64,000 bases of DNA from the NCBI GenBank assembly GCA_029289325.1, contig JARFTV010000007.1, positions 1-64,000 of the forward strand, in the 5' to 3' direction. The notes beneath the pieces were generated by a model. The model had not been told where the DNA came from and ran no database searches. It saw only the letters and a list, made by a program, of their open reading frames with translations. Both the position numbers and the translations under genes were made by a program. The DNA comes from Alphaproteobacteria bacterium. GTDB taxonomy: Bacteria > Pseudomonadota > Alphaproteobacteria > Rhodobacterales > Rhodobacteraceae. Positions 1 through 64,000 of this stretch are shown piece after piece (the stretch's first letter is position 1; each line of letters begins with the position of its first letter).

Positions 1-620
1 AGGCAGTTCATCGAATTGGCGGTGAACATCCCCGAACAGGAGCCGCAGGTCGGGCAGGCCGCACGTTCGATCTGCTTGACCTCCTCGTCGGTCACGGCGT
101 CATCTGCGGCGGCGACCATTGCGTCCACAAGGTCAAGCGCGACCTCCTTGCCGCGCAGCGTGATCTTCCCGGCCTCCATCGGTCCGCCCGAGACGAAGAC
201 CACAGGAATATTCAGTCGCATCGCGGCCATAAGCATGCCCGGGGTGATCTTGTCGCAGTTCGAGATGCAGACCATGGCATCGGCGCAATGCGCATTGACC
301 ATGTATTCCACGCTGTCGGCGATCAGTTCGCGCGAGGGAAGCGAATAGAGCATCCCGTCATGGCCCATGGCGATGCCGTCGTCCACGGCGATGGTGTTGA
401 ATTCCTTGGCGACGCCACCAGCCGCCTCGATTTCGCGTGCCACCAGCTGGCCGAGATCCTTTAGGTGGACGTGGCCCGGAACGAACTGGGTGAAGGAGTT
501 GACGACGGCGATGATCGGCTTGCCGAAATCCTCGTCCTTCATGCCGGTGGCGCGCCAGAGACCGCGGGCCCCCGCCATGTTGCGGCCATGGGTGGTTGTG
601 CGGGAGCGGTAGGCGGGCAT
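1..620 (-). CDS. ilvD: Dihydroxy-acid dehydratase, N-terminal part (runs off the window)
   Basis: IlvD dehydrates 2,3-dihydroxy acids to 2-keto acids in valine and isoleucine synthesis and uses an Fe-S cluster. The minus-strand frame starting at the ATG complementary to 618-620 begins [20 protein letters not shown] and continues with [49 protein letters not shown] and [12 protein letters not shown]. It reaches [18 protein letters not shown] at the window edge. The cysteines in NCDK and CPTCGSC are the family's cluster ligands. About 206 of roughly 570-610 residues are present. It is divergent from the ABC importer to its right and shows no sign of damage. Confidence 0.95.
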
Positions 621-869
621 CGGGACCTCGGTTGTTGCAGGGGAAGGGGGCAGGGGTCGAAAGCGCCCTTTTCTTAGTGGCAGGTGCGGGCATGATCAAC
701 AGTCGCCGGGTCGCACCCCAGGCCGGACAGCGCGGGCCGAGGATGCGGCGCGCGGCGAGGCGATCGAACATCGTGCTGGAAATCCGCAGGACTCCATCCT
801 AACAAGGTTAGACAAGAAACTGTCACGGCCCCGCGTTAGAACGAGGTCGCCCAAAACGGAGGATGCAAA

Positions 870-1973
870 ATGAAGATCAGGACAATGCTTGCACGGACCG
901 CGAGCCTGGTGGCCATGCTGTCGGCGACGGCCGTTTCTGCCCAATCGCTGGAAGAGATCGAGGCCGCCGCCAAGGCCGAGGGGATGCTGACCACCATCGC
1001 CCTGCCGCATGACTGGTGCGGCTACGGCGATGTCATCGCCGGCTTCAAGGCCAAGTATCCGGAAATCAAGGTCAATGAGCTGAACCCCGACGCCGGTTCC
1101 GCCGACGAAATCGAGGCGATCAAGGCGAACAAGGACAACAAGGGCCCGCAGGCTCCCGACGTGATCGACGTGGGTCTGGCCTTCGGTCCGCAGGCCAAGG
1201 CCGAAGGGCTTACTCAGCCGCACAAGGTTGCGACCTGGGACGAGATCCCGGCCGAGATCAAGGATGCCGACGGTCACTGGTACGGCGACTATTACGGCGT
1301 GATGTCCTTCATGGTGAACACGGACCTGGTCGAGAACGTGCCGCAGGACTGGTCGGATCTGCTGAAGCCGGAATACGCCGGGCAGGTTGCGCTGGCAGGT
1401 GACCCGCGGGCGTCGAACCAGGCGATCCTGGCGGTTCTGGCCGCGGGCATGGCGTCTGGTGCCGCTCCGGGCGAAGAGGCCGGCAAGGCGGGGCTTGAGT
1501 TCTTCAAGCAACTGAACGAGGCGGGCAACTTCGTTCCGGTCATCGGCAAGGCCGGCACGCTGGCGCAGGGCACGACGCCCATCGTCATCATGTGGGACTA
1601 CAATGCCCTCGCCGCGCGCGATACGCTGGCCGGCAACCCGCCGGTCGAAGTGGTGGTTCCGAAGTCGGGCGTCCTGGCCGGTGTCTATGTCCAGGCCGTC
1701 AGCGCCTACGCGCCGCAGCCGAATGCCGCGAAACTGTGGATGGAGTACCTTTACAGCGACGAGGGGCAGCTTGGCTGGCTGAAGGGCTACTGCCACCCGG
1801 CACGGTTCAACGCGATGGTCGCTGCCGGCAAGGTCCCGCAAGAGCTGCTCGAGGCGCTGCCCCCGGCGGAATCGTATGAAGCCGCCTATTTCCCGACGCT
1901 GGAAGAGGTAGACGCGAACAAAGCCGCCGTCACTGCGGGCTGGGACGCCACTGTCGGCGCCAACGTTCAGTGA
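870..1973 (+). CDS. ABC transporter substrate-binding protein (extracellular solute-binding family 1, PotD/AfuA-like)
   Basis: A 367-residue periplasmic binding protein and first gene of a complete importer operon. The start follows a clear GGAGG element. Residues 1-24 form a signal peptide (KIRTM, hydrophobic core, VSAQ cleavage region). The mature part has the family 1/8 fold features DVIDVGLAFGPQAKAEGL and MWDYNALAARDTLAG. The next genes are two PotB/PotC-like permeases and a PotA-like ATPase. These transporters take up polyamines, iron(III), thiamine or phosphonates; the sequence alone does not settle which. A strong hairpin directly downstream probably makes this binding protein more abundant than the membrane subunits. 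Confidence 0.9.
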   Translation: MKIRTMLARTASLVAMLSATAVSAQSLEEIEAAAKAEGMLTTIALPHDWCGYGDVIAGFKAKYPEIKVNELNPDAGSADEIEAIKANKDNKGPQAPDVIDVGLAFGPQAKAEGLTQPHKVATWDEIPAEIKDADGHWYGDYYGVMSFMVNTDLVENVPQDWSDLLKPEYAGQVALAGDPRASNQAILAVLAAGMASGAAPGEEAGKAGLEFFKQLNEAGNFVPVIGKAGTLAQGTTPIVIMWDYNALAARDTLAGNPPVEVVVPKSGVLAGVYVQAVSAYAPQPNAAKLWMEYLYSDEGQLGWLKGYCHPARFNAMVAAGKVPQELLEALPPAESYEAAYFPTLEEVDANKAAVTAGWDATVGANVQ

Positions 1974-1989
1974 TCTGACCTGCCATCTG

Positions 1990-2015
1990 CCCGCCCCGGT
2001 CCTGACCGGGGCGGG
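1990..2015 (+). terminator. Intercistronic hairpin between binding protein and permease genes
   Basis: A perfect 11-bp stem, CCCGCCCCGGT paired with ACCGGGGCGGG, encloses the 4-nt loop CCTG. It has only a short T-containing tail (TCTCT). It lies 16 bp after the binding-protein stop and 50 bp before the permease start. This placement is typical of partial terminators or 3' stabilising stem-loops in ABC importer operons, where the first gene must be made in excess. Confidence 0.75.
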
Positions 2016-2065
2016 TCTCTCATCAGGGCCGCCAGACGTCCTGGGAGATCGACACAGGGGGACCC

Positions 2066-2941
2066 ATGTCAAAATTTCAGCTGCGCCGCCCGGCCAAACG
2101 GCGCCTGCCCCTAGAATGGCTCGGCATCCTGCCTTTCGTGGCCTTCGCGATGCTGTTTCTGGTCCTGCCGACGATGAAGATCGTGGTTGGGGCCTTCCAG
2201 ACCTCCGACGGCGGCTTCACGCTGCAGAACCTGATCGACCTGAACACGGCCTCGATCCGCAGTGCCTACTGGACCTCGATCAAACTGTCGCTTATCACAG
2301 CGCTGCTGGGCTGTGCGGTGGGCTTTGCCATGGCCTCCGCCGTGGTGTTCGGCGGCCTGCCGAAGCGCGTCCGCAGCCCGTTGCTGACCTTTTCGGGAGT
2401 CGCCTCGAACTTCGCCGGGGTGCCGCTGGCCTTTGCCTTCATCGCCACGATCGGCCCCGCCGGCCTTATCACGCTGGAACTGCGTGACTTGGGGATCAAC
2501 CTGCGCGCCTATGGCTTCAACCTGCTGAGCTTCTGGGGGCTGGTCGTCACCTACCTGTTCTTCCAGATCCCATTGATGATCCTCATCATCATCCCTGCAC
2601 TTGACGGGCTGAAGCGCGAGTGGCGCGAGGCGGCGGATGTGCTTGGCGCAACAAGCCTGCAATACTGGCGGATGGTGGCACTGCCGATCCTGTTCCCCTC
2701 ATTGCTGGGGACCTTCGCGCTGCTGTTCGCCAACGCCTTCGGAGCGGTCGCAACCGCCTTTGCCCTGACGGGGCCGCAGCTGAACATAGTGCCGATCAAG
2801 CTGTTCGCGCAGATCCGGGGGGATGTGCTGGGCAATCCGAACCTGGGCTATGCCCTGGCCTTCGGGATGATCGTAATCACCGGGCTGGCCAATGTGACCT
2901 ACATCGTCCTCAGGACCCGGTCGGAAAGGTGGCTGAAATGA
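2066..2941 (+). CDS. ABC transporter permease (PotB-like)
   Basis: A 291-residue inner-membrane permease with about six transmembrane segments; the first is near residues 17-37. The cytoplasmic loop contains EAADVLGATSLQYWRMVALPIL, the EAA motif that contacts the ATPase. The start follows GGGGGAC and the gene ends in an ATGA overlap with the second permease, showing translational coupling. It belongs to the binding-protein-dependent transport system inner membrane family 1. Substrate unknown. Confidence 0.92.
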   Translation: MSKFQLRRPAKRRLPLEWLGILPFVAFAMLFLVLPTMKIVVGAFQTSDGGFTLQNLIDLNTASIRSAYWTSIKLSLITALLGCAVGFAMASAVVFGGLPKRVRSPLLTFSGVASNFAGVPLAFAFIATIGPAGLITLELRDLGINLRAYGFNLLSFWGLVVTYLFFQIPLMILIIIPALDGLKREWREAADVLGATSLQYWRMVALPILFPSLLGTFALLFANAFGAVATAFALTGPQLNIVPIKLFAQIRGDVLGNPNLGYALAFGMIVITGLANVTYIVLRTRSERWLK

Positions 2942-3720
2942 CCCGCTTCCTGGCCTGGACGGCTTTCCTGCTGGGGGTACTGTATTTCATCCTGCCGTTG
3001 ATCGGCATGACCGAATTCAGCCTGAAGATGCGGCGGGGGGAGTACTCCTTTGACGCCTATCGCGCTGTGTTCGGCGATCCGCGGTTCTGGGAGACGTTCA
3101 GCTATTCTTTGACGCTGGCGGCCGCGACGATCGTTTTCGGCGTCCTTTTGGTGGTGCCTACAGCCTATTGGGTGCGTCTCAAGCTGCCGCAGGCGCGCCC
3201 GATCATCGAGTTCATCACGCTGCTGCCGCTGGTGATCCCGGCGATCGTGATCGTTTTCGGCTATATCCGGCTGTACAACACATCGTCGATCCTGCCTCTG
3301 ACCGGTTCTGCGCTGGGAACGGATATCCTGTTGACCATGGGCTATGCCACGCTGGCGCTGCCCTACATGTACCGCGCGGTGGATACCGGGTTGCGCACGA
3401 TCGACGTCGCCACCCTGACCGAGGCGGCGCAATCGCTGGGCGCCGGCTGGTTCACCATCCTGGCACGGATCATCCTGCCGAACGTGCTGGTGGCGGTCCT
3501 GTCCGGGGCCTTCCTGACGTTGGCCATCGTCATCGGCGAATTCACCATGGCGGCGCTTCTGAACCGCCCGGCATTCGGTCCGTTCATGCAGCTTCTGGGC
3601 GCCAACCGCGCCTATGAGCCGCCTGCGCTGGCCGTGATCGCCTTCGCAATCACCTGGGGGTGCATGGGGCTGATCCAGCTTGTCACCCGGTTTTCGAAAC
3701 ATGAAAGGGCTAAGGTCTGA
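2938..3720 (+). CDS. ABC transporter permease (PotC-like)
   Basis: A 260-residue second permease. The ATG at 2938 overlaps the stop of the upstream permease (ATGA), which fixes the start; a longer open frame upstream is out-of-frame readthrough of the first permease. The EAA loop is TEAAQSLGAGWFTILARIIL, around residues 160-179. The product starts with a transmembrane helix (FLAWTAFLLGVLYFILPLIG). It overlaps the ATPase gene by one base (TGATG). It is the heterodimer partner of the preceding gene. Confidence 0.92.
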   Translation: MTRFLAWTAFLLGVLYFILPLIGMTEFSLKMRRGEYSFDAYRAVFGDPRFWETFSYSLTLAAATIVFGVLLVVPTAYWVRLKLPQARPIIEFITLLPLVIPAIVIVFGYIRLYNTSSILPLTGSALGTDILLTMGYATLALPYMYRAVDTGLRTIDVATLTEAAQSLGAGWFTILARIILPNVLVAVLSGAFLTLAIVIGEFTMAALLNRPAFGPFMQLLGANRAYEPPALAVIAFAITWGCMGLIQLVTRFSKHERAKV

Positions 3721-4781
3721 TGGCCTTTCTTGAGCTGAGCAACCTCGAAAAGGTCTTTGGCACCAACCGCGTCGTCACGGACTTCACCATGGGCATCGAG
3801 AAGGGCGAGTTCGTCTCGCTGCTCGGGCCCTCGGGCTGCGGCAAGACGACGGTGCTGCGGATGGTGGCGGGATTCGAGACGCCGACCTCGGGCGCGATCC
3901 GGATCGATGGGCAGGACGTGACTGGGCAGCGGACCAACCAGCGTGCCATCGGAATGATGTTCCAGGCCTATGCGCTGTTCCCGAACATGACGGTGGCCGA
4001 CAACGTGGGCTTCGGCCTGAAGGTCAAGGGCGTCCCGCGGGAGGAGCGCAAGGATCGCGTGGCCGAGATGCTGCGGCTGATCGGTCTCCCGGATCTGGGC
4101 AGCCGCTTTCCCTTCCAGCTGTCGGGCGGCCAGCAGCAGCGGGTTGCTCTGGCCCGCGCCCTTGCGCCGCGGCCTCGGGTGCTCCTCCTCGACGAGCCGC
4201 TGTCGGCGCTGGATGCAAAGGTGCGCGTCTCGTTGCGCAATGAGATCCGCGATATCCAGCGGGAGTTGGGGATCACCGCGATCTTCGTGACACATGACCA
4301 GGAAGAGGCCATGTCGATCTCGGACCGGATCGTGGTCATGAATGGGGGGATCGCCGAACAGGTCGGCGCACCGTTCGAGATCTACAACAACCCGCGCACC
4401 CGATTCGTAGCGGGTTTTGTCGGCACGTTGAACATGCTGAGCGCGACGGTGGAGGATCCGGCAGAGCGGATGCTGACGCTTGCGGGCCAGCGGGTCGTCC
4501 TTGCCCGGGGCGAGATTGCGACGCCTCGTGGTGAGACGGTGACGCTGGCGCTGCGGCCGGAGGCGATCCACCTCGGCCGGGCCGAGGGCTGCGAGGTCGC
4601 GCTGCCAGCGACGGTCGAGGAGGTGCATTTCCTTGGATCGGTGATCCGGATCCGGGCGCGTGTCGCGGGCACCGTCGTCGCGCTGGATACGTTCAATCGC
4701 CCCGACCAGCCGCCGCCACCGCCAGGTAGCGCGGCCGAGATCAGCTTCGCAGCGCGCGACGTGATCTTGCTGGCGGACTAG
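3720..4781 (+). CDS. ABC transporter ATP-binding protein (PotA-like, with TOBE domain)
   Basis: A 353-residue ATPase that powers the importer encoded just upstream. Walker A is GPSGCGKTT (about residues 36-44), the Q-loop lies at MFQAYALFPNMT, the signature is LSGGQQQRVALARAL, Walker B is VLLLDEPLSALD, and the switch histidine is in FVTHDQEEAM. The C-terminal ~110 residues form a TOBE-type regulatory domain. It closes the operon; the next gene is on the opposite strand. The closest function-known groups are spermidine/putrescine, iron(III) and phosphonate ATPases. Confidence 0.95.
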   Translation: MAFLELSNLEKVFGTNRVVTDFTMGIEKGEFVSLLGPSGCGKTTVLRMVAGFETPTSGAIRIDGQDVTGQRTNQRAIGMMFQAYALFPNMTVADNVGFGLKVKGVPREERKDRVAEMLRLIGLPDLGSRFPFQLSGGQQQRVALARALAPRPRVLLLDEPLSALDAKVRVSLRNEIRDIQRELGITAIFVTHDQEEAMSISDRIVVMNGGIAEQVGAPFEIYNNPRTRFVAGFVGTLNMLSATVEDPAERMLTLAGQRVVLARGEIATPRGETVTLALRPEAIHLGRAEGCEVALPATVEEVHFLGSVIRIRARVAGTVVALDTFNRPDQPPPPPGSAAEISFAARDVILLAD

Positions 4782-4859
4782 CGGGCTGGTCCCGCCTTGG
4801 CCGCGTTGCGGCTGGGGTGGATCGGCCCGCCAGGTGGTGGCCAGGGATGCCGGGATGGG

Positions 4860-6002
4860 TCAAGCGTTACCGTGTGGGCGCCCTATGGTGCCCCGATCCA
4901 GGGCGCGGCGCATCGCGGAGACGGCCTCGTCGATGCGGGCGGGATCCTTCAGGAGGCTCCCGCCGAGGAGATAGACCACGTCCTGGCCGTACATCGCCTG
5001 CATTTCGGCGGCGCGGGCGACATTCATCCCGCCGCCCGGGCTGGGCAGCATGGGCAAGCCGGGGCCATCGGGCATCCGACAGGCGTCGGCGATCTGCAGA
5101 CATTCGGCGGCGGTAAAGCCGAAGCGACCTCCGACGTTGGGGAAGACCGAGATGTCGGATCCTGCAAGCCGCTGAAGCGTGCCGAAAAGGACTCCGTGGT
5201 CGACGCCGGTATCCGGGGCCAGGACGTAAGGGCCGAGGAAGGAGGGATGTGTCATCACCGGAAGGTTCAGGTTGGCGTCCATCGCGATCCGGTGGACGAG
5301 GCCGAATCCGAAGAGGCCGGGCATGACAAGGACACCATCCGCGCCGGCCTCCTTGAGAAAGCGGAGGTTCCGCTCGATCTCATCCGGGCGGCCGGAGAGG
5401 TTGGGGAAGTAAAGCGTACGGCGGCCCGTCTCGGCCCGCGCCTTGGCCATTGCGGCGCAGACCGCCTCGACCCGCGCGCGGAAACGGGCGGTGGGCTGGC
5501 TGGCCAGACCGTGATCCTCTTTCACGATATCGGCGCCACCGTGGACACAGCCTGCAGCGAGGCGGGCGAAATCGGCGGGGGCAAGCCCCATCGGCTTCAG
5601 CACCGGGGCGATCATCCCGCCGGTTGTCCGGCCGCAGAGCGCCCGGAGGCCCGCGATGCCGAAGCGAGGGCCGGGGAAGCGCGCCGTCATCTCCGGGCCG
5701 GGATTGACGGCGGTGACGCGGATGCCCTGCTGGATCGAGGAATTGCCGAAAACCACGTTCAGGAACTGGGTATACTCCTCTCCCGCGCTGTCGGGGGAGT
5801 AGCTGATGGTTGCCTGCCAGACGCCTTCGGCGAGGGGATCGATGTCCTCCACGCGGCCGAGGATCTCGTCCGCCACATAGCCTGCGGGCACCACATCGCG
5901 GGGGATTTCCACGGTCTGTTCCAGTGCGATGCCTTCGGCGCGGGCCAGAGCTTCCTCCCGCGAGGTGGCCCGCAGGCGGTAGGTAACGGTGAAACGGGCC
6001 AT
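4860..6002 (-). CDS. RuBisCO-like protein (form IV)
   Basis: A 380-residue member of the RuBisCO large-subunit superfamily. The active-site region keeps the lysine of IAPVLKPMGL (K136) and the equivalent of the carbamylated lysine in GGADIVKEDHGL (K161). The glutamate of the true RuBisCO KDDE motif is replaced by histidine (KEDH), and loop 6 does not show the catalytic lysine pattern. It therefore should not fix CO2. Known RuBisCO-like proteins enolise or isomerise phosphorylated sugars in methionine salvage, the R. rubrum methylthioribulose-1-phosphate route, or apionate catabolism. It is the last gene of the operon with a split transketolase and an RbsABC importer, and mtnK/mtnA lie nearby. 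Its start abuts the transketolase stop. Exact reaction unknown. Confidence 0.93.
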   Translation of the reverse strand: MARFTVTYRLRATSREEALARAEGIALEQTVEIPRDVVPAGYVADEILGRVEDIDPLAEGVWQATISYSPDSAGEEYTQFLNVVFGNSSIQQGIRVTAVNPGPEMTARFPGPRFGIAGLRALCGRTTGGMIAPVLKPMGLAPADFARLAAGCVHGGADIVKEDHGLASQPTARFRARVEAVCAAMAKARAETGRRTLYFPNLSGRPDEIERNLRFLKEAGADGVLVMPGLFGFGLVHRIAMDANLNLPVMTHPSFLGPYVLAPDTGVDHGVLFGTLQRLAGSDISVFPNVGGRFGFTAAECLQIADACRMPDGPGLPMLPSPGGGMNVARAAEMQAMYGQDVVYLLGGSLLKDPARIDEAVSAMRRALDRGTIGRPHGNA

Positions 6003-7004
6003 CTACAGCGCCTCGGCCTTGACCAACGAGTGGACGGCGTCGATCCGGACAGCACCTAGCGCGTCCTCGTCGATCCCGGTACCCTTGCCCGTCAATCGTT
6101 CAACGGCGCGGACAAGCGACAACGCATCCATCCCATAGTGCTGCATCAGATAGGGGCGCGATCCGCCGTGGGCGTAGGTGTCCTGCAGCCCGAGGCGGAT
6201 CAGGCGGCGGGGTAGGCCCGCTTCGGCCAGCGCCTCTGCCACCATCGAGCCGATGCCGCCGGTGATGAGATGGTTTTCCAGCGTGACGACGCCGTGGCGG
6301 ACACTTGCGGCGTGGTCGACGATTTGGGCGGCGTCGAAGGGTTTCAGGGTGTTCAGGTGCAGGTGGCGCACCGAAACGCCCGCGCGGGCCAGCGCGCCTC
6401 GGGCACGGATGGCCTCCTCGGTGGTGATCCCCGCGGTGACGACCAGCACGTCGTCGCCCTCGGAAAGGACGCGCATCCGGCCGATCCTGAGTGGTTCGGT
6501 GAAAAGACGCGGCACGGCCCCCCGCAGGATGCGGCAGTAGACCGGTCCGTCGACGGTATCCGCCTCGGCAACGATGCTTTCTACCTCGGTCGCGTCGCCG
6601 GCTTCCAGCACGGTCATGTTCGGGATCGTGCGAATGACCGAGATATCCTCGATCGCCTGGTGGGTCATGCCGCCAGGGGTGGTGACACCTGGCAGGAAGC
6701 CCATCAGCCGGACCTTGCGCCGAGGATAGGCGACAGAGGCCATGAGCTGGTCATAGGGGCGTCGGTATAGGAAAACGCCGAAGCTGTGCAGGAAGGGCCG
6801 GAAGCCCGCCAACCCAAGGCCGCCCGCAAAGGACAGCATGTTCTGTTCGGCCATGCCGAGCGAGAGAAACTGGTCGGGGTGACGGTCGCGGAAGCCATCG
6901 ATTTCGCAACTGGAGGTCAGGTCGGCGGACAGGCACAGGACCTCGGGGTGCTGGGTCGCGTAAGCCTCGAAGGCCGAGGCATAGGGGCGGTTGACCATTT
7001 CCAT
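6003..7004 (-). CDS. Transketolase, C-terminal (pyrimidine-binding) subunit
   Basis: A 333-residue protein equal to the C-terminal half of a transketolase. It has the pyrimidine-binding domain (VLCLSADLTSSCEIDGF, FLSLGMAEQNMLSFAGGLG) with the catalytic glutamate in AEQNM. A transketolase C domain follows (VVTAGITTEEAIRA, LENHLITGGIGSMVAE). Its ATG overlaps the stop of the N-terminal subunit gene (ATGA) and its stop abuts the RuBisCO-like gene. Split transketolases of this kind occur in sugar catabolic operons, for example apulose-4-phosphate transketolase. Here the partner subunit appears broken, so activity is doubtful. Confidence 0.9.
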   Translation of the reverse strand: MEMVNRPYASAFEAYATQHPEVLCLSADLTSSCEIDGFRDRHPDQFLSLGMAEQNMLSFAGGLGLAGFRPFLHSFGVFLYRRPYDQLMASVAYPRRKVRLMGFLPGVTTPGGMTHQAIEDISVIRTIPNMTVLEAGDATEVESIVAEADTVDGPVYCRILRGAVPRLFTEPLRIGRMRVLSEGDDVLVVTAGITTEEAIRARGALARAGVSVRHLHLNTLKPFDAAQIVDHAASVRHGVVTLENHLITGGIGSMVAEALAEAGLPRRLIRLGLQDTYAHGGSRPYLMQHYGMDALSLVRAVERLTGKGTGIDEDALGAVRIDAVHSLVKAEAL

Positions 7005-7887
7005 CAGTGGGCCTCCAACGCGACGGGGGCGACGCCAAGCTCGGCGGCGATGTCCTGGTTCATGCGGGCGCGCTCTTCCTCGGACTTGAAGCGGACGTAG
7101 TGCAGGCGAGGGAAGCGGCTCATCAGGCTTTCCATGCCTTGGGTGGGTCGGGAATGGGCCAGCACGATCAACGGGCGGCCGGGGTGTGGGGTGGCGGCGG
7201 CGGCGCGCATGGCGGGCAGGTCGTGGGCGTCACATTCGGCCACCACGGCGCCGAAATCGCGGAACTTGGTGGCGATGTCGCCCACGGTCATCACGTCATC
7301 CATCGCGCCGTCGCATTGCTGGCGGTTCACGTCCATGATGGCCCAGAGGTTGTCGATCTCGTGGTGGGCGGCAGCCTGGACAGCCTCCCAGGTCTGACCC
7401 TCCTGGACCTCGCCGTCGGACATGAAGACACAGACGCGGCCGGTGTGGCCCAGTCTCTTGCGCCCGAAGGCCAGGCCTGCGGCGGTGGACAGGCCGATGC
7501 CAAGGGTCCCGTTGTGCACCTCCATGCCAGGGGAATGTTCGGCCCCGATCATCTCGACCGAAGAACCATCGCGGTTGAACATCTCCAGCCCCTCGGGCGC
7601 CATCCGGCCGACCTCGATCAGACAGGCATAGGCGACAAGGGCGTAATGGGCGGGGGCGATGAACAGGCGGTCGTGCACGGCGTCGAAGGGGCCATTGTAG
7701 CCCGCGCCGGTGACGTAATCGTGGTTCGTGGCCGAGGGCACGCCCGAGAAGGGCGGCGGCACCAACGGCATGGTGGAGGGGCCGAGGTTCAGGCCCTCGT
7801 TGTAGAGGAAGGCCAGCTGTTCGTGTGTTCGAAGACCCGGGCGCGGATGCCGCGCGCGACCTCTTCGGTGGTCTTTTCGTTTCGCAA
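7004..7887 (-). pseudogene. Transketolase, N-terminal (TPP-binding) subunit, frameshifted near 7825
   Basis: Thiamine-diphosphate subunit of the split transketolase. From a TTG at 7887 with an AGGAG element, the frame reads RNEKTTEEVARGIRARVFEHT. It then continues as nonsense and stops within about 11 codons. The rest of the protein (EQLAFLYNEGLNLGPS onward) lies in another frame. The family's segment between these pieces, usually of the type NNGGYLSQACSSAE, is missing. This fits a deletion of roughly 47 nt (estimated) at about 7820-7830. The downstream part is intact: MFNRDGSSVEMIGAEHSPGM, FMSDGEVQEGQTWEAVQAA and the TPP/Mg motif with DVNRQQCDG. It is either a real inactivating lesion or an assembly error. 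An in-frame stop just upstream of the TTG rules out a longer start. Confidence 0.75.
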
Positions 7888-7943
7888 GCGGGTGTCTCCT
7901 TAGGCAGTGGGGCGGGCCCGACGCGGCCCGCCCGGAGGGGTCG

Positions 7944-8981
7944 TCAGCGCGGCGGAAGCGCGATCCACGGCGCGGTGGCCACGTCGGCATGGGCGAAGGC
8001 TGGCAGCTTGGCGCCGAGTTCTTCCATGTTCTTGATATCCAGATCGTTCAGCATCGCCTGGGTGATCAAGGTCGGCGGGACGATGACGCTTTCGCCGGGG
8101 TTCTCGCCCGCCAGCAGCAAAGCCAGCGCGCGGACCGAGACCTCGCCCACCACGGCGGGGTTGGTCGCGGCGGTGGCCTTCCAGGAGGATCCGGGCTCGC
8201 GCATCAGCTGGATGTCGGCGGTCGAGACGTCGGCCGAATAGATCGAGACCTGGCCCGACATCCCCGCCTCGTCCACGGCGATCTTCACGCCTTTGGCGAA
8301 TTCGTCATAGGGGGCGAACATGACCTGGATATTCGGGTTGGCCGACAGGACCGAGCGCGCCTGGTTTGCGACCGAGTTGGCGATCGGGTTGTCCAGCGTA
8401 CCGAACATGGCGACTTCGTTGATGCCGGGATTGGCGGCCTTGACCTCTTTCCAGGTCTCGTCGCGGCGGTCCAGAGGCGCGATGCCGGGGACATAGACAT
8501 ATCCCGCGACCCATTCGGTACCGTTGTCGGCAATCGCCGCTTCCAATGCCAGACGGGCGAGGTCGCGGTCGGATTGCTCGATCTGCGGGATCGCCGGGTT
8601 CTCGACGTTCACGTCGAAGGCGACGACCTTGATGCCCGCGTCAACCGCGCGCTGTGCGGCTTCCTTCATCGACTCGGTCAGGCCGTGCTGGATGATGATC
8701 CCATCCACGCCAAGCGCGATGGCCTGGTCGACCATGTCGGCCTGAAGGGCCGCGTCCTGGCGGCTGTCGAAGACCTGAAGGTTCACGCCAAGCGCGGCCG
8801 ACTGCTTCTCGACGCCCGAGAGATAGGCTTGGAAGAAGTCGCCGGTCGACAGATAGCGGACGAGGGCGATGTTCACCTCGCCGGGGTTGTCGAAGGGCGC
8901 GGGGGCGTCCTGGGCAAGCGTAAGGGTCGGGACCAGCGCGACGCTGGTCACAAGGGCTGCGAAAGTCCGTCTGGAGATCAT
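7944..8981 (-). CDS. Sugar ABC transporter substrate-binding protein (periplasmic binding protein type 1, RbsB-like)
   Basis: A 345-residue periplasmic sugar-binding protein. Residues 1-23 are a signal peptide (MISRRTFAALVTSVALVPTL, then LAQ). The mature protein shows the type 1 fold typical of RbsB relatives: ADMVDQAIALGVDGIIIQHG, AAQRAVDAGIKVVAFDVNV and IQVMFAPYDEFAKGV. A good ribosome binding site (GGGAGGAACCG) precedes the ATG. It is the third gene of the importer-transketolase-RuBisCO-like operon. Context suggests a pentose or a 5-modified pentose as ligand; this is inference. Confidence 0.92.
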   Translation of the reverse strand: MISRRTFAALVTSVALVPTLTLAQDAPAPFDNPGEVNIALVRYLSTGDFFQAYLSGVEKQSAALGVNLQVFDSRQDAALQADMVDQAIALGVDGIIIQHGLTESMKEAAQRAVDAGIKVVAFDVNVENPAIPQIEQSDRDLARLALEAAIADNGTEWVAGYVYVPGIAPLDRRDETWKEVKAANPGINEVAMFGTLDNPIANSVANQARSVLSANPNIQVMFAPYDEFAKGVKIAVDEAGMSGQVSIYSADVSTADIQLMREPGSSWKATAATNPAVVGEVSVRALALLLAGENPGESVIVPPTLITQAMLNDLDIKNMEELGAKLPAFAHADVATAPWIALPPR

Positions 8982-9046
8982 CGGTTCCTCCCATTTCTCC
9001 GGTGGTGTCAGGTCCGGCCGCTTCTGTTGGCGGTCTGCCCGGCGGT

Positions 9047-10060
9047 TCAGGCGCGTCCCCGGCCTGCGCGGCCGGAAAGCGCGAAGGTGAAGACCAGGGC
9101 CACGACAAGGACGGCGCCCTTGATGAAGTCCTGGGTGTAGTAGGGGGCGTTCAGCATGGTCAGGCCCTGAAGCAGGATGCCGACGAAAAGCGCCCCGATG
9201 GCGGTGCCGAAGGCATTGGGCTTGGCTGCCCCGAGAACGGCGAAGCCGATCAGGGCCGCGGCGACGGAATCAAGCAGCAAGTTGTTGCCCGAGGCCACAT
9301 CCCCCCGCCCAAGCCGGGCGGACAGCAGGATCCCCCCGATCGAGGCCATGACACCCGAGATCACGTAGGCCAGCACCCGGTAGCGCGCGACGTTGATCCC
9401 CGCCAGCGCCGCCGCCTGCGCGTTCGAGCCGATGGCATACATCACGCGGCCATGCCGGGTCAGCTCCAGGAAGACCCAGGTCACGATGGCGATGACGATC
9501 AGCACCACGACCGAGAGCGGCACGAGGTCAGGCAGGATGAAGTCGATCCGATGACGGCCGAGCATAAGGAACTCGGGCGCGAAGGCGCCCCCGGCGGTGC
9601 GGCCGTCAGGCAGCACCATCCCGGTCGAGATCGAATTGCCCTGGGTCGGGATGCGTTGCAGGCCGACGAGAAGGAACATCATCCCCAGCGTCGCCAACAG
9701 GTCGGGAACGCGCATCTTCACGATCAGAAGTCCGTTCACCAGACCGACCGCCGCCCCCATCGCCAGGCACAGGACCACGGCCGTGACAGCGCCCATTTCC
9801 CAGATCACCATCACATAGGCGGAAAGCATCATGGCCGAGGTCGCCACCGCGCCGATGGAAAGGTCGAAGCCGTCCACCACCAGCGTCGCTGTGACGCCAA
9901 GCGCAAGGATCCCGGTAATCGCCACCGATTGCAGGATGAACACCGCGCTTTGAGGCGACAGGAACGCCGGTTTCAGGACCGAGAAAACGACGATCAGACC
10001 GGCCATCAGCAGAAGGAAGCCGTAGCGGATCGCCAGATCGGTCGGGGAAAGGGATTTCAT
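9047..10060 (-). CDS. Sugar ABC transporter permease (RbsC-like)
   Basis: A 337-residue integral membrane protein of the BPD_transp_2 (RbsC/AraH) family with about nine to ten hydrophobic segments. Family marks include VDGFDLSIGAVA and AYVISGVMASIGGILLSARLG. Its ATG overlaps the stop of the upstream ATPase gene (ATGA at 10057-10060). It forms the channel of the importer with the flanking binding protein and ATPase. Confidence 0.93.
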   Translation of the reverse strand: MKSLSPTDLAIRYGFLLLMAGLIVVFSVLKPAFLSPQSAVFILQSVAITGILALGVTATLVVDGFDLSIGAVATSAMMLSAYVMVIWEMGAVTAVVLCLAMGAAVGLVNGLLIVKMRVPDLLATLGMMFLLVGLQRIPTQGNSISTGMVLPDGRTAGGAFAPEFLMLGRHRIDFILPDLVPLSVVVLIVIAIVTWVFLELTRHGRVMYAIGSNAQAAALAGINVARYRVLAYVISGVMASIGGILLSARLGRGDVASGNNLLLDSVAAALIGFAVLGAAKPNAFGTAIGALFVGILLQGLTMLNAPYYTQDFIKGAVLVVALVFTFALSGRAGRGRA

Positions 10061-11571
10061 GCCGGTTCTTTCGTCTTGTCGGCTGCGCCGGAGACCTCGG
10101 CCATCAGGCGGGCGAGGTCGATGCTTTCGTTCCGGTGGTCGCCGACGATGGTGTGCTCGCTCATCACGAGGATGCGGTCGGCGACTTCCAGCGCCTCGTC
10201 GATCTCGGCGCAGAGGACCAGGGTCGCGCGTTCGGCGGCGCTGGCGCGGATGCGGCGGCCGATATCACGGCGGGCCTGGATGTCGACGCCCTGGAAGGGC
10301 TCATCCAGGATCAGAAGGCGGCTTGCCTCGGCCATCCAGCGGCCGACGACGACCTTCTGCTGGTTGCCGCCGGAAAGCGTGAGGATGCCGTCCCGCGGGC
10401 CTTGGCAGACCACGCCCATCGCGGCAATGGCGCGTTCAGCCGCCGCACGTTCCGCCGCGCGGCGGATAAGGGACAGGGGGCCGGAATGGCGGGCGGTGAA
10501 GGGCAGGGTGAGATTCTGCTGGATGTCGAAACCGGGGATGACCGCATTGATAAGCCGGTCCTTCGCAGCCAGGAACACCCCGGCCGCCACGGCCTGACCG
10601 GCGTTTGTCGGGCGGAAGGGCATGCCGTCCAGCCGCATCTCGCCGCTGATCGGAGCTTCCAGCCCGAACAGCGCCGAGGCCAGCGCCGATTTGCCCGAGC
10701 CGACCAAGCCGGTGATCGCCACCACCTCATTCTTGTGCAGAGTCAGGTCGAACGGCCGCGCCTCAGGTTTGAGGCAGAGCCCGCGCGCCTGAAGCATCAC
10801 CGCGCCGCGGGGCGGGATGGTGATGTCGACCTCGGTAATCTCATGGCCCAGCATGGCGCGAACGGCACCGGAATAGTCAAGCTCCGGCCCTTCAAATAGG
10901 CCCGAGACCTGACCGTCGCGCATCGAGACGATCCGGTCAGCCAAACGCCGGATGTCGGACATGCGATGCGAGATGTAGAGGATCGCCACGCCTTCGGCGC
11001 GGAGGCGGTCGATCAGGGCAAAGAGCCGCTGCGCTTCGGCAAGCGAGAGGGAAGACGTTGGTTCGTCCAGAATTAGCAGCCGGGGCCGATGCGCCATTGC
11101 GCGGGCGATGGCGACGAGTTGGCGATCGGCAAGGGACAGGCCCGCGACGGGACGTGTCACGTCGATCTCCAGTCCCACGGCGGCGGCGATGCGGCGGGCA
11201 TCCGCGCGCATCCTGCGGCGATTCAGGAAGAGACCGCCGCCCTCGGCCAGGGCGTCCAGAAGGAGATTCGAGGCCACGTCCAGATCGGGAACCACGCCAT
11301 CGTTGATGTTCTGGTGTACGGTCACCACGCCCGACCGCAAGGCGGCCGCAGGCCCCGCGGGGGCGAACGGCATCCCGTCCAGCCGAACTTCGCCCGCATC
11401 GGCGGAATGGACACCACAAAGCACCTTGACCAGCGTCGACTTGCCCGCGCCGTTGGCGCCCATCAGCACCGTGACCCGGCCCGCTGGCAGGTCGAGGTCT
11501 ACCCCGCGCAACACGGCGTTTCGGCCGAAAGCCTTGGTCAACCCGCGGATTGTGATGGCTTGCGACGTCAT
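10057..11571 (-). CDS. Sugar ABC transporter ATP-binding protein with two ABC domains (RbsA-like)
   Basis: A 504-residue protein with tandem ABC domains, the layout of RbsA/XylG/AraG. Domain 1 has Walker A GANGAGKSTLV and signature LSLADRQLVAIARAM. Domain 2 has a degenerate Walker A (GLVGSGKSALA), signature LSGGNQQKVVVGRWM and Walker B LLILDEPFQGVD. I chose the ATG at 11571 (MTSQAITIRGL), which has a GGGGGAG element upstream, over a start 24 bases earlier without one. It is the first gene of the minus-strand operon and is divergent from mtnK, with a shared operator-like region between them. Confidence 0.92.
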   Translation of the reverse strand: MTSQAITIRGLTKAFGRNAVLRGVDLDLPAGRVTVLMGANGAGKSTLVKVLCGVHSADAGEVRLDGMPFAPAGPAAALRSGVVTVHQNINDGVVPDLDVASNLLLDALAEGGGLFLNRRRMRADARRIAAAVGLEIDVTRPVAGLSLADRQLVAIARAMAHRPRLLILDEPTSSLSLAEAQRLFALIDRLRAEGVAILYISHRMSDIRRLADRIVSMRDGQVSGLFEGPELDYSGAVRAMLGHEITEVDITIPPRGAVMLQARGLCLKPEARPFDLTLHKNEVVAITGLVGSGKSALASALFGLEAPISGEMRLDGMPFRPTNAGQAVAAGVFLAAKDRLINAVIPGFDIQQNLTLPFTARHSGPLSLIRRAAERAAAERAIAAMGVVCQGPRDGILTLSGGNQQKVVVGRWMAEASRLLILDEPFQGVDIQARRDIGRRIRASAAERATLVLCAEIDEALEVADRILVMSEHTIVGDHRNESIDLARLMAEVSGAADKTKEPA

Positions 11572-11613
11572 GTGGTCATTGCTCCCCCATCTCACGCTAC
11601 CGTTGCTTCATCA

Positions 11614-11633
11614 TTTGTCAATACCATTTGACA
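11614..11633. promoter_or_regulatory. Operator-like element in the importer/mtnK divergent promoter
   Basis: Two half-sites, TTTGTCA and TTTGACA, start 13 bp apart with a 6-bp AT-rich spacer (ATACCA). The same layout occurs at 15044-15063 between the SorC-type regulator and the aldolase gene. The TTGACA of the element is a perfect -35 hexamer in the plus direction, and its complement also supplies a TTGACA in the minus direction. A regulator bound here could block both promoters. Inference: operator for the SorC-family protein. Confidence 0.6.
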
Positions 11634-11690
11634 TATGCCGGAATTTTGGAAATTCTTTCCTTGAGAGATCCGCAAGGAGGAGGAAACCGC

Positions 11691-12956
11691 ATGACCGCGC
11701 AGGGCTATGTCGCGCTATCGCCGGACAGTCTGCCGAGCCGGCTGGGGGCGCTGGAGGTGCTGCGCGACCGCGTGGGTCCGGCCGAGAGTTGGCAGGTGCG
11801 CGAGGTGGGGGACGGGAACCTGAACCTTGTCTTCATTGTCACGGGCAGTGCGGGGCAGGCGGTGGTCAAGCAGGCGTTGCCCTACGTCCGGCTGGTTGGT
11901 GAAAGCTGGCCCCTGCCGCTGAAACGGTCGTTCTTCGAATACAACGCCCTGATCCGGCAGGAGGCGCGGGATCCCGGCTCGGTCCCCGCAGTCTGGTACT
12001 TCGATGAGGCGCAGGCCATCGTGGTGATGGAGTTCCTCACGCCGCATGTGATCCTGCGTCAGGCGCTGATCGCCGGACGGCGCGTGGAGGGTCTGGGCCA
12101 GCGGCTGGGCGAGTTCTGCGCGCGGACGCTGTTCCGGGGCTCGGACCTGTCGATGCCGACGGCCGAGCGGAAGGCGGACCTTGCGCTCTTCGCGGGCAAT
12201 GTGGAGCTTTGCGACATCACCGAGAATCTGGTGTTCTCGGACCCCTACTTCGACGCGCCGATGAACCGGCACACGCCGGGGCTTGAAGGTATCGTGGCGA
12301 GGCTGCGGGGAGACCTGTCGCTGAAGGTCGCGGCGCAGCACCTGAAGCTGGCCTTCACCAGCCGGGCCGAGACCATGCTGCATGGCGATCTGCACACCGG
12401 CTCGATCATGGTCACGGACACCGAGGCCAAGGTGATCGACCCGGAGTTCGCCACGTATGGGCCGATCGGATTTGACGTGGGGATGCTGATCGCCAACTTC
12501 CTGATGGCGCATTTCAGCCAGCGGGGGCACGAGATGACGCCCGGTGACCGAGTAGCGCATCAGGACTGGCTTCTGTCGGTGGTAAAGACGATCTGGCAGG
12601 TCTTCGTGGCCGAGTTCAGTCACCTTTGGCGGACCGAACGGCGGGGCATCCTGTATCAGGCCAGCCTGTACGAGGATCAGGGTCACGGGCTGGCGGCCGA
12701 GCAGGCGCTGGCCGATCTTCTGGGCCGGATCTGGGTGGATACTCTTGGCTTCTGCGGGATCGAGATGCACCGCCGCATCCTTGGCCTCGCGCATAACGCC
12801 GATTTCGAGCGGATCGAGGATGAGGGCCGCCGCGCCGCCTGCGAGGCACGGGCACTGGCGATGGGGCGGCAGCTGATGCTGGGTGCTGGGGCGATGCCGG
12901 GGATCGGCACGGTCACGGCCATGGCGCGGCGGATGGACAAGGAGGATCACCTGTGA
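11691..12956 (+). CDS. mtnK: S-methyl-5-thioribose kinase
   Basis: MtnK phosphorylates 5-methylthioribose at C1 with ATP and has an aminoglycoside-phosphotransferase-like fold. The 421-residue product has the nucleotide-binding stretch [15 protein letters not shown] and [18 protein letters not shown]. The catalytic loop is [11 protein letters not shown] (about residues 231-241), followed by the metal-binding [15 protein letters not shown]. Length is normal for the family (about 400-420). The ATG at 11691 follows an excellent AAGGAGGAGG element; an in-frame ATG 63 bases upstream does not have one. It is coupled to mtnA by a GTGA overlap. Confidence 0.93.
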
Positions 12957-14056
12957 AGATCAACGGAACCCCCTATCGCACGATCTGGCAGGACGCCGGG
13001 GGCGTGGTGCAGGTGATCGATCAGCGCTGGCTGCCGCATGAACTGCGCGTCGTCCCGCTGCGTAACCGTGCCGAATTCGCCACCGCGATCCGCGACATGT
13101 GGGTGCGCGGCGCGCCCTTGATCGGGGCCACCGCCGCCTGGGGCGTGGCGGTGCAGATGGCCGAGGACCCGTCCGACGCTTCGCTGGCCGAGACCTGGGA
13201 GATCCTGCACGAAACGCGACCGACGGCGATCAACCTCCGTTGGGCGCTGGATGAAATGCGGCGGGTCCTGGCGCCACTCCCTCCAGGGGCACGGGCTGCA
13301 GCCGCGGCGTCGCGGGCGGCGGAAATCTGCGACGAGGATGTCGAGATCAACCGCCAGATCGGCCTGCACGGGCTGGAGATCATCCGCCAGATCGCTGCTC
13401 GGAAGCCGGGCAAGCCGGTGAACATCCTGACCCATTGTAACGCGGGCTGGCTTGCCACCGTCGACTGGGGCACCGCCACCAGCCCGATCTACCATGCCGA
13501 TGCGGCCGGCATCCCGGTGCATGTCTTCGTCGACGAGACCCGCCCCCGCAACCAGGGCGCGCAGCTTACCGCGTGGGAGTTGAACAGCCACGGCATCAGC
13601 CATGACCTGATCGTGGATAACGCAGGGGGCCATCTGATGCAGCATGGCGAGGTCGACATGGTCATCGTCGGCACCGACCGCACCACCGCGCGCGGGGATG
13701 TGTGCAACAAGATCGGCACATATCTCAAGGCGCTGGCGGCCATGGCCAATGGCGTACCCTTCTACGTCGCGCTGCCCTCGCCCACGATCGACTGGCGGGT
13801 GCAGGACGGCGTGAAGGAAATCCCGATCGAAGAACGCAGCGGGGCCGAGGTCACCATGGTCCAGGGCCGCAGCGCGGATGGCGGGATTGTCTCGGTGCAG
13901 ATTTCCCCGGACGGGACCGGCGCGCGCAACCCGGCCTTCGATGTGACCCCGGCCGAACTGGTGACCGGCCTTCTGACCGAGCGTGGGCTTTGCCCTGCGA
14001 CGGGTGACGGCATGGCGGCCATGTTCGGCGACCTGAAGGCGTCCGCCCAGGGCTAG
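12953..14056 (+). CDS. mtnA: S-methyl-5-thioribose-1-phosphate isomerase
   Basis: MtnA converts methylthioribose-1-phosphate to methylthioribulose-1-phosphate. The 367-residue protein has the eIF2B-related fold with [16 protein letters not shown], the catalytic-cysteine region [17 protein letters not shown], and the aspartate motif [19 protein letters not shown]. The GTG start overlaps the mtnK stop. Its stop overlaps the stop of the convergent regulator gene by two bases, leaving no room for an intergenic terminator. The usual later enzymes of aerobic methionine salvage (mtnB, mtnC, mtnD) are absent here, which favours an aldolase-type shunt. Confidence 0.95.
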
Positions 14057-15024
14057 GAGACGGCCAGCAGCGCCTCGGCCACCGTCGTGCCGGTGATCAG
14101 GTGGGTCACATAGCCCCCCCGGATCGCCGCCCGCGTCGCCTCGATCTTGTCGAGGCCGGGGGTGATGAGGATGCCCATCTCCAGCCCTACCAGCCGGGGG
14201 AGGGGGACGCCGATCATCCGGTCCTCCATCGGACCGGGAAGCTGGTGGCCTTCTGCGTCGATGAAGCGGCCGCAGATGACGCCGACTGCGCCGCGCTGAA
14301 CATACCAGTCGAGGTCTTCATGCGTGGCGAGGCCGCTCAGGACGATGTGGCTTTCCGAAGTGGCGGTGCCGACCGAAAAGAGGAGCTTGTTCACCGTCTC
14401 CAGCTGGTCGAGCTGGGCCTTGAGGATCGGTTCGTCGCGCAGTTCGGCCGCAAGGGTTGCACGGCTGACGATGGCAGGTGCGTGCAGGTTGAGGCAGCGC
14501 GCCCCAAGCCGCTGGGCAAGGCGGGTCGAACAGGCCTCGGCGGTGAAGCCGTAGGGAGTGGCCATAGAGCCAACCAGTTGCAGGATGGCGAGGTGCTCGA
14601 CCGGGGTGGGCTCCACCATTTCGGCGAGTTCGTAGACCGTCCGGCCCCAAGCCACGCCCAGCCGGTCGCCCGGCGCGATCAGGTCCGGGAGCCAGTTCGC
14701 CGCCCCGCGCACGACGCGGAGGAAAGCCTCCTCGGTCGTCAACCCCTCATCGGGGACGACATAGGCACCCCGCAGGCCGAACCTTTCATTCAACTCCAGC
14801 GCAAGGCGGTGGGTGGTGAAGGCGGGTGCCGCAAGTGTGATGCGGATGAGGCCCTTCTCCCGCGCTTCTTGCAGATAGTTGACCACCGTCGCGCGGGAAA
14901 TCCCCAAGGTCTCCGCGATCTCCTGCTGGTTGCGTCCGTCCTGGTAATACATCCACGCAACCTGGATCACGGCATTCTCGCCGCTAACCTGTGCCAGATT
15001 GCGCCGCCGTGTCAGTCCAGCCAT
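14053..15024 (-). CDS. SorC/DeoR-type transcriptional regulator with sugar-binding domain
   Basis: A 323-residue regulator. The N-terminal helix-turn-helix is [26 protein letters not shown] (quoted piece: [19 protein letters not shown]). A phosphosugar-binding domain of the SorC family follows ([46 protein letters not shown]). The ATG at 15024 has a GAGG element. An upstream extension to 15111 would run across the operator region and has no binding site. It is divergent from the aldolase gene, with an operator-like repeat between them. It likely senses a phosphorylated intermediate such as methylthioribulose-1-phosphate; this is inference. Confidence 0.88.
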
Positions 15025-15043
15025 CCCAGCCTCATATTCGACC

Positions 15044-15063
15044 TTTGACAATGATATTTGACA
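15044..15063. promoter_or_regulatory. Operator-like element in the regulator/aldolase divergent promoter
   Basis: Two TTTGACA half-sites start 13 bp apart with a 6-bp spacer (ATGATA), matching the element at 11614-11633. In the plus direction the first TTGACA is followed after 17 bp by TAGAAA, a plausible promoter overlapping the element, for the aldolase gene. In the minus direction TTGTCA with TCGAAT at 17 bp could serve the regulator gene. Inference: autoregulation and aldolase control by the SorC-type protein. Confidence 0.6.
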
Positions 15064-15130
15064 AAAGTAGAAATTCCAAGTGGAGCCGTGTTCCGGCCCC
15101 CCTTTGCCCAAGCCTTAGCAGGAGAAGCCG

Positions 15131-17191
15131 ATGATCGCCAACCGCTGGACCGATGCCGAAGCCGAGGCGTTTCTGGCCGCCGCGGGTCCCGATCCACGGG
15201 CGCGCGATCTGGCTCTGCGGGTGCTGACCTCCCGGCTGATCGGGCGTGATCCGGACCTCGTGATGCATGGCGGTGGCAATACCTCGCTCAAGTCCACGGC
15301 GCTGGATGTGTTCGGCGAGGAAGTCGAGGTTCTCCATATCAAGGGCTCGGGCTGGGACCTGGCGACGATCGAGGCAAAGGGCCTGCCGGCAGTGCGGATG
15401 GCGCCCCTGATGCGGCTCCGCAGTCTGCCCGCGCTGTCTGACGAGGCGATGGTCAATGTCCAGCGGCTCAACCTTCTGGACCCCTCGGCCCCGAACCCCT
15501 CGGTCGAGACGCTGCTTCATGCCTGGATCCCGCACAAGGTGGTGGACCATACCCATGCGACGGCCTTCCTGGTGCTGGCGAACCTGCCCGAGGTGGCGTC
15601 GGCCACGCGGGAGCTGTTTGGCGAGCGGCTTACGCTTGTCCCCTACGTGATGCCGGGCTTTGCGCTGGCCAAGGCGGCAGCGGATGCCTTTGACCGGAAC
15701 CCGTCGGCCGAGGGGCTCTTGCTGGTCAACCACGGCCATTTCGCTTGGGGACCGGACGCGAAATCGAGCTATGACCGGATCGTCGAACATACCAACCTGG
15801 TGGAGGCCTGGCTGGCCGACCGCCGCCCCGCGCCGCTGGTGCCTGCCGCTGCTGTGCCCGCGGATCGGCTCGCGCCGGTGCTGTCTGGGTTGCGCGGGGC
15901 GCTGGCCTCGGTTCTGCCCGAGACGGCGCATCTGCCGGTCCTCGATCTTCGATCGGGTGAGGTCGAGCGCGGGTTCGTTGCACGTCCCGACCTGGAGGAT
16001 CTGGCGACACGCGGGGTCGCGACGCCGGATCATGTGATCCGCACCAAGGCCGAGCCTCTGGTGCTGCGGCTTGCCGATCAGGAGCCCGAGGCGATGCGGA
16101 CCGCTGTGGCTGCCTACGCCGACCGCTACCGCGCCTATTTCGACACCCATGCGCCGCTGGCCGCCGAGCCGAAGACGATGCTCTCGCCCATGCCGGGGTT
16201 GGTCTGGCTGGAAGGGGCGGGGATCGTGGGTGTAGGTGCGACTGCCGCCTCCGCTCGGATCGCGGCCGACATCGGCTGCCAGTCGGCCCGGGTCCGCGCT
16301 GATGCCGAGGCGGTGGGCAGCTTCCGTCCGATCGGGTCGCAGGACCTCTTCGACATGGAATACTGGTCTCTGGAGCAGGCAAAGCTGGGCAGCGGCAAGG
16401 CACCGCCCCTGCAAGGCCGTGTGGTGCTGGTGACGGGCGGGGCAGGGGCCATCGGCCTCGCTTCGGCGCGGGCCTTCGCGTCGCAGGGCGCGACCCTGTT
16501 CCTTGTCGACCGGCCGGGTGAGGCGCTGGACAAGGCTCGGGCGAGCCTTGGCGGGGATCACGCCGCGCATGGCTGCGACATCACCGCGCCCGGTGCCGCC
16601 GCCTGCGCGGTCGAGGCTTGTGTGGCCCGGTTCGGGGGGATCGACATCCTCCTGTCGAATGCGGGGGCGGCTGTGACGGGCGATGTGGCCACGCTGGACG
16701 ACCGGGCGTTGCGCGACAGCTTCGAGCTTAATTTCTTCGCGCATCTGGCCTTCTCGCAGGCGGCCATCGCGAAGTTCCAGTCGCAAGCCGCTGGCCGTGG
16801 AGCGCGCGGGGTCGAGCCGGGGCAGATCCTGTTCAACGTGTCAAAACAGGCGGTGAACCCGGGCAAGGGGTTTGCCGCCTATGGACTGCCCAAGGCCACG
16901 ACCTTCTTCCTCATCCGCCAACTGGCACTGGAACTGGGTGCCGAGGGGATCCGGGTGAACGGTGTCAACGCGGACCGCATCCGATCGGGCCTTCTGTCGT
17001 CCGACATGATCGCCGCGCGGTCGGCGGCGCGGGGGGTGGACGAGGCGACCTACATGGCCGGCAACCTGCTGCGCGCCGAGGTCGAGGCGCGGCATGTGGC
17101 CGAGGCTTTCGTGATGCTGGCCCGCGCCGAACGGACCACGGGACACGTCATGACGGTCGATGGCGGCAATATCGAGGCGGCGTTACGCTGA
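15131..17191 (+). CDS. Bifunctional class II sugar-phosphate aldolase / short-chain dehydrogenase
   Basis: A 686-residue fusion. Residues about 1-400 are a class II (zinc) aldolase: HGGGNTSLK (46-54), VDHTHATAFLV with metal-binding histidines, and NHGHFAWG. From about residue 420 it is a short-chain dehydrogenase with the NAD(P) motif VTGGAGAIG, SNAGAA and the catalytic YGLPK. Relatives with this layout cleave L-rhamnulose-1-phosphate to dihydroxyacetone phosphate and lactaldehyde and then oxidise the aldehyde. Next to mtnK and mtnA the substrate may instead be 5-methylthioribulose- or 5-deoxyribulose-1-phosphate (inference). A good ribosome site (AGGAGAAG) precedes the ATG. No rhamnose isomerase or kinase is seen. 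Confidence 0.92.
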   Translation: MIANRWTDAEAEAFLAAAGPDPRARDLALRVLTSRLIGRDPDLVMHGGGNTSLKSTALDVFGEEVEVLHIKGSGWDLATIEAKGLPAVRMAPLMRLRSLPALSDEAMVNVQRLNLLDPSAPNPSVETLLHAWIPHKVVDHTHATAFLVLANLPEVASATRELFGERLTLVPYVMPGFALAKAAADAFDRNPSAEGLLLVNHGHFAWGPDAKSSYDRIVEHTNLVEAWLADRRPAPLVPAAAVPADRLAPVLSGLRGALASVLPETAHLPVLDLRSGEVERGFVARPDLEDLATRGVATPDHVIRTKAEPLVLRLADQEPEAMRTAVAAYADRYRAYFDTHAPLAAEPKTMLSPMPGLVWLEGAGIVGVGATAASARIAADIGCQSARVRADAEAVGSFRPIGSQDLFDMEYWSLEQAKLGSGKAPPLQGRVVLVTGGAGAIGLASARAFASQGATLFLVDRPGEALDKARASLGGDHAAHGCDITAPGAAACAVEACVARFGGIDILLSNAGAAVTGDVATLDDRALRDSFELNFFAHLAFSQAAIAKFQSQAAGRGARGVEPGQILFNVSKQAVNPGKGFAAYGLPKATTFFLIRQLALELGAEGIRVNGVNADRIRSGLLSSDMIAARSAARGVDEATYMAGNLLRAEVEARHVAEAFVMLARAERTTGHVMTVDGGNIEAALR

Positions 17192-17212
17192 TCCTGGGTC
17201 GGCAAAGACGTT

Positions 17213-17239
17213 CGGCCGCCCAAGGGGATCGGGCGGCCG
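17213..17239. terminator. Hairpin terminator between convergent genes
   Basis: A perfect 9-bp GC stem (CGGCCGCCC with GGGCGGCCG) has a 9-nt loop and is followed by CTTGAATTT. It lies between the ends of the aldolase/dehydrogenase gene (plus) and the T3SS effector candidate (minus), so it can serve both. It also marks the left boundary of the secretion island. Confidence 0.7.
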
Positions 17240-17266
17240 CTTGAATTTCAGGAAGGCCGAACGGGC

Positions 17267-18661
17267 CTAACCCAGCTCATTTCGAAGCAGGATGATCTCG
17301 TTGCCAATCCGGTACTTCAGGTCCGGGCCATTGCCGTAGCGATCAGTCACCATGGTCTCAAACGCCGTCGGTACGAGGAAGTTGGTGCCCGTGTGCATGG
17401 CCGGGTCATAGACCGAGGACGAGGTACCCGTGTTCAGATCGACGTTGAACATGCCCATCTGATCCCGGTTGTCGTCCTGAAGACGGCGCGCCTCGTCGAC
17501 ATTCGCCATCATGACCCGGATCCCGGCTGCCTTTGCCATCGGGTCGTTCTTCATCAACACGTCACGCAGGCCCGGAGGCGCTGCATCAACCAGTTCCTTG
17601 AAGGCCTTCTTGATATCGGCAGGCAGACGCTCTTTCCGGCTGTCCGCGGCATGTTCGCCGGAGCTGCGCGCCTTGATCCCGCTGATGAAGCTCAGCGCGT
17701 GGCCGATGAAGTCGCTGATGTCGTGTCCCAGTCGGACCGGCCGGTCCTGATGATCGGCATCCCGCACCGACTCCTTCGGTGCGGACAGGCGGCAACCGTG
17801 GCTTTCCAGCTTGAAGAAGAGCATCGTGTCCGGGATCGGCGTGCTGTCATTGGCGATCATGGACCCGTAAAGCATCGTGGTGCGGCCATGCGGCAGCAAG
17901 CTGTCGACGCCCTGACCCTTGGGAATGTCGATCCCGCGGTGTTGACCTCCAGCGCTTTCCTTGAACCCGCCGATATGCGACGAGGCGCGCTGGTAGCTTT
18001 CCGGGCAGCTGTCGAGGAACTTGCGCAGCGTCTGATTGCCGTCGCTCACGGTCAGCGCACCCGAGCTGAACGGATCTCCGTTCTTGGCTTCGGCGGTGAT
18101 GTGCAGGAACCAGGCGATATCGGTCACATCCTGCTGCGTCGCCGCCGGGTCAAGGCCGCGGGTCCCGTCCAGAAGGCCCGTCACCAGATCATGGCCACGG
18201 TCGATCTTCTGCTGCACCAGACCCTGCAAATCCGGAATCTTGCTTAGCGCCGCACGCGGGAAGGTCGACGGCGACAGCTCCACCCGGGTTCCGCTGCCGG
18301 GCAGCGACACGGTCACGGCCGTGGGGCGCGAGGTCTCGATCTGATCGATCACCTTGCGCACGTCGCTGACGGTGATCGGCTTCGTCGGGTTGTTCTGCAG
18401 CTTGTCGAGGAGCTTTGCCGGGACACGGTCGCCATAGGAGGCGACCAGAGCCTGGCGCAGCTGCTGGTTGACGGCCTGGTTCTCTTGCTGCTGGGCCATG
18501 CGTCCGGCCGAGCTGAAGCGGGCGAAGAAGTCCTTGACCACGCCGACGGCCTTGCCGCCCAGGCGTTGCGAGGCGCTTTGCACCTGATCGTCGTTGCCGC
18601 TGGCGCTGATCCGTCCAGTTGCGCCCTGCTGGATCAGGGATTTGAAGGCGTCGATTCTCAT
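17267..18661 (-). CDS. Putative type III secreted effector, family not recognised
   Basis: A 464-residue soluble protein encoded 13 bp downstream of a CesT-like chaperone gene on the same strand. Such chaperone-then-cargo pairs are a hallmark of T3SS effectors. The ATG at 18661 follows AAGGAG. The N-terminal ~100 residues are polar, Gln- and Ser-rich and helical, as expected for a secretion signal plus chaperone-binding region. The C-terminal half contains a Cys/His-rich stretch with LLPHGRTTMLYGSMIA (about 255-270) and MLFFKLESHGCRLS (about 280-293), followed by HDISDFIGHALSF. These look like a conserved globular domain, possibly enzymatic, but I cannot name it. No transmembrane segment is seen. 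Confidence 0.75.
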   Translation of the reverse strand: MRIDAFKSLIQQGATGRISASGNDDQVQSASQRLGGKAVGVVKDFFARFSSAGRMAQQQENQAVNQQLRQALVASYGDRVPAKLLDKLQNNPTKPITVSDVRKVIDQIETSRPTAVTVSLPGSGTRVELSPSTFPRAALSKIPDLQGLVQQKIDRGHDLVTGLLDGTRGLDPAATQQDVTDIAWFLHITAEAKNGDPFSSGALTVSDGNQTLRKFLDSCPESYQRASSHIGGFKESAGGQHRGIDIPKGQGVDSLLPHGRTTMLYGSMIANDSTPIPDTMLFFKLESHGCRLSAPKESVRDADHQDRPVRLGHDISDFIGHALSFISGIKARSSGEHAADSRKERLPADIKKAFKELVDAAPPGLRDVLMKNDPMAKAAGIRVMMANVDEARRLQDDNRDQMGMFNVDLNTGTSSSVYDPAMHTGTNFLVPTAFETMVTDRYGNGPDLKYRIGNEIILLRNELG

Positions 18662-18674
18662 CTGCCCGGTCTCC

Positions 18675-19142
18675 TTACAGCCGCAGCCAGCTTTCGCCAC
18701 CCGACGCGCTGTTCGGCGCAGCGGGGGCGGCGGCGGCGTCGATCTCGCGCAGGGTGGGAAGGTTGCTGCGCCACCCCGCGGTCACGTTCGCCATCCGCTC
18801 AAGCGCCGAGGCGAGGGCATCCTTCGTGACCTGTGCCACCGGGAGGAAGAGGTTCAGCGTGATGAGGTCGGCTTCGGCGTCATACCCGATGGACGCCCCG
18901 CTGGTCATGGCGCCCATGTGATTGGCTGCGAGCAGGACCTGCGACAGCTCTTTCCCGTCCGTGTCAGGCATGTCGCCAATAATCGACAAGAAGTGAACCT
19001 GGCCGAGCGCCGGCATCAGGGTGATCCCGATCTCGACATCTTCGATCCGGATCGCTGTCTCGCCGTCAGGCGACAGCGTAAGGCCATCAAGGCCCAGATC
19101 GCGCGACAGCTCGTCAAGGGCAGTCTGCAAGGTCTGGCGCAT
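18675..19142 (-). CDS. Type III secretion chaperone, CesT family (class I)
   Basis: A 155-residue acidic protein with the class I chaperone pattern: an N-terminal helix (TLQTALDELSRDLGLDGLTL), alternating strands (IRIEDVEIGITLMPALGQV, HFLSIIGDMP), LLAANHMGAMTSGASIGYD and LITLNLFLPVAQV. The ATG at 19142 follows AGGAG; the longer open frame to 19337 lacks a binding site and is out of character. It is 13 bp upstream of the effector candidate, its likely client. Confidence 0.85.
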   Translation of the reverse strand: MRQTLQTALDELSRDLGLDGLTLSPDGETAIRIEDVEIGITLMPALGQVHFLSIIGDMPDTDGKELSQVLLAANHMGAMTSGASIGYDAEADLITLNLFLPVAQVTKDALASALERMANVTAGWRSNLPTLREIDAAAAPAAPNSASGGESWLRL

Positions 19143-19450
19143 GGGAAACTCCTGTTTTTTCCGACAGCTAGAACATGGCAGCCAATTCGAAGGACGCCGG
19201 TGTCGTGCGACACAGCCTGTCGGCCCGGCCGGGTGACGGACGATCCTCAGCTGATCGTATTGAGCGGCGTGACGGCCATGGTTGCCCCTCAGGCGCGGGT
19301 CAATGCTTTGGCCTCGAAGGCCGGGCCGTTCGGACACTGGCTGCCTTCGGTCACAAAGCGGGTCTTAATCGGCCCAGCTGCGCCATGTTGATAAGGGCCA
19401 GGTCGAGCGAGGGCTCACCAAATTGCACAGCGGTCGTGGCGGGTGCCGCG
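19143..19450. promoter_or_regulatory. Intergenic region with palindrome GTGTCG-TG-CGACAC
   Basis: A 308-bp stretch without a convincing gene, upstream of the chaperone-effector pair and downstream of the sctY-like gene. A perfect 6-bp inverted repeat with a 2-bp spacer lies at 19200-19213, about 58 bp upstream of the chaperone start. Its core, GTCGTGCGACAC, recurs exactly at 49032-49043 in the sctV/sctG divergent region. It is a candidate binding site for a T3SS regulator. Nothing else stands out. Confidence 0.45.
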
Positions 19451-19900
19451 TCAGGTATCGCCCGACCTTTTACGGCTTCCGTGGCGCAGGTAGAAATCCA
19501 GGGCGGCGCGCGCTTCGTCGTCCAACTCTCCGGTCAGGGCAAAGCTGGCCCGGGCCTTGATATAGGCGCGCATCCTGGCGCGACGGGTAGCCTTGGTTTT
19601 GGCCTCCGCCATGGCGGGCGAGAGCTGTTCAAGCTGTCGCACCGTGGAAAGCGCTGCTTCATGCGCTCCCATCGCGTTCTCGACCACGGCTTTCGCGAAC
19701 AGCAGGTCAGGCGTGACCTCCCCCGCCGTAAGTAGCGCGCGGATCAGTATGTCAGCCTCCGCAAAGCGCAGGTGCTGGATCCGGACGAAAAGCGCGATCA
19801 TCAGATAATCGCGCTCCAGCGGCGGCAGGGCGCTGGAGGGGACCGTCTGGATGACGGGCAGGACCAATGCGGAGCTTGGCAGTTCGTCTGGCCCGTCCAT
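19451..19900 (-). CDS. sctY: TPR-like T3SS protein, probable SctY (YscY-like)
   Basis: A 149-residue all-helical protein. Its middle, LFVRIQHLRFAEADILIRAL, and its end, ARASFALTGELDDEARAALD, followed by FYLRHGS, match the TPR pattern of YscY (length about 114). YscY pairs with YscX and binds SctV to set export order. It lies on the minus strand after the YscE- and SctF-like genes, 99 bp downstream of the needle gene. The start lacks a good ribosome site, so the first ~30 residues are uncertain. An sctX-like gene is found at 30728-31123 next to another TPR gene, which is the alternative SctY candidate. Confidence 0.55.
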   Translation of the reverse strand: MDGPDELPSSALVLPVIQTVPSSALPPLERDYLMIALFVRIQHLRFAEADILIRALLTAGEVTPDLLFAKAVVENAMGAHEAALSTVRQLEQLSPAMAEAKTKATRRARMRAYIKARASFALTGELDDEARAALDFYLRHGSRKRSGDT

Positions 19901-19999
19901 CTGAGAATGCCGATCCGTGTTCCGTTACAGGTCAATGCAAAAGGGCAGCCGCGCCAATAGCGCGACCGCCCATGGCTTCGGGAGCTGCAGGATCTGCCG

Positions 20000-20332
20000 T
20001 CAGGCGACGTTCCGGACGATGGTTTTCAGCGTGTCGGCAACCGTCTTGAGCACGTTGTTGCGCAGGTTTGTCACCGCCGACCAGGTGTTCATCGCCATCT
20101 GCATCGCATACATCTTCTCGGTGTCCGAGAGGTTGGCGTTCTGCTCGATTTGGCGGATGTCGTCCTCAATCCCGGCGATCTGGTTCTGCAGGTATTCCTG
20201 GCGCCAGATCAGGTCGAAACCATCGCGCTCGGCAAACAGGCCGGTGCCGGATGCGGGAGTGGCGTTCGGCGCGGTCGTGCCGGTGCCGTTGCTCGCCGTA
20301 CCGCTGATGTTCATGTAAGTGGTGGTCGTCAT
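20000..20332 (-). CDS. sctF: Type III secretion needle protein (SctF-like)
   Basis: A 110-residue product. The first ~38 residues are Thr/Ser/Ala-rich and flexible. Two helices follow, and the C-terminus (TWSAVTNLRNNVLKTVADTL, then KTIVRN) fits the long C-terminal helix of needle subunits. The ATG at 20332 has GGGAG upstream; a TTG two codons earlier is less likely. It directly follows a YscE-like gene, the order found in ysc loci (yscE-yscF). It should polymerise into the extracellular needle. The N-terminal extension is longer than in YscF (about 87 residues in total). Confidence 0.75.
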   Translation of the reverse strand: MTTTTYMNISGTASNGTGTTAPNATPASGTGLFAERDGFDLIWRQEYLQNQIAGIEDDIRQIEQNANLSDTEKMYAMQMAMNTWSAVTNLRNNVLKTVADTLKTIVRNVA

Positions 20333-20334
20333 CG

Positions 20335-20556
20335 TCAAGCTCCCTTCAGTTTGACGGGTTTCAACAATATCTTTTCAGCGGCTGAAACAGCGGCCAATAG
20401 CTTTTCCGCCTGCGCGTAGTCATCACGCGACAGGCCGCTGGCAATGCCCTCCCGCATCTCGGCGGCAATTGCGCGCAACGTTTGGAGAGAGGACTGCAGC
20501 ACCGCGCCCCCCTCTGGTCCCGCCAGCTTTTCCTCCAGATCCGTGAATCCGTACAT
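20335..20556 (-). CDS. Needle co-chaperone, YscE/EscE-like
   Basis: A 73-residue protein with the small YscE/SsaE family pattern: FTDLEEKLAGPEG, LQTLRAIAAEMREGIASGL and DDYAQAEKLLAAVSAAEKIL. In Ysc systems YscE and YscG hold the needle subunit in monomeric form in the cytosol. Here the needle gene follows after 2 bp, and a YscG-like gene is at 49067. The ATG at 20556 is the only one that gives the family length, but its ribosome site is weak. Confidence 0.65.
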   Translation of the reverse strand: MYGFTDLEEKLAGPEGGAVLQSSLQTLRAIAAEMREGIASGLSRDDYAQAEKLLAAVSAAEKILLKPVKLKGA

Positions 20557-20642
20557 GATCTTCGCGCTTTCTACTCCGACCGCATACTCTGTCGGATCGG
20601 CTTTCAGACGGTGTATTAAACAGCACTCAACACGGCGACCCG

Positions 20643-21350
20643 CTAGGGTGCGCGGGCGACGTTCTCCAGCGCCTCGCGGTCGAGGATCAGGATATGCCGG
20701 TCGACCAGGGCGATGATGCCGTCGTTTTCCCAGGCTCGCAGCGTCTTGTTGACGTTCTCGCGCGTGCCCCGCGCCATGGATCCCAGGTCGCGCTGGGTGA
20801 TCACCGGGCCGAGGCAACCGACCATGCGGCCTTTGTACTTGATGCTGTTGCCCATATCGTCGAGCAGGCGAAGCAGCGCATGACTGAGCCGCAGGTTCAG
20901 GTTAGGCAGATAAAGCGCCCGGGTGAAATCGACATGCATCCGCCAGCGCCGAGCAAGGATACGGGCCATGCAGCGTTCAAGCTCGGCCGCAGTGGCGGTA
21001 CCGTCCCGCATGGCCGCGCAATCCAGCATCACGATTTCGGTCGGGCCGACGGTGAAGGCCGTGTCGCAATGCACAAGTCCTTCAAGCGAGCCGCTTTCCC
21101 CGAACGTCTGCCCCGGCGTCGCCATGGACAGCAGGGTGACGATGCCATTCTCGCTGATGTAGGACAGGCGGATATAGCCCCTGACCAGCATGTAGATATG
21201 GCTGGTAGGGTCGTCCTGGTAATAGACGACCGCATTGCCCGGCACCTGCTGACGGACGGCGCGCTGCGCTAAAGCCGCAGCAGTGGGTGCCGAAACGCCG
21301 AGGATGTCCTCGATCAGCTGGGGAAGCGGCTCATCCAAGGCAGTGCACAT
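20643..21350 (-). CDS. Crp/Fnr-family transcriptional regulator
   Basis: A 235-residue regulator. It has an N-terminal cyclic-nucleotide-binding-type barrel (VYYQDDPTSHIYMLVRGYIR, FGESGSLEG), a long dimer helix (about residues 108-140) and a C-terminal winged helix with VITQRDLGSMARGTRENVNK. The recognition helix is of the CRP type (RENVNK). The Fnr-type four-cysteine cluster is absent, so it is probably not an oxygen-sensing Fnr. It sits inside the T3SS island directly upstream of the needle genes and divergent from a substrate gene, so it is a candidate island regulator. The start has no strong ribosome binding site. Confidence 0.88.
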   Translation of the reverse strand: MCTALDEPLPQLIEDILGVSAPTAAALAQRAVRQQVPGNAVVYYQDDPTSHIYMLVRGYIRLSYISENGIVTLLSMATPGQTFGESGSLEGLVHCDTAFTVGPTEIVMLDCAAMRDGTATAAELERCMARILARRWRMHVDFTRALYLPNLNLRLSHALLRLLDDMGNSIKYKGRMVGCLGPVITQRDLGSMARGTRENVNKTLRAWENDGIIALVDRHILILDREALENVARAP

Positions 21351-21504
21351 CGTAGTTGGGTTGCCGTGTTCTACGCTGCAAACTTGGCAGCTGACAACTA
21401 TCGAAATTGCAGTCAAGCCTATCCAATTTGTCGTCGGAGCGTATCATTTGGTACAGGCCGGACGCGCCGCCGCTGGCTACTGTGTCGCGAAATGGAGGGG
21501 TGTC

Positions 21505-23019
21505 ATGCCTTCAATCAGCAACATCACGAGCAGCCTGCTCTCCAGCCTCCAGGCGACTGGAACGACCTCCGATGCTCCGGCCGCTGAAGCGCCCGCTCGG
21601 TCCGCCCCGGTCTTTCTTGAGACTCTCACGACCCAGGGCGGGGTCAGTGCCCTTGGCCTTGGGGCACCGCGGAACCACGGCGATATCGAGGCAATCTTCG
21701 CCGAGATCGCCACCAAATACGGGGTTCAGGCCGAGCGGGCGCGCGATTACGCCGAGGCGGCCGAGGATGCCAAACGGTCAACCAGCCTCACCGCAGCCAT
21801 CGGCAACCTGGCCGTTTTTGCGACCCTCGGATCGATCATCATCGCCGAGGACGCAAATATCAGGAAGCAGGAAGCCATCATCAATCAGAAGACCGAGCAG
21901 ATCAATCAGAAGACCGCCGAAAAGAATGCGCTTCAGGCCTTGTACGACCAGTACAGAGATGAGAAAGCCGCCAATTCGGCAACCATTGCGGAGAATGAAG
22001 CAAGGATCGTCACCCTTGCCGGTCAACTTGCCACCATCGAGCCAGCCCGCGCGGCCGCATGCGCTCTTAACTCCGGCGGCGCAGAATGTCGCGACCTGAC
22101 GCAAAGGGCAGCCAGTCTGACTGGTGAGATCAGTGCACTTCAAACGCAGAATGCACAATTGTCTAGCAGGAACGCCTATCTTGATGGCGAGATGTCAAGG
22201 TTGAGCGGCGAGATCAGGGTGCTAACCGATGAGATCGCCGCGCTTGAGCGGGACCGCTCTGCCGCACAAGCGTCCAAGCGTGAAAGCGAAGGCAAGAAGA
22301 ACGCGGCGACAACACTGCTGAACGCTTTTGCTCTTGTGCTGATACCTTTCACCGTTGATCTGGCCCTGCATACGATCGGAGCCATGGGCCGGGCCTCTTT
22401 TGAAACCTCGCCAGGCCAGAGTGTCATCGACAGGGCGGTGTCCGAGGTGGTCGACAAGTTCGCCGATCAGGCAACGCGGCTAGGAGCGGTGGAGACTGCC
22501 CGCAAGACCCTGGAGCAGGATCCGACCGCCGAACCCGCCGTCCCATCTGTCGACACAGCCGTGAAGGACCGACCCGATCAGGCGAACCGCAATGCCGGCC
22601 GCGCGGAGCCTCCGATGGAGCCGCCGCGGACCACGGAAGATCTTTCGCCGGGCAATATGGATCCTGCCGCCATGATCGGCGTCCTGACGTTGATCCGCCA
22701 AGCCGTGCAGGGGGGTATTCAGCAGCCGGTGGCTGTCGCTGCGCTGGATACGACGCCTGCGGCTCGGATGCGCGACGGCCAGGCCATCCCACCGGCAGAG
22801 GGGCAGGGGCGTCCTGATGCGATGGACTTGATCCGGCGGGCCCTGGAAACCGCCTTGCCTCCGGGAGAGGGCGATGCCGATCTGGTGCTGAACCGCGCCG
22901 CCGGGTTGGCGGCGGGGCTGACGCTTCTGCGGGGCGCGCTGGACCAACTGGCCCAAGGCGAGGGGGCGACGCTGCCCCAGATGCCGGGCCCGTCCGGCCG
23001 TCTGGCTCTGGTGATCTGA
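21505..23019 (+). CDS. T3SS-associated coiled-coil protein with two hydrophobic segments (possible secreted/translocator-class protein)
   Basis: A 504-residue protein; the ATG at 21505 follows GGAGGGG. The N-terminus is Ser/Thr/Ala-rich, like secreted T3SS substrates. A hydrophobic stretch, AIGNLAVFATLGSIIIAED, sits near residue 100. A long coiled coil follows (about 110-265, for example KQEAIINQKTEQINQKTAEK). A second hydrophobic stretch is LLNAFALVLIPFTVDLALHT (about 270-290). The C-terminal 200 residues are Pro/Ala-rich and then helical. This layout resembles translocator proteins, but the canonical translocator pair is at 40076-42043. Function unknown. It is the first gene of a five-gene plus-strand group of substrates and a chaperone. 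Confidence 0.65.
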   Translation: MPSISNITSSLLSSLQATGTTSDAPAAEAPARSAPVFLETLTTQGGVSALGLGAPRNHGDIEAIFAEIATKYGVQAERARDYAEAAEDAKRSTSLTAAIGNLAVFATLGSIIIAEDANIRKQEAIINQKTEQINQKTAEKNALQALYDQYRDEKAANSATIAENEARIVTLAGQLATIEPARAAACALNSGGAECRDLTQRAASLTGEISALQTQNAQLSSRNAYLDGEMSRLSGEIRVLTDEIAALERDRSAAQASKRESEGKKNAATTLLNAFALVLIPFTVDLALHTIGAMGRASFETSPGQSVIDRAVSEVVDKFADQATRLGAVETARKTLEQDPTAEPAVPSVDTAVKDRPDQANRNAGRAEPPMEPPRTTEDLSPGNMDPAAMIGVLTLIRQAVQGGIQQPVAVAALDTTPAARMRDGQAIPPAEGQGRPDAMDLIRRALETALPPGEGDADLVLNRAAGLAAGLTLLRGALDQLAQGEGATLPQMPGPSGRLALVI

Positions 23020-23028
23020 GGCGGCCGG

Positions 23029-23508
23029 ATGGTGGAAACGACCCAAGACAGCGCAACGCAAACGGATGCCCAGCGGGCAATGCGGGCGGTGCAGGAGGGG
23101 CTGGAGCGGATCGCCCGCGAACGGGCGCGCGTCCGACCCGAGGATTGGTCCACTCTGTTCCGCCAGATGCAGGCGGTTCTCACACAGCTGGCAACACATC
23201 CCTTCCTGAGGGGCGACATCGAGGCCGAGTTGCTGGTCGAGCGGATCCTCCGGTCCGAGACCCTGGCAGACGTTGATGCCCGGACCGACGACTTGGCCGA
23301 CTACGTCCTGCGCAAGGCCGAATATGTAGCCGAACTCCGCGCGATTGCTGAAGGGCGACCTGTCGAGGCGCCTCGACACGTCGCGCCGCGCAGCAGCTCG
23401 TCCGAGGTGACGCGCGCCGCTGCTGCGTCTGGCCCCTCGGGGGACGATTTCATGGCCGGCGGCGAAGACGCCGACGCCCGGCCGCGTCGCAGCGTGCTGC
23501 GGCTTTAA
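23029..23508 (+). CDS. Hypothetical T3SS-associated protein
   Basis: A 159-residue, charged, mostly helical protein (AMRAVQEGLERIARERARV, LADYVLRKAEYVAELRAIAE) with a polar, Ser/Ala/Arg-rich tail from about residue 115. It starts 9 bp after the coiled-coil protein gene and ends 16 bp before the next substrate gene, so it is in the same operon. It has no signal peptide or membrane segment. It could be a small chaperone or accessory factor for its neighbours; I do not recognise the family. Confidence 0.65.
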   Translation: MVETTQDSATQTDAQRAMRAVQEGLERIARERARVRPEDWSTLFRQMQAVLTQLATHPFLRGDIEAELLVERILRSETLADVDARTDDLADYVLRKAEYVAELRAIAEGRPVEAPRHVAPRSSSSEVTRAAAASGPSGDDFMAGGEDADARPRRSVLRL

Positions 23509-23524
23509 GGACAGGGAGACGAGG

Positions 23525-25411
23525 ATGGCGATCGTAGAAAATTCTTCGTGGACCGGGATGAATAATGGGGCCGGCGTGCTGCAGCATGATACGCCCGGTT
23601 CCCAGCAGGATCCGAATCCGCCCACGACCACATCGATCCCCCTCCCGGGCTCGGCTGCGGGCGCCATCCCATCGGGCTATGCCACATCGGCGCGTGCCGT
23701 TTATCCGGTCTATGACGGCGTGACCGAGATCAACGGCGTGCGGCAGTCCCTGGCGATCGACCCGCGAACCGGTCAGATCGATTACAGCAGATACCCCGCA
23801 TCCTTCTGGAATACGTCGGGGGGGAGCCGCACCCTGGCCGACAACCCGCCGGATTTCACGAATTGGCACTCTGCGTTCCAGGCCGAGTATATCGTATTGA
23901 AGTCGAATGGTGCCAATCCGCCGGCATACACGATCGGGACCAGCCCGAACTTCGCCGCGATCTACATGCTGGATGACAAGAATCGCCCGGTGAACCTGCT
24001 GGGGTTGACTCTGTCCGACTATGTAACTCTGACACCCTCCGAAAAGACGCGCTTCCAGCCTAATCTGATTTTGTCTGGGCATCTGTCCCGTCTTGGCCTG
24101 CAGACAGATGCTACATCTCGGGCGGCTGTCATCGGCACGGTCGGCGTCCCATCCGAGGCAACGCTGGAGGGGAGGATTGCACTGATAAACGCCTCGTCCT
24201 TGACGGCGGCCCAAAAGGCGCTTTTCACGAGCCAACTCGCGATGCTCGTCAATCAGGTGGCGGCGTCCACCGCGTTCAACGCGGAGCGCATTCAGGCCGA
24301 GGCTCGTGAGATCTATGATCGGTTCAAGGTGGTCGATGCGTTCGTGCGTGCGCCCCGGCAAGCGAATGTGACAGTGACGGGGACGCTGGAACAACAAAGA
24401 ACCCCGGGTTTGGGTCTGGATTACGGTATCCGGACGGTGTCGACGTCGACCCTGGTCAAGACGAATGTAAACAGCCTGGACAACGGGGCGACGATCGATT
24501 CCGGCATCCAGGCTTTCCTGCGCGCCGAAGAACAGATCCTGGCGATGAAGCAGCGCCGGGAGTTGATCGTTCAGAATTCCGCCTACCGCGATCCCAATCT
24601 GGATGTTCCAAATCTGATCTATCAACTCCAGCTGCTGTACGAGGGCGAAAACGAGGGACTGGTCGATGCAGGCACTGAAACCTTCCGGCAGCTTCACAAG
24701 CTGCTAGAGCATTACAACGTGATGCAGCAGATGCTGACCACGACCATCTCCGTCTTTGACACAAGCAAGAATGACGACAAGCGTCGGTTCATGAATATCG
24801 GCGTCAAGCCCGATGGCAGCGTGGACGAGGATCAGGCGCTGAAGACGTCTGTCGACAAGAATGACTTGCTGAACTTCAACAATTATGACGAGTCATACAG
24901 CTCGACCACCTCGACGATCCGCTCTGATTACAATCCGAAGTACCATTGGTCTGTCCTGACGCGGTCCACCACCGATCCACTCGCCAGCATGTTCCGCGAC
25001 TACTATCAACGTGTTGAAGACAACGGCGTGGACCGCGAACACAAGGGAGATGTGACTGGTAAGCTGTCCGAGCAGCAAATGCTGGCCTTTGCCATGTTCG
25101 CCGACGAACCGTGGGCCGGAACGTCGACGCGCGGCCATCCGATTGAAGAGCTTTTTGGTGCCACCCGACCGTCCTTCGATCTGATCGATCAAAGCGAAGA
25201 CGGCGCCGGGTCGCTTAAGCTTTACTCCAAGAATGCATTCGACCAGTTCCAGACTGCGATCTCGAATACCATCACTATCCTGAACCAGCAGAACCAGCTC
25301 AAGCAGAACGAGATCGAAAGCGCCACCAAGGCGCAGAACCGGCACTTCGAGCTGGGCAACAACGCCCTGCGAAAGATGAACGACATGCTGATGATGATCG
25401 GCCGGATGTAA
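23525..25411 (+). CDS. Probable T3SS-secreted protein, paralogue A of a tandem pair
   Basis: A 628-residue protein beginning MAIVENSSWTGMNNGAG, with an N-terminal polar region typical of secreted substrates and no signal peptide. The C-terminal half is helical. The last 55 residues, including QLKQNEIESATKAQNRHFEL and NNALRKMNDMLM, form an amphipathic helix like those at the ends of needle, tip and flagellar filament proteins. The next gene encodes a protein with the same C-terminal pattern and other shared blocks, so the two are paralogues. A class I chaperone gene follows at 27189. It may be a tip/filament component or an effector. Confidence 0.7.
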   Translation: MAIVENSSWTGMNNGAGVLQHDTPGSQQDPNPPTTTSIPLPGSAAGAIPSGYATSARAVYPVYDGVTEINGVRQSLAIDPRTGQIDYSRYPASFWNTSGGSRTLADNPPDFTNWHSAFQAEYIVLKSNGANPPAYTIGTSPNFAAIYMLDDKNRPVNLLGLTLSDYVTLTPSEKTRFQPNLILSGHLSRLGLQTDATSRAAVIGTVGVPSEATLEGRIALINASSLTAAQKALFTSQLAMLVNQVAASTAFNAERIQAEAREIYDRFKVVDAFVRAPRQANVTVTGTLEQQRTPGLGLDYGIRTVSTSTLVKTNVNSLDNGATIDSGIQAFLRAEEQILAMKQRRELIVQNSAYRDPNLDVPNLIYQLQLLYEGENEGLVDAGTETFRQLHKLLEHYNVMQQMLTTTISVFDTSKNDDKRRFMNIGVKPDGSVDEDQALKTSVDKNDLLNFNNYDESYSSTTSTIRSDYNPKYHWSVLTRSTTDPLASMFRDYYQRVEDNGVDREHKGDVTGKLSEQQMLAFAMFADEPWAGTSTRGHPIEELFGATRPSFDLIDQSEDGAGSLKLYSKNAFDQFQTAISNTITILNQQNQLKQNEIESATKAQNRHFELGNNALRKMNDMLMMIGRM

Positions 25412-25414
25412 CCG

Positions 25415-27178
25415 ATGCCTGTCGACACGTTCTGGACCACATACGGCCCGGGTGGCACCAATCTGATCCAACCGACGCCCGGCGACGCCTATACCCAACC
25501 CTACCACATCCTGCCGGGCTCGGCCGGGGTGGACTACACCAATCCGCAAGTCTGGATCGATGCGGGCCTGGTCTTCCCACAGCCAAGCCCGTTTCCTGAC
25601 CGACCGGATTTTGCGACCGCCACCGTGGCCCAGTTCATGTCCTGGCACTCACGTCATCAGGTGGACTATATCCTTGAGCGTGGGAGCACCGGCTATTCGC
25701 CCGATCCCGGCGTGCCGGTGCCCTCGCCCCTGCCCGAGGGGACGACGACCGTGCGCTACGTCAGCTTCGCCAATGGTCCCACCTTCCTGTTGGGCCAGGA
25801 CGGGCGGACGATCTACAATATCCAGGCGCTGCGGCCCACGGACATCGTCACCATGCCGCTTGCCGACCAGCAGGTCCTGGCAGTTCCATTGCGCAACCCG
25901 GACCTGCCGGCCGCCGACAACCCGGTTGACCTGTTCGCGGCCCAGAAAGACCTTCTCATGCTGCGTCCGCGTGCCGGTGAAACCGTCGAGGCGGTCCGCG
26001 CAGAGTACCTGGCGCAGGTGCAGGCCGTGATCGACCGGATCACGGCCGCAACGGATTACGATCCGGCGGGCCGGGATACCTTCCTTGAGAAATTCCTGTT
26101 TGATCCCGCAGTGAGGATCGCGAATTATCCGCATCTCTTCGTCGAGCAGCTGAACCTCTATAAGCTGCGGCTTGAGGGGATGGCTCTGTTCCATGACAAT
26201 CGTATCTCGGATTTCCTCCGCGACCTGAACCAGCGGTTCGACCGGATCCGGCAGTATTTCGCAGTTTCCCCGGAAACGCCCACGGGTTCCGGCCTGATTG
26301 GCGGCGTAAACGCGGTGGATGGCAACCAGGCCTTGCCGACCATGGCGAGGGGCCTCAACATCTTCATCGAGATGGAAAGCCAGCTGTTCCAGATCGCCCT
26401 GTCGCGCGCGTACGTGACCATGACAGGCACCGTGTTCGAGCCGATTACCGGGCGTCTGATGACAACCCAGCAGCTTCTGGACGCGGCGCGGCTTGCCGAT
26501 AGCAGCTATTCCGATCTGGGCAGCTTCCTCAGGGCTCAGGCCACCGATATTTACGGCCGGAGCCTCGATGGGACCAGCCGGCAGCGGTTTCTCGACGGGC
26601 CGAACCTGATCTTCGTTCTGCAGACCTTCGACAATTACGAGGCCGAGGCGGAAGCGCAGATCAAGTCTGAGGATATCCAGCAGCAGACCAAACTGCTTGA
26701 AGATTATTCCAAGATGCAGGAACTGCTGAACCAGACGCTCAACAAGTTCAGCCCGCAGCCTGCTGCCAGCGGGACGGAGACGCCCCCGCCCGAGAAGCTG
26801 GCCCTGATGAAACTCAACCTGGTCTCGCAGCTTGAGCCCGAGCAGTTGCGCATCGCGTCGATGTTCGACCGGATCGCGTCGGCCGTCGGCAACACGTCCT
26901 ATCATCCGATCGAAGCGCAGAAGACGGATCCAGCAAACCCCGGCGGCTTCCGCCCGACCATGGATATCGCGGCGGGCGGATTGCTGGTTGCCCATCCGAA
27001 ATCGGTCTGGGACGCCCTGGCTATCAATCTGGGCGAGGCGACGAAGATCATCGGTCAGGACAGCCAATTGCGGATGGATGAGATCAACCGTCTCAGCCAG
27101 CAGAAGAACCGCAATTACGAGTTGGGGTCGAATGCGCTGAACAAGCTCACCGACCTGCTGCGCGAAATCACATCCTGA
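25415..27178 (+). CDS. Probable T3SS-secreted protein, paralogue B of a tandem pair
   Basis: A 587-residue paralogue of the preceding product. Shared blocks are FMSWHSRHQVDYIL (against NWHSAFQAEYIVL), KLLEDYSKMQELLNQTL (against LLEHYNVMQQMLTTTI), a HPIE motif, and the C-terminal helix ending NYELGSNALNKLTDLL. The N-terminus is Pro/Thr/Gly-rich. It starts 3 bp after the stop of paralogue A, indicating co-translation. No enzymatic motif was recognised. The terminal helix argues for a polymer- or needle-associated role (inference). Confidence 0.7.
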   Translation: MPVDTFWTTYGPGGTNLIQPTPGDAYTQPYHILPGSAGVDYTNPQVWIDAGLVFPQPSPFPDRPDFATATVAQFMSWHSRHQVDYILERGSTGYSPDPGVPVPSPLPEGTTTVRYVSFANGPTFLLGQDGRTIYNIQALRPTDIVTMPLADQQVLAVPLRNPDLPAADNPVDLFAAQKDLLMLRPRAGETVEAVRAEYLAQVQAVIDRITAATDYDPAGRDTFLEKFLFDPAVRIANYPHLFVEQLNLYKLRLEGMALFHDNRISDFLRDLNQRFDRIRQYFAVSPETPTGSGLIGGVNAVDGNQALPTMARGLNIFIEMESQLFQIALSRAYVTMTGTVFEPITGRLMTTQQLLDAARLADSSYSDLGSFLRAQATDIYGRSLDGTSRQRFLDGPNLIFVLQTFDNYEAEAEAQIKSEDIQQQTKLLEDYSKMQELLNQTLNKFSPQPAASGTETPPPEKLALMKLNLVSQLEPEQLRIASMFDRIASAVGNTSYHPIEAQKTDPANPGGFRPTMDIAAGGLLVAHPKSVWDALAINLGEATKIIGQDSQLRMDEINRLSQQKNRNYELGSNALNKLTDLLREITS

Positions 27179-27188
27179 CGGGGACACC

Positions 27189-27644
27189 ATGACAATCAAT
27201 TACATGCATGACGCGGTGCAGAGCATCGGTCGATCGGTTGGCGTGAACGATCTGACGCCCAATGCCGCAGGTGCTTTCGAGCTGGTGTTCTTCAACCAGC
27301 TGTCCGTCTATTTCCAGATCGTCGGCGAAACCGAGATCGAGCTTCAGATCCGGCTGGGCGAAGGCGAGTTGCGCCTGACGACGGACCTGATGGAAGCCAT
27401 GCTTGCCGCAAATCTGGGCCTGCGGCGGGGACGGCTTTCCCTTGAACCCGGAATGGACCGGGTCGTGTATTGCGGCCGGATCAACACCGCGCACCACGAT
27501 GCCGCCTCGCTGACGACGGCCGTCATGGCGATCGTGCGGGAAGGATTGCAGCTGCGCCTTGAAGGTTTCGACCGCCTCCGCGCCGAGGTGGCTGTCCGGA
27601 AAAGCACGGCGGATGTGATGTCCGAGACACTTATGCGGGTCTGA
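27189..27644 (+). CDS. Type III secretion chaperone, CesT-like (class I)
   Basis: A 151-residue protein with strand-rich segments (FFNQLSVYFQIVGETEIELQ, GELRLTTDLMEAMLAANLGL) and RLSLEPGMDRVVYCGRI, ending in a long helix. This follows the size and pattern of class I T3SS chaperones. It lies 10 bp after the second paralogous substrate gene and before the RasGAP-like effector gene. Client candidates are the tandem substrates upstream. Confidence 0.7.
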   Translation: MTINYMHDAVQSIGRSVGVNDLTPNAAGAFELVFFNQLSVYFQIVGETEIELQIRLGEGELRLTTDLMEAMLAANLGLRRGRLSLEPGMDRVVYCGRINTAHHDAASLTTAVMAIVREGLQLRLEGFDRLRAEVAVRKSTADVMSETLMRV

Positions 27645-27733
27645 CCCATTGGAACCTATGTCAAAGGGCACACTGCCGACCGGGGGTGCGGTCTACGGTG
27701 CTCGGGGCATGACACAGCAGGGGAGTTGGTAAG

Positions 27734-29107
27734 GTGGCGATCGTAGACAAGACCCCGCGGATGAATCCGACACCTGGTTTTGGCGGGGCGGAAACCCCCC
27801 GAGAAACCAAGATGCCGAAGTGGACCGCCGAGTCCATGATGGCCTTCCTCAACGATGAACTGAACGCGGATTTCGACCTTGGCGGCAAGACCCCGGTCGA
27901 CAAGGGCGATGCAGCCGACACGCCGCGTCAGGATGGTGCGGTCCGGAGTCGCCTGGACGGGGTAAAGAGCTTTTTCAAGGGCATCGGCGATGGGTTGAAG
28001 TCGATGTTCTCCAAGATTGGAAATGCGATTTCTACCGCTTTCGCGACGATCAAGGAGGCTATCACTCCGGAAAGGGCCAAGGCTCCTGAACCGCGCGATC
28101 CTGTGACTGTCCGCAGAACTGAAACGCTGACAGATCTCTGCAAGGACCTGAGCAAGAACCTGGAGACCGAGTTTCAATCCTACCTCGCAGACACGACCGA
28201 CAATCCGAAAATGGATCGCAAGGCGTTTGTTGCCACGAAATTTCCAGATCCCCCAGGTGGAATCGTCCCGCAATCGATGGGTTATGTCGGCGATTTGATT
28301 GACGCTGTCCGCACCAACATGTCGAGCTGGGCCACGGCGGACAATGCGGCGATGCAGACGGCGGTGCTTGATCGGCTGACTGAAATGCCGACACTGGACA
28401 CGATCGTAACCGGCCTTTTCAACAGAGAACTGTCGAGTCTGGACGCACATGCCTCCACGTTTCTGCGCAGCAATTCAGCCTACACGAGGATCGACAAATT
28501 CTTTGCCATATCCACTATCCCCTTCAACCTGCTGGCCGACCGCGTGATGGGATCGGTCGCAGGGGCGGTCGAAGAGTATGGTCATCTCGGTATCGTGGAT
28601 GATCTGGCCATGAGCTCCTCTGACATGTCTGCGGACCAGGCCAAGGCATTCACGATCGTAAGCGACGGAATCTTGAACGCGCTTCTGGACGTTGATCCGG
28701 GCAATGATAAGTCCCTGCTCAACTCGATCCCGCAGGAGTATCGCGACCACCTTTCCGCAAAAGCGGACGAGATCGTGAATCGGGCCGGAAATGCGACAGT
28801 GGAAGAGCGGAATGGCGCAATCAAGATGATGTATGTCAATTCGATCTTCCTGCGCGGGATCAATGGCGACATGTCCACCTTGGCGCGTCAAATGGGCGAG
28901 GGTGCGCCGCAGAAGTTGGTCATGCAGTCCATGAACGGCCTGCAGACTTTCCTGAACGGGGCGGGCAATGCATTTGCAAATCGGTCAAGCCCGGAAGCCG
29001 CGGACGCCATGTACAACATCATCGCCACCCATACCCCTCGGCTGGATGCGTTCTTGCAGGCAGTCGGCATGCCCGTGATCGCCCATGACAACGCCGCCAC
29101 AGAATAA
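27734..29107 (+). CDS. Probable T3SS effector with a RasGAP-like domain
   Basis: A 457-residue protein from a GTG start after GGGGAG. Its N-terminus, MAIVDKTPRMNPTPGFG, resembles that of the substrate at 23525. Residues about 76-111 (FFKGIGDGLKSMFSKIGNAI onward) form an amphipathic membrane-binding-like helix. Residues about 220-445 match the RasGAP fold. The arginine finger is likely R245 in HASTFLRSNSAYTRIDKFF (compare TLFRGNSLAS in neurofibromin). The second signature, R374 in SIFLRGIN (compare MFLRFINPA), is followed by SMNGLQTFLNGAGNAF where RasGAPs have LQ-x3-N. PA of FINPA is replaced by GD. A class I chaperone gene follows 9 bp downstream. Predicted role: switching off host Ras/Rap-type GTPases. 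Confidence 0.7.
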   Translation: MAIVDKTPRMNPTPGFGGAETPRETKMPKWTAESMMAFLNDELNADFDLGGKTPVDKGDAADTPRQDGAVRSRLDGVKSFFKGIGDGLKSMFSKIGNAISTAFATIKEAITPERAKAPEPRDPVTVRRTETLTDLCKDLSKNLETEFQSYLADTTDNPKMDRKAFVATKFPDPPGGIVPQSMGYVGDLIDAVRTNMSSWATADNAAMQTAVLDRLTEMPTLDTIVTGLFNRELSSLDAHASTFLRSNSAYTRIDKFFAISTIPFNLLADRVMGSVAGAVEEYGHLGIVDDLAMSSSDMSADQAKAFTIVSDGILNALLDVDPGNDKSLLNSIPQEYRDHLSAKADEIVNRAGNATVEERNGAIKMMYVNSIFLRGINGDMSTLARQMGEGAPQKLVMQSMNGLQTFLNGAGNAFANRSSPEAADAMYNIIATHTPRLDAFLQAVGMPVIAHDNAATE

Positions 29108-29116
29108 GCAGGGACA

Positions 29117-29578
29117 ATGATGCAAAGCTCTGATGCAATGGTCATTCTTGTGCGCGCCTTCAATCTGGATGGCGTTCTGGCGGACAGCGAGGGTTATCTG
29201 GCGCACCTCTTCACCGGCGATTTCGAATTCGCCGCCACCGAACTTGACGGCACCACGATCCGCCTGTCCGCGCAATTGTCGGGCCTTCCTACCGGGCGAC
29301 CCGATATTGCCCGGCGGCTGCTTGAGGCAAATCTTGCCGGCGTGGAAACCGGAGCCGCGGCACTGGCCCCCGATCCCGTAGGTGGCGGCCTTTTTGCGCT
29401 GGTGGACCATGTCGACATGTCAGGCATGGACGCAGATGCCTTTCGTCTGCGGTTCGTCGACTTCATGCTCTATGTCGAATACTGGCGGGCCGAGGGCGTG
29501 GCCGCAGTACTTCGGGAGGCCAGACGCGAGGCTGCGGCGCGCGAGACGGTGCCGGATGCAGTGATGGTCCGCGCCTGA
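29117..29578 (+). CDS. Type III secretion chaperone, CesT-like (class I), probably for the RasGAP-like effector
   Basis: A 153-residue acidic protein with GYLAHLFTGDFEFAATELDG, IRLSAQLSGLPTGRPDIARR, LLEANLAGVETGAAALAPDP and a helical C-terminus. This is the class I chaperone pattern also seen at 27189 and 42051. It is 9 bp downstream of the effector gene and 25 bp upstream of sctU. Either ATG at 29117 or the one three bases later may be used. Confidence 0.7.
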   Translation: MMQSSDAMVILVRAFNLDGVLADSEGYLAHLFTGDFEFAATELDGTTIRLSAQLSGLPTGRPDIARRLLEANLAGVETGAAALAPDPVGGGLFALVDHVDMSGMDADAFRLRFVDFMLYVEYWRAEGVAAVLREARREAAARETVPDAVMVRA

Positions 29579-29603
29579 GAACGCGGCGGGCGGAGGCCCC
29601 GGG

Positions 29604-30731
29604 ATGAGCGAAAGCTCCGGCGAAAAGACAGAACTTCCGACCCCCAAGCGAGAGCGTGACGCGCGCCGCAAGGGGCAGGTGGCGCGCAGCCAGGAAGTGG
29701 TCACGACCGTATCGCTGTTCGGGGTGCTCATCGTCGTGATGGCATTCGGCGGCGAAATCTGGGGGCGTCTGATCGCGCTACTTGACACGATCGCCCGGCT
29801 TGCCGCTTCGGGCGATCCCCAGGCGCTGGCCGCCGGGCTGGCCGCTGCTTACGATGAGACGGTTGCCATCCTGCTGCCAATTCTTGGAGTGACTCTGCTC
29901 CTTGGCATCGCGGCGAACTACATCCAGGTTGGCACGCTGTTCTCGCTTGAGGCGATCCAGCCCAAGCTCGAGAAGATCTCGATCAACAAGGGCTTCAAGC
30001 GCATCTTCTCGATGAAACAGCTGGTCGAGATGCTGAAGTCGATCTTCAAGATCGTCTTCTTGTCGGTGCTGCTGTACTTCGTCATCAAGAACGCGATCGG
30101 CCCGTACCTGACGGCCATTACCTGCGAGATGAACTGCATCGCCACGGTGACGACATTCGTGATCTGGCAGATGCTCTACTATAGCGCACTTGCCTTCATC
30201 GTGGTTGCGGGGCTCGACTTCATTTACCAGCGCCACACGCATACCAAGTCGCTGATGATGACCAAGGACGAAGTGAAGCGCGAATACAAGGAAAGCGAAG
30301 GCGACCCCATCGTGAAGGGACAGCGCAAGCAGCTGGCGATGGAAATGGTCATGGGAGACGTCAAGAAGCAGGTCCCCAAAGCCTCGGCCGTGATCGTGAA
30401 CCCGACCCATCTCGCGATCGCAATCCGCTACAAGGAAGGACAGACGCCCTTGCCGCTGGTCGTCGCCAAGGGGCGGATGCACCAGGCCTACATGATCCGC
30501 GCCGAGGCCGAGGCAGCCGGGGTTCCGATCTTCCGCAACGTGCCGCTGGCGCGTCAGCTATATGCCGACTGCAACGTCGACGACTTTGTCCCCGACGAGC
30601 TTTTCGGCGTCATTGCCGAGATCCTGGCTTGGGTGCAGCGCAACGAGGTCAAGCTCTACGATGGCCCGCTGGGCCACGGCGACTTGGACATGGAGCGGGG
30701 CGACCACCGGCCCCAGGACCTGCGGCACTAG
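29604..30731 (+). CDS. sctU: Type III secretion export apparatus switch protein
   Basis: SctU (YscU/FlhB family) sits in the inner membrane export gate and switches substrate class after self-cleavage. The 375-residue product starts with KTELPTPKRERDARRKGQVA, the family's N-terminal mark. It has four transmembrane segments and a cytosolic domain with the autocleavage motif NPTH (about residues 266-269). Its length is normal. It overlaps the end of the convergent sctX-like gene by four bases. Confidence 0.97.
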   Translation: MSESSGEKTELPTPKRERDARRKGQVARSQEVVTTVSLFGVLIVVMAFGGEIWGRLIALLDTIARLAASGDPQALAAGLAAAYDETVAILLPILGVTLLLGIAANYIQVGTLFSLEAIQPKLEKISINKGFKRIFSMKQLVEMLKSIFKIVFLSVLLYFVIKNAIGPYLTAITCEMNCIATVTTFVIWQMLYYSALAFIVVAGLDFIYQRHTHTKSLMMTKDEVKREYKESEGDPIVKGQRKQLAMEMVMGDVKKQVPKASAVIVNPTHLAIAIRYKEGQTPLPLVVAKGRMHQAYMIRAEAEAAGVPIFRNVPLARQLYADCNVDDFVPDELFGVIAEILAWVQRNEVKLYDGPLGHGDLDMERGDHRPQDLRH

Positions 30732-31123
30732 CCCCGCAAGAGGACGGACAGCGCCTCGCGGATTTCTTCGTCCAGCGCGACTTCGGTCTCCAGAAGCGCG
30801 GCACCTGCCAGGATATCGGTCCGCGCCTGACCAGTCGCGTTCCCCGCTGCGGCCGCCAGCCGATCCCGCAGCGACTTGCGCGTCTCGCTCAGGACCGCGG
30901 GCTGCAGCAATTCGGGATTGATCTCGTCCGGCACCACGTCGTTTGCCAGCCGTTCGTCCAGCGTCTGTCGCCGAAGGATCGCGTCCAGTGGCCGGACTTC
31001 GGGGAAGAAGGTTGGAAGTGACCGGCCTCCCTGAGGCAGGTGCTGTTCATCACGCGCCCGCCATTCGTTGATCTCGGTGACCCCGACGTTCAGCGCGGCA
31101 ATGCGGCGGGGGCTTTCGACCAT
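30728..31123 (-). CDS. sctX: Probable type III secretion protein SctX (YscX-like)
   Basis: A 131-residue protein. The end (ILAGAALLETEVALDEEIREA, then LSVLLRG) and the middle (FFPEVRPLDAILRRQTLDE) match the layout of YscX (122 residues), an early substrate that works with YscY at SctV. The C-terminal helix resembles LQAAAALLKCQQDDDRLLQI of YscX. The ATG at 31123 lies 1 bp beyond the stop of the upstream TPR gene. The pairing with a TPR gene fits the yscX-yscY pair. Confidence 0.6.
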   Translation of the reverse strand: MVESPRRIAALNVGVTEINEWRARDEQHLPQGGRSLPTFFPEVRPLDAILRRQTLDERLANDVVPDEINPELLQPAVLSETRKSLRDRLAAAAGNATGQARTDILAGAALLETEVALDEEIREALSVLLRG

Positions 31124-31124
31124 C

Positions 31125-31706
31125 CTAATCCCCTAGCGCGAACTGCTGCATCAGCAGCACGCGCTGCGCAAAGCGCTGGACCCCCCGGAACTCCGGTTTC
31201 GTCCGCGCAATCCGCGCTGCCTTCGCCAGATGGACGCGCGCGGCCTTCGCTTGCCGCCGCTGGAAGGCGGCATAGCCCGCCAGTGCGGCAGCTCTGGGAT
31301 CGTCATAGCCCGGAAGGTCCGAGACGAAGCCCGCCAGCTGTTCCGCCTGATCATAGGCCTCCAGCCGTTCCAGCGTAAGCGCCAGACCGTACAGGGAGGG
31401 CGCAAGCGGTCCCCCGGTCAGGGCCACGATGAGAAATGCCTCGCCAGCCATGAGGTGGTCTCCGCCGATCATGGCGGCGTAAGCCTCTTCATAGCTCGCT
31501 TCGCCTCGAGTTGGCATCAGCTGACCCAGACTGTCGCCCAGCGGCAGCCTCTGCTCACCCGAACAGGCTGCAAGCCTGTCCAGGCCCACCCATGCCCCAT
31601 CACCGAAGCTGACCGCCCCTTCAAGAGTGATGGGAACGGAAGCCAGAGCCCGCGCTTCTTCCGGTGCAAGCGGAACAAGCACTGCCTTCACAGGATCTTG
31701 CAACAT
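31125..31706 (-). CDS. TPR-like T3SS protein next to sctX (SctY or SycD-like candidate)
   Basis: A 193-residue product. The ATG at 31706 (LQDPVKAVLVPLAPEEARAL) is preferred over a start at 31784 because the upstream part is Arg/Gly-rich and unlike the rest. The C-terminal ~120 residues form TPR-like helix pairs (EASYEEAYAAMIGGDHLMAG, YGLALTLERLEAYDQAEQLA, GYAAFQRRQAKAARVHLAKA). Directly linked to the sctX-like gene, it is a plausible SctY partner, although the 19451-19900 product looks closer to YscY. Both may exist because the systems need several TPR chaperones. Confidence 0.6.
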   Translation of the reverse strand: MLQDPVKAVLVPLAPEEARALASVPITLEGAVSFGDGAWVGLDRLAACSGEQRLPLGDSLGQLMPTRGEASYEEAYAAMIGGDHLMAGEAFLIVALTGGPLAPSLYGLALTLERLEAYDQAEQLAGFVSDLPGYDDPRAAALAGYAAFQRRQAKAARVHLAKAARIARTKPEFRGVQRFAQRVLLMQQFALGD

Positions 31707-31826
31707 ATCGATTTCTTTCGAACGGCGACGCCCCGATGCCCGCCCGATATGCCCTAAAATTAACCGATCCGCGTCCGTTGCCAATTATCATTTGACACAC
31801 GCCGGAGACTATCAGCGCAGTTTCGC

Positions 31827-34142
31827 TCAAAGTCCCGAGATCAGCCAGCCGATGTCATCACGGTAAAGGTTGACCCGATACCCATCCGAGACGCGGATCA
31901 GAAGGCCAAGATCGCCGATCACCATCAGTCGGCTGTCCACCGCGGGCGCAGCGCCTTCCCCGATCTTGCGCCCATCGATCAGCTGCGCATAGCGCTCGCC
32001 TTCCAGACTGACCCCGGCAAGGTCCAGCGGATAGGACTGCACGTTCCGCAGCAGGAAGGCGGCGAACAGGTCATTGCGCGACATCTCTCGCAAGAAGTCC
32101 GAATTCCGCAGCAACGCGCCGCCATACTCATTCCCGATCCTTCGCAGGCACTGCCGGATGCGTTCCGGGTTCAGTGCAGCTTCCATGAAGAGAAGGCGGC
32201 TATCCGGGCGGACCTGCGAAATGTCGAGGTTCGAGCTGATCGACAGGATGTCCATCCACAACAGGACAGTGGGTAGGTTCTCCACAGTGATATGGGCACC
32301 ATCCCAGCAGCGGGCGGTCAGCTCGACCGAGGACCGCACGGCCTCCAGAGGGGCGAGAGGCGAGAGCAGGTTTTCGCCGCGGGCCAGCGCCTCGCTCTGT
32401 GCCCCGGCCAGTTCGATCATCTCTTTCGAGACCGCTGCCAGTTCGGGGTTCTGGGCAAGGGCGTCGGGGGTCAGTTTCGGCTCATCCCCCGAGGTGTCAT
32501 AGAGCAGCCGGACCGCCTCATTCAGCCGGGTAAGGGCTGCAGTCCCGTCAAAGGCCGTGGATGCCGCCACCACCGGCTCTCCCACATCATCCGCTTCGGG
32601 GACTGCCACCGGCAGGGGGAGCTCCTCACCGTTCAGGATGCGCACGATGGCATCCGGGTCCGAGACGGTCGACCCAGCGAAGGGATTTGCCGGACTGGCC
32701 GTTTCACCCGCTGCGGCACCCTGACCCGAGGCGACGAAGGCGCGCAGCCCGTTGATGTCGCTGAGCCGCCCGTTGGTCAGCGCCCGGATCAGAGTCGAGA
32801 CCGTATCCGGGTTCTGCCGGGCGAATTCATCGATCATCGCCTCGTACTCGGCGTATTCGTTCGTCGGAACCGGCTCTTCATCCGCCGACGGGGTCGTCGT
32901 GGCCGGTGGAGCGGTCTCGGAAGCTGGGACCGTCCCGTCGGGCTGGGCAAACAGGCTCGTCGGATCGCCGGTGTCTGTTTCTACCCGCTCGGGCGCAAGG
33001 ACCCGACCCTCCGCGATCTCGGCCGGCCCGATGATGACCGGAACGGATGCCGTCCCGCCCTCGCCCTCAAGCGTGACGAAGCTGCGCAGCGGAAGGTAGG
33101 GGGCGATCTGCCGCGCATAGGTCCGCATGAAGCCGACCCAGTTGTCCATCTTGTCACGCGGCACCACGCCGGTCGTCTCGATGAGCATCCCGTCGAGCCT
33201 TGCCAGAACCAATTCGTTCAGTTGCAGTCTGACGATCAACTCGTTGACCTGGGCCAGGAAGTCTTCCGCCACGACCACGTCGTCGGTGATCCGCGACAGG
33301 CCAAAGACCTCTGATTCCAGAAGCCCCACGGTGTGGTCGAGCGATGCCCGGTCCAGCCAGACGCCCGACAGCACAAGCTCTCCGTCCGGTTGCAGGGTCG
33401 CGGAAATGTCGATGTCCTGGCTGGCGATCAGCCCCGAGATGTCCGTCCGAAGCGCCTCAAGCGCCCAGATGCGCCGCCTCACATCCAGCCCAAGATCCTG
33501 AAGCGTGTTTTGCACCGCCCGCCGCTCGGTCGCCGTTTCTACATAGCCTGCGACGGTGATGGTGCCGTCAGCTTCGGCAAGGATGTCAAGGTCGTGTGGG
33601 AAGGGCAGGTCGGCAAGCGCGTCGCGCACCAGCTGCAGGTTCTGGTCTGGCGTCGACCGGGCGGCAATCGGCAGCGACTGCCCCCCGCCGGTCAGGAAAA
33701 GAACCCCCAGGACACAGGCGGCGACCACGCCGCCGCCGATCATCCAGTTGCGGTTCAGGCGAAGCTGCTTCGACGGCTCTGCCCGGCGCTCCACCACCGG
33801 TGCCGGCGAGGCGGCAAGGCTGGTCCAGTTGGCATCCGCCCCGCCCACGGCAAAGACCGAGGTGCCGGCCGTGACGCGGTCGAGCTGCGCAATCTCGCGC
33901 CAGTCGCCGTCACCGGCGGCAATCACCAACCCGGAAGCGGTCTGGATCGCCGCCCCGGTGGCCCTGATTTCCACCTTGCCGCCCGCAACGCGCAATTGGC
34001 CATGGATTGCCGCCATCGAGAGGTCGGCAAATTGGATATCCGCATCCGGCCCGCTGCCGAAACTGTATTCCCCATCGGGAAGCCCGACCTCGACCCCAAG
34101 TTGGGATCCGCTGAGAACCTTGAGAATTAGGGTCTTGGACAT
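31827..34142 (-). CDS. sctD: Type III secretion inner-membrane ring protein, unusually long
   Basis: SctD forms the outer part of the inner-membrane ring. The 771-residue product has an N-terminal FHA-like domain (LGVEVGLPDGEYSFGSGPDA; about 1-105), one transmembrane helix (NWMIGGGVVAACVLGVLFL; about 132-151) and periplasmic ring-building domains (LADLPFPHDLDILAEADGTI, ISATLQPDGELVLSGVW). Typical SctD proteins are about 360-430 residues. Here a Pro/Thr-rich linker near residue 400 leads to a further ~330-residue domain of unknown type ending in VNLYRDDIGWLISGL. I chose the ATG at 34142; a TTG two codons upstream is possible. Confidence 0.85.
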   Translation of the reverse strand: MSKTLILKVLSGSQLGVEVGLPDGEYSFGSGPDADIQFADLSMAAIHGQLRVAGGKVEIRATGAAIQTASGLVIAAGDGDWREIAQLDRVTAGTSVFAVGGADANWTSLAASPAPVVERRAEPSKQLRLNRNWMIGGGVVAACVLGVLFLTGGGQSLPIAARSTPDQNLQLVRDALADLPFPHDLDILAEADGTITVAGYVETATERRAVQNTLQDLGLDVRRRIWALEALRTDISGLIASQDIDISATLQPDGELVLSGVWLDRASLDHTVGLLESEVFGLSRITDDVVVAEDFLAQVNELIVRLQLNELVLARLDGMLIETTGVVPRDKMDNWVGFMRTYARQIAPYLPLRSFVTLEGEGGTASVPVIIGPAEIAEGRVLAPERVETDTGDPTSLFAQPDGTVPASETAPPATTTPSADEEPVPTNEYAEYEAMIDEFARQNPDTVSTLIRALTNGRLSDINGLRAFVASGQGAAAGETASPANPFAGSTVSDPDAIVRILNGEELPLPVAVPEADDVGEPVVAASTAFDGTAALTRLNEAVRLLYDTSGDEPKLTPDALAQNPELAAVSKEMIELAGAQSEALARGENLLSPLAPLEAVRSSVELTARCWDGAHITVENLPTVLLWMDILSISSNLDISQVRPDSRLLFMEAALNPERIRQCLRRIGNEYGGALLRNSDFLREMSRNDLFAAFLLRNVQSYPLDLAGVSLEGERYAQLIDGRKIGEGAAPAVDSRLMVIGDLGLLIRVSDGYRVNLYRDDIGWLISGL

Positions 34143-34249
34143 TCCCAATCACGGTCTGTGAATCGGCTATCGCACAGCCACGGCGGCTGGCTTATCCGGC
34201 TGATGGGAAAGCTAGGGGAAACACGGGGTAGGGTCTAGCGAAACGCTGT

Positions 34250-34474
34250 ATGCTGTGCCCGGAGGTGACAAACGACACAAGCAATCCGCGACATCTGGGG
34301 GCGGCCATTCAAGGGAATCGCCAGTCGGGTGGTTACCCACAGGGTTACCAACAGGCTTATCCGCAGAATTGGGCAGTATTGCAACCTGCGGCTGATTTCT
34401 GGTCGATTTCGCGGATTTCCGGTGGCTTTACAGGCTGCATCCCCGTGCCTATTACCGTTCTGCTCAATCAATAA
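34250..34474 (+). CDS. Possible small ORF with a GYPQ-type tetrapeptide repeat upstream of sctC
   Basis: A 74-codon frame ending 17 bp before the secretin start. Three consecutive 12-bp units encode GYPQ-GYQQ-AYPQ. The third differs mainly at synonymous positions, which suggests translation. A GTG after CCGGAGG (start 34264) is an alternative start. The tail (ISGGFTGCIPVPITVLL) is hydrophobic. I do not recognise a family; it could be a real small protein in the sctC operon, a gene remnant, or a chance frame. The rest of the 343-bp gap between sctD and sctC presumably holds divergent promoters; I see no firm hexamers. Confidence 0.35.
   Translation: MLCPEVTNDTSNPRHLGAAIQGNRQSGGYPQGYQQAYPQNWAVLQPAADFWSISRISGGFTGCIPVPITVLLNQ
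34331..34366 (+). repeat. Three tandem 12-bp repeats (GGTTACCMACAG type)
   Basis: Units GGTTACCCACAG, GGTTACCAACAG and GCTTATCCGCAG follow without spacers. Units 1 and 2 match at 11 of 12 positions and units 1 and 3 at 9 of 12. Each contains a 9-mer related to DnaA boxes (TTACCCACA, TTATCCGCA). The same bases also read as GYPQ/GYQQ/AYPQ in the small frame at 34250-34474, so the repeat may be protein-coding rather than a binding site. Confidence 0.6.
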
Positions 34475-34491
34475 ACTGGACGACCTGGGGG

Positions 34492-36762
34492 ATGGAATTC
34501 ATGCGGTTGTCGGGCTTCTGGTGTTTTGGGAATCCCGCGTCGCCTTCACTGCAGGGCGCGCGAATTATCCTCCGGACCATTGGGTTGTCGCTGGGCCTTG
34601 TCGCACTGGCCGCCTGTACCGTCGACCAGAAACCCCGCGGCCCGACTGTCCAGCTGGTCGCGGCCACCCACCGCCCGACGGGACAGGAAATCATCACCAC
34701 CCGCAAGGATTCCTATGTCCGCTTCTTCTCGCGCGAGAATCTGCGTGACACCTATTTCACGGGCAATGCGGTACCGCGGCTTGCAATGCCGGGGGGCGGC
34801 GGTCCGACCGGCTATATCGACACCAGCGCGCTGAACACGCCCGGAAGCGAGGGTGCGGCGTCCGAGTTCCAGATGGAAATCGCCACCAGGGACATAATTG
34901 TCGAGCCGCTGCGCAACCAGCAGATCATCGGCGGTCAGTGGCAGGGTCAGCTCGACAAGGGCGGCTCGATCCGGCTGAACTATGAGAATGAATCCGTGGA
35001 GCGGGTGGCGCAGGACATCCTCGGCGGTATTCTCGGGGTGAACTATCTGCTGGCCGAAGGCATGACCGAGCCGGTCACCTTCCGCTCCGAACAGCGGTTC
35101 ACCAAGCCCGAGGTATTGCAGGTCCTGGCGGATATCCTTGCTCGGAACGGCTATCTCATTCAGTACTTCAACTCGGTCTATCATGTCGGGCGTCCCAATG
35201 AGCTGGATACGCTGACCGGGCTTCGCGGCCGGACCGCGCTGGAAAGCGACGAATCCTACGTGATCACCCTGCGCAACTCTGCGCCCGAGAACATCGCCGA
35301 GATCGTCAGTGCGCTGATCCCCCCCGGAAACACGGTCACCGCCGTGCCCGAAAGCCGGAATCTCCTGGTCCGGGGCGACCCGTCGCAGTTCCGCGCGATC
35401 GAAGGCCTCGTGGAGTCGCTCTCCGGCAATGGCTCCTCCCGCAACGTGCTCGCGATCATTCCGCTGCGGCGCAGTTCGCCCGAGGTGGTGGCCGACCAGT
35501 TGTCGCAAGTCTATTCCCAACGCGATATCGGCGAGGTGCTGTTCGTCCCGCTTGAGCAGCGGCAGGGGGTGCTGGTCGTCGCAGACACCACAAGTGTCCT
35601 GAACGATGTACGCAAACTCGCGGCCAGCCTTGATGTCGAACTGCGGGATACCGCCAAGCTCCGCGTGATCCAGCTGACCTATCTGAACGCTCAGGAGACC
35701 GCCGGCCAGCTTTCCAGCGTCTTTGGCGGTGGTGAACCGAACCGCCCGACGCAGGAAGAACCGGCAGGCTTCGATTCCGCCATCATCCGTTCGGCTATCG
35801 ACCGGGCGTCCGGCGGTGAGGACAGCGTGACCTCGCCGCCCCCTCCCGGCGGCCGCACTCCGCCGAACCGTCCCCCGGTAGAACTGAGTTCGGGCGTCAC
35901 CATCGCAGCGGACGCGCGTAACAACGCGCTGCTCGTGCGGTCGACCTATGCCGAGTTCAGGCGGATCGCCGCGGCGGTCAAGGCGCTGGATGTTCCGCTT
36001 GCGCAGGTCGTGATCGAGGCGACCATTGTCGAGGTCGACATCAACGACTCGCTGCAATACGGGGTCCAGGCCTTCCTGCAGCGCCGGGGGGACAGTTTCC
36101 GCAGCTCTCCGGTCGCAGGGGCGGCCGATCCGGGCGGACCGGGCTTCTCGGCCCTGCTCACTTCGACCCGCGGCTCGACGAACATCCAGCTTGTGCTGAC
36201 CGCGCTGCAGTCGGTGTCGGATGTGAAGGTGATCTCGTCGCCTTACCTGACGGTGACTGACGGGGCGACCTCGCGTCTGTCGGTGGGCGACCAGATCCCC
36301 TTCGTCACGGCCTCGCAGACATCCAGTTCGGATGGAAATGTCACGGTCACCAAAGAGGTGGAAACGCGGGATGTCGGGGTGATCCTCGAGGTCACGCCGA
36401 AGATCGCCCCCGACAACTCGGTGATCCTCGACATCGTCCAAGAGGTGTCGTCGGCCCGGAACGAGAACACGCCTGCTGGCGACAACCCGACCGTTGCGCA
36501 ACGTCGGCTGGAAAGCCAGATCGTCGTCCAGTCGGGCTCGACCGTTCTGCTGGGCGGCCTGATCCAGGAGCGGTCCGAGATCTCCCGCGACGGTGTGCCC
36601 GTGCTAAGCAGGATCCCTGTGGTCGGCGGGGCGTTCAAGCAGACCGAGGACGGGCAGCGCCGCAGCGAGCTTCTGGTGCTGATCACCCCGCGCGTGGTCC
36701 GCAACAACAGCCAGGTGACCGACCTGACCGACCAGCTGCGCTATCTGATGTCGGCGAACTGA
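34492..36762 (+). CDS. sctC: Type III secretion outer-membrane secretin, GspD-like with extra N-domains
   Basis: A 756-residue secretin. The N-terminus has a hydrophobic segment ending in a lipobox-like LVALAAC, so it may be a lipoprotein. Ring domains follow: N0-like (LGVNYLLAEGMTEPVTFRSE), N1-like (ITLRNSAPENIAEIVSALIP), and further repeats (LAIIPLRRSSPEVVADQLSQ; RVIQLTYLNAQETAGQLSSV). The gate/barrel domain (VLLGGLIQERSEISRDGVPV, LLVLITPRVVRN) ends like type II secretion GspD. T3SS secretins usually have fewer N-domains. No type II genes are nearby, so it must serve this T3SS. An ATG at 34501 is an alternative start with better ribosome-site spacing. Confidence 0.9.
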   Translation: MEFMRLSGFWCFGNPASPSLQGARIILRTIGLSLGLVALAACTVDQKPRGPTVQLVAATHRPTGQEIITTRKDSYVRFFSRENLRDTYFTGNAVPRLAMPGGGGPTGYIDTSALNTPGSEGAASEFQMEIATRDIIVEPLRNQQIIGGQWQGQLDKGGSIRLNYENESVERVAQDILGGILGVNYLLAEGMTEPVTFRSEQRFTKPEVLQVLADILARNGYLIQYFNSVYHVGRPNELDTLTGLRGRTALESDESYVITLRNSAPENIAEIVSALIPPGNTVTAVPESRNLLVRGDPSQFRAIEGLVESLSGNGSSRNVLAIIPLRRSSPEVVADQLSQVYSQRDIGEVLFVPLEQRQGVLVVADTTSVLNDVRKLAASLDVELRDTAKLRVIQLTYLNAQETAGQLSSVFGGGEPNRPTQEEPAGFDSAIIRSAIDRASGGEDSVTSPPPPGGRTPPNRPPVELSSGVTIAADARNNALLVRSTYAEFRRIAAAVKALDVPLAQVVIEATIVEVDINDSLQYGVQAFLQRRGDSFRSSPVAGAADPGGPGFSALLTSTRGSTNIQLVLTALQSVSDVKVISSPYLTVTDGATSRLSVGDQIPFVTASQTSSSDGNVTVTKEVETRDVGVILEVTPKIAPDNSVILDIVQEVSSARNENTPAGDNPTVAQRRLESQIVVQSGSTVLLGGLIQERSEISRDGVPVLSRIPVVGGAFKQTEDGQRRSELLVLITPRVVRNNSQVTDLTDQLRYLMSAN

Positions 36763-36785
36763 TCTGATATCCGGCAGACCCTGAC

Positions 36786-36811
36786 GCCCGCCGCGCATTC
36801 TCGCGGCGGGC
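36786..36811. terminator. Hairpin terminator between sctC and sctT
   Basis: A perfect 10-bp stem (GCCCGCCGCG with CGCGGCGGGC) with a 6-nt loop is followed by TTCGACTTT. It lies 24 bp after the sctC stop and 76 bp from the convergent sctT stop, so it can end transcription from both sides. Confidence 0.75.
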
Positions 36812-36886
36812 TTCGACTTTGGGGCGTTGCACCATGGGATCGTGGTTGGGCCGCGTCAGCTTCCCTTGTCCCCTCAATCCGGTTTC

Positions 36887-37738
36887 CTATTGCGGTGCAG
36901 GCAGGCTTCCGGGCGGAGCCTCCAGTGCGGCGCCGGCCCGCAGGATCTCGTAAAGTCGCGCGAAATAGCTGGCGAAGTAGCGATCCTGATCCATCGAGAA
37001 GTTTATCAGGATCGGGAAGGAAAAGACGAGGATCGCAATGGCCAAGGCACTCTTGATCGGCATCGCCAGGATGAAGACCTGAATCTGCGGTGCAAAGCGC
37101 GACACCATCGCCAGCGCGAATTCGGCGAAGAACATCACCGCCACGATCGGAGCCGAGATGACGAAGGCCAGCCGCGTGCCATGGTCAAGGATCTCGAGGA
37201 TCATCGCCGGGAAGGCGTCGCCGAACAGCGGCAGCATCTGGGTGATCGGCCATTCCCGGTAGGACGCATAAAGAAAGCCGGTGATGATCAGAAAGCCGCC
37301 GACCGAGAAGAAATAGGTGATGAAGGCCTGGCTGAACAACAGACCGAGTGGCGAGCTCTCGTGCCCCTGCAGCGGGTCGATCGACGAGGCGATAGCCGCC
37401 CCTCGCTGGTTGTCGATGAAGGTCCCCGCCGCCTGAACCGCCCAGAAGAGCCAGGTCACCATGAACCCCATGATGAAGCCAAGCGCGGCCTCCTTCAGGA
37501 AATACCCGATAAACAGCGGGATGTTCTCGATGAAGATCGGGGCGAAGGGGACCAGCGGCGGGGTCAGCGGCATGGCGATGACAAGGATCGCCACGTTACG
37601 TGCTAGGCGCGGAACGGATGTAGGCGACAAGAGCTGCGAGGCGGCGATGAAGGCATAGCAGCGCGGCAGCGCCAGCAGGAAGCCGACGAGCCACAGCTTG
37701 AATTCCTCGAACAGGAGTGTGGTGGTTTCCAGTTCCAT
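36887..37738 (-). CDS. sctT: Type III secretion export apparatus protein SctT
   Basis: SctT (YscT/SpaR/FliR family) joins SctR and SctS in the export pore. The 283-residue product has six hydrophobic segments and family marks such as LPRCYAFIAASQLLS, GFMVTWLFWAVQAAGTFIDN and QRGAAIASSIDPLQGHESSP. Its length is normal. It is convergent with sctC and divergent from sctW; the 128-bp gap to sctW should hold both promoters. Confidence 0.96.
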   Translation of the reverse strand: MELETTTLLFEEFKLWLVGFLLALPRCYAFIAASQLLSPTSVPRLARNVAILVIAMPLTPPLVPFAPIFIENIPLFIGYFLKEAALGFIMGFMVTWLFWAVQAAGTFIDNQRGAAIASSIDPLQGHESSPLGLLFSQAFITYFFSVGGFLIITGFLYASYREWPITQMLPLFGDAFPAMILEILDHGTRLAFVISAPIVAVMFFAEFALAMVSRFAPQIQVFILAMPIKSALAIAILVFSFPILINFSMDQDRYFASYFARLYEILRAGAALEAPPGSLPAPQ

Positions 37739-37866
37739 CCGGTCGGCCGCTCTTGCGTCGCCACCATGCCCTCCCGCTCGGGCGGAGGCGAGTGTCGTCC
37801 GTCACCGCGCCGCCCGATTGTGACATGATAGCGTCAGGGGGAACTTTCGAAACCGCGGGTCCTGCC

Positions 37867-39069
37867 ATGATCACCACAAACCGCGAGACACAGAACACCC
37901 AACTCGCGACCCATAACGCGGCCTCGCCAGTCGGCGTCGAGGTTATGGCGCGCCAGACCGGACGGGCGCCCGGCTCGGGCGAGGCGGTGCAGGTTTCCTC
38001 GAACAACTCCGACCTGACCTCGGCCCTTGAAGAGATCGGCATGGCCAAGGCCACGCTGGGCAAGCTCGACCTGACCAAGCTGAAGGTCCGCAAGGGTCAG
38101 GGTGACGACCTTGATGCGCTAAGCCGCATCGCTGATTTCTACGACAAACTGCCGAACCTGCCGAACGAGCAGAAGAACCTCGATCTGGTCAAGCGCTTCG
38201 AGACCTATGAAGAGTTCTTCCGGAGCGGCGGCAAAGGCGGCGGCAGCGCTCCGACGGCCGAGGATATCCGTGCCGCCCTGCGCGAATACGACGGCGATAT
38301 CACCCATCAGTTCGCCAAGATCGAGGAACTGCGACAGACTTTCGAGGCCAAAGGTGCCTCGCGGGAGTTTCTTGCCCTGCTCGACGAAGTCAGGGCCGAT
38401 ATGCGCAGCCCCGACAAGGCGCAGGAGATCAAGGCCGGTTTCGCCTCGGCGCAAGAGGCCGTGCGGGTGGCAGACCGCTTCGGTACCGCGCCCGAGGATT
38501 ATCGCGAAAGCTACCGTCAGATGCTGCGATCGGGCGGGGGCAATCCGGGACGGCTGTTCGATGCCTTGGGAGAATTCGCCGCCAGCGGGGTGAAGGGCGA
38601 GAAGAAGGAGTTCGACGCGATTCTGGAAAGCTTCATCCGGGTCGCGGGCGACGACATGAAGAGCTTCGGACGCTCGACCGACAAGGCGATCCTGGGCGAC
38701 GTGATTGCCGAGCTGAAGGTGCTGAAGAATCTCCGAACCACGCTGGAGATGTGCTCGGACATGGTTGACAAGCTGGGCCGGATGTTCCCGGACAAGGCGA
38801 AGGAAATGCCGGGCCCGGTGCTGATCGTGTCGCAGTTCCTGCATTTCATAGCCTCCAGCGCCCGGCGCGATGCCGAGAAGATCGTCGCCAATTTCGAAGG
38901 CGCAGCCCCGGAGCTGCCAGTGGTGGCTATCAACATGCTGCGTGACATTCACGCCCGCGTCCCCGACAGCGCCATGCCCAACGAAAGCGCGCGGCTGCAG
39001 CAGGACAAGGTGCTGAAGGCGGTTTCTGACCAGAAGGTCGCCGCCGAAGAAGCGCATTACGGAGGGTAG
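37867..39069 (+). CDS. sctW: Type III secretion gatekeeper (YopN/MxiC/InvE-TyeA family)
   Basis: SctW blocks effector export until host contact and sets the translocator-effector order. The 400-residue product has a polar N-terminus and then helical repeats (EIGMAKATLGKLDLTKLKVR, FAKIEELRQTFEAKGASREF, LDEVRADMRSPDKAQEIKAG). Its C-terminal TyeA-like part includes VLIVSQFLHFIASSARRDAE. Fused YopN-TyeA proteins of about 370-400 residues are normal. The ATG at 37867 lacks a clear ribosome site; an in-frame ATG 42 bases upstream is the alternative. A small chaperone gene follows after 5 bp. Confidence 0.85.
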   Translation: MITTNRETQNTQLATHNAASPVGVEVMARQTGRAPGSGEAVQVSSNNSDLTSALEEIGMAKATLGKLDLTKLKVRKGQGDDLDALSRIADFYDKLPNLPNEQKNLDLVKRFETYEEFFRSGGKGGGSAPTAEDIRAALREYDGDITHQFAKIEELRQTFEAKGASREFLALLDEVRADMRSPDKAQEIKAGFASAQEAVRVADRFGTAPEDYRESYRQMLRSGGGNPGRLFDALGEFAASGVKGEKKEFDAILESFIRVAGDDMKSFGRSTDKAILGDVIAELKVLKNLRTTLEMCSDMVDKLGRMFPDKAKEMPGPVLIVSQFLHFIASSARRDAEKIVANFEGAAPELPVVAINMLRDIHARVPDSAMPNESARLQQDKVLKAVSDQKVAAEEAHYGG

Positions 39070-39074
39070 GGGCC

Positions 39075-39455
39075 ATGCCCAGACTTGGCGCCTCGGCGCA
39101 AGCGACGGTCGAGCAGTTCGCCAGTCAGATGGATATCCAGGCCTATGAGGCCCCGGACGGCGCATATTCCTTTGACTTCGAGCGTCGCGGCCGCTTCTCG
39201 GTCCTCGCCAACGAAGAGGGCGAGATCGTCCTTAGCCTGACGGCCCGCATCCTTCTGAGCGACCTGCGCGGCTATGCCCAGCTTGCGCAGCTGGGCGGAT
39301 ATGACCGCGACAGGGACCTCCTTGTGCATTGCGGACTCAACCGGTCGGGCCAGCCGGTGCTGGCGCTGCGGACCGACGCCCGCACCTTCTCCTTGCCCGT
39401 CCTGCTTGAGGCGCTGGAAATACTGAGCCACCGCCTGCGCGGCTGGAGCGGCTGA
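39075..39455 (+). CDS. Type III secretion chaperone, SycN/CesT-like, next to sctW
   Basis: A 126-residue protein with the class I chaperone pattern (QAYEAPDGAYSFDFERRGRF, VLANEEGEIVLSLTARIL, LVHCGLNRSGQPVLALR). In Yersinia SycN and YscB escort YopN. The position 5 bp after the gatekeeper gene suggests it does this for SctW. It is followed by a 78-bp gap and then the translocator operon. Confidence 0.75.
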   Translation: MPRLGASAQATVEQFASQMDIQAYEAPDGAYSFDFERRGRFSVLANEEGEIVLSLTARILLSDLRGYAQLAQLGGYDRDRDLLVHCGLNRSGQPVLALRTDARTFSLPVLLEALEILSHRLRGWSG

Positions 39456-39533
39456 AGTGTGCCTTACGTCACCCGGCGGTGGGCGGAACCCGCTTACAGT
39501 CCACGTCAAGATGATCATCCTGCGGAGCACAAG

Positions 39534-40079
39534 GTGAATCTGGATTCAATCAATCGGCCCGAGATGTTGCGGCAGGTCAAGGACGGTGCCGAGATCGCCC
39601 TGAAGGCGCTGGCGCAGGCGGGTCTCGACAAGGACCCGAACCTGCGCGCCGTCCTGGAGGGGCAGACCATCGCGCAGGTCAGGGGTCTGACCCGCGCGGA
39701 CCTGGAGACGATCTACGCGCTGGGTTTCCGGTTCCTGACCGGCGGCGATACCGAGCGTGCCGAGGCGGTGTTCTTCCAGCTTTGCTTCATCGACCCGCTG
39801 GAGGCGAAAAACCATTACTGCCTCGGCGTCGTGCGCCAGATGAAGCAGCAGTGGGATGCGGCGATCGACGATTTCGCCCGCTTCTGTGCGCTGGATGCGA
39901 CCAACCCCGAGGGATACCTGCGGATCGGTGAATGCCTCGTTGCGAAGGGCGACCGCGATCAGGCGTTCGATGCATTCGAAGTGGCGCTGCTCGAGGCGCG
40001 CAAAGGACATGGACCGAAGAACGCCGCCGAGCAGGCGGAGCGTGCCCTGTCGGTTCTGGCAAAGGGAGGACAGGCATGA
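39534..40079 (+). CDS. Translocator chaperone, SycD/LcrH-like (class II, TPR)
   Basis: A 181-residue TPR protein. It shows the LcrH/SycD pattern: LETIYALGFRFLTGGDTERA, FFQLCFIDPLEAKNHYCLGV and GYLRIGECLVAKGDRDQAFD. The GTG at 39534 follows GGAG with good spacing. Its stop overlaps the start of the SctE-like translocator gene (ATGA-type overlap at 40076-40079). Class II chaperones bind both translocators in the cytosol. Confidence 0.85.
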   Translation: MNLDSINRPEMLRQVKDGAEIALKALAQAGLDKDPNLRAVLEGQTIAQVRGLTRADLETIYALGFRFLTGGDTERAEAVFFQLCFIDPLEAKNHYCLGVVRQMKQQWDAAIDDFARFCALDATNPEGYLRIGECLVAKGDRDQAFDAFEVALLEARKGHGPKNAAEQAERALSVLAKGGQA

Positions 40080-41092
40080 CGAGCGTATCGAGGGCGGGGG
40101 TCAATCCGCTCGGTGGACCGGGTCCGCTGGCTGACATTCCCGAGATCGGGCCGACGACCGGCTCTGGTCTTCAGAACCAGAACGGACCGGTGCCCGATGC
40201 CAACAATACCGGCCTGATCCTCGGGCTGACCGCGGCGCTTCAGTCCTTTGCTCCCGCGAACCTGGGTTCGGACTTCGAAACCCGTCTCGCCGAGGTGACC
40301 GACAAGCTGAAGGCCACCACGACGGAGGCCGAAAAGAACCGCGTGAACAACGAGATGGAGACCAAGCGGATCAACATCGAGGAAAATCAGGCGCGGATGA
40401 AAGAGGCCCAGGACAAGATGGACGAGGCCGAGGCCAAGGCCAAGTCGGGCAACATCTGGGACAAGATCGCACTCGCGTTCCAGTTCCTCGGCGCGATCAT
40501 CATGGCGGCGCTTGGGGCTGTCCTGATCGCCACAGGCGTCGGCACCGCTGCGGGCGCGCTGATGGTCGCGGGCGCAGCGCTCATGCTGCTGTCCGCCGTG
40601 AATTCGGTCGTCGCACAGACAAGCGAGGACGGGCTGGGCATCGCCGGCTCCATCGCCAAGGCCGCCGGTGCCGACATGGAGACTGCCGGAAAAGCCGACA
40701 TGGGCTTCGGGATCAGCCTGGCCATCGTGACCGCGATCGTTGCGATCGCCGCCACCGTGGTCACCGGGGGGGCCGCCGGCTCCGCTCTGGTCTCAACCAT
40801 CCAGAATGTGCTGAACGTCGGCTCGCAGATCGCCAACGCCGGTTCAGCGACGGCCGGTGCCGTAAGCGCCGGCATCAACGCCGATGCCGCCGTGATCCGC
40901 AAGGAAGCCACCGAAATTCAGGCCAAGGGCAAGGAGCAGGAAGCCTTCATGCAGCAATTGGACGACCTTATCGACCAGGCGCTGACCATGCTGATGGCCG
41001 CGAATGACCGGTTCAACGCAATCATGGATAGCGTGACCGAGATGGTGCAGGACACCGGCAACACCCTTTCAAACACCCGGTTCGCCGGCTAA
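40076..41092 (+). CDS. sctE: Major hydrophobic translocator (YopB/SipB-like)
   Basis: A 338-residue product. It has a polar N-terminus, a coiled coil (about 80-125; NRVNNEMETKRINIEENQAR), a long double hydrophobic region (IALAFQFLGAIIMAALGAVL and ALMVAGAALMLLSAVNSVV; about 133-185) and another (FGISLAIVTAIVAIAATVV; about 210-235). The C-terminus is helical. This is the layout of pore-forming translocators that insert into the host membrane. It sits between a SycD-like chaperone and the second translocator, as in lcrGVH-yopBD and sic-sip loci. It is shorter than YopB (about 400). Confidence 0.85.
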   Translation: MTSVSRAGVNPLGGPGPLADIPEIGPTTGSGLQNQNGPVPDANNTGLILGLTAALQSFAPANLGSDFETRLAEVTDKLKATTTEAEKNRVNNEMETKRINIEENQARMKEAQDKMDEAEAKAKSGNIWDKIALAFQFLGAIIMAALGAVLIATGVGTAAGALMVAGAALMLLSAVNSVVAQTSEDGLGIAGSIAKAAGADMETAGKADMGFGISLAIVTAIVAIAATVVTGGAAGSALVSTIQNVLNVGSQIANAGSATAGAVSAGINADAAVIRKEATEIQAKGKEQEAFMQQLDDLIDQALTMLMAANDRFNAIMDSVTEMVQDTGNTLSNTRFAG

Positions 41093-41110
41093 CCCGCGAA
41101 GGAGATGAGC

Positions 41111-42043
41111 ATGAGCGGGATTATCAAGACCACCAGCACCAACCCCATCACTCCCACTGTGATCGACGGGACCTCGGGTCCGACCGTCGAACAGGAAAAG
41201 GAGGTGGGTCGTGGCCAGATCGGCGGCAACTCCGATCTGCCGCCGGTCGATCCAACGGCCTACGGTCCCATTGGCCGGGATCAGCGGACGGAAGACCCGG
41301 GCAAGATGGAGAAAGAGCTTGCCGAGGCACTGGAGAAGCTGAAGAACGATCCGGCCTTCCGCGACCAGCTTCTGGCGGCTCTTGGCGGGGCGTCGAATGC
41401 CGAAGAAATCGCCGCGCTCCTGATCAAGCTCTCCAGCATGAATCGTGAGAATGTTCTGGACCAACGGCTCCAGGCTCGGGCGGCCGCGCGCTCCGACCTT
41501 GAGGGCGCCGCAACCGAGATGAAGGAAGCGGCGGTCAAGCAGGTCGTGGCTGCGGTCGTTTCGGCCGTCGTCTCCGCGGCCACGGCCGTCGTCTCTGTCG
41601 TGAGCGCGTTCCAGTCGATCGGCAAGAGCGTCGACGCGATCAAGGCGACCAAGGAAGCCAACCAGATGGAGAAGATCGCCAATGTCGCCAAGGACTCTGG
41701 CGACAAGAGCGCGCCCAAGCTGACCGAGACATTCAAGAACACCAGCGCCCTGGCCGAGCAGAAGACGCTGGATGCACGGCGGCTTTCGGACATCGGCGGT
41801 GCCATCTCCAAGCTGGGAGGAAGCGCTGGGGAGCTGACGTCAGGTTCCCTGCAGGGCGCGTCCAAGGTCGACGAATCCGAGGCCAAACAGCGTGAGGCCT
41901 CGGCGACCGATCATCAGGCCCATTCGGACGTGACCAAGAAAGCGATGGACGATCTGGAAGAGATGGTGAAATCGGCCATCCAGTTCCTCAAGGCCATGCA
42001 GCAGGCCGAAGTCGACCTGATGGCCAACCTGACGCGGGTCTGA
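41111..42043 (+). CDS. sctB: Minor translocator (YopD/SipC-like)
   Basis: A 310-residue product with a single main hydrophobic region (VVAAVVSAVVSAATAVVSVV; about 150-170) flanked by helical charged segments and a C-terminal amphipathic helix (VKSAIQFLKAMQQAEVDLM). This matches the smaller translocator of the pore. The ATG at 41111 is placed correctly after AAGGAG; an ATG six bases upstream overlaps that element. It lies 18 bp after sctE. Confidence 0.8.
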   Translation: MSGIIKTTSTNPITPTVIDGTSGPTVEQEKEVGRGQIGGNSDLPPVDPTAYGPIGRDQRTEDPGKMEKELAEALEKLKNDPAFRDQLLAALGGASNAEEIAALLIKLSSMNRENVLDQRLQARAAARSDLEGAATEMKEAAVKQVVAAVVSAVVSAATAVVSVVSAFQSIGKSVDAIKATKEANQMEKIANVAKDSGDKSAPKLTETFKNTSALAEQKTLDARRLSDIGGAISKLGGSAGELTSGSLQGASKVDESEAKQREASATDHQAHSDVTKKAMDDLEEMVKSAIQFLKAMQQAEVDLMANLTRV

Positions 42044-42050
42044 GGTCGGC

Positions 42051-42548
42051 ATGACGGGGCTTGGTCCGATCGTCGCCACGCTTTGGAAAGAGCTGGGTCT
42101 TGCCCCGCCGGCTGCTCCGGTCGGCACGAGCTTTGACTTCGAGCTTGGCGCGACGTCGATGTCCCTCCGTCTCGCCGACAACGGCGAGACGGTCGTCGTC
42201 CGGGGCCGCATTGGCTGGCTTGACGGCAATCCTCATGAAGCGGGCGACCAGCTTGGCCGCGTCCTGCGGCTCGGGCTTGGCCTGACCATGCTGAACGCCG
42301 CCGTCCTGGACGCGGCAGAGGCCGAGGATCTCCTCGACCGTGACCGGCCCGAGCCGGTCCCGGTTCATGTCGTGGCGTTGGCCCGGCTGTCTGTGCCGGA
42401 CTCGATCCTGTCGGCGGTGCAGGCGGTCCTGACCTGGCAAAGCGCCTGCGAGAACATACTCAACCAGGGCGACGACGGCGCGCGCCCCGAGGCAGCGCCC
42501 ATCCGCCCGGCCGTGGCGGATGGGGACATGATCATCTTTCAGCCCTGA
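42051..42548 (+). CDS. Type III secretion chaperone, CesT-like (class I)
   Basis: A 165-residue acidic protein with alternating strands and helices: TSFDFELGATSMSLRLADNG, ETVVVRGRIGWLD, LGRVLRLGLGLTMLNAAVLD and ILSAVQAVLTWQSACENIL. It follows sctB after 7 bp and precedes two TPR genes, so it belongs to the translocator operon. Its client is unknown; a neighbouring translocator or the 43583 product is possible. Confidence 0.7.
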   Translation: MTGLGPIVATLWKELGLAPPAAPVGTSFDFELGATSMSLRLADNGETVVVRGRIGWLDGNPHEAGDQLGRVLRLGLGLTMLNAAVLDAAEAEDLLDRDRPEPVPVHVVALARLSVPDSILSAVQAVLTWQSACENILNQGDDGARPEAAPIRPAVADGDMIIFQP

Positions 42549-42577
42549 ACGGGCCGGGAACTGCAAGGAAGACCGAC

Positions 42578-43033
42578 GTGCAAGACAAGGACATTCTGGG
42601 CGAGATTCAGCGAAATCTGGTCGACAACCCGCTGATCGAGCGTCTTGGGCTGTCCGAGGAGCATTTCGCGCCCATTTACGATCGCGCGATGGAGCGGTTG
42701 GCGGCTGGGGATATCGAAGCCGCCTTCCGCGACATGGCCAATCTCGTGCTGCTTTCGCCGACTTCGGTCCAGTTCCAGCTTGGCCTCGCCCAGGTCGCGT
42801 TGCGGGCCGACCTCCCGGAACTGGCGATGCAGGCGGCGGCCGTGATCGTGGCGCATGCCCCGGACCGGCCGGAAGGCTTCCTGCTGTCCGGGCAAGCCTG
42901 CCTTGCGATGGGTGAGCCCGGTCTTGCACGTGAGGATCTGGCGGATGCGATCGCACGGGCCGAGGGCAATCCGCGCTATGCCGCCCTGGCGCGCATGGCC
43001 CGGCAGACGCTGGTCCTCGCCGGCGGCGCCTGA
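42578..43033 (+). CDS. SycD/LcrH-like TPR chaperone (second copy)
   Basis: A 151-residue TPR protein from a GTG after AAGGAAG. Its repeats (MERLAAGDIEAAFRDMANLV, FQLGLAQVALRADLPELAMQ, SGQACLAMGEPGLAREDLAD) follow the class II chaperone layout of the 39534 and 43035 products. It lies 1 bp before the third TPR gene. It may serve one translocator specifically. Confidence 0.72.
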   Translation: MQDKDILGEIQRNLVDNPLIERLGLSEEHFAPIYDRAMERLAAGDIEAAFRDMANLVLLSPTSVQFQLGLAQVALRADLPELAMQAAAVIVAHAPDRPEGFLLSGQACLAMGEPGLAREDLADAIARAEGNPRYAALARMARQTLVLAGGA

Positions 43034-43034
43034 G

Positions 43035-43586
43035 ATGGCAGCCGCCACGCCCGTGACCGCAGTCTTGAATGGCCTTAGCCCCGCCGAGCTGGACGCCTGT
43101 GAGGCGGTGCTGGCCACCATGGTGCAGGACCTTGATCTCGACGTGGCCGGGATCTTCGGTGCCCTGCGCGAGGGCCTGACCATGACCGAGGCGCTTGGCC
43201 TGCCCGAACAGACGCCCGACCTGCTTTACGCCCAGGCCGTTGCCCGGTTCGGTGCGGGCGACCATATGGCGGCGCTGTCGCTGTTTCAGGCGCTGTCCTT
43301 TCTCGCCCCGGGCGTGCGCGACCACTGGCTGGGTCTTGGCATCAGCGCCCGGGCGGTGGAGCAGCTTGACCTCGCCCGGCTTGCCTTCCAGACGGCGGCG
43401 ACCATTGCCCCCGAAACCGCCGCCCCGCGCTTTCACCTGTGCGAGGTGCTGTGCCAGCAGGGAGATTGGCCCGGCGCGGCCCGTGAGGCCGCGGCCTTCG
43501 AGGCCGCGGCCATGGCGCCCGAGAAGGCAAGCCTTGCCGCCGATCTGAAGCGGCTTTCCGCCCTGATCGAGCTGCGCGGCGGATGA
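43035..43586 (+). CDS. SycD/LcrH-like TPR chaperone (third copy)
   Basis: A 183-residue TPR protein (LLYAQAVARFGAGDHMAALS, FQALSFLAPGVRDHWLGLGI, LARLAFQTAATIAPETAAPR) with the three-repeat class II chaperone layout. The ATG at 43035 follows the previous stop by one base. The end overlaps the next gene by four bases (ATGA). Three such chaperones in one locus is more than the usual one or two. Confidence 0.75.
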   Translation: MAAATPVTAVLNGLSPAELDACEAVLATMVQDLDLDVAGIFGALREGLTMTEALGLPEQTPDLLYAQAVARFGAGDHMAALSLFQALSFLAPGVRDHWLGLGISARAVEQLDLARLAFQTAATIAPETAAPRFHLCEVLCQQGDWPGAAREAAAFEAAAMAPEKASLAADLKRLSALIELRGG

Positions 43587-44926
43587 TCGAAGCCGGGCAG
43601 ATCTTCGCGCTCCTTCGGTCCTTTTCGGCGGCCGAGGTGGCGCGGCGCTTCAATGCCCCGCAGGATGGCATGGTCCTGACCGGCAGGACCCAATCGGCGA
43701 CGGGTGGCGATCCGGGCGGGTCTCGTGGTTCTGTCGAGGGCCGCACCCCGTCGGACATCGAGGCAAACCGTGCTTCCACCGGCAGAAACGCGGGGGTAGG
43801 GGCTGGCGCCCTTGGTGGTGCTGCCGCGTCGCGTCCTGCCGCCGATCTCATGGCGACTGGCCCGGGCGGAGCGGCCAGCCCCGATCCTGCAGACCAGCCA
43901 GCCGCGCTTCGGACCGGTCCCTTGCGGATGGCCCTGTCGCTGGGGCATCTGGCACCGCCGCGCTCCGACCTCGCGCGCCTGTTTGCCGAGGCGGCACTGA
44001 CTGGCCAGCCGCGCAGCGGTGCCCCCCTACCGATGGCAGGGATCCTCGGCGCGGCCTCGGCGCCGGGCGGCAGCCTGACGGGCGCAGCTCAGCCGGGAAC
44101 AGGCCTGGCTGCGAAGGGCGAGGGATCTCTCCCGGTCACCCCCGCGCCGCGCGGCGGTCCTGCGGCGGCTCCGGTCCCGCCCCTGGGCTTCGCGCCGACC
44201 GCGCCCGCAATGCGGACGGGCGAGGCGGTCGACCCCGTTCCGGCAAGGACGATGGCAAGCCCGGACCACCAGCCTGGCCGTCTTGTGCCGACGACCGCCG
44301 CCGCGCTGGCGGAGGGCAGGGCGATCCCTGCAGCGGTTGACGGCAAGGCGCTGGCCGATGCCCCCGGAGGCAACATCTCTGATCCGGCCGCGCCGATGGG
44401 CACTGCGGCCCCTGCCGCAGACTCTCGCCCGGTTTCCCCTCGCGCGACAGCAGCCCAGCTCGCCTTCGCCGAGGTGGTCATGTCGCTGGTCGACGTTGCC
44501 GGCCCCGGCCGAGCGGGGGCGACCTCGCTCGGCTCGGGGGTCATCTTCAATGCGGCGATGATTCCGGGCTGGCCCTATCCCTCGGCCTTCGCCCGTGACG
44601 GGGCCGAAGCTATCAATCCCAAGGCGCTTCTGCATCGCCTCGCCGCGGCCGTCGAAGGCATGTCCCCCGAGGAGGCCGCTGCATATCTGGCCAAGCTCGG
44701 GGGCGGCTATGCCTTTCTGCAGCGCCTGCGCAAGCTTCTGAAGGAACTGGACGAAATCGAGGCCGAGGAGGTGAAGGGCCTGCTCTTCGCATTTCTCGAG
44801 ACCGTCAGCACCATCGCATCGGGCCTGCAGAAGGCGCTTCAGCAGCTGGCGGAAAGCGCCGCGCTGCAAGAGGCGGTCGTCCATGGCGACGATCCCGGAC
44901 CGGGGCGACGGAGGATCAGGCTTTAA
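43583..44926 (+). CDS. Pro/Ala-rich T3SS-associated protein of unknown function
   Basis: A 447-residue product. It begins with a short helix (IEAGQIFALLRSFSAAEVAR) and has a long Ala/Pro/Gly-rich, low-complexity middle (about 35-290). A structured helical C-terminal ~150 residues follows (LLHRLAAAVEGMSPEEAAAY, FLQRLRKLLKELDEIEAEEV). A flexible middle between short ordered ends resembles needle-length rulers or secreted substrates, but a SctP candidate exists at 54175. It is translationally coupled to the TPR gene upstream and overlaps the convergent ExbD-like gene by 11 bases. Confidence 0.6.
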   Translation: MIEAGQIFALLRSFSAAEVARRFNAPQDGMVLTGRTQSATGGDPGGSRGSVEGRTPSDIEANRASTGRNAGVGAGALGGAAASRPAADLMATGPGGAASPDPADQPAALRTGPLRMALSLGHLAPPRSDLARLFAEAALTGQPRSGAPLPMAGILGAASAPGGSLTGAAQPGTGLAAKGEGSLPVTPAPRGGPAAAPVPPLGFAPTAPAMRTGEAVDPVPARTMASPDHQPGRLVPTTAAALAEGRAIPAAVDGKALADAPGGNISDPAAPMGTAAPAADSRPVSPRATAAQLAFAEVVMSLVDVAGPGRAGATSLGSGVIFNAAMIPGWPYPSAFARDGAEAINPKALLHRLAAAVEGMSPEEAAAYLAKLGGGYAFLQRLRKLLKELDEIEAEEVKGLLFAFLETVSTIASGLQKALQQLAESAALQEAVVHGDDPGPGRRRIRL

Positions 44927-45545
44927 GTGCCCAGCGGTGCAGCCGGGTCAGACCCCATAGCGCGGCCAGCAGGGCCAGAAGCCGCAATCCCGTCAGCATT
45001 CCCTCAAGCCAGCGCCAAAGCCTGATCCCCGTGTCACGGCCCCCCAAAGCCTCGGACCCGGGCAGCGCCCCCGCCCGCGCGCGATCGGTCAAGAGGTCCT
45101 GCAGACCGGCGCGAAACGCGTCGGCGTCGTCGGCCACCTCGGCCAAGGCCAGAAAGTCGGGATGCCAGCCGTTCTCGGCGGTTTTCAGCGCCTCGGGCAC
45201 CGTCAACTCCTGCCAGTCCTGGCCGCGCTCCTTCAGGGCGGCCGCGACTGCGGGATGGGCGGCGGGATGAAGGATGTAGAGCGTACGCACCTCATCCGAC
45301 GGGTCCGGTCCTTCCGGCCCCAGATCCAGATCGCCGCTCCTTCCCGGCAGCAGCCGCAGCCGCAGAAGCTCGACCGCGTCTGCGCCGCCAATCGGCTGCA
45401 CCCGTCGCACCTGCAACAGCAGGGCCGGGTCTGCCGGTGGTTCGACGGCGGCCACCCGGGCCAGCGCGATCAGGACCATCAGCGTCATCGCCAGCAGGTT
45501 CGCCGCGATATCCGCCAGCCACGGCCCTTGCAGCCTTCGGATCAT
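44916..45545 (-). CDS. ExbD/TolR-like single-pass membrane protein, second copy, in the sctV operon
   Basis: A 209-residue protein. Its N-terminal helix (WLADIAANLLAMTLMVLIAL) carries an aspartate (D12) at the position of the proton-binding Asp of ExbD/MotB plugs. A periplasmic domain (about 35-180) and a second hydrophobic segment near the C-terminus (LRLLALLAALWGLTRLHRW) follow; the latter is unusual for ExbD. The ATG at 45545 overlaps the stop of the first ExbD-like gene (ATGA). It is the last of four overlapping genes sctV-exbB-exbD-exbD2. Confidence 0.6.
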   Translation of the reverse strand: MIRRLQGPWLADIAANLLAMTLMVLIALARVAAVEPPADPALLLQVRRVQPIGGADAVELLRLRLLPGRSGDLDLGPEGPDPSDEVRTLYILHPAAHPAVAAALKERGQDWQELTVPEALKTAENGWHPDFLALAEVADDADAFRAGLQDLLTDRARAGALPGSEALGGRDTGIRLWRWLEGMLTGLRLLALLAALWGLTRLHRWALKA

Positions 45546-46000
45546 GGCTGGCACAGGATCCCCGCCGCCGTCTGGCGCAGGGCGCGGCAGTCCCCCGGCA
45601 GGCGCAGGGTGGGGATCGGCTCGGGCCGCAGGCTGGCCACGCGCGAGAAGGTCAGGAAGGCCGCCTCTTGCCCGGCCGCGGCAACGATCAGGAGCGGATC
45701 GTCCTGCAACCAGCCTTCCAGCCGCGGGTCCTGCCAGAGACTGTCCAGAGCGATCAGTTCCTCACGCCCTCCGACGATCTGGCGCAGGCCCGCCGCTTCC
45801 GCCAGAAGAACCGGACCGCCCGGATCGATCCCTTTCACGGCCCGCAGCGTCGCCTCTGGCCCCGGGGCGCGGGCGGTGACCACGCGCTCCACCACCGCGC
45901 GAAGGTTCAGCGAGATTGCCGCGACGACGACCAGCATGATTGCCCCCAGCCCGAAGAACAGGTCCGACGCCACAAGGTTCAGCGGACCCTGATCCTTCAT
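45542..46000 (-). CDS. ExbD/MotB-like single-pass membrane protein in the sctV operon
   Basis: A 152-residue protein. Residues 6-32 (PLNLVASDLFFGLGAIMLVV and on) match the ExbD/TolR N-terminal helix, with D13 in place of the conserved proton-carrying Asp. The remaining ~115 residues form a small periplasmic domain with two cysteines near the end. The ATG at 46000 overlaps the stop of the ExbB-like gene (ATGA). ExbD-type proteins form the plug inside an ExbB pentamer and couple proton flow to periplasmic work. Confidence 0.65.
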   Translation of the reverse strand: MKDQGPLNLVASDLFFGLGAIMLVVVAAISLNLRAVVERVVTARAPGPEATLRAVKGIDPGGPVLLAEAAGLRQIVGGREELIALDSLWQDPRLEGWLQDDPLLIVAAAGQEAAFLTFSRVASLRPEPIPTLRLPGDCRALRQTAAGILCQP

Positions 46001-46791
46001 GCGGGCGGCTCTTCGTCCGGCAGAAGCAGCGCCACCACGGCCACGACCACGGCCGCTAGCAATCCCAGAAGCGTGGTCTCGAAAGCGGTGCCCAGCCCGC
46101 CCAGCAGGGTTTGCAGGGCCTCGGTGGACGGGGTGGCGGTGGCAAAGATCGCGGGCAGCGACTGCAAGGCCACCATGATCCCCCAGACCGTCCCCGCAAA
46201 GCCGAGGAGTGGCAGAAGCTGCGTCATCCCCGCGATCATCCGCGCCTCGTCGGCCGAGGCAGGGCCCGCGACCGCGATCCGAGCCTGCGCCGCAAGGACC
46301 AGACAGGCGACATAGGCGATGGCCAGATGCGCGGGTGAACGCAGGATCCAGCGATCCGCCAAGGCAGCGGCGCCCAGCAGCTCTGCCAGCGTCAGCGCGG
46401 CTGCCAGCACGAGGCCAGCACGGGCAAAGGCCGCGCGCGTACCAACTCCCGGCAGGAGCGAGAGCGCCAGCACAGCCGCGAACAGCGCCAGGATCAGCGG
46501 CCACAAACGCAACGCGCCCGCCGCCGCGTCAAGGTCGGTCACCCCGGCCAGCACGACCAGCAACGCCGCCGCTGGGCACAGGCCCAGCATGGTGCCCGCC
46601 AGTCCCTGGAACCCCTGCACCTCGCCCGAAATGAGGAGCAGCAGACAGGCCGCGATCAGCCCGGCCCCGAGGATCGACAGCAGCATTGTGGGGGGCACCA
46701 GCGCCAGGCCCCATCCAGCCCAGAACGCTGCGGCCGAGGCCCCGGCCAGAAGCGCCGCCCCCGTGTTGCGCCGCCCGACCAGGGAGGTCAT
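45997..46791 (-). CDS. MotA/TolQ/ExbB-family proton channel protein in the sctV operon
   Basis: A 264-residue, very hydrophobic protein. The last ~85 residues carry the MotA/ExbB core: LLPLLGFAGTVWGIMVALQS, then LLGGLGTAFETTLLGLLAAV. The GxxGTVxG and AFxTTxxGL motifs are the ones that line the proton path. About five extra N-terminal transmembrane segments precede it. The ATG at 46791 overlaps the sctV stop (ATGA), so it is made together with the export gate. ExbB homologues are not part of known T3SS machines. Confidence 0.8.
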   Translation of the reverse strand: MTSLVGRRNTGAALLAGASAAAFWAGWGLALVPPTMLLSILGAGLIAACLLLLISGEVQGFQGLAGTMLGLCPAAALLVVLAGVTDLDAAAGALRLWPLILALFAAVLALSLLPGVGTRAAFARAGLVLAAALTLAELLGAAALADRWILRSPAHLAIAYVACLVLAAQARIAVAGPASADEARMIAGMTQLLPLLGFAGTVWGIMVALQSLPAIFATATPSTEALQTLLGGLGTAFETTLLGLLAAVVVAVVALLLPDEEPPA

Positions 46792-48896
46792 CGCAGCTCG
46801 ATCCGCTCAAGCGGCTGGATGTTCACCTGCGGCGACAGCTCCTGGAAGGACAGGACCGCCAGATCGGGGAAGTCGCGTTCGACGATCTTGCGCATGAAGC
46901 GCCGGATATCCATCGGCGCCAGCACCACCGGCTTCAGGGAATGGCGCGAGAAATCCCCGATCGTCGCCGAAAGCCCCGCCAGCAGCTTCTTGTGCGTGTC
47001 GGGCGACAGCGCCAGGTAGGATGCACCCGAGGTCTGCCGGATCGCGCCGCGCACCTCGTCCTCGATCTTCTTCGACAGAAGATAGGCGGAAATCACCGAC
47101 TGCCCGCCGGCAAACTTATGGGTGATGTAACGGTTCAGGGCCGAGCGGACATGTTCCGTCAGCAGGATCGCATCCTTCTCGCGCTGGCCCCATTCCACCA
47201 GCGCCTCAAGGATCGTGCGCATGTCGCGGATCGAGATTTCTTCGCTGACCAGGCGCTGCAACACATCCGCGATGGTGATGATCGGCAAGGCGCGGGTCAC
47301 CTCCCGCACCAGTTCGCGGAAGTTGGTCTCCATCTCGTTCAGAAGATACATGGTCTCCTGCACGCCGACGAATTCCCCGGCATGGGCCTTCAGCACATGG
47401 GCGAGGTGATAGGTCAGCATCGCGGGCAGGTTCAGCACCTGCATCTCGGCCCGCTGCAATAGGGGTTCATGCTTGTTCGAGACCCAGAGCGACGGCGTGT
47501 TCGGCAGGAAGTCGTCACCCTTCTCATAGGGGATGTCGAACATCTTCAGGTTCGCCTCGGTCTCGCGCACGATGACCTTGCCGGGACGCGACTTGCCCGC
47601 GGCCACCGGGATCTCGTTGACGAGGATACGGTATTCGTCCTCTTCCAGCGTCTCGTTCAGGCGCAGATGGACGCCGGGGAAGGGCACGCCAAGATCGAAA
47701 TACAGCGCCCGGCGCACCTTGGCGACCTCGTTGTCCAAGCGACGCGGGTCAATGTAGTTGCGGACCGAGCTGGAGATGTCGACGATCAGCGGGACGGTCA
47801 GGGCGAAGGTCACCGGCTCGACCTTCTCGAAGTCGTCGCCCGCCTTGCCGGGGAAGGACGGAGCCTTCCCCGCGGGCGCAAGCGCCGGGGCAAGGGCGGG
47901 CATCGACCGGCTGTCGGCCTTCAACGCCTCGGCCGTGCGGCGGCGCATGATCAGGATGCCGCCCCCGCCCACCACAGCCGCCAGCCCCAGAAAGACCAGC
48001 GTGGGAAAGCCCGGCGTTGCGGCGAAGACCAGCAGGATGCCGCAGGCGATCAGCAGGGCCTTGGGCTCGCTGACCAGCTGCTTGCCGATGTCGCTGCCAA
48101 GGTTCTCGCTGCCCTCCGAGGCGACGCGCGTGACGATGAACCCGGCGGTGATCGACACGAAAAGCGCCGGGATCTGGCTGACCAGCCCGTCACCGATGGT
48201 CAGGATCGCATAGACGTCCAGCGCCTGCCCGGTGGTCATCCCCATCTGCAGCACGCCGATGCTGATGCCGCCGATGATGTTGACGAAGATGATGATCAGC
48301 CCGGCGATGGCGTCGCCCTTGACGAACTTCATCGCCCCGTCCATCGAGCCGTAGAGCTGGCTTTCCATTTCCAGCTTGCTGCGGCGGGCCTTGGCGGCGT
48401 CCATGTCGATCAGCCCGGCGCGCATGTCGCTGTCGATCGACATCTGCTTGCCCGGCATCGCATCCAGGCTGAATCGGGCCGAAACCTCGGCCACCCGCTC
48501 CGAGCCCTTGGTGATGACCATGAAGTTCACGATGGTCAGGATGAGGAAGATCACCGCCCCGACGACGAGGTTCCCCTGCACGACGAAGCTGCCGAAGGTC
48601 GCCACGATCTCGCCCGCGTTGGCCTGCAGCAGAATCAGGCGGGTCGTGGTGATCGACAGGGCCAGCCGGAAAAGCGTGGTCAGAAGCAGAATCGACGGGA
48701 AGGCGGAAAAGGCAACGATATCCTTGACATAGATCGCCGCCATCAGCAGCACCGCCGACAGCGTCAGGTTGATCGCCAGCAGCACGTCGACCAGCCAGGT
48801 CGGCAGCGGCAGGATCATCATGAAGACGATGCAGACAAGCAGGAACGCAAGGACAACGTCGTTCCGCTGGGACATCACAAGCAACAGCTTCTGCAC
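46788..48896 (-). CDS. sctV: Type III secretion export gate protein SctV
   Basis: SctV (LcrD/InvA/FlhA family) forms the nonameric export gate and is thought to use the proton motive force. The 702-residue product has eight N-terminal transmembrane segments and the FHIPEP-type region (FPSILLLTTLFRLALSITTT), plus MPGKQMSIDSDMRAGLID. A C-terminal cytosolic ring domain follows (LRLNETLEEDEYRILVNEIP, FVGVQETMYLLNEME). The GTG at 48896 after AGGAGGAAC gives the family length; the longer open frame to 49043 runs through the promoter region. It starts an operon with ExbB/ExbD-like genes. Confidence 0.96.
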   Translation of the reverse strand: MQKLLLVMSQRNDVVLAFLLVCIVFMMILPLPTWLVDVLLAINLTLSAVLLMAAIYVKDIVAFSAFPSILLLTTLFRLALSITTTRLILLQANAGEIVATFGSFVVQGNLVVGAVIFLILTIVNFMVITKGSERVAEVSARFSLDAMPGKQMSIDSDMRAGLIDMDAAKARRSKLEMESQLYGSMDGAMKFVKGDAIAGLIIIFVNIIGGISIGVLQMGMTTGQALDVYAILTIGDGLVSQIPALFVSITAGFIVTRVASEGSENLGSDIGKQLVSEPKALLIACGILLVFAATPGFPTLVFLGLAAVVGGGGILIMRRRTAEALKADSRSMPALAPALAPAGKAPSFPGKAGDDFEKVEPVTFALTVPLIVDISSSVRNYIDPRRLDNEVAKVRRALYFDLGVPFPGVHLRLNETLEEDEYRILVNEIPVAAGKSRPGKVIVRETEANLKMFDIPYEKGDDFLPNTPSLWVSNKHEPLLQRAEMQVLNLPAMLTYHLAHVLKAHAGEFVGVQETMYLLNEMETNFRELVREVTRALPIITIADVLQRLVSEEISIRDMRTILEALVEWGQREKDAILLTEHVRSALNRYITHKFAGGQSVISAYLLSKKIEDEVRGAIRQTSGASYLALSPDTHKKLLAGLSATIGDFSRHSLKPVVLAPMDIRRFMRKIVERDFPDLAVLSFQELSPQVNIQPLERIELR

Positions 48897-49066
48897 GCGC
48901 CCGGTTCCTCCTGCAGTCTGTCGGGCGCTCGCCCAAGCCCCTCCGCCGTGCAAGCGGAAAGTCCTTTTCCGAATGGCTAACCTCTTAATATTCTTCGCGC
49001 GTGTATCAAACGACATTCTCGGGACAGCCCGGTCGTGCGACACCAGCGAAAAAGATTGGGGGTGTG
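48897..49066. promoter_or_regulatory. Divergent promoter region sctV/sctG with GTCGTGCGACAC
   Basis: A 170-bp region between the sctV start (minus) and the sctG start (plus). It contains GTCGTGCGACAC at 49032-49043, identical to the core of the palindrome at 19200-19213 upstream of the chaperone-effector pair. An AT-richer stretch (CTCTTAATATTCTTCG, near 48985) could hold promoter -10 elements. Inference: co-regulation of both T3SS operons. Confidence 0.45.
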
Positions 49067-49429
49067 ATGCCGATCGAACTCAAGGCCAATGCCGTCAGGC
49101 TGTTTGCCGAGATCGGATTTCTGGGGCTTGGCCGCGGTTGCGGAGATGAGGCCGAAGTGATTTTCGACATGCTGCGCAGCCTGCGCCCGGGCGAAGAGGT
49201 CGGCGCGATTGGTGCGGCCCTGACGTCCTTGTCCGAGAACCGGCCCGATGCGGCGGTCAAGGCCCTGAAGGCGGCGCAGCAGACGCCGGCCGTGATGGCC
49301 TTTGCCGCCTTGGCCCATGCCCGGCTGGGCGAGACTGCCCAGGCGCGGGCCCTGGTCGAGGATCTCGAATCGATGGGTGCCGAACTGGCGCTACTGGAAA
49401 TGGCGCAGGGTGCGCTGGGTGGCGGCTGA
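49067..49429 (+). CDS. sctG: Needle chaperone, YscG-like
   Basis: A 120-residue TPR-like protein. RLFAEIGFLGLGRGCGDEAE and VIFDMLRSLRPGEE resemble the start of YscG (LLAEIALIGTGNHYHEEAN). The rest (LTSLSENRPDAAVKALKAAQ, AALAHARLGETAQARALVED) continues the fold. YscG with YscE binds the needle subunit. It starts the operon sctG-sctI-sctJ-sctK-sctL-sctN-sctO-sctP-sctQ-sctR-sctS. It lies far from the YscE- and SctF-like genes (20000-20556). HrpB1-type proteins are a related alternative. Confidence 0.65.
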   Translation: MPIELKANAVRLFAEIGFLGLGRGCGDEAEVIFDMLRSLRPGEEVGAIGAALTSLSENRPDAAVKALKAAQQTPAVMAFAALAHARLGETAQARALVEDLESMGAELALLEMAQGALGGG

Positions 49430-49492
49430 GGTCGCGACCGTGACAGTCAACTCAAGGCCCGGGATGCCGGGCAACCAGGGTAGGGGCAAGAC

Positions 49493-50062
49493 ATGAGCAC
49501 CGGGATCGAAGCCGCGAATTCCTTTCTGTCGGCAGTGCAGGGCACGACCCCGGCCAACGCCCCGGCCGCGCGGGTGGACGGTCTTGGCCATTCGCTGTCG
49601 GTCCGCAACTTCGAGGATATCCTGCGCCTCGCCCGGACCCCGGATGTGCAGGGTGTGCAAGGGGTCCAGCTGGCCCAGGCCGATGTGACCACGATCCCCG
49701 GCGCCACCGCGACCGATCTGACGCCGCCGCTTCTGTCCGCCCCCGGCACGCCCCCTGTGGCCGAGGTCGCCCCCTCGGCCGAGGCCGATCCACGCCTGCG
49801 CGCGGCCGAGGGGCTGGGCCTGAACCGGGATGATCCCTCGGGGCCGGGCAATTCGATCCTGAACGGGCTGGAGCAGCTGCGCGCGACCTTCGACGGTCAG
49901 TACAACTCGGTCGGCGCCCGGCTGGAGGGGACCACGATGGACGTGGCCTCGATGATGGAGCTGCAGGCCGAAGTGGTGAAATATTCGGTGTTGGTTGATG
50001 TGTCCTCCAAGCTGGCGGGCAAGGTGACCACATCGATCGACAGCCTGATGAAAGGCCAGTGA
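49493..50062 (+). CDS. sctI: Type III secretion inner rod protein
   Basis: SctI forms the short rod that anchors the needle. The 189-residue product has a variable N-terminus and a typical C-terminal region: SMMELQAEVVKYSVLVDVSS, then KLAGKVTTSIDSLMKGQ. This is the conserved end of rod proteins. It sits just before sctJ, the usual place. The family is typically 90-150 residues, so this one is long in its disordered N-terminal half. Confidence 0.85.
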   Translation: MSTGIEAANSFLSAVQGTTPANAPAARVDGLGHSLSVRNFEDILRLARTPDVQGVQGVQLAQADVTTIPGATATDLTPPLLSAPGTPPVAEVAPSAEADPRLRAAEGLGLNRDDPSGPGNSILNGLEQLRATFDGQYNSVGARLEGTTMDVASMMELQAEVVKYSVLVDVSSKLAGKVTTSIDSLMKGQ

Positions 50063-50109
50063 TGACCGGGACGAAGTGGCGACAGGCCAGCTGCGGGGCG
50101 AAGTGAGTG

Positions 50110-50892
50110 ATGCCTAGGATGCGTATACTGGGGGTTGTCGCCAGCCTCTTCCTGCTTTCCGCCTGTCAGACCGAAATCTACACCAACCTGTCCGAACGCG
50201 AAGCGAACGAGATGCTCGCTGCGCTGATGGAGAAGGGGATCAACGCCACCAAGAAAGCGATCGGCGACCAGAGGTTCGGCGTCGCCGTCGCCAATGAGGA
50301 GGTGCGCACTGCGCTGGCGATCCTGAACGAACAGGGCTTGCCGCAAAGCAGCCGGCAAAGCATCGGGCAGGTCTTCGCCAAATCGGGGATCGTCTCCTCG
50401 CCCTTCGAGGAAAGGGTACGCTACATCTACGCCCTGGGCGAAGAGGTGGCGCAGACCCTGCAGCAGATCGACGGCGTTCTGGTCGCCCGCGTCCACATCG
50501 TGATGCCCGAAAAGCCGGAACTGGGCCAGGAGGCCAGACCCTCCTCCGCGGCCGTGTTCATCAAGCAGAAGGTCGGCTTCGACCTTGATTTCTTGGTGCC
50601 GCAGATCCGCCGGCTGGTCGCGAACTCGATCGAGGGCGTGCGTTACGAGGAAGTCTCGGTCGTCCTGGTCGAGGCACAGCCGCAGTTGCAGTCTGATCGG
50701 GCCGAGGCGCGGGATGTCGTGGAACCCGTGCCGGGCCTGCAGATGGCGGCGGCATCCACCGCGACCTTCTGGGTGGCCTCCGGCGTGGTGGCACTGCTGC
50801 TGGCCGCCCTGTCTACCGGGCTGGTCTTTCTCTGGCGCTGGAACGCGGGCCTGCGGGCCCGTCTGACTGGCGCCGATCAGGCCGACGGCTAA
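50110..50892 (+). CDS. sctJ: Type III secretion inner-membrane ring lipoprotein
   Basis: SctJ (YscJ/PrgK/FliF-related) forms the inner ring of the basal body. The 260-residue product has a lipoprotein signal (ILGVVASLFLLSAC), the SctJ-type domains (LSEREANEMLAALMEKGINA, LALLNEQ-type segment AILNEQGLPQ, VLVARVHIVMPEKPELGQEA) and a C-terminal transmembrane helix (VASGVVALLLAALSTGLVFL). The start may be this ATG, the GTG one codon before it, or the ATG at 50119. Confidence 0.95.
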   Translation: MPRMRILGVVASLFLLSACQTEIYTNLSEREANEMLAALMEKGINATKKAIGDQRFGVAVANEEVRTALAILNEQGLPQSSRQSIGQVFAKSGIVSSPFEERVRYIYALGEEVAQTLQQIDGVLVARVHIVMPEKPELGQEARPSSAAVFIKQKVGFDLDFLVPQIRRLVANSIEGVRYEEVSVVLVEAQPQLQSDRAEARDVVEPVPGLQMAAASTATFWVASGVVALLLAALSTGLVFLWRWNAGLRARLTGADQADG

Positions 50893-50895
50893 GGG

Positions 50896-51597
50896 ATGGC
50901 GGGGGCTCTCAGCCTGGGCCAGCCTTCCGGTCGCACGGCGCTGGCCGTCGCGGCCTTCATCGCGCGCCCGGTCTCGGCGCTGAAACCGGCCGCGCTGGAC
51001 CGCTGGCTGGCGGATGTCGGAGGCCGTGACTTGCGGCCGATGCTGGGCGCGAAAGGCGCTCTCCGCGCGGTCGAAACCTACCTGTCCGAAGTGACGGGCG
51101 CCCGCCGCCTGCCGGTGGACGACGCCCTGCTGAACCGCCTGCGCACCCGGACCGAGGTGGTCATCGCAGTCGAGATCGCGCTGGCCCCGTTCGCGCGGCT
51201 TGACCGGCTCAAGGCTCATGTCGTCGGTGCGGTCTGTCGGGATGCGGTGCGCGGCGCGCTTCTGCGCTCGGACCGTCAGGCGCTTGAGGCGCTGCTCGGG
51301 CCTGAAATCCAGGATTTCGCCGCCCGCCAGGCCGCGACCTTCTATCCCGCGCTGGCACAGCTTGCGCCGCATCTGACACCCATCCTCCGCAGCGCCGATG
51401 ACACGGCCTTCGCCGCGCACCCGGTGAACACCGCCGCCGCCCGGATCGTCGCGGCCGCCATCGGGGCCGAGGCGCCGATCGCTGCCGCGATCCTCTCGAT
51501 CCGTGAAACAGGGTCGGCCGAGGACCCCGCGCCGCTTGCCCTTACCGTGGCGCAGGCGAACGAGGTGCTGCGACTTTGGCAAAGAGAGGCGCGATGA
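50896..51597 (+). CDS. sctK: Probable T3SS sorting platform accessory protein SctK
   Basis: A 233-residue Ala/Arg/Leu-rich helical protein between sctJ and sctL, the place of yscK/orgA. Segments include ALDRWLADVGGRDLRPMLG, VVIAVEIALAPFARLDRLKA and FYPALAQLAPHLTPILRSAD. SctK caps the cytosolic pods by binding SctQ and SctD. Identity rests mostly on position because the family is poorly conserved. Its stop overlaps the sctL start (ATGA). Confidence 0.6.
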   Translation: MAGALSLGQPSGRTALAVAAFIARPVSALKPAALDRWLADVGGRDLRPMLGAKGALRAVETYLSEVTGARRLPVDDALLNRLRTRTEVVIAVEIALAPFARLDRLKAHVVGAVCRDAVRGALLRSDRQALEALLGPEIQDFAARQAATFYPALAQLAPHLTPILRSADDTAFAAHPVNTAAARIVAAAIGAEAPIAAAILSIRETGSAEDPAPLALTVAQANEVLRLWQREAR

Positions 51598-52202
51598 CCA
51601 GCTTCTACCGTCTCCGCCCGCTGGGACACGGGCTTGCCGCGCCGTCGGGCGTCGTCAAGGCTGCGGACCTTGCCGAACTCGGCCAGGCCGGCGACATTCT
51701 GGCCGAGGCCGAGCGTCAGGCCGCCCGGATCCGCGCCGAGGCCGAGGAGGTCTATCAAAGCGAAAAGCGCCGGGGATAGGCCGAGGGCCGGGCCGAGGCC
51801 GAGGCCGAACGCGCGCTCCGCAGGATCGAGGATATGGCACGGATCGACGCGCGCCTCGCCGATCTGGAAAGCGAACTGGGCGGTGTTGTCTTTGCCTGCG
51901 TCCGGCAGATCATCGAAGGCTTCGAGGATCAGGCGCTGGCCGAAGAGGTCGCGCGCTCGGCCCTGGCCTCGATGCGCAGCGAACAGCGCGGCCAGCTTTA
52001 TGTCTCCACCGCCGCGCTGAAGCATACGCGGGCCGCGCTGCCGGACCTGCTCAAGGATTTCCCCGAGATCGAACTGATTGACGTGATCGAGGATGCGAAC
52101 CTCACCGCGCCCGATGTCCGGCTGGAAAGCGCGATGGGCGTGGTGACCTTTGTACTGGACGACACACTGGCCGCGCTGAAGCGGCTGCTAGAGCAGCGCT
52201 AG
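51594..52202 (+). pseudogene. sctL: T3SS ATPase stator gene with in-frame amber codon at 51777-51779
   Basis: SctL (YscL/FliH) links the ATPase to the pods. From the ATG at 51594 the frame reads TSFYRLRPLGHGLAAPSGVV and a stator-type coiled coil (AEAERQAARIRAEAEEVYQS, EKRRG). A TAG at codon 62 follows. The same frame continues without another stop: AEGRAEAEAERALRRIEDMA and a C-terminal domain (FACVRQIIEGFEDQALAEEV, VIEDANLTAPDVRLESAMGV) that is clearly SctL. Related stators often have tyrosine at this point (RRGY), so one base change TAC/TAT to TAG would explain it. Reinitiation at the ATG at 51834 could give the C-terminal 122 residues. It may also be a sequencing error. Confidence 0.85.
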
Positions 52203-52226
52203 GCTGGGCACGGGAAGGCGGCCCTG

Positions 52227-53675
52227 ATGACGACCATGCCGGAAAGTCAGACGCTCCAGCCCGCGGCGGGTGCCACGCCCGTCGGGTTGCAGGCCGTGCT
52301 GGCCGAGGGCCGGGCCGAGGCCGCCGCCCAGACGGACCATGCCGCGCTGATCGACCGCCGGTTCGACGGTATCGCCAGCCGGTTGCGCGCCAGGGCCAAG
52401 GGTGTCGTCCCCTTCCGCATGACCGGCCGGGTCCGCAAGGTCGTCGGCACCATCATCCATGCCATCGCCCCCGACGTGCAGGTCGGCGAGCTGGTGAACC
52501 TCCACACGCGCGAGACCGGCCATCGGCTTGCCGCCGAGGTGGTGGGCTTCGTGGGCAGCGAGGCGCTTCTGTCCCCCATCGGCGAGACGATGGGCGTCTC
52601 GCCCAATACCGAGGTCCTGCCCACCGGACGCGTCCAGTCTGTCGCCGTGGGGCCGGGGCTCATCGGGCGGGTGCTGGACGGCTTCGGAAATTTCGTTGAC
52701 GGCAAGCCCGACCTTTTCGAACCCGAGGCTTTCTATCCGGTCTACCGCGCATCGCCCGACCCGATGACCCGCCGCGTGATCAAGGACCCGATCTCGCTGG
52801 GGGTGCGGGCCATCGACGGTCTTCTCACCTGCGGCGAGGGGCAGCGGATGGGCATCTTTGCCGCCGCCGGCGGGGGGAAATCCACGCTTCTGGGGATGCT
52901 GGTCAACGGCGCCGACGTCGATGTGACCGTCCTCGCCCTGATCGGCGAACGGGGCCGCGAGGTGCGTGAGTTCATCGAGCACGAGCTTGGCCCCGAGGGG
53001 CTGAAGAAATCGATCCTTGTCGTCGCGACCTCCGACAAATCCTCGATGGAGCGGGCCAAGGCCGCCTCGGTCGCGACCTCCATCGCCGAATATTTCCGCG
53101 ATCAGGGCAAGAAGGTCCTGTTCCTGATGGACAGCGTGACCCGCTTTGCCCGCGCGCAGCGCGAGATCGGCCTTGCCGCCGGTGAGCCGCCGACCCGTCG
53201 GGGCTTTCCGCCCTCGGTCTTTGCCAACCTGCCCAAGCTGATGGAGCGGGTGGGGATGAACGACAAGGGTTCAATCACGGCGCTCTATACCGTGCTGGTC
53301 GAGGGCGACGACATGAACGAACCCGTCGCGGACGAGACGCGCTCGATCCTTGACGGCCACATTATCCTGTCGCGCAAGCTGGCGGCGCAGAACCATTATC
53401 CGGCCATCGACATCCTCGCCTCGAAAAGCCGGGTGATGACCAAGGTCGTCGACCGCGCCCATGTCGATGCGGCGGGCAAGGTGAACGAATGGATGGCGCT
53501 GTATAACGAGGTCGAGCTTCTGGTGAAGATCGGCGAATACCAGTCGGGCAGCGATCCGCGCTCGGACAAGGCCATCGCCATGCAGGACAGGATCCGCGAG
53601 TTTCTCCGCCAGCGCACCGATGAGCTTGAGGATTACGCCTCCACCCTCGCCAAGCTGAAGGCGCTGACCGCATGA
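52227..53675 (+). CDS. sctN: Type III secretion ATPase
   Basis: SctN (YscN/FliI) is the hexameric ATPase that strips chaperones and feeds substrates. The 482-residue product has Walker [13 protein letters not shown] (about 211-222), catalytic [14 protein letters not shown], Walker [21 protein letters not shown] and the region [20 protein letters not shown]. It has a C-terminal helical domain and normal family length. sctO follows with a four-base overlap. Confidence 0.97.
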
Positions 53676-54178
53676 TCCCGCAATTCCGCACCCTGACCAA
53701 GGTCAAGAAGCTGCGCGAGGAACGCGCGACCCGCGCGCTTGAGGCGGCACGGGCGACCCACCGCAAGGCCGTCGAACGGGCCGAGGCGCTGACGGCCGAG
53801 GCAGAGGAAAGCACCCGGACCCTGGCCGACCGGGAACGCGCGGTCTACGAGGCGATCCTGCAGAAGGTCGTCGTCATGGCAGAGGTCGACGAGGTCAAGG
53901 ACCGCGTCCTGCAGTTGATGAATGACCATCAGGCGCTGCTTGACCGCCGGGACCGCGCCTGGGAGCACGTCGCGCGCTGCGAGGCCAAGGTCGTTGAAGC
54001 CCGGGCCGAACTCCGCCGCCGCCAGGCCGATGTCGAGAAGATCGAGACCATCACCGAGGAACTGGTCCAGGCCGATCTGGCCGATCGGACCGCCCGGGAA
54101 GAGACCGAGATCGAGGATCTCTTCTCGCGCCCACGGGTGCAGCCGGGGGCTGAATTGGCGCAGGAGGGCGCGGCATGA
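53672..54178 (+). CDS. sctO: Type III secretion ATPase stalk protein SctO
   Basis: SctO (YscO/FliJ-like) is the coiled-coil stalk of the ATPase and contacts SctV. The 168-residue product is almost entirely a two-helix coiled coil ([60 protein letters not shown]). It sits between sctN and the sctP-like gene with ATGA overlaps on both sides. Length is typical (about 150-170). Confidence 0.85.
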
Positions 54179-54831
54179 GCGTGAGCTTGTCAAACAACTC
54201 GCATCCCGAACCGGGGCTGGGGCAGAACCGACCGGAAAGCTCGCTGTCCTCGGATGCGGGCCTGGGGCGTCAGGCAGGGCAGGGCGGGACGCGCCGGGAC
54301 GAGACGGGCGACATGGTCAAGGCCGCGGCCTTCGCCATGCAGCTTGCCGGGGCGCGGGCCAATGCCGCGCTGGATCTTGGATCGGATGACAGCGATGTGG
54401 TCGTGGTCGCCACCTCACCCGCGCCGCCGCTGGCGCTGATGCTCGCCCCGGTGGCCGAGGCCGATGCGGCGAAGCGCAGCGCCGAGATTGCCGCCCTGGC
54501 CCAGACCCTGGGGGCCGAGGTCGATGCGGTGGACCGCCTGCGCCTTGGTGGCAATGCGCCGGTGACACTGACCGTGCCGCTCAATGCCAGCGCCCTCGGC
54601 CTGGCAGAGGCGCGGCTCGTCGTGGCGAGGGGCGAACTGACCGTGGTCTTTCCGGTCGCGGCGGGCACGGACATGGCCGTGGTCAACGGCGCTTTGGGTG
54701 AACTGGCCCAGACCCTGTCGCAGCGCTTTCCGCATCGCACCATCCGCCTCCGCGGCGAGGAAGAGGGGCGGGATGCCCTTGAGCCGACGGAATTCAACCC
54801 TCTCAAGGACCCCGTCGGACGGCGCAAGTGA
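54175..54831 (+). CDS. sctP: Probable needle length regulator SctP
   Basis: A 218-residue product between sctO and sctQ, where yscP/spaN occurs. The N-terminal ~50 residues are Gly/Ser/Asn-rich and disordered. The C-terminal part (about 120-205; APVTLTVPLNASALGLAEAR, LVVARGELTVVFPVA, FPHRTIRLRGEE) has the short strand-rich pattern of the substrate-switch domain. It is short for a ruler protein (YscP is about 450-515). Identity rests on position and weak pattern. Confidence 0.6.
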   Translation: MSVSLSNNSHPEPGLGQNRPESSLSSDAGLGRQAGQGGTRRDETGDMVKAAAFAMQLAGARANAALDLGSDDSDVVVVATSPAPPLALMLAPVAEADAAKRSAEIAALAQTLGAEVDAVDRLRLGGNAPVTLTVPLNASALGLAEARLVVARGELTVVFPVAAGTDMAVVNGALGELAQTLSQRFPHRTIRLRGEEEGRDALEPTEFNPLKDPVGRRK

Positions 54832-55811
54832 CCCTGGACGCAACCCCATTCCTGACCGAAACGCAGCTGTGGAACGCGATCGTGCGCCACTTCGGCACGG
54901 CCCTGCCGCTGCCCGCCGGTCAGGTCGTGCTGACCGAAACCACCCCACCGCCCGAAACCGCGCCCCGCGCCGTTGTCGGCGTAGGTCCCGATATCGCCCT
55001 GACCCTGGCGATGGAGGACTTTCCTTTCGGCCGCCTGACCGGGGTGGAGCTGACCCTGGCCGAGGTCGCCACTCTCCCCCCCGCCCTCTCCGAGGGCCTG
55101 ATCCTTGGCGCCATCGAGGCGCTGCGCGGGGCCCTACCGCCGACACTTGCGTCGCATCTTTCGCTTCCCCCACAGCTTGGCGGACCGGACCGGCCGATCT
55201 GGCTTGGGGTGGAACTCGACCTTGGCTCCGGCGCGGTGGCGCGCGGACGGATCGGCGGGCGGACGCAGGATTTCGTTCAGGTTCTGGCCCGACTGTTCCC
55301 GGCAACGACCGGCCACATGCCGCCCTTGCCGGCGGGGCTCCTGCAGGGGTTGGCGACGGATATCGCACTCTCGGCCGGCGAAATGGTGCTGTCCCTGGCC
55401 GAGGTCATGGCGCTTGGGCCGGGCGACGCGCTGCTCGCGCCGATTGCCCCCGATCGGCGGAGCTTCCTCCTGGGGCGGCACGAAGTTGTGGCCGCGGCAC
55501 AGGCTGAAGGCGGCTGGACTGTGATGGAGATACGCATGACCGCGGAGACGCCCGAAACCGCGCCCGAGGCGCTGAGCCTTGACGATGTTCCGCTGACCCT
55601 GCGCTTCGTGACCGAGGATCGGCGCATCTCGCTCGCCGACCTGCAGGGTCTTGCGGCTGGGGCGGTGCTCCCGTTCGAGGTGACCCCGCTGGCGGCCGGG
55701 CTTGCGGTGAAGATCCAGGCCAATGGTATCACCATCGGCGAGGGCCATCTGATCCAGATCGACGACAGCTTCGCCGTGCGCATCGCGCGGATGGTGCCGA
55801 AAGGTGCCTGA
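54828..55811 (+). CDS. sctQ: Type III secretion cytosolic sorting platform protein (SpoA domains)
   Basis: SctQ (YscQ/FliMN-related) builds the pods that dock substrates. The 327-residue product ends with a SpoA domain: LDDVPLTLRFVTEDRRISLA, AVLPFEVTPLAAGLAVKIQA, GEGHLIQIDDSFAVRIARM (about 245-325). The first two-thirds are more variable. It starts at a GTG that overlaps the sctP stop. An internal start producing a separate SpoA fragment is known in other SctQ genes; the ATG around 55524 is a candidate for this (inference). Confidence 0.88.
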   Translation: MTLDATPFLTETQLWNAIVRHFGTALPLPAGQVVLTETTPPPETAPRAVVGVGPDIALTLAMEDFPFGRLTGVELTLAEVATLPPALSEGLILGAIEALRGALPPTLASHLSLPPQLGGPDRPIWLGVELDLGSGAVARGRIGGRTQDFVQVLARLFPATTGHMPPLPAGLLQGLATDIALSAGEMVLSLAEVMALGPGDALLAPIAPDRRSFLLGRHEVVAAAQAEGGWTVMEIRMTAETPETAPEALSLDDVPLTLRFVTEDRRISLADLQGLAAGAVLPFEVTPLAAGLAVKIQANGITIGEGHLIQIDDSFAVRIARMVPKGA

Positions 55812-55817
55812 CCCGCG

Positions 55818-56459
55818 ATGATCGATCCGCTTAACCTTATCCTTGCCCTGGTGGTCGCGGGCCTCGTCCCGTTCATCGCGGTCGTGGCGACGGCCTTCAT
55901 CAAGATCTCGGTCATCCTGCTTCTGGTCCGCAACGCCCTGGGGGTGCAGCAGATTCCGCCGAACATGGTGCTGAACGCGCTGGCGATCATCATGTCGGGC
56001 TACATCATGGCCCCGGTCTTCGTCGAAACCTTCGACATCCTCGCCTCGGGCAATTACCGCTTCGACAGCGTCGAGGCCGTGCGCGAGACCTTCGTCGCCG
56101 CCAAGGACCCGCTGGTCGAATGGCTGAAGCGCCATTCCGACACGCGAGAGACAACCTTCTTCGTCGAAGCCGCCAAGCAGATCTGGCCGCCTTCGCTGGC
56201 CGAATACGCCAATGCCGACAATCTGGCGATCATCCTGCCCGCCTTCACCGTCAGCCAGCTGCGCGAGGCGTTCGAGATCGGCTTCCTGCTGTATCTGCCC
56301 TTCATCGCCATCGACCTGATCGTGTCGAACATCCTTCTGGCCTTGGGCATGATGATGGTGTCTCCTCTGACCATCTCGCTGCCGTTCAAACTGTTCCTTT
56401 TCGTCATGGTCGACGGCTGGTCCCGGCTGATCCTTGGCATCATCAAGACCTATACCTGA
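55818..56459 (+). CDS. sctR: Type III secretion export apparatus protein SctR
   Basis: SctR (YscR/SpaP/FliP) forms most of the export pore core (five copies). The 213-residue product has four transmembrane segments and highly conserved marks: FIKISVILLLVRNALGVQQI, PPNMVLNALAIIMSGYIMAP and FIAIDLIVSNILLALGMMMV. Its length is normal. It is followed after 8 bp by sctS. Confidence 0.97.
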   Translation: MIDPLNLILALVVAGLVPFIAVVATAFIKISVILLLVRNALGVQQIPPNMVLNALAIIMSGYIMAPVFVETFDILASGNYRFDSVEAVRETFVAAKDPLVEWLKRHSDTRETTFFVEAAKQIWPPSLAEYANADNLAIILPAFTVSQLREAFEIGFLLYLPFIAIDLIVSNILLALGMMMVSPLTISLPFKLFLFVMVDGWSRLILGIIKTYT

Positions 56460-56467
56460 GGTAGGAC

Positions 56468-56737
56468 ATGTCTCCTGAAGACGCGATGTTCCAGATCACC
56501 GAGGCGATGATGCTGGTGATGATCCTCTCGATGCCGCCGATCCTGGTGGCCTCGGTGGTGGGGGTGGTGGTCAGCCTCTTGCAGGCGCTGACCCAGATCC
56601 AGGAACAGACGCTCAGCTTTGCCGTCAAGCTGATCGCCGTGGCGCTGACGATCGTTGCCATGGCCGGGATCCTGGGGTCGGAGATGCTGAACTTCACGAT
56701 CAAGCTCTTCGAGGATTTCCCCTCGATCGTCGGCTAG
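56468..56737 (+). CDS. sctS: Type III secretion export apparatus protein SctS
   Basis: SctS (YscS/SpaQ/FliQ) is the small two-helix pore subunit. The 89-residue product has both helices ([20 protein letters not shown] and [20 protein letters not shown]) joined by the conserved loop [13 protein letters not shown]. It is the last gene of the island on this side. sctT and sctU are elsewhere in the island rather than following sctS. Confidence 0.97.
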
Positions 56738-56858
56738 GCTTTACCCGCCCAATCAAGCGCTTGCACGAATTCGTCAGCCGTTTGGCGCAGGTGCCGGACC
56801 CGGCTTCACCTCGGGCGGCAGGGGGGGTAGGGTGCCCGTCCCAACGACGAGGATTCGC

Positions 56859-59159
56859 ATGAGCCTGACCCAGATCCCCCGCCTGATCGCCACCGAAATC
56901 GGCGCCACGCCAGGTCAGGTGAGCGCGGCGGTCGAGCTTCTGGATGGCGGCGCGACGGTCCCCTTCATCGCGCGTTACCGGAAAGAGGTGACCGGCGGCC
57001 TTGACGACACGCAGCTTCGCAAGCTGGAAGAGCGGCTTGGCTACCTGCGCGAGCTGGAGGCGCGGCGCGGGGCGATTGCCGAGTCGATCACCGCGCAGGG
57101 CAAGATGACCGAGGACCTCGCCCGGTCCATCGCGGGGGCGGTGACCAAGGCCGAGCTTGAGGACATCTACCTGCCCTACAAGCCCAAGCGCCGGACCAAG
57201 GCGATGATCGCCCGCGAGGCGGGGTTGCAGGGCCTTGTGGACGCGATCCTCGCGGATCGGTCGGCCGATCCGGTGGCGCTGGCGGCTGGCTTCCTGTCGG
57301 AAGGCTTCGCCGATGCCAAAGCGGCGCTGGAAGGGGCGCGGGATATCGTGGCCGAGGGGCTGAGCGAGGACGCCTCGCTGCTGGGCCGCTTGCGCGACCA
57401 CATGCGGAAGGTTGGCAAGCTCTCGGCCAAGGTCGTCGCGGGGAAAGAGGCCGCGGGGGCCAAGTTCGCCGATTACTTCGCGCATAGCGAGGATTTCGCC
57501 CGCGTGCCAAGCCACCGGGCGCTGGCGATGTTCCGGGGCCGGAACGAAGAGGTGCTTACCCTTGACCTTGAGGTCGATGCCGACCTTCCCCGTGGGGAAA
57601 GCCCCTCGGAGCGCGCCTGTGGGGCGGCGGTCGGGGCCTCTGGCCAGGGTCCGGGCGACAAATGGCTGCGCGATGCGGCGGCCTGGGCCTGGCGCGTGAA
57701 GCTCAAGACCTCGCTGACGCTGGATCTGATGGCCGAACTCCGCGAGGCGGCCGAGGCCGAGGCGATCCGGGTTTTCGCGCGCAACCTCAAGGACTTGTTG
57801 CTGGCCGCTCCGGCCGGGGGCAAGGCGACGATGGGCCTGGATCCCGGAATCCGCACCGGGGTCAAGGTTGCGGTCGTGGATGCGACGGGAAAGCTGGTGG
57901 CGACCGATACGGTCTATCCGTTCCAGCCGAAGAACGACCTCAAGGGCGCGCAGGTGGCGATTGCCCGGCTGATCGGCCAGCACGGGGTGAAGCTGATCGC
58001 CATCGGCAACGGGACCGCCAGTCGCGAGACGGAAAAGCTGGTCGCGGATCTGCTGGCGCTTCTGCCGGGCGGGTCGGAAAAGCCGGTCAAGGTGGTGGTC
58101 AGCGAGGCCGGGGCCTCGGTCTATTCGGCCAGCGAACTGGCGGCGAAGGAGTTTCCTGGCCTCGACGTGTCGCTGCGCGGGGCGGTCAGCATCGCCCGCC
58201 GCCTGCAGGATCCGCTGGCGGAACTGGTGAAGATCGAGCCGAAGGCGATCGGTGTCGGCCAGTATCAGCACGACGTGGACCAGCATCGGCTGGCCAAGTC
58301 GCTGGACGCGGTGGTCGAGGATGCGGTGAACGCGGTCGGGGTGGATGTGAACACGGCCTCCGCGCCGCTTCTGGCGCGGGTCTCGGGTGTCGGTCCGGGG
58401 CTGGCCGAGGCCATCGTGGCGCATCGCGACGCGAATGGGCCCTTTGCGACGCGGAAGGACCTGCTCAAGGTTGCGCGGCTGGGACCGAAAGCCTTTGAAC
58501 AGGCGGCGGGCTTCCTGCGGATCACGGGCGGTAAAGAGCCGCTGGATGCCTCGTCCGTCCACCCGGAAGCCTATGATGTCGCACGGAAAATCGTCTCGGC
58601 CTGCGGGCGGGACATCCGGTCGCTGATGGGCGACGGGGCGGTGCTGAAGAAGCTGAACCCGGCGGCGTTTGTGGATGAGCGGTTCGGGCTGCCGACGGTG
58701 AAGGACATCCTGTCCGAACTGGAAAAACCGGGCCGCGACCCCCGGCCCAGCTTCAAGACGGCGACCTTCACCGATGGGGTGAACGAGATCACCGACCTGC
58801 GGCCGGGGATGGTGCTGGAAGGCACGGTGACCAATGTCGCGGCCTTCGGGGCCTTTGTGGACATCGGCGTACATCAGGATGGGCTGGTGCATGTGAGCCA
58901 GCTGTCGGACAGTTTCGTCAAGGACCCCCATGCCATTGTAAAGGCTGGAGATGTGGTCAAGGTCCGGGTGGTCGAGGTCGATGTGCCGCGCAAGCGGATC
59001 GGGCTTTCGATGAAGTCGGACGGCGGGGCCTCGGCCCGCGATCAGGCGCGGGAGCGGGGGGCTGGGCCGTCGAAGCCCGCGCGGGGGCCGATGCAGGCCG
59101 GGCCGCAGGGTGGGGGCAATGCCTTTGCGGATGCGCTGAAGGACAAGTTCGGACGCTAG
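56859..59159 (+). CDS. tex: Tex-family RNA-binding transcription accessory protein
   Basis: Tex is a conserved nucleic-acid-binding protein with a YqgF-like nuclease-fold domain, helix-hairpin-helix motifs and a C-terminal S1 domain. The 766-residue product has [39 protein letters not shown] (YqgF-like), [20 protein letters not shown] (HhH), and the S1 part [20 protein letters not shown]. The ATG at 56859 follows GAGG; a frame extension to 56832 is not needed. It is a housekeeping gene and marks the right boundary of the secretion island. Confidence 0.95.
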
Positions 59160-59181
59160 CCGCAAGTCCTTGCGAACGCTG

Positions 59182-59202
59182 CGGTAATGCGCCGGATTAC
59201 CG
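59182..59202. terminator. Possible hairpin terminator downstream of tex
   Basis: A 7-bp perfect stem (CGGTAAT with ATTACCG) with a 7-nt loop lies 23 bp after the tex stop and is followed by AAAGGTTAAG. There is no real T-tract, so it is a weak candidate. tldD ends on the opposite strand 160 bp further on. Confidence 0.4.
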
Positions 59203-59211
59203 AAAGGTTAA

Positions 59212-59249
59212 GCGTCTGGCATCGGTCGGGCATGCGTCTGGCATCGGTC
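59212..59249. repeat. 16-bp direct repeat between tex and tldD
   Basis: GCGTCTGGCATCGGTC occurs at 59212-59227 and again at 59234-59249, a period of 22 bp. It lies in the 202-bp non-coding gap between the convergent tex and tldD genes. Apart from the hairpin at 59182-59202 I see nothing else in this gap. Confidence 0.8.
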
Positions 59250-59361
59250 CCGACCGGGGGCGGGCTGGTGATGCGTTAACCATGCGGACGAATCGGCGGC
59301 GGTCGGGCCCGGAATATCGTGGATTCCGGGCCGATCCCCGTGCACAAATCGTCGCCCGATG

Positions 59362-60783
59362 TCAGGCGGCCGCGCCGCCGACCGTCAGGCCCTGGATCAG
59401 GAGCGTCGGCTGGCCCACGCCCACCGGGACCCATTGCCCGGCCTTGCCGCAATGGCCGATGCCGGGATCGAGTTGCAGGTCGTTGCCGATGGCGCGGATC
59501 CCCTTCAGCGCGGTCGCCCCGTCGCCGATCAGCGTCGCGCCCTTCACCGCCTCGCCCACCACGCCATTGCGGACGCGGTAAGCCTCGGTGCAGCTGAACA
59601 CGAACTTCCCCGAGGTGATGTCGACCTGCCCACCGCCGAAGCCGACGGCGTAGATCCCGTCCTTGAGCGAGGCGACGATCCCGGCCGGGTCATCTTTTCC
59701 CGCCAGCATGTAGGTGTTGGTCATCCGCGGCATCGGGATATGGGCAAAACTCTCGCGCCGACCGTTCCCGGTGGGGGCGACCCCCATGAGGCGCGCGTTC
59801 TGGCGGTCCTGCATATAGCCGACCAGCACCCCGTCCTCGATCAGCACGTTCCTTGCGGAGGGCGTGCCCTCATCGTCGATGGAGATGCTGCCGCGGCGGT
59901 CGGGGATCGTGCCGTCATCAAGGACCGTCACGCCCTTCGAGGCGATCTCTTTCCCCATCAATCCGGCGAAGGCCGAGGTTTCCTTGCGGTTGAAGTCGCC
60001 CTCAAGCCCATGGCCGATGGCTTCATGCAGAAGGATGCCCGGCCAGCCCGGGCCGAGGACCACGTCCATCACCCCCGCCGGTGCCTCGACCGCGCCGAGG
60101 TTGACGCGGGCGATGCGGAGCGCCTCGGCGATCATCGGCTTCCAGGTCTCGGGCGACATGAGTTCGGCCAGCCCGTGGCGACCGCCCTTGCCCATGCCGC
60201 CCTGTTCGCGGCGGCCGTTCTCCTCGATCATCACGGAGACGTTGAGCCGGGCCATCGGGCGGATGTCGGCGAGGCGCAGGCCCTCGGGGCGGAGGATCTC
60301 CACCTCCTGCAGGCTGGCAGTCAGGGTGGCCGAGACCTGCACTACCCGCGGGTCCAGCGCGCGGGCATAGGCGTCGATCTCGCGCAGGGTGTCGATCTTC
60401 ACGGGGAAGGTCGCATCGGCCATCGGATCGTCGGCCCGGTAAAGGCGGGTGTTCGTGCCGCGCGGCGGGGCGGCCAGCGTGCCGCCACCGGCGCCCACTG
60501 CGAGACGGGCGGTTTCCGAGGCGCGGCGCAGCGCGGTCTCGGAAATCTCGGTCGAATGGGCGTAGCCTGCCACCTCTCCGCGGACGGCGCGGAGGCCAAA
60601 GCCCTGCGAGGCGTCATAGGTCGCCTGCCGGATGCGGCCGTCATCCAGCACGATCGTCTCGGCCCGGCGGCGTTCGAGGAAGAGTTCGCCATCGTCGGCC
60701 CCTGCCGTCGCCTCGCGCAAGGTGGCCAGCGCGGCGGCTTCGTCGAGATGGGTGTCGAAGGGGCGGAAAGGGGCGTCGGTCAT
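59362..60783 (-). CDS. tldD: Metalloprotease TldD
   Basis: TldD with TldE/PmbA forms a heterodimeric zinc protease that acts on flexible peptides, for example in maturation of modified peptides and antitoxin turnover. The 473-residue product has the zinc motif HEAIGHGLEGDF, plus FSCTEAYRVRNGVVGEAVKG and GKAGQWVPVGVGQPTLLIQG at its end. Length is normal (about 470-480). No pmbA is nearby in this window. Confidence 0.96.
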   Translation of the reverse strand: MTDAPFRPFDTHLDEAAALATLREATAGADDGELFLERRRAETIVLDDGRIRQATYDASQGFGLRAVRGEVAGYAHSTEISETALRRASETARLAVGAGGGTLAAPPRGTNTRLYRADDPMADATFPVKIDTLREIDAYARALDPRVVQVSATLTASLQEVEILRPEGLRLADIRPMARLNVSVMIEENGRREQGGMGKGGRHGLAELMSPETWKPMIAEALRIARVNLGAVEAPAGVMDVVLGPGWPGILLHEAIGHGLEGDFNRKETSAFAGLMGKEIASKGVTVLDDGTIPDRRGSISIDDEGTPSARNVLIEDGVLVGYMQDRQNARLMGVAPTGNGRRESFAHIPMPRMTNTYMLAGKDDPAGIVASLKDGIYAVGFGGGQVDITSGKFVFSCTEAYRVRNGVVGEAVKGATLIGDGATALKGIRAIGNDLQLDPGIGHCGKAGQWVPVGVGQPTLLIQGLTVGGAAA

Positions 60784-60838
60784 CTTGGGCCTCGGGCGGT
60801 AGGGCAGGGATCAGAGATGGGCCGGGCGGGGGATGGGG

Positions 60839-61642
60839 TCAAGGCGGAAAGACCCGGTCGATGAATTCCGCGCCAAGGGCCCAGGTGGCGGGATCGGCGG
60901 TCGCGGCATGGCCGACGGGACCGAGGGAGAGCAGGGTCTTCGGCTCATTGGCGAGGGTGTAGAGGGTCTGGCCGAAGGCGAAGGGGATGACCTCGTCACG
61001 CTCGCCATGCAGGATCAGGAGCGGGGCGCGGACCTTGGCGATGTGATCGCGCGAGCGGAACTGGTCATGCATCAGCCATCGGACCGGAAAGACGGGATAG
61101 GCGCGGGCGGCGACATCGACGGCGGCGGTGTAGGGCGCCTCGAGCACGAGGGCGCCGACGGGGTGACGGGCGGCGAGTTGCACGGCAACCCCGGTCCCGA
61201 GCGATTCCGCAACAAGGATCACCGGGGCGATACCCTGCCGCGACAGGAAAGCGAGGGCGGTTTCCCCGTCCTGGAGGAGCCCCGCCTCGTCCGGCGTGCC
61301 GGTCGAGCCGCCGTAGCCGCGCCAGGAGAGGAAGGCCGCGCCAAGCCCGCGCGACTGGTAGAAGGCCAGGCGGTCGGCCCGATGGGCGATGCTGCCGCCG
61401 TTGCCATGCAGGAAGAGGACGGTCGGCCGTCCCGGCGCGGCGGGGGCGTGCCAGAGGACGAGGCTCTCGCCATCCGGGGTGGTGAGCGTCTCGCGGCTGA
61501 CGCCGGAAAGGCCGAGGGCTTCGGGGGCGGGGTCCTCACGGGTGGGGAAGTACTGCAGGTCGCGCTGAAGGGCGAAGAGCGTCCCGACCAGCGTGGCATA
61601 GATCAGGCCGCAGGTGACGAAGCCCAGTTTCAGCAGGATCAT
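60839..61642 (-). CDS. Alpha/beta hydrolase, BEM46/ABHD-like
   Basis: A 267-residue serine hydrolase. The N-terminal helix (LGFVTCGLIYATLVGTLFAL) anchors it in the inner membrane. The fold shows the oxyanion-hole motif LFLHGNGGS, the nucleophile elbow AESLGTG, an acid in LILHGERDEVIPFAFG and the catalytic histidine in VGHAA. Substrate unknown. The ATG at 61642 gives a sensible membrane anchor; the longer frame to 61798 has no support. Confidence 0.88.
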   Translation of the reverse strand: MILLKLGFVTCGLIYATLVGTLFALQRDLQYFPTREDPAPEALGLSGVSRETLTTPDGESLVLWHAPAAPGRPTVLFLHGNGGSIAHRADRLAFYQSRGLGAAFLSWRGYGGSTGTPDEAGLLQDGETALAFLSRQGIAPVILVAESLGTGVAVQLAARHPVGALVLEAPYTAAVDVAARAYPVFPVRWLMHDQFRSRDHIAKVRAPLLILHGERDEVIPFAFGQTLYTLANEPKTLLSLGPVGHAATADPATWALGAEFIDRVFPP

Positions 61643-61815
61643 CCGGGGGCCGCCTCTGCCGGCCGGGCACCCCAGGGTGCCATTTGTCGCAACGGTTTTG
61701 CTTGTCCCGGTCCAGCTAATATGGTTTGAGGACCGCAGGAAACAACGGGATTCTGCCCTTGACGGCAGGGACCGACAAGGGCGGCGACAGGCCGCCATGC
61801 GAACGGGATAAAGAC

Positions 61816-62727
61816 ATGCGCCTTTCCACTGTGATGACCGGGATCGCAGCCCTTGGCACCACCGCGCTGGCCGCGGGCGGGGCTATGGCTCAGCAAGCCC
61901 TTGAAATCGTTGGCCAGCCGGTGGACGGCGCCATCGGGTTCCAGCCTGCCGCGACCGACTTGGCGGTCGATCTGCAGTGGCTGGACAACATGATCCTCTA
62001 CATCATCACCGCGATCGTGATCTTCGTCACGGCGCTGCTGATCTATGTGATGATCCGCTATAACCGCCGCTCGAACCCGACTCCGGCGCGCTTCACCCAC
62101 AACAGCCCGCTGGAAGTGGCGTGGACCCTGATCCCGATCGTGATCCTGGTGTTCATCGGGGCCTTCTCGCTGCCGATCCTGTTCAAGCAGCAGGAGATCC
62201 CGGTGGGCGAGGTGACGATCAAGGCGACCGGCTATCAGTGGTACTGGGGCTATGAATATGTCGACGAGGGCGTTGCCTTCGACAGCTACATGATCGGCTC
62301 GCCCGCGACCGGCGGCAACAACATGCTGACCCCCGAGGTCGAGGCGCAACTGGCCGAGGCCGGATACAGCCGGGAGCAGTTCCTGCTGGCGACCGATACC
62401 GCGGTGGTCGTGCCGGTCGGCAAGGTCGTCGTTGTGCAGGTGACCGCGGCCGACGTGATCCATTCGTGGAAGGTCCCTGCCTTCGGCGTGATGCAGGACG
62501 CCGTCCCCGGCCGCACCGCCGCCCTGTGGTTCAAGGCCGACCGGGAAGGCGTGTATTTCGGCCAGTGCTCGGAACTTTGCGGGCAGATGCATGCTTACAT
62601 GCCCATCACGGTGAAGGTCGTGTCGGAAGCCGCCTATGCCGCGTGGCTGGAGCAGGCCAAGGCCGGTGACGTGCAGCTGTCGGCGGTCGAGACCCCGGCC
62701 CCGCTGCAGGTCGCCTCGAACGACTGA
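61816..62727 (+). CDS. ctaC: Cytochrome c oxidase subunit II
   Basis: CtaC carries the binuclear CuA centre that takes electrons from cytochrome c. The 303-residue product has a cleavable signal ([12 protein letters not shown]), two transmembrane helices ([39 protein letters not shown]) and the CuA domain with [26 protein letters not shown] and [13 protein letters not shown]. It is the first gene of the aa3-type oxidase assembly cluster ctaC-ctaB-small gene-ctaG. Confidence 0.97.
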
Positions 62728-62754
62728 ACGCGGCCTTAGTGCAGTGTTCCGAAC

Positions 62755-62776
62755 GGGGTCTGCCGTGGCAGGCCCC
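62755..62776 (+). terminator. Hairpin between ctaC and ctaB
   Basis: A near-perfect 10-bp stem (GGGGTCTGCC with GGCAGGCCCC, one G-U pair) closes on a 2-nt loop and is followed by CTAAGACC. It lies 28 bp after ctaC and 22 bp before ctaB. There is no T-tract, so it may stabilise the ctaC message or reduce ctaB expression rather than terminate fully. Confidence 0.4.
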
Positions 62777-62797
62777 CTAAGACCAGACGGAAGCGGA

Positions 62798-63742
62798 ATG
62801 AGCGATATTGGAGCATACCAGGGCGCGACCCCCGCCCCGCATGAGGCGGGTTTCGGCGATTACGTGCAGCTGCTGAAGCCGCGCGTGATGTCGCTGGTGG
62901 TCTTTACCGCGCTGGTGGGCCTTCTGGTCGCTCCGGTCGCGCTGCATCCTGTCGAGGCTTTCGCCGCGATCCTGTTCATTGCGTTGGGGGCAGGGGCCTC
63001 GGGCGCGCTGAACATGTGGTGGGACGCCGATATCGACCGGGTGATGAAGCGCACCGCGCGCCGTCCCGTTCCGGCCGGAAAGGTCGAGGCCAGCGAGGCG
63101 CTGGCCGTGGGCCTCGCGCTGTCGGGCATCAGCGTCGTGATGCTGTGGCTGGCGACGAACTGGGTCGCGGCGGCGCTGCTGGCCTTCACGATCTTCTTCT
63201 ACGCCGTCGTTTATTCGATGTGGCTCAAACGCTCCACCCCGCAGAACATCGTGATCGGTGGCGCGGCCGGGGCCTTCCCGCCGATGATCGGCTGGGTCGC
63301 GGCCACCGGGAGCGTTTCGGTCGAAGCCTTCCTGATGTTCGCGCTGATCTTCATGTGGACCCCGCCCCATTTCTGGGCGCTGGCGCTGTTCATGAAGGAA
63401 GATTACCACACGGCGGGTGTGCCGATGCTGACGGTGACGCATGGCCGCAAGGCGACGCGGGCGCATATCCTGGTCTACACGCTGCTTCTGGTGCCGGTGG
63501 CGCTGGGCGCGGCGGTGACCTCGATCGGCGGGCCGCTGACGCTGGCGGTCGCGGTGGCCCTGAACCTGTGGTTCGTCGTCGGCGCGTTCCGCATCTGGCG
63601 CCGGGACGAAGTGATGGCCGAGGCGGACAAATATGCCGTCGAAAAAGCCTTCTTCCGTTTCTCGCTTCTGTATCTTTTCCTGCATTTCGCGGCCTTCCTG
63701 GTGGAGCTGGCGCTGAAGGTTGCAGGGCTTGGGGGCTGGTGA
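62798..63742 (+). CDS. ctaB: Protoheme IX farnesyltransferase (heme O synthase)
   Basis: CtaB adds a farnesyl group to heme b to make heme O for the oxidase. The 314-residue membrane protein has the UbiA-family aspartate-rich motif NMWWDADIDRVMKRTARRPV, the second motif region VVYSMWLKRSTPQNIVIGG, and FMWTPPHFWALALFMKEDY. The ATG at 62798 gives normal family length. Confidence 0.97.
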   Translation: MSDIGAYQGATPAPHEAGFGDYVQLLKPRVMSLVVFTALVGLLVAPVALHPVEAFAAILFIALGAGASGALNMWWDADIDRVMKRTARRPVPAGKVEASEALAVGLALSGISVVMLWLATNWVAAALLAFTIFFYAVVYSMWLKRSTPQNIVIGGAAGAFPPMIGWVAATGSVSVEAFLMFALIFMWTPPHFWALALFMKEDYHTAGVPMLTVTHGRKATRAHILVYTLLLVPVALGAAVTSIGGPLTLAVAVALNLWFVVGAFRIWRRDEVMAEADKYAVEKAFFRFSLLYLFLHFAAFLVELALKVAGLGGW

Positions 63743-63743
63743 G

Positions 63744-63938
63744 ATGGCCTTTCGCCCCGAACATGAGCTGCACAAGCGCCGCTTCGGCCGGAACCTCGGG
63801 CTTGGCCTGACGCTGGCGGCTTTTGTCGCGCTGGTCTTTGCGCTGACCGTGGTCAAGGTCCAGCGCGGCGACCCGATGGAGGCCTATGACCATGTGGTCC
63901 GGCCTGGGTCCGTTCCCAAGGAGGAGGGTTCGCCATGA
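63744..63938 (+). CDS. Small single-pass membrane protein of the oxidase assembly cluster
   Basis: A 64-residue protein with one transmembrane helix (NLGLGLTLAAFVALVFALTV; about 16-36) and a basic N-terminus (HELHKRRFGR). Small proteins of this type sit between ctaB and ctaG in related alphaproteobacteria. Role not established; probably oxidase assembly. Its stop overlaps the next start (ATGA). Confidence 0.85.
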   Translation: MAFRPEHELHKRRFGRNLGLGLTLAAFVALVFALTVVKVQRGDPMEAYDHVVRPGSVPKEEGSP

Positions 63939-64000
63939 TCTTCCCGCGTCTGCAGGGGCCGCAACGCACTCTGGTCCAGCTTGTGGCGGTGGTCGTCACC
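63935..64000 (+). CDS. ctaG: Start of a ctaG-like cytochrome c oxidase assembly gene (truncated by window)
   Basis: The ATG at 63935 overlaps the upstream stop and follows GGAGGAGG. The 22 residues visible (IFPRLQGPQRTLVQLVAVVV) are the kind of N-terminal region seen in CtaG, which delivers copper to CuB of subunit I. Identity is based mainly on gene order, because the diagnostic cysteines lie beyond the window. Confidence 0.6.
   Translation, partial: MIFPRLQGPQRTLVQLVAVVVT

Follow-up and report, generated by a model that had tools for sequence, protein, structure and literature searches.

In the 64,000-nucleotide stretch of DNA analysed here (the window), four genes on the minus strand lie within a T3SS cluster in the order sctV, an ExbB/TolQ-like channel gene (exbB) and the genes of two plug proteins, D1 and D2. 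The first of them, sctV (46788-48896, minus strand), starts with GTG and encodes the export-gate proton subunit, a protein of 702 amino acids that matches NCBIfam TIGR01399 (hrcV/SctV) with 924.7 bits (cut-off 692). The ExbB-like channel subunit (45997-46791, minus strand) has 264 amino acids and eight hydrophobic segments, with the pore helices at about residues 193-211 and 238-253. D1, the first plug (45542-46000, minus strand), has 152 amino acids, with an N-terminal membrane helix that carries the invariant D13 and a periplasmic domain that carries the invariant C138 and C150. D2, the second plug (44916-45545, minus strand), has 209 amino acids and is composed of an N-terminal helix with the invariant D12, a periplasmic part of about 150 residues and a C-terminal membrane helix. 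A 4-base ATGA overlap is found at each of the three junctions (sctV/exbB, exbB/D1 and D1/D2), as had been noticed in an earlier, sequence-only reading of this DNA, which described sctV, the ExbB-like gene and two small genes as overlapping end to start. The same reading had also called the genes translationally fused to sctV, but the junctions only overlap and the genes are not fused, and its interval of 45542..48896 includes sctV, the ExbB-like gene and D1 but not the end of D2 at 44916.

The window contains the T3SS components R, S, U, V, N, J, Q, I and D, plus T, some of them under the curated cut-offs. Upstream in window coordinates are sctU (29604-30731, plus strand; NCBIfam TIGR01404, 389 bits), the gene for an SctD-like inner-ring protein of 773 amino acids (31827-34148, minus strand; TIGR02500, 81.2 bits, under the cut-off of 86), a secretin gene whose product is nearer to the type II GspD than to SctC (34492-36762, plus strand; 342.9 and 113.7 bits, respectively), sctT, which was found by genome search (36986-37708, minus strand; TIGR01401, 191.5 bits), and the gene for an SctW-like gatekeeper (37717-39069, plus strand; TIGR02568, 47 bits, below the cut-off of 89.5). 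On the other side of the quartet, all on the plus strand, are the genes for the inner rod SctI (49493-50062; TIGR02497, 24.1 bits), SctJ (50107-50892; TIGR02544, 225 bits), the ATPase SctN (52227-53675; TIGR02546, 641 bits), the cytoplasmic ring protein SctQ (54828-55811; TIGR02551, 79 bits, below the cut-off of 100.8), SctR (55818-56459; TIGR01102, 265.8 bits) and SctS (56468-56737; TIGR01403, 96 bits). Chaperones and SctB are also encoded in the cluster, the frame of sctL is interrupted, and no gene was assigned to the needle subunit SctF.

The ExbB-like protein matches Pfam MotA_ExbB (PF01618) with 38 bits (cut-off 22.9) only over residues 177-254, which correspond to the last two helices, and its best PDB profile matches are TolQ (E 7.5e-6) and ExbB (E 2.2e-4). 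Its ExbB/MotA-like identity, proposed from the letters alone, is thus borne out, and the GFAGTVWG and AFETTLLGL motifs cited for it are both found. T201 and T240 align with Thr145 and Thr178 of TolQ and are identical in all 10 ExbBs compared, from which an eleventh sequence, L064, was omitted for its interrupted frame. In the alignment of these 10 ExbBs, Glu238 is invariant and an equivalent of TolQ Glu173 is absent. By hydropathy, the ExbB-like protein has no cytoplasmic domain between the first and the pore helices of the kind found in TolQ, ExbB and MotA; the longest spacing between its hydrophobic segments is 26 residues and is predicted to be periplasmic.

In both plugs, the first hydrophobic helix carries the aspartate (D13 of D1 and D12 of D2) at its N-terminal end, and this residue is invariant in 11/11 relatives each, among which are two near-identical Roseicyclus sequences. 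The sequence-only reading was therefore right about an N-terminal helix with an aspartate in both small proteins; hydropathy predicts one membrane helix for D1, and D2 additionally possesses the C-terminal one. Its view of the two proteins as ExbD-like holds for this Asp-bearing helix but not at the level of sequence families: with E values of up to 1 allowed, Pfam ExbD (PF02472) matches no member among 10 D1 and 10 D2 proteins, neither protein matches any relevant Pfam family, and sequence homology of D1 and D2 to canonical ExbD/TolR is not detectable, profile comparison with 15 canonical ExbD/TolR sequences giving 1.0% and 0.3%. An ExbD-like periplasmic fold is weakly indicated for D1, which bears a weak resemblance to TolR, but it is not indicated for D2 (AlphaFold pLDDT 77.0), to whose periplasmic part no fold could be assigned in the comparisons made.

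The quartet is real, not an artefact, and is not confined to one genome. A scan of genome contigs with the single ExbB sequence yielded no relative, and none was found on plasmids. Among 390 genomes of the order, ExbB matches were obtained in 11, and they extend over most of the protein only in the window genome, G246 and G254; the other eight, which are confined to 63-152 residues near the C terminus, were left out as module members. G246 and G254 have the same four genes in the same order as the window. At E up to 1e-12, a survey of the class returned 1 of 385 genomes, the window's own. In a wide scan of one genome per species (84,980 species), relatives came only through a three-sequence ExbB alignment, with which 71 loci were recovered. 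The nine best of them (L059-L067) all have sctV directly in front (76-91% identical) and D1 and D2 directly behind, and are hosted by KLAP11, Celeribacter, a Rhodobacter MAG, Phaeobacter, an alphaproteobacterial MAG, two Roseicyclus, Tabrizicola and Marivita. Cultured strains of environmental origin among the carriers are Celeribacter naphthalenivorans, Phaeobacter sp. HF9A and Marivita sp. GX14005. Counting once L060 and L066, which are G246 and G254, and including a further carrier of the quartet (G999), the same four-gene order is found in 11 genomes in total, so that the linkage to sctV is not unique to a single genome. The spacing between the four genes varies among the carriers from a 17-base overlap to a 19-base gap. 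In the scans made, the close ExbB family occurs only behind sctV.

When genomes were chosen instead by an SctV at least 75% identical, six qualified (G000, G246, G254, G999, G040 and G881, the last being the contig of L063), and five of them had the module. In G040, whose SctV belongs to the same clade with weakly supported placement in the SctV tree (81/85), the module is absent and the best ExbB match is partial and lies elsewhere in the genome; G040 stands against a strict need of the T3SS for the module. In G006, G092, G081 and G1005, with SctV 46-47% identical, the ExbB matches are on contigs other than that of sctV.

Where both the module tree and the SctV tree give good support, they show the same groupings, and every well-supported module grouping is also present in the SctV tree. 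The shared groupings are the window with KLAP11, Rhodobacter with Tabrizicola, Celeribacter with Phaeobacter, the two Roseicyclus with each other, and a group that joins the Celeribacter-Phaeobacter and Roseicyclus pairs. A co-evolution rank test of the distances of module and SctV was not significant. The module evolves faster than SctV; between the window and KLAP11, SctV is 91% identical, whereas ExbB, D1 and D2 are 64, 56 and 51% identical, respectively. The module genes are under purifying selection, with dN/dS of 0.25-0.47 in three diverged pairs, where dS is >1 and the ratios are rough, and lower values in the close Roseicyclus pair. Judged by gene position, the link of the module to secretion appears strong.

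SctV itself retains all nine of the charged FlhA positions that were checked (D45, R85, R94, R147, R154, D158, K203, D208 and R270). The nine charges are complete in 18 of 19 SctV rows, and the nineteenth (L063), which is cut by the contig end, has 6/6. Asp208 of FlhA is reported to be essential in the available text of PMC3139655. Because SctV keeps the charges of its own proton path, the ExbB-D1-D2 module is an addition, as the sequence-only reading had suggested. Replacement of the SctV proton path by the module is ruled out by the same charged positions. A 2026 preprint proposes, in the part accessible, rotary gating by FlhA and use of the proton motive force (PMF) at the T3SS export gate (PMC13308203). 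Such a proton unit is present here as SctV, but the module would be a second, separate PMF device alongside it.

The closest known system is the AglRQS gliding motor of Myxococcus xanthus, which, as its accessible description has it, has a single MotA/TolQ/ExbB gene ahead of two distinct ExbD-type genes and drives an envelope-spanning machine (PMC3169522), so that it is a precedent for one ExbB and two ExbDs in such a role. Its proteins have 245, 162 and 194 amino acids, compared with 264, 152 and 209 here. AglQ and AglS match Pfam ExbD (6.7e-18 and 3.1e-15; PMC3169522), unlike D1 and D2, and AglRQS serves gliding rather than a T3SS; it was compared with the module by description. With E. coli TolQR/ExbBD, the module shares the Thr pair in the pore helices, the plug Asp, the channel-then-plug gene order and the top PDB match to TolQ, but it has eight hydrophobic segments rather than three TM helices, two different plugs and no cytoplasmic domain, and TolQ Glu173 is not kept. 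The proton path described for TolQRA in the text available comprises a proton-accepting Asp23 and the Thr145/Thr178 pair (PMC12583513). GldLM of type IX secretion, also set beside the module by description, is a precedent for a proton-driven inner-membrane motor that powers protein secretion, with a conserved Glu reported in its channel helix in the portion consulted (PMC8986121), where the ExbB-like protein has the invariant Glu238; the two differ in the secretion system served. The sequence-only reading had called the module a candidate for an undescribed system. In the literature searched, with subscription journals thinly covered and sources available in part, we found no T3SS described with an ExbB-type module, but the kind is foreshadowed by AglRQS (PMC3169522) and GldLM (PMC8986121). 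What appears to be new here is therefore the presence of Tol/Exb/Agl-type motor genes in a T3SS, the motor type itself being already known.

We propose that ExbB, D1 and D2 form an ExbB/TolQ-class membrane motor that is powered by protons and serves this T3SS specifically, a reading to which we assign a probability of about 0.6. In such a motor, a ring of ExbB subunits would surround one D1 and one D2 helix, with the proton-binding Asp of each plug facing the polar ring formed by Thr201 and Thr240, and the passage of protons would make the ring rotate or bend against the plugs. As ExbB lacks a cytoplasmic domain, its output would not be a contact of the MotA-FliG type, and it may be delivered through the periplasmic domains of D1 and D2 or sideways within the membrane. 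The target would most likely be the SctV/SctJ/SctD base, which shares the operon and the place, with SctV first by gene order. The second membrane helix of D2 would keep the plugs from turning, as the wall-binding domains do in other motors. We infer that the module may serve as an energiser or in gate control, and that it may thereby affect secretion.

The module might instead be a proton- or contact-gated sensor or regulator that reads the PMF, the pH or the state of the needle and toggles SctV between closed and open without bulk mechanical work. The overlap and co-inheritance with sctV, the periplasmic domains with the invariant Cys pair in D1, the missing cytoplasmic torque domain and the proton path that SctV already has would all suit such a role. 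All the central motor residues are nevertheless kept, for which a pure sensor would have no need, and known sensor domains were not detected in the family scans; we consider a sensor rather unlikely. Tol/Ton-like help to the envelope, in which the motor would pull on the outer-membrane secretin or remodel the wall at the needle base and sctV would be a mere operon neighbour, is improbable in our view: family scans of the cluster, covering part of the window ORFs, identified no wall-binding or TonB/TolA-type protein, and G040 has a related secretin (43%) but not the module, even though TolQ and ExbB are the top PDB relatives, D1 is weakly TolR-like and the secretin is of the GspD-like type. An unrelated passenger operon that landed behind sctV and was carried along, such as a ZorAB-like defence system or a generic ion transporter, is very improbable, for although the top PADLOC match of ExbB is a weak one to ZorA2 (2.8e-7, 27.6 bits), the module is missing in G040 and the distant relatives have no T3SS genes in the stretches examined, PADLOC gave nothing for D1 or D2, the close family was found only behind sctV in the scans made, and its tree agrees with that of SctV.

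How T3SS machines draw on the PMF is not yet settled. Under the dedicated-motor reading, the carrier lineage, next to a relative without the module, would let one compare directly how secretion proceeds when a second PMF input is present and when it is absent.

A two-plug arrangement is also found in distant relatives. The other 62 of the 71 loci are mostly from Planctomycetota, Verrucomicrobiota and Lentisphaeria/Victivallales, and no T3SS genes were found in the stretches examined around them. Two of the 62 end at a contig edge, and in 54 of the remaining 60 the ExbB gene is followed by two genes whose products each have a membrane helix at the N terminus (the other six are without such followers by the automatic rule). 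Both plugs have an Asp at the start of the helix in 50/54 by the same rule, and three of the other four have the Asp just outside the rule window. The operons of Planctomycetota and Verrucomicrobiota resemble the module in ExbB profile (hhalign 98.4% over 84 columns) and gene order, but their plugs are larger, their ExbB has fewer hydrophobic segments and their surroundings differ. In 24 distant loci compared, AFETT is found in every ExbB, and a D-x3-N signature in every second plug and in one first plug; in the T3SS family, D2 carries it in 9/11 and D1 never at the plug Asp (G999 has a string match at residue 3). An ExbB with two different plugs thus seems to be a recurring design, and the earlier suggestion of a possible heterodimer of the two plugs is strengthened by these loci and by the second-plug signature. 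The design bears on a question left open in the accessible part of a review (PMC9389320), namely whether AglQ and AglS pair with each other or each with itself. More tentatively, and at somewhat less than even odds, we suggest an injectisome with its own "stator", in which ExbB and a D1-D2 heterodimer would use the PMF to drive or crank either the export gate or the base of the needle as a second proton motor besides SctV, and which would have been recruited from a wider, unnamed class of motors with heteromeric plugs, represented by the Planctomycetota/Verrucomicrobiota two-plug operons. In first-helix profile comparisons, D1 is nearer to the first plug of the distant loci (E 1.3e-4 versus 0.01) and D2 marginally nearer to the second (0.004 versus 0.007).

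The operon consisting of an ExbB-type channel gene followed by two plug genes, which encode small proteins each with an N-terminal membrane helix, recurs among the 62 distant ExbB loci (L068-L129) from Planctomycetota/Verrucomicrobiota and allies, and a Pfam scan of the plugs from two of these loci assigned them to no family. Among the close ExbB loci behind sctV, exbB of a Roseicyclus MAG is divided between two frames (L064:8598-9381), while Roseicyclus Amp-Y-6 possesses an intact and near-identical exbB. The T3SS of genome G040 (L043), whose SctV is of the same clade, is related to these systems but lacks the ExbB-D1-D2 module. At this locus sctV is followed by different small genes and what looks like a Crp/FNR-like regulator.

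The secretin of the window's T3SS cluster (34492-36762, + strand) scores 343 bits with the type II GspD model but 114 bits with that of SctC. Its relatives are present in the clusters of the module-carrying genomes G246 and G999, of G040 and of Phaeobacter, Tabrizicola and Rhodobacter. Four large ORFs of 578, 628, 587 and 457 aa (21283-29107, + strand) are found upstream of sctU and show partial conservation in G246, G999 and another module carrier, G254. In the NCBIfam scan, the first ORF (578 aa) yielded only weak, coiled-coil-type matches and the other three yielded no match; these ORFs may encode secreted or translocator proteins.

The reading frame of sctL (51576-52202, + strand) is broken by an in-frame TAG at 51777-51779 into two pieces, of which one matches the N-terminal part of the SctL models and the other the C-terminal part. 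This TAG is either a true nonsense codon or a sequence error.

Elsewhere in the same genome, one FlhA-like, one FliR-like and one MotA_ExbB gene are located together on contig C29 (61102-68408), and this group is probably a flagellar set. Its FlhA-like gene is separate from the window sctV.
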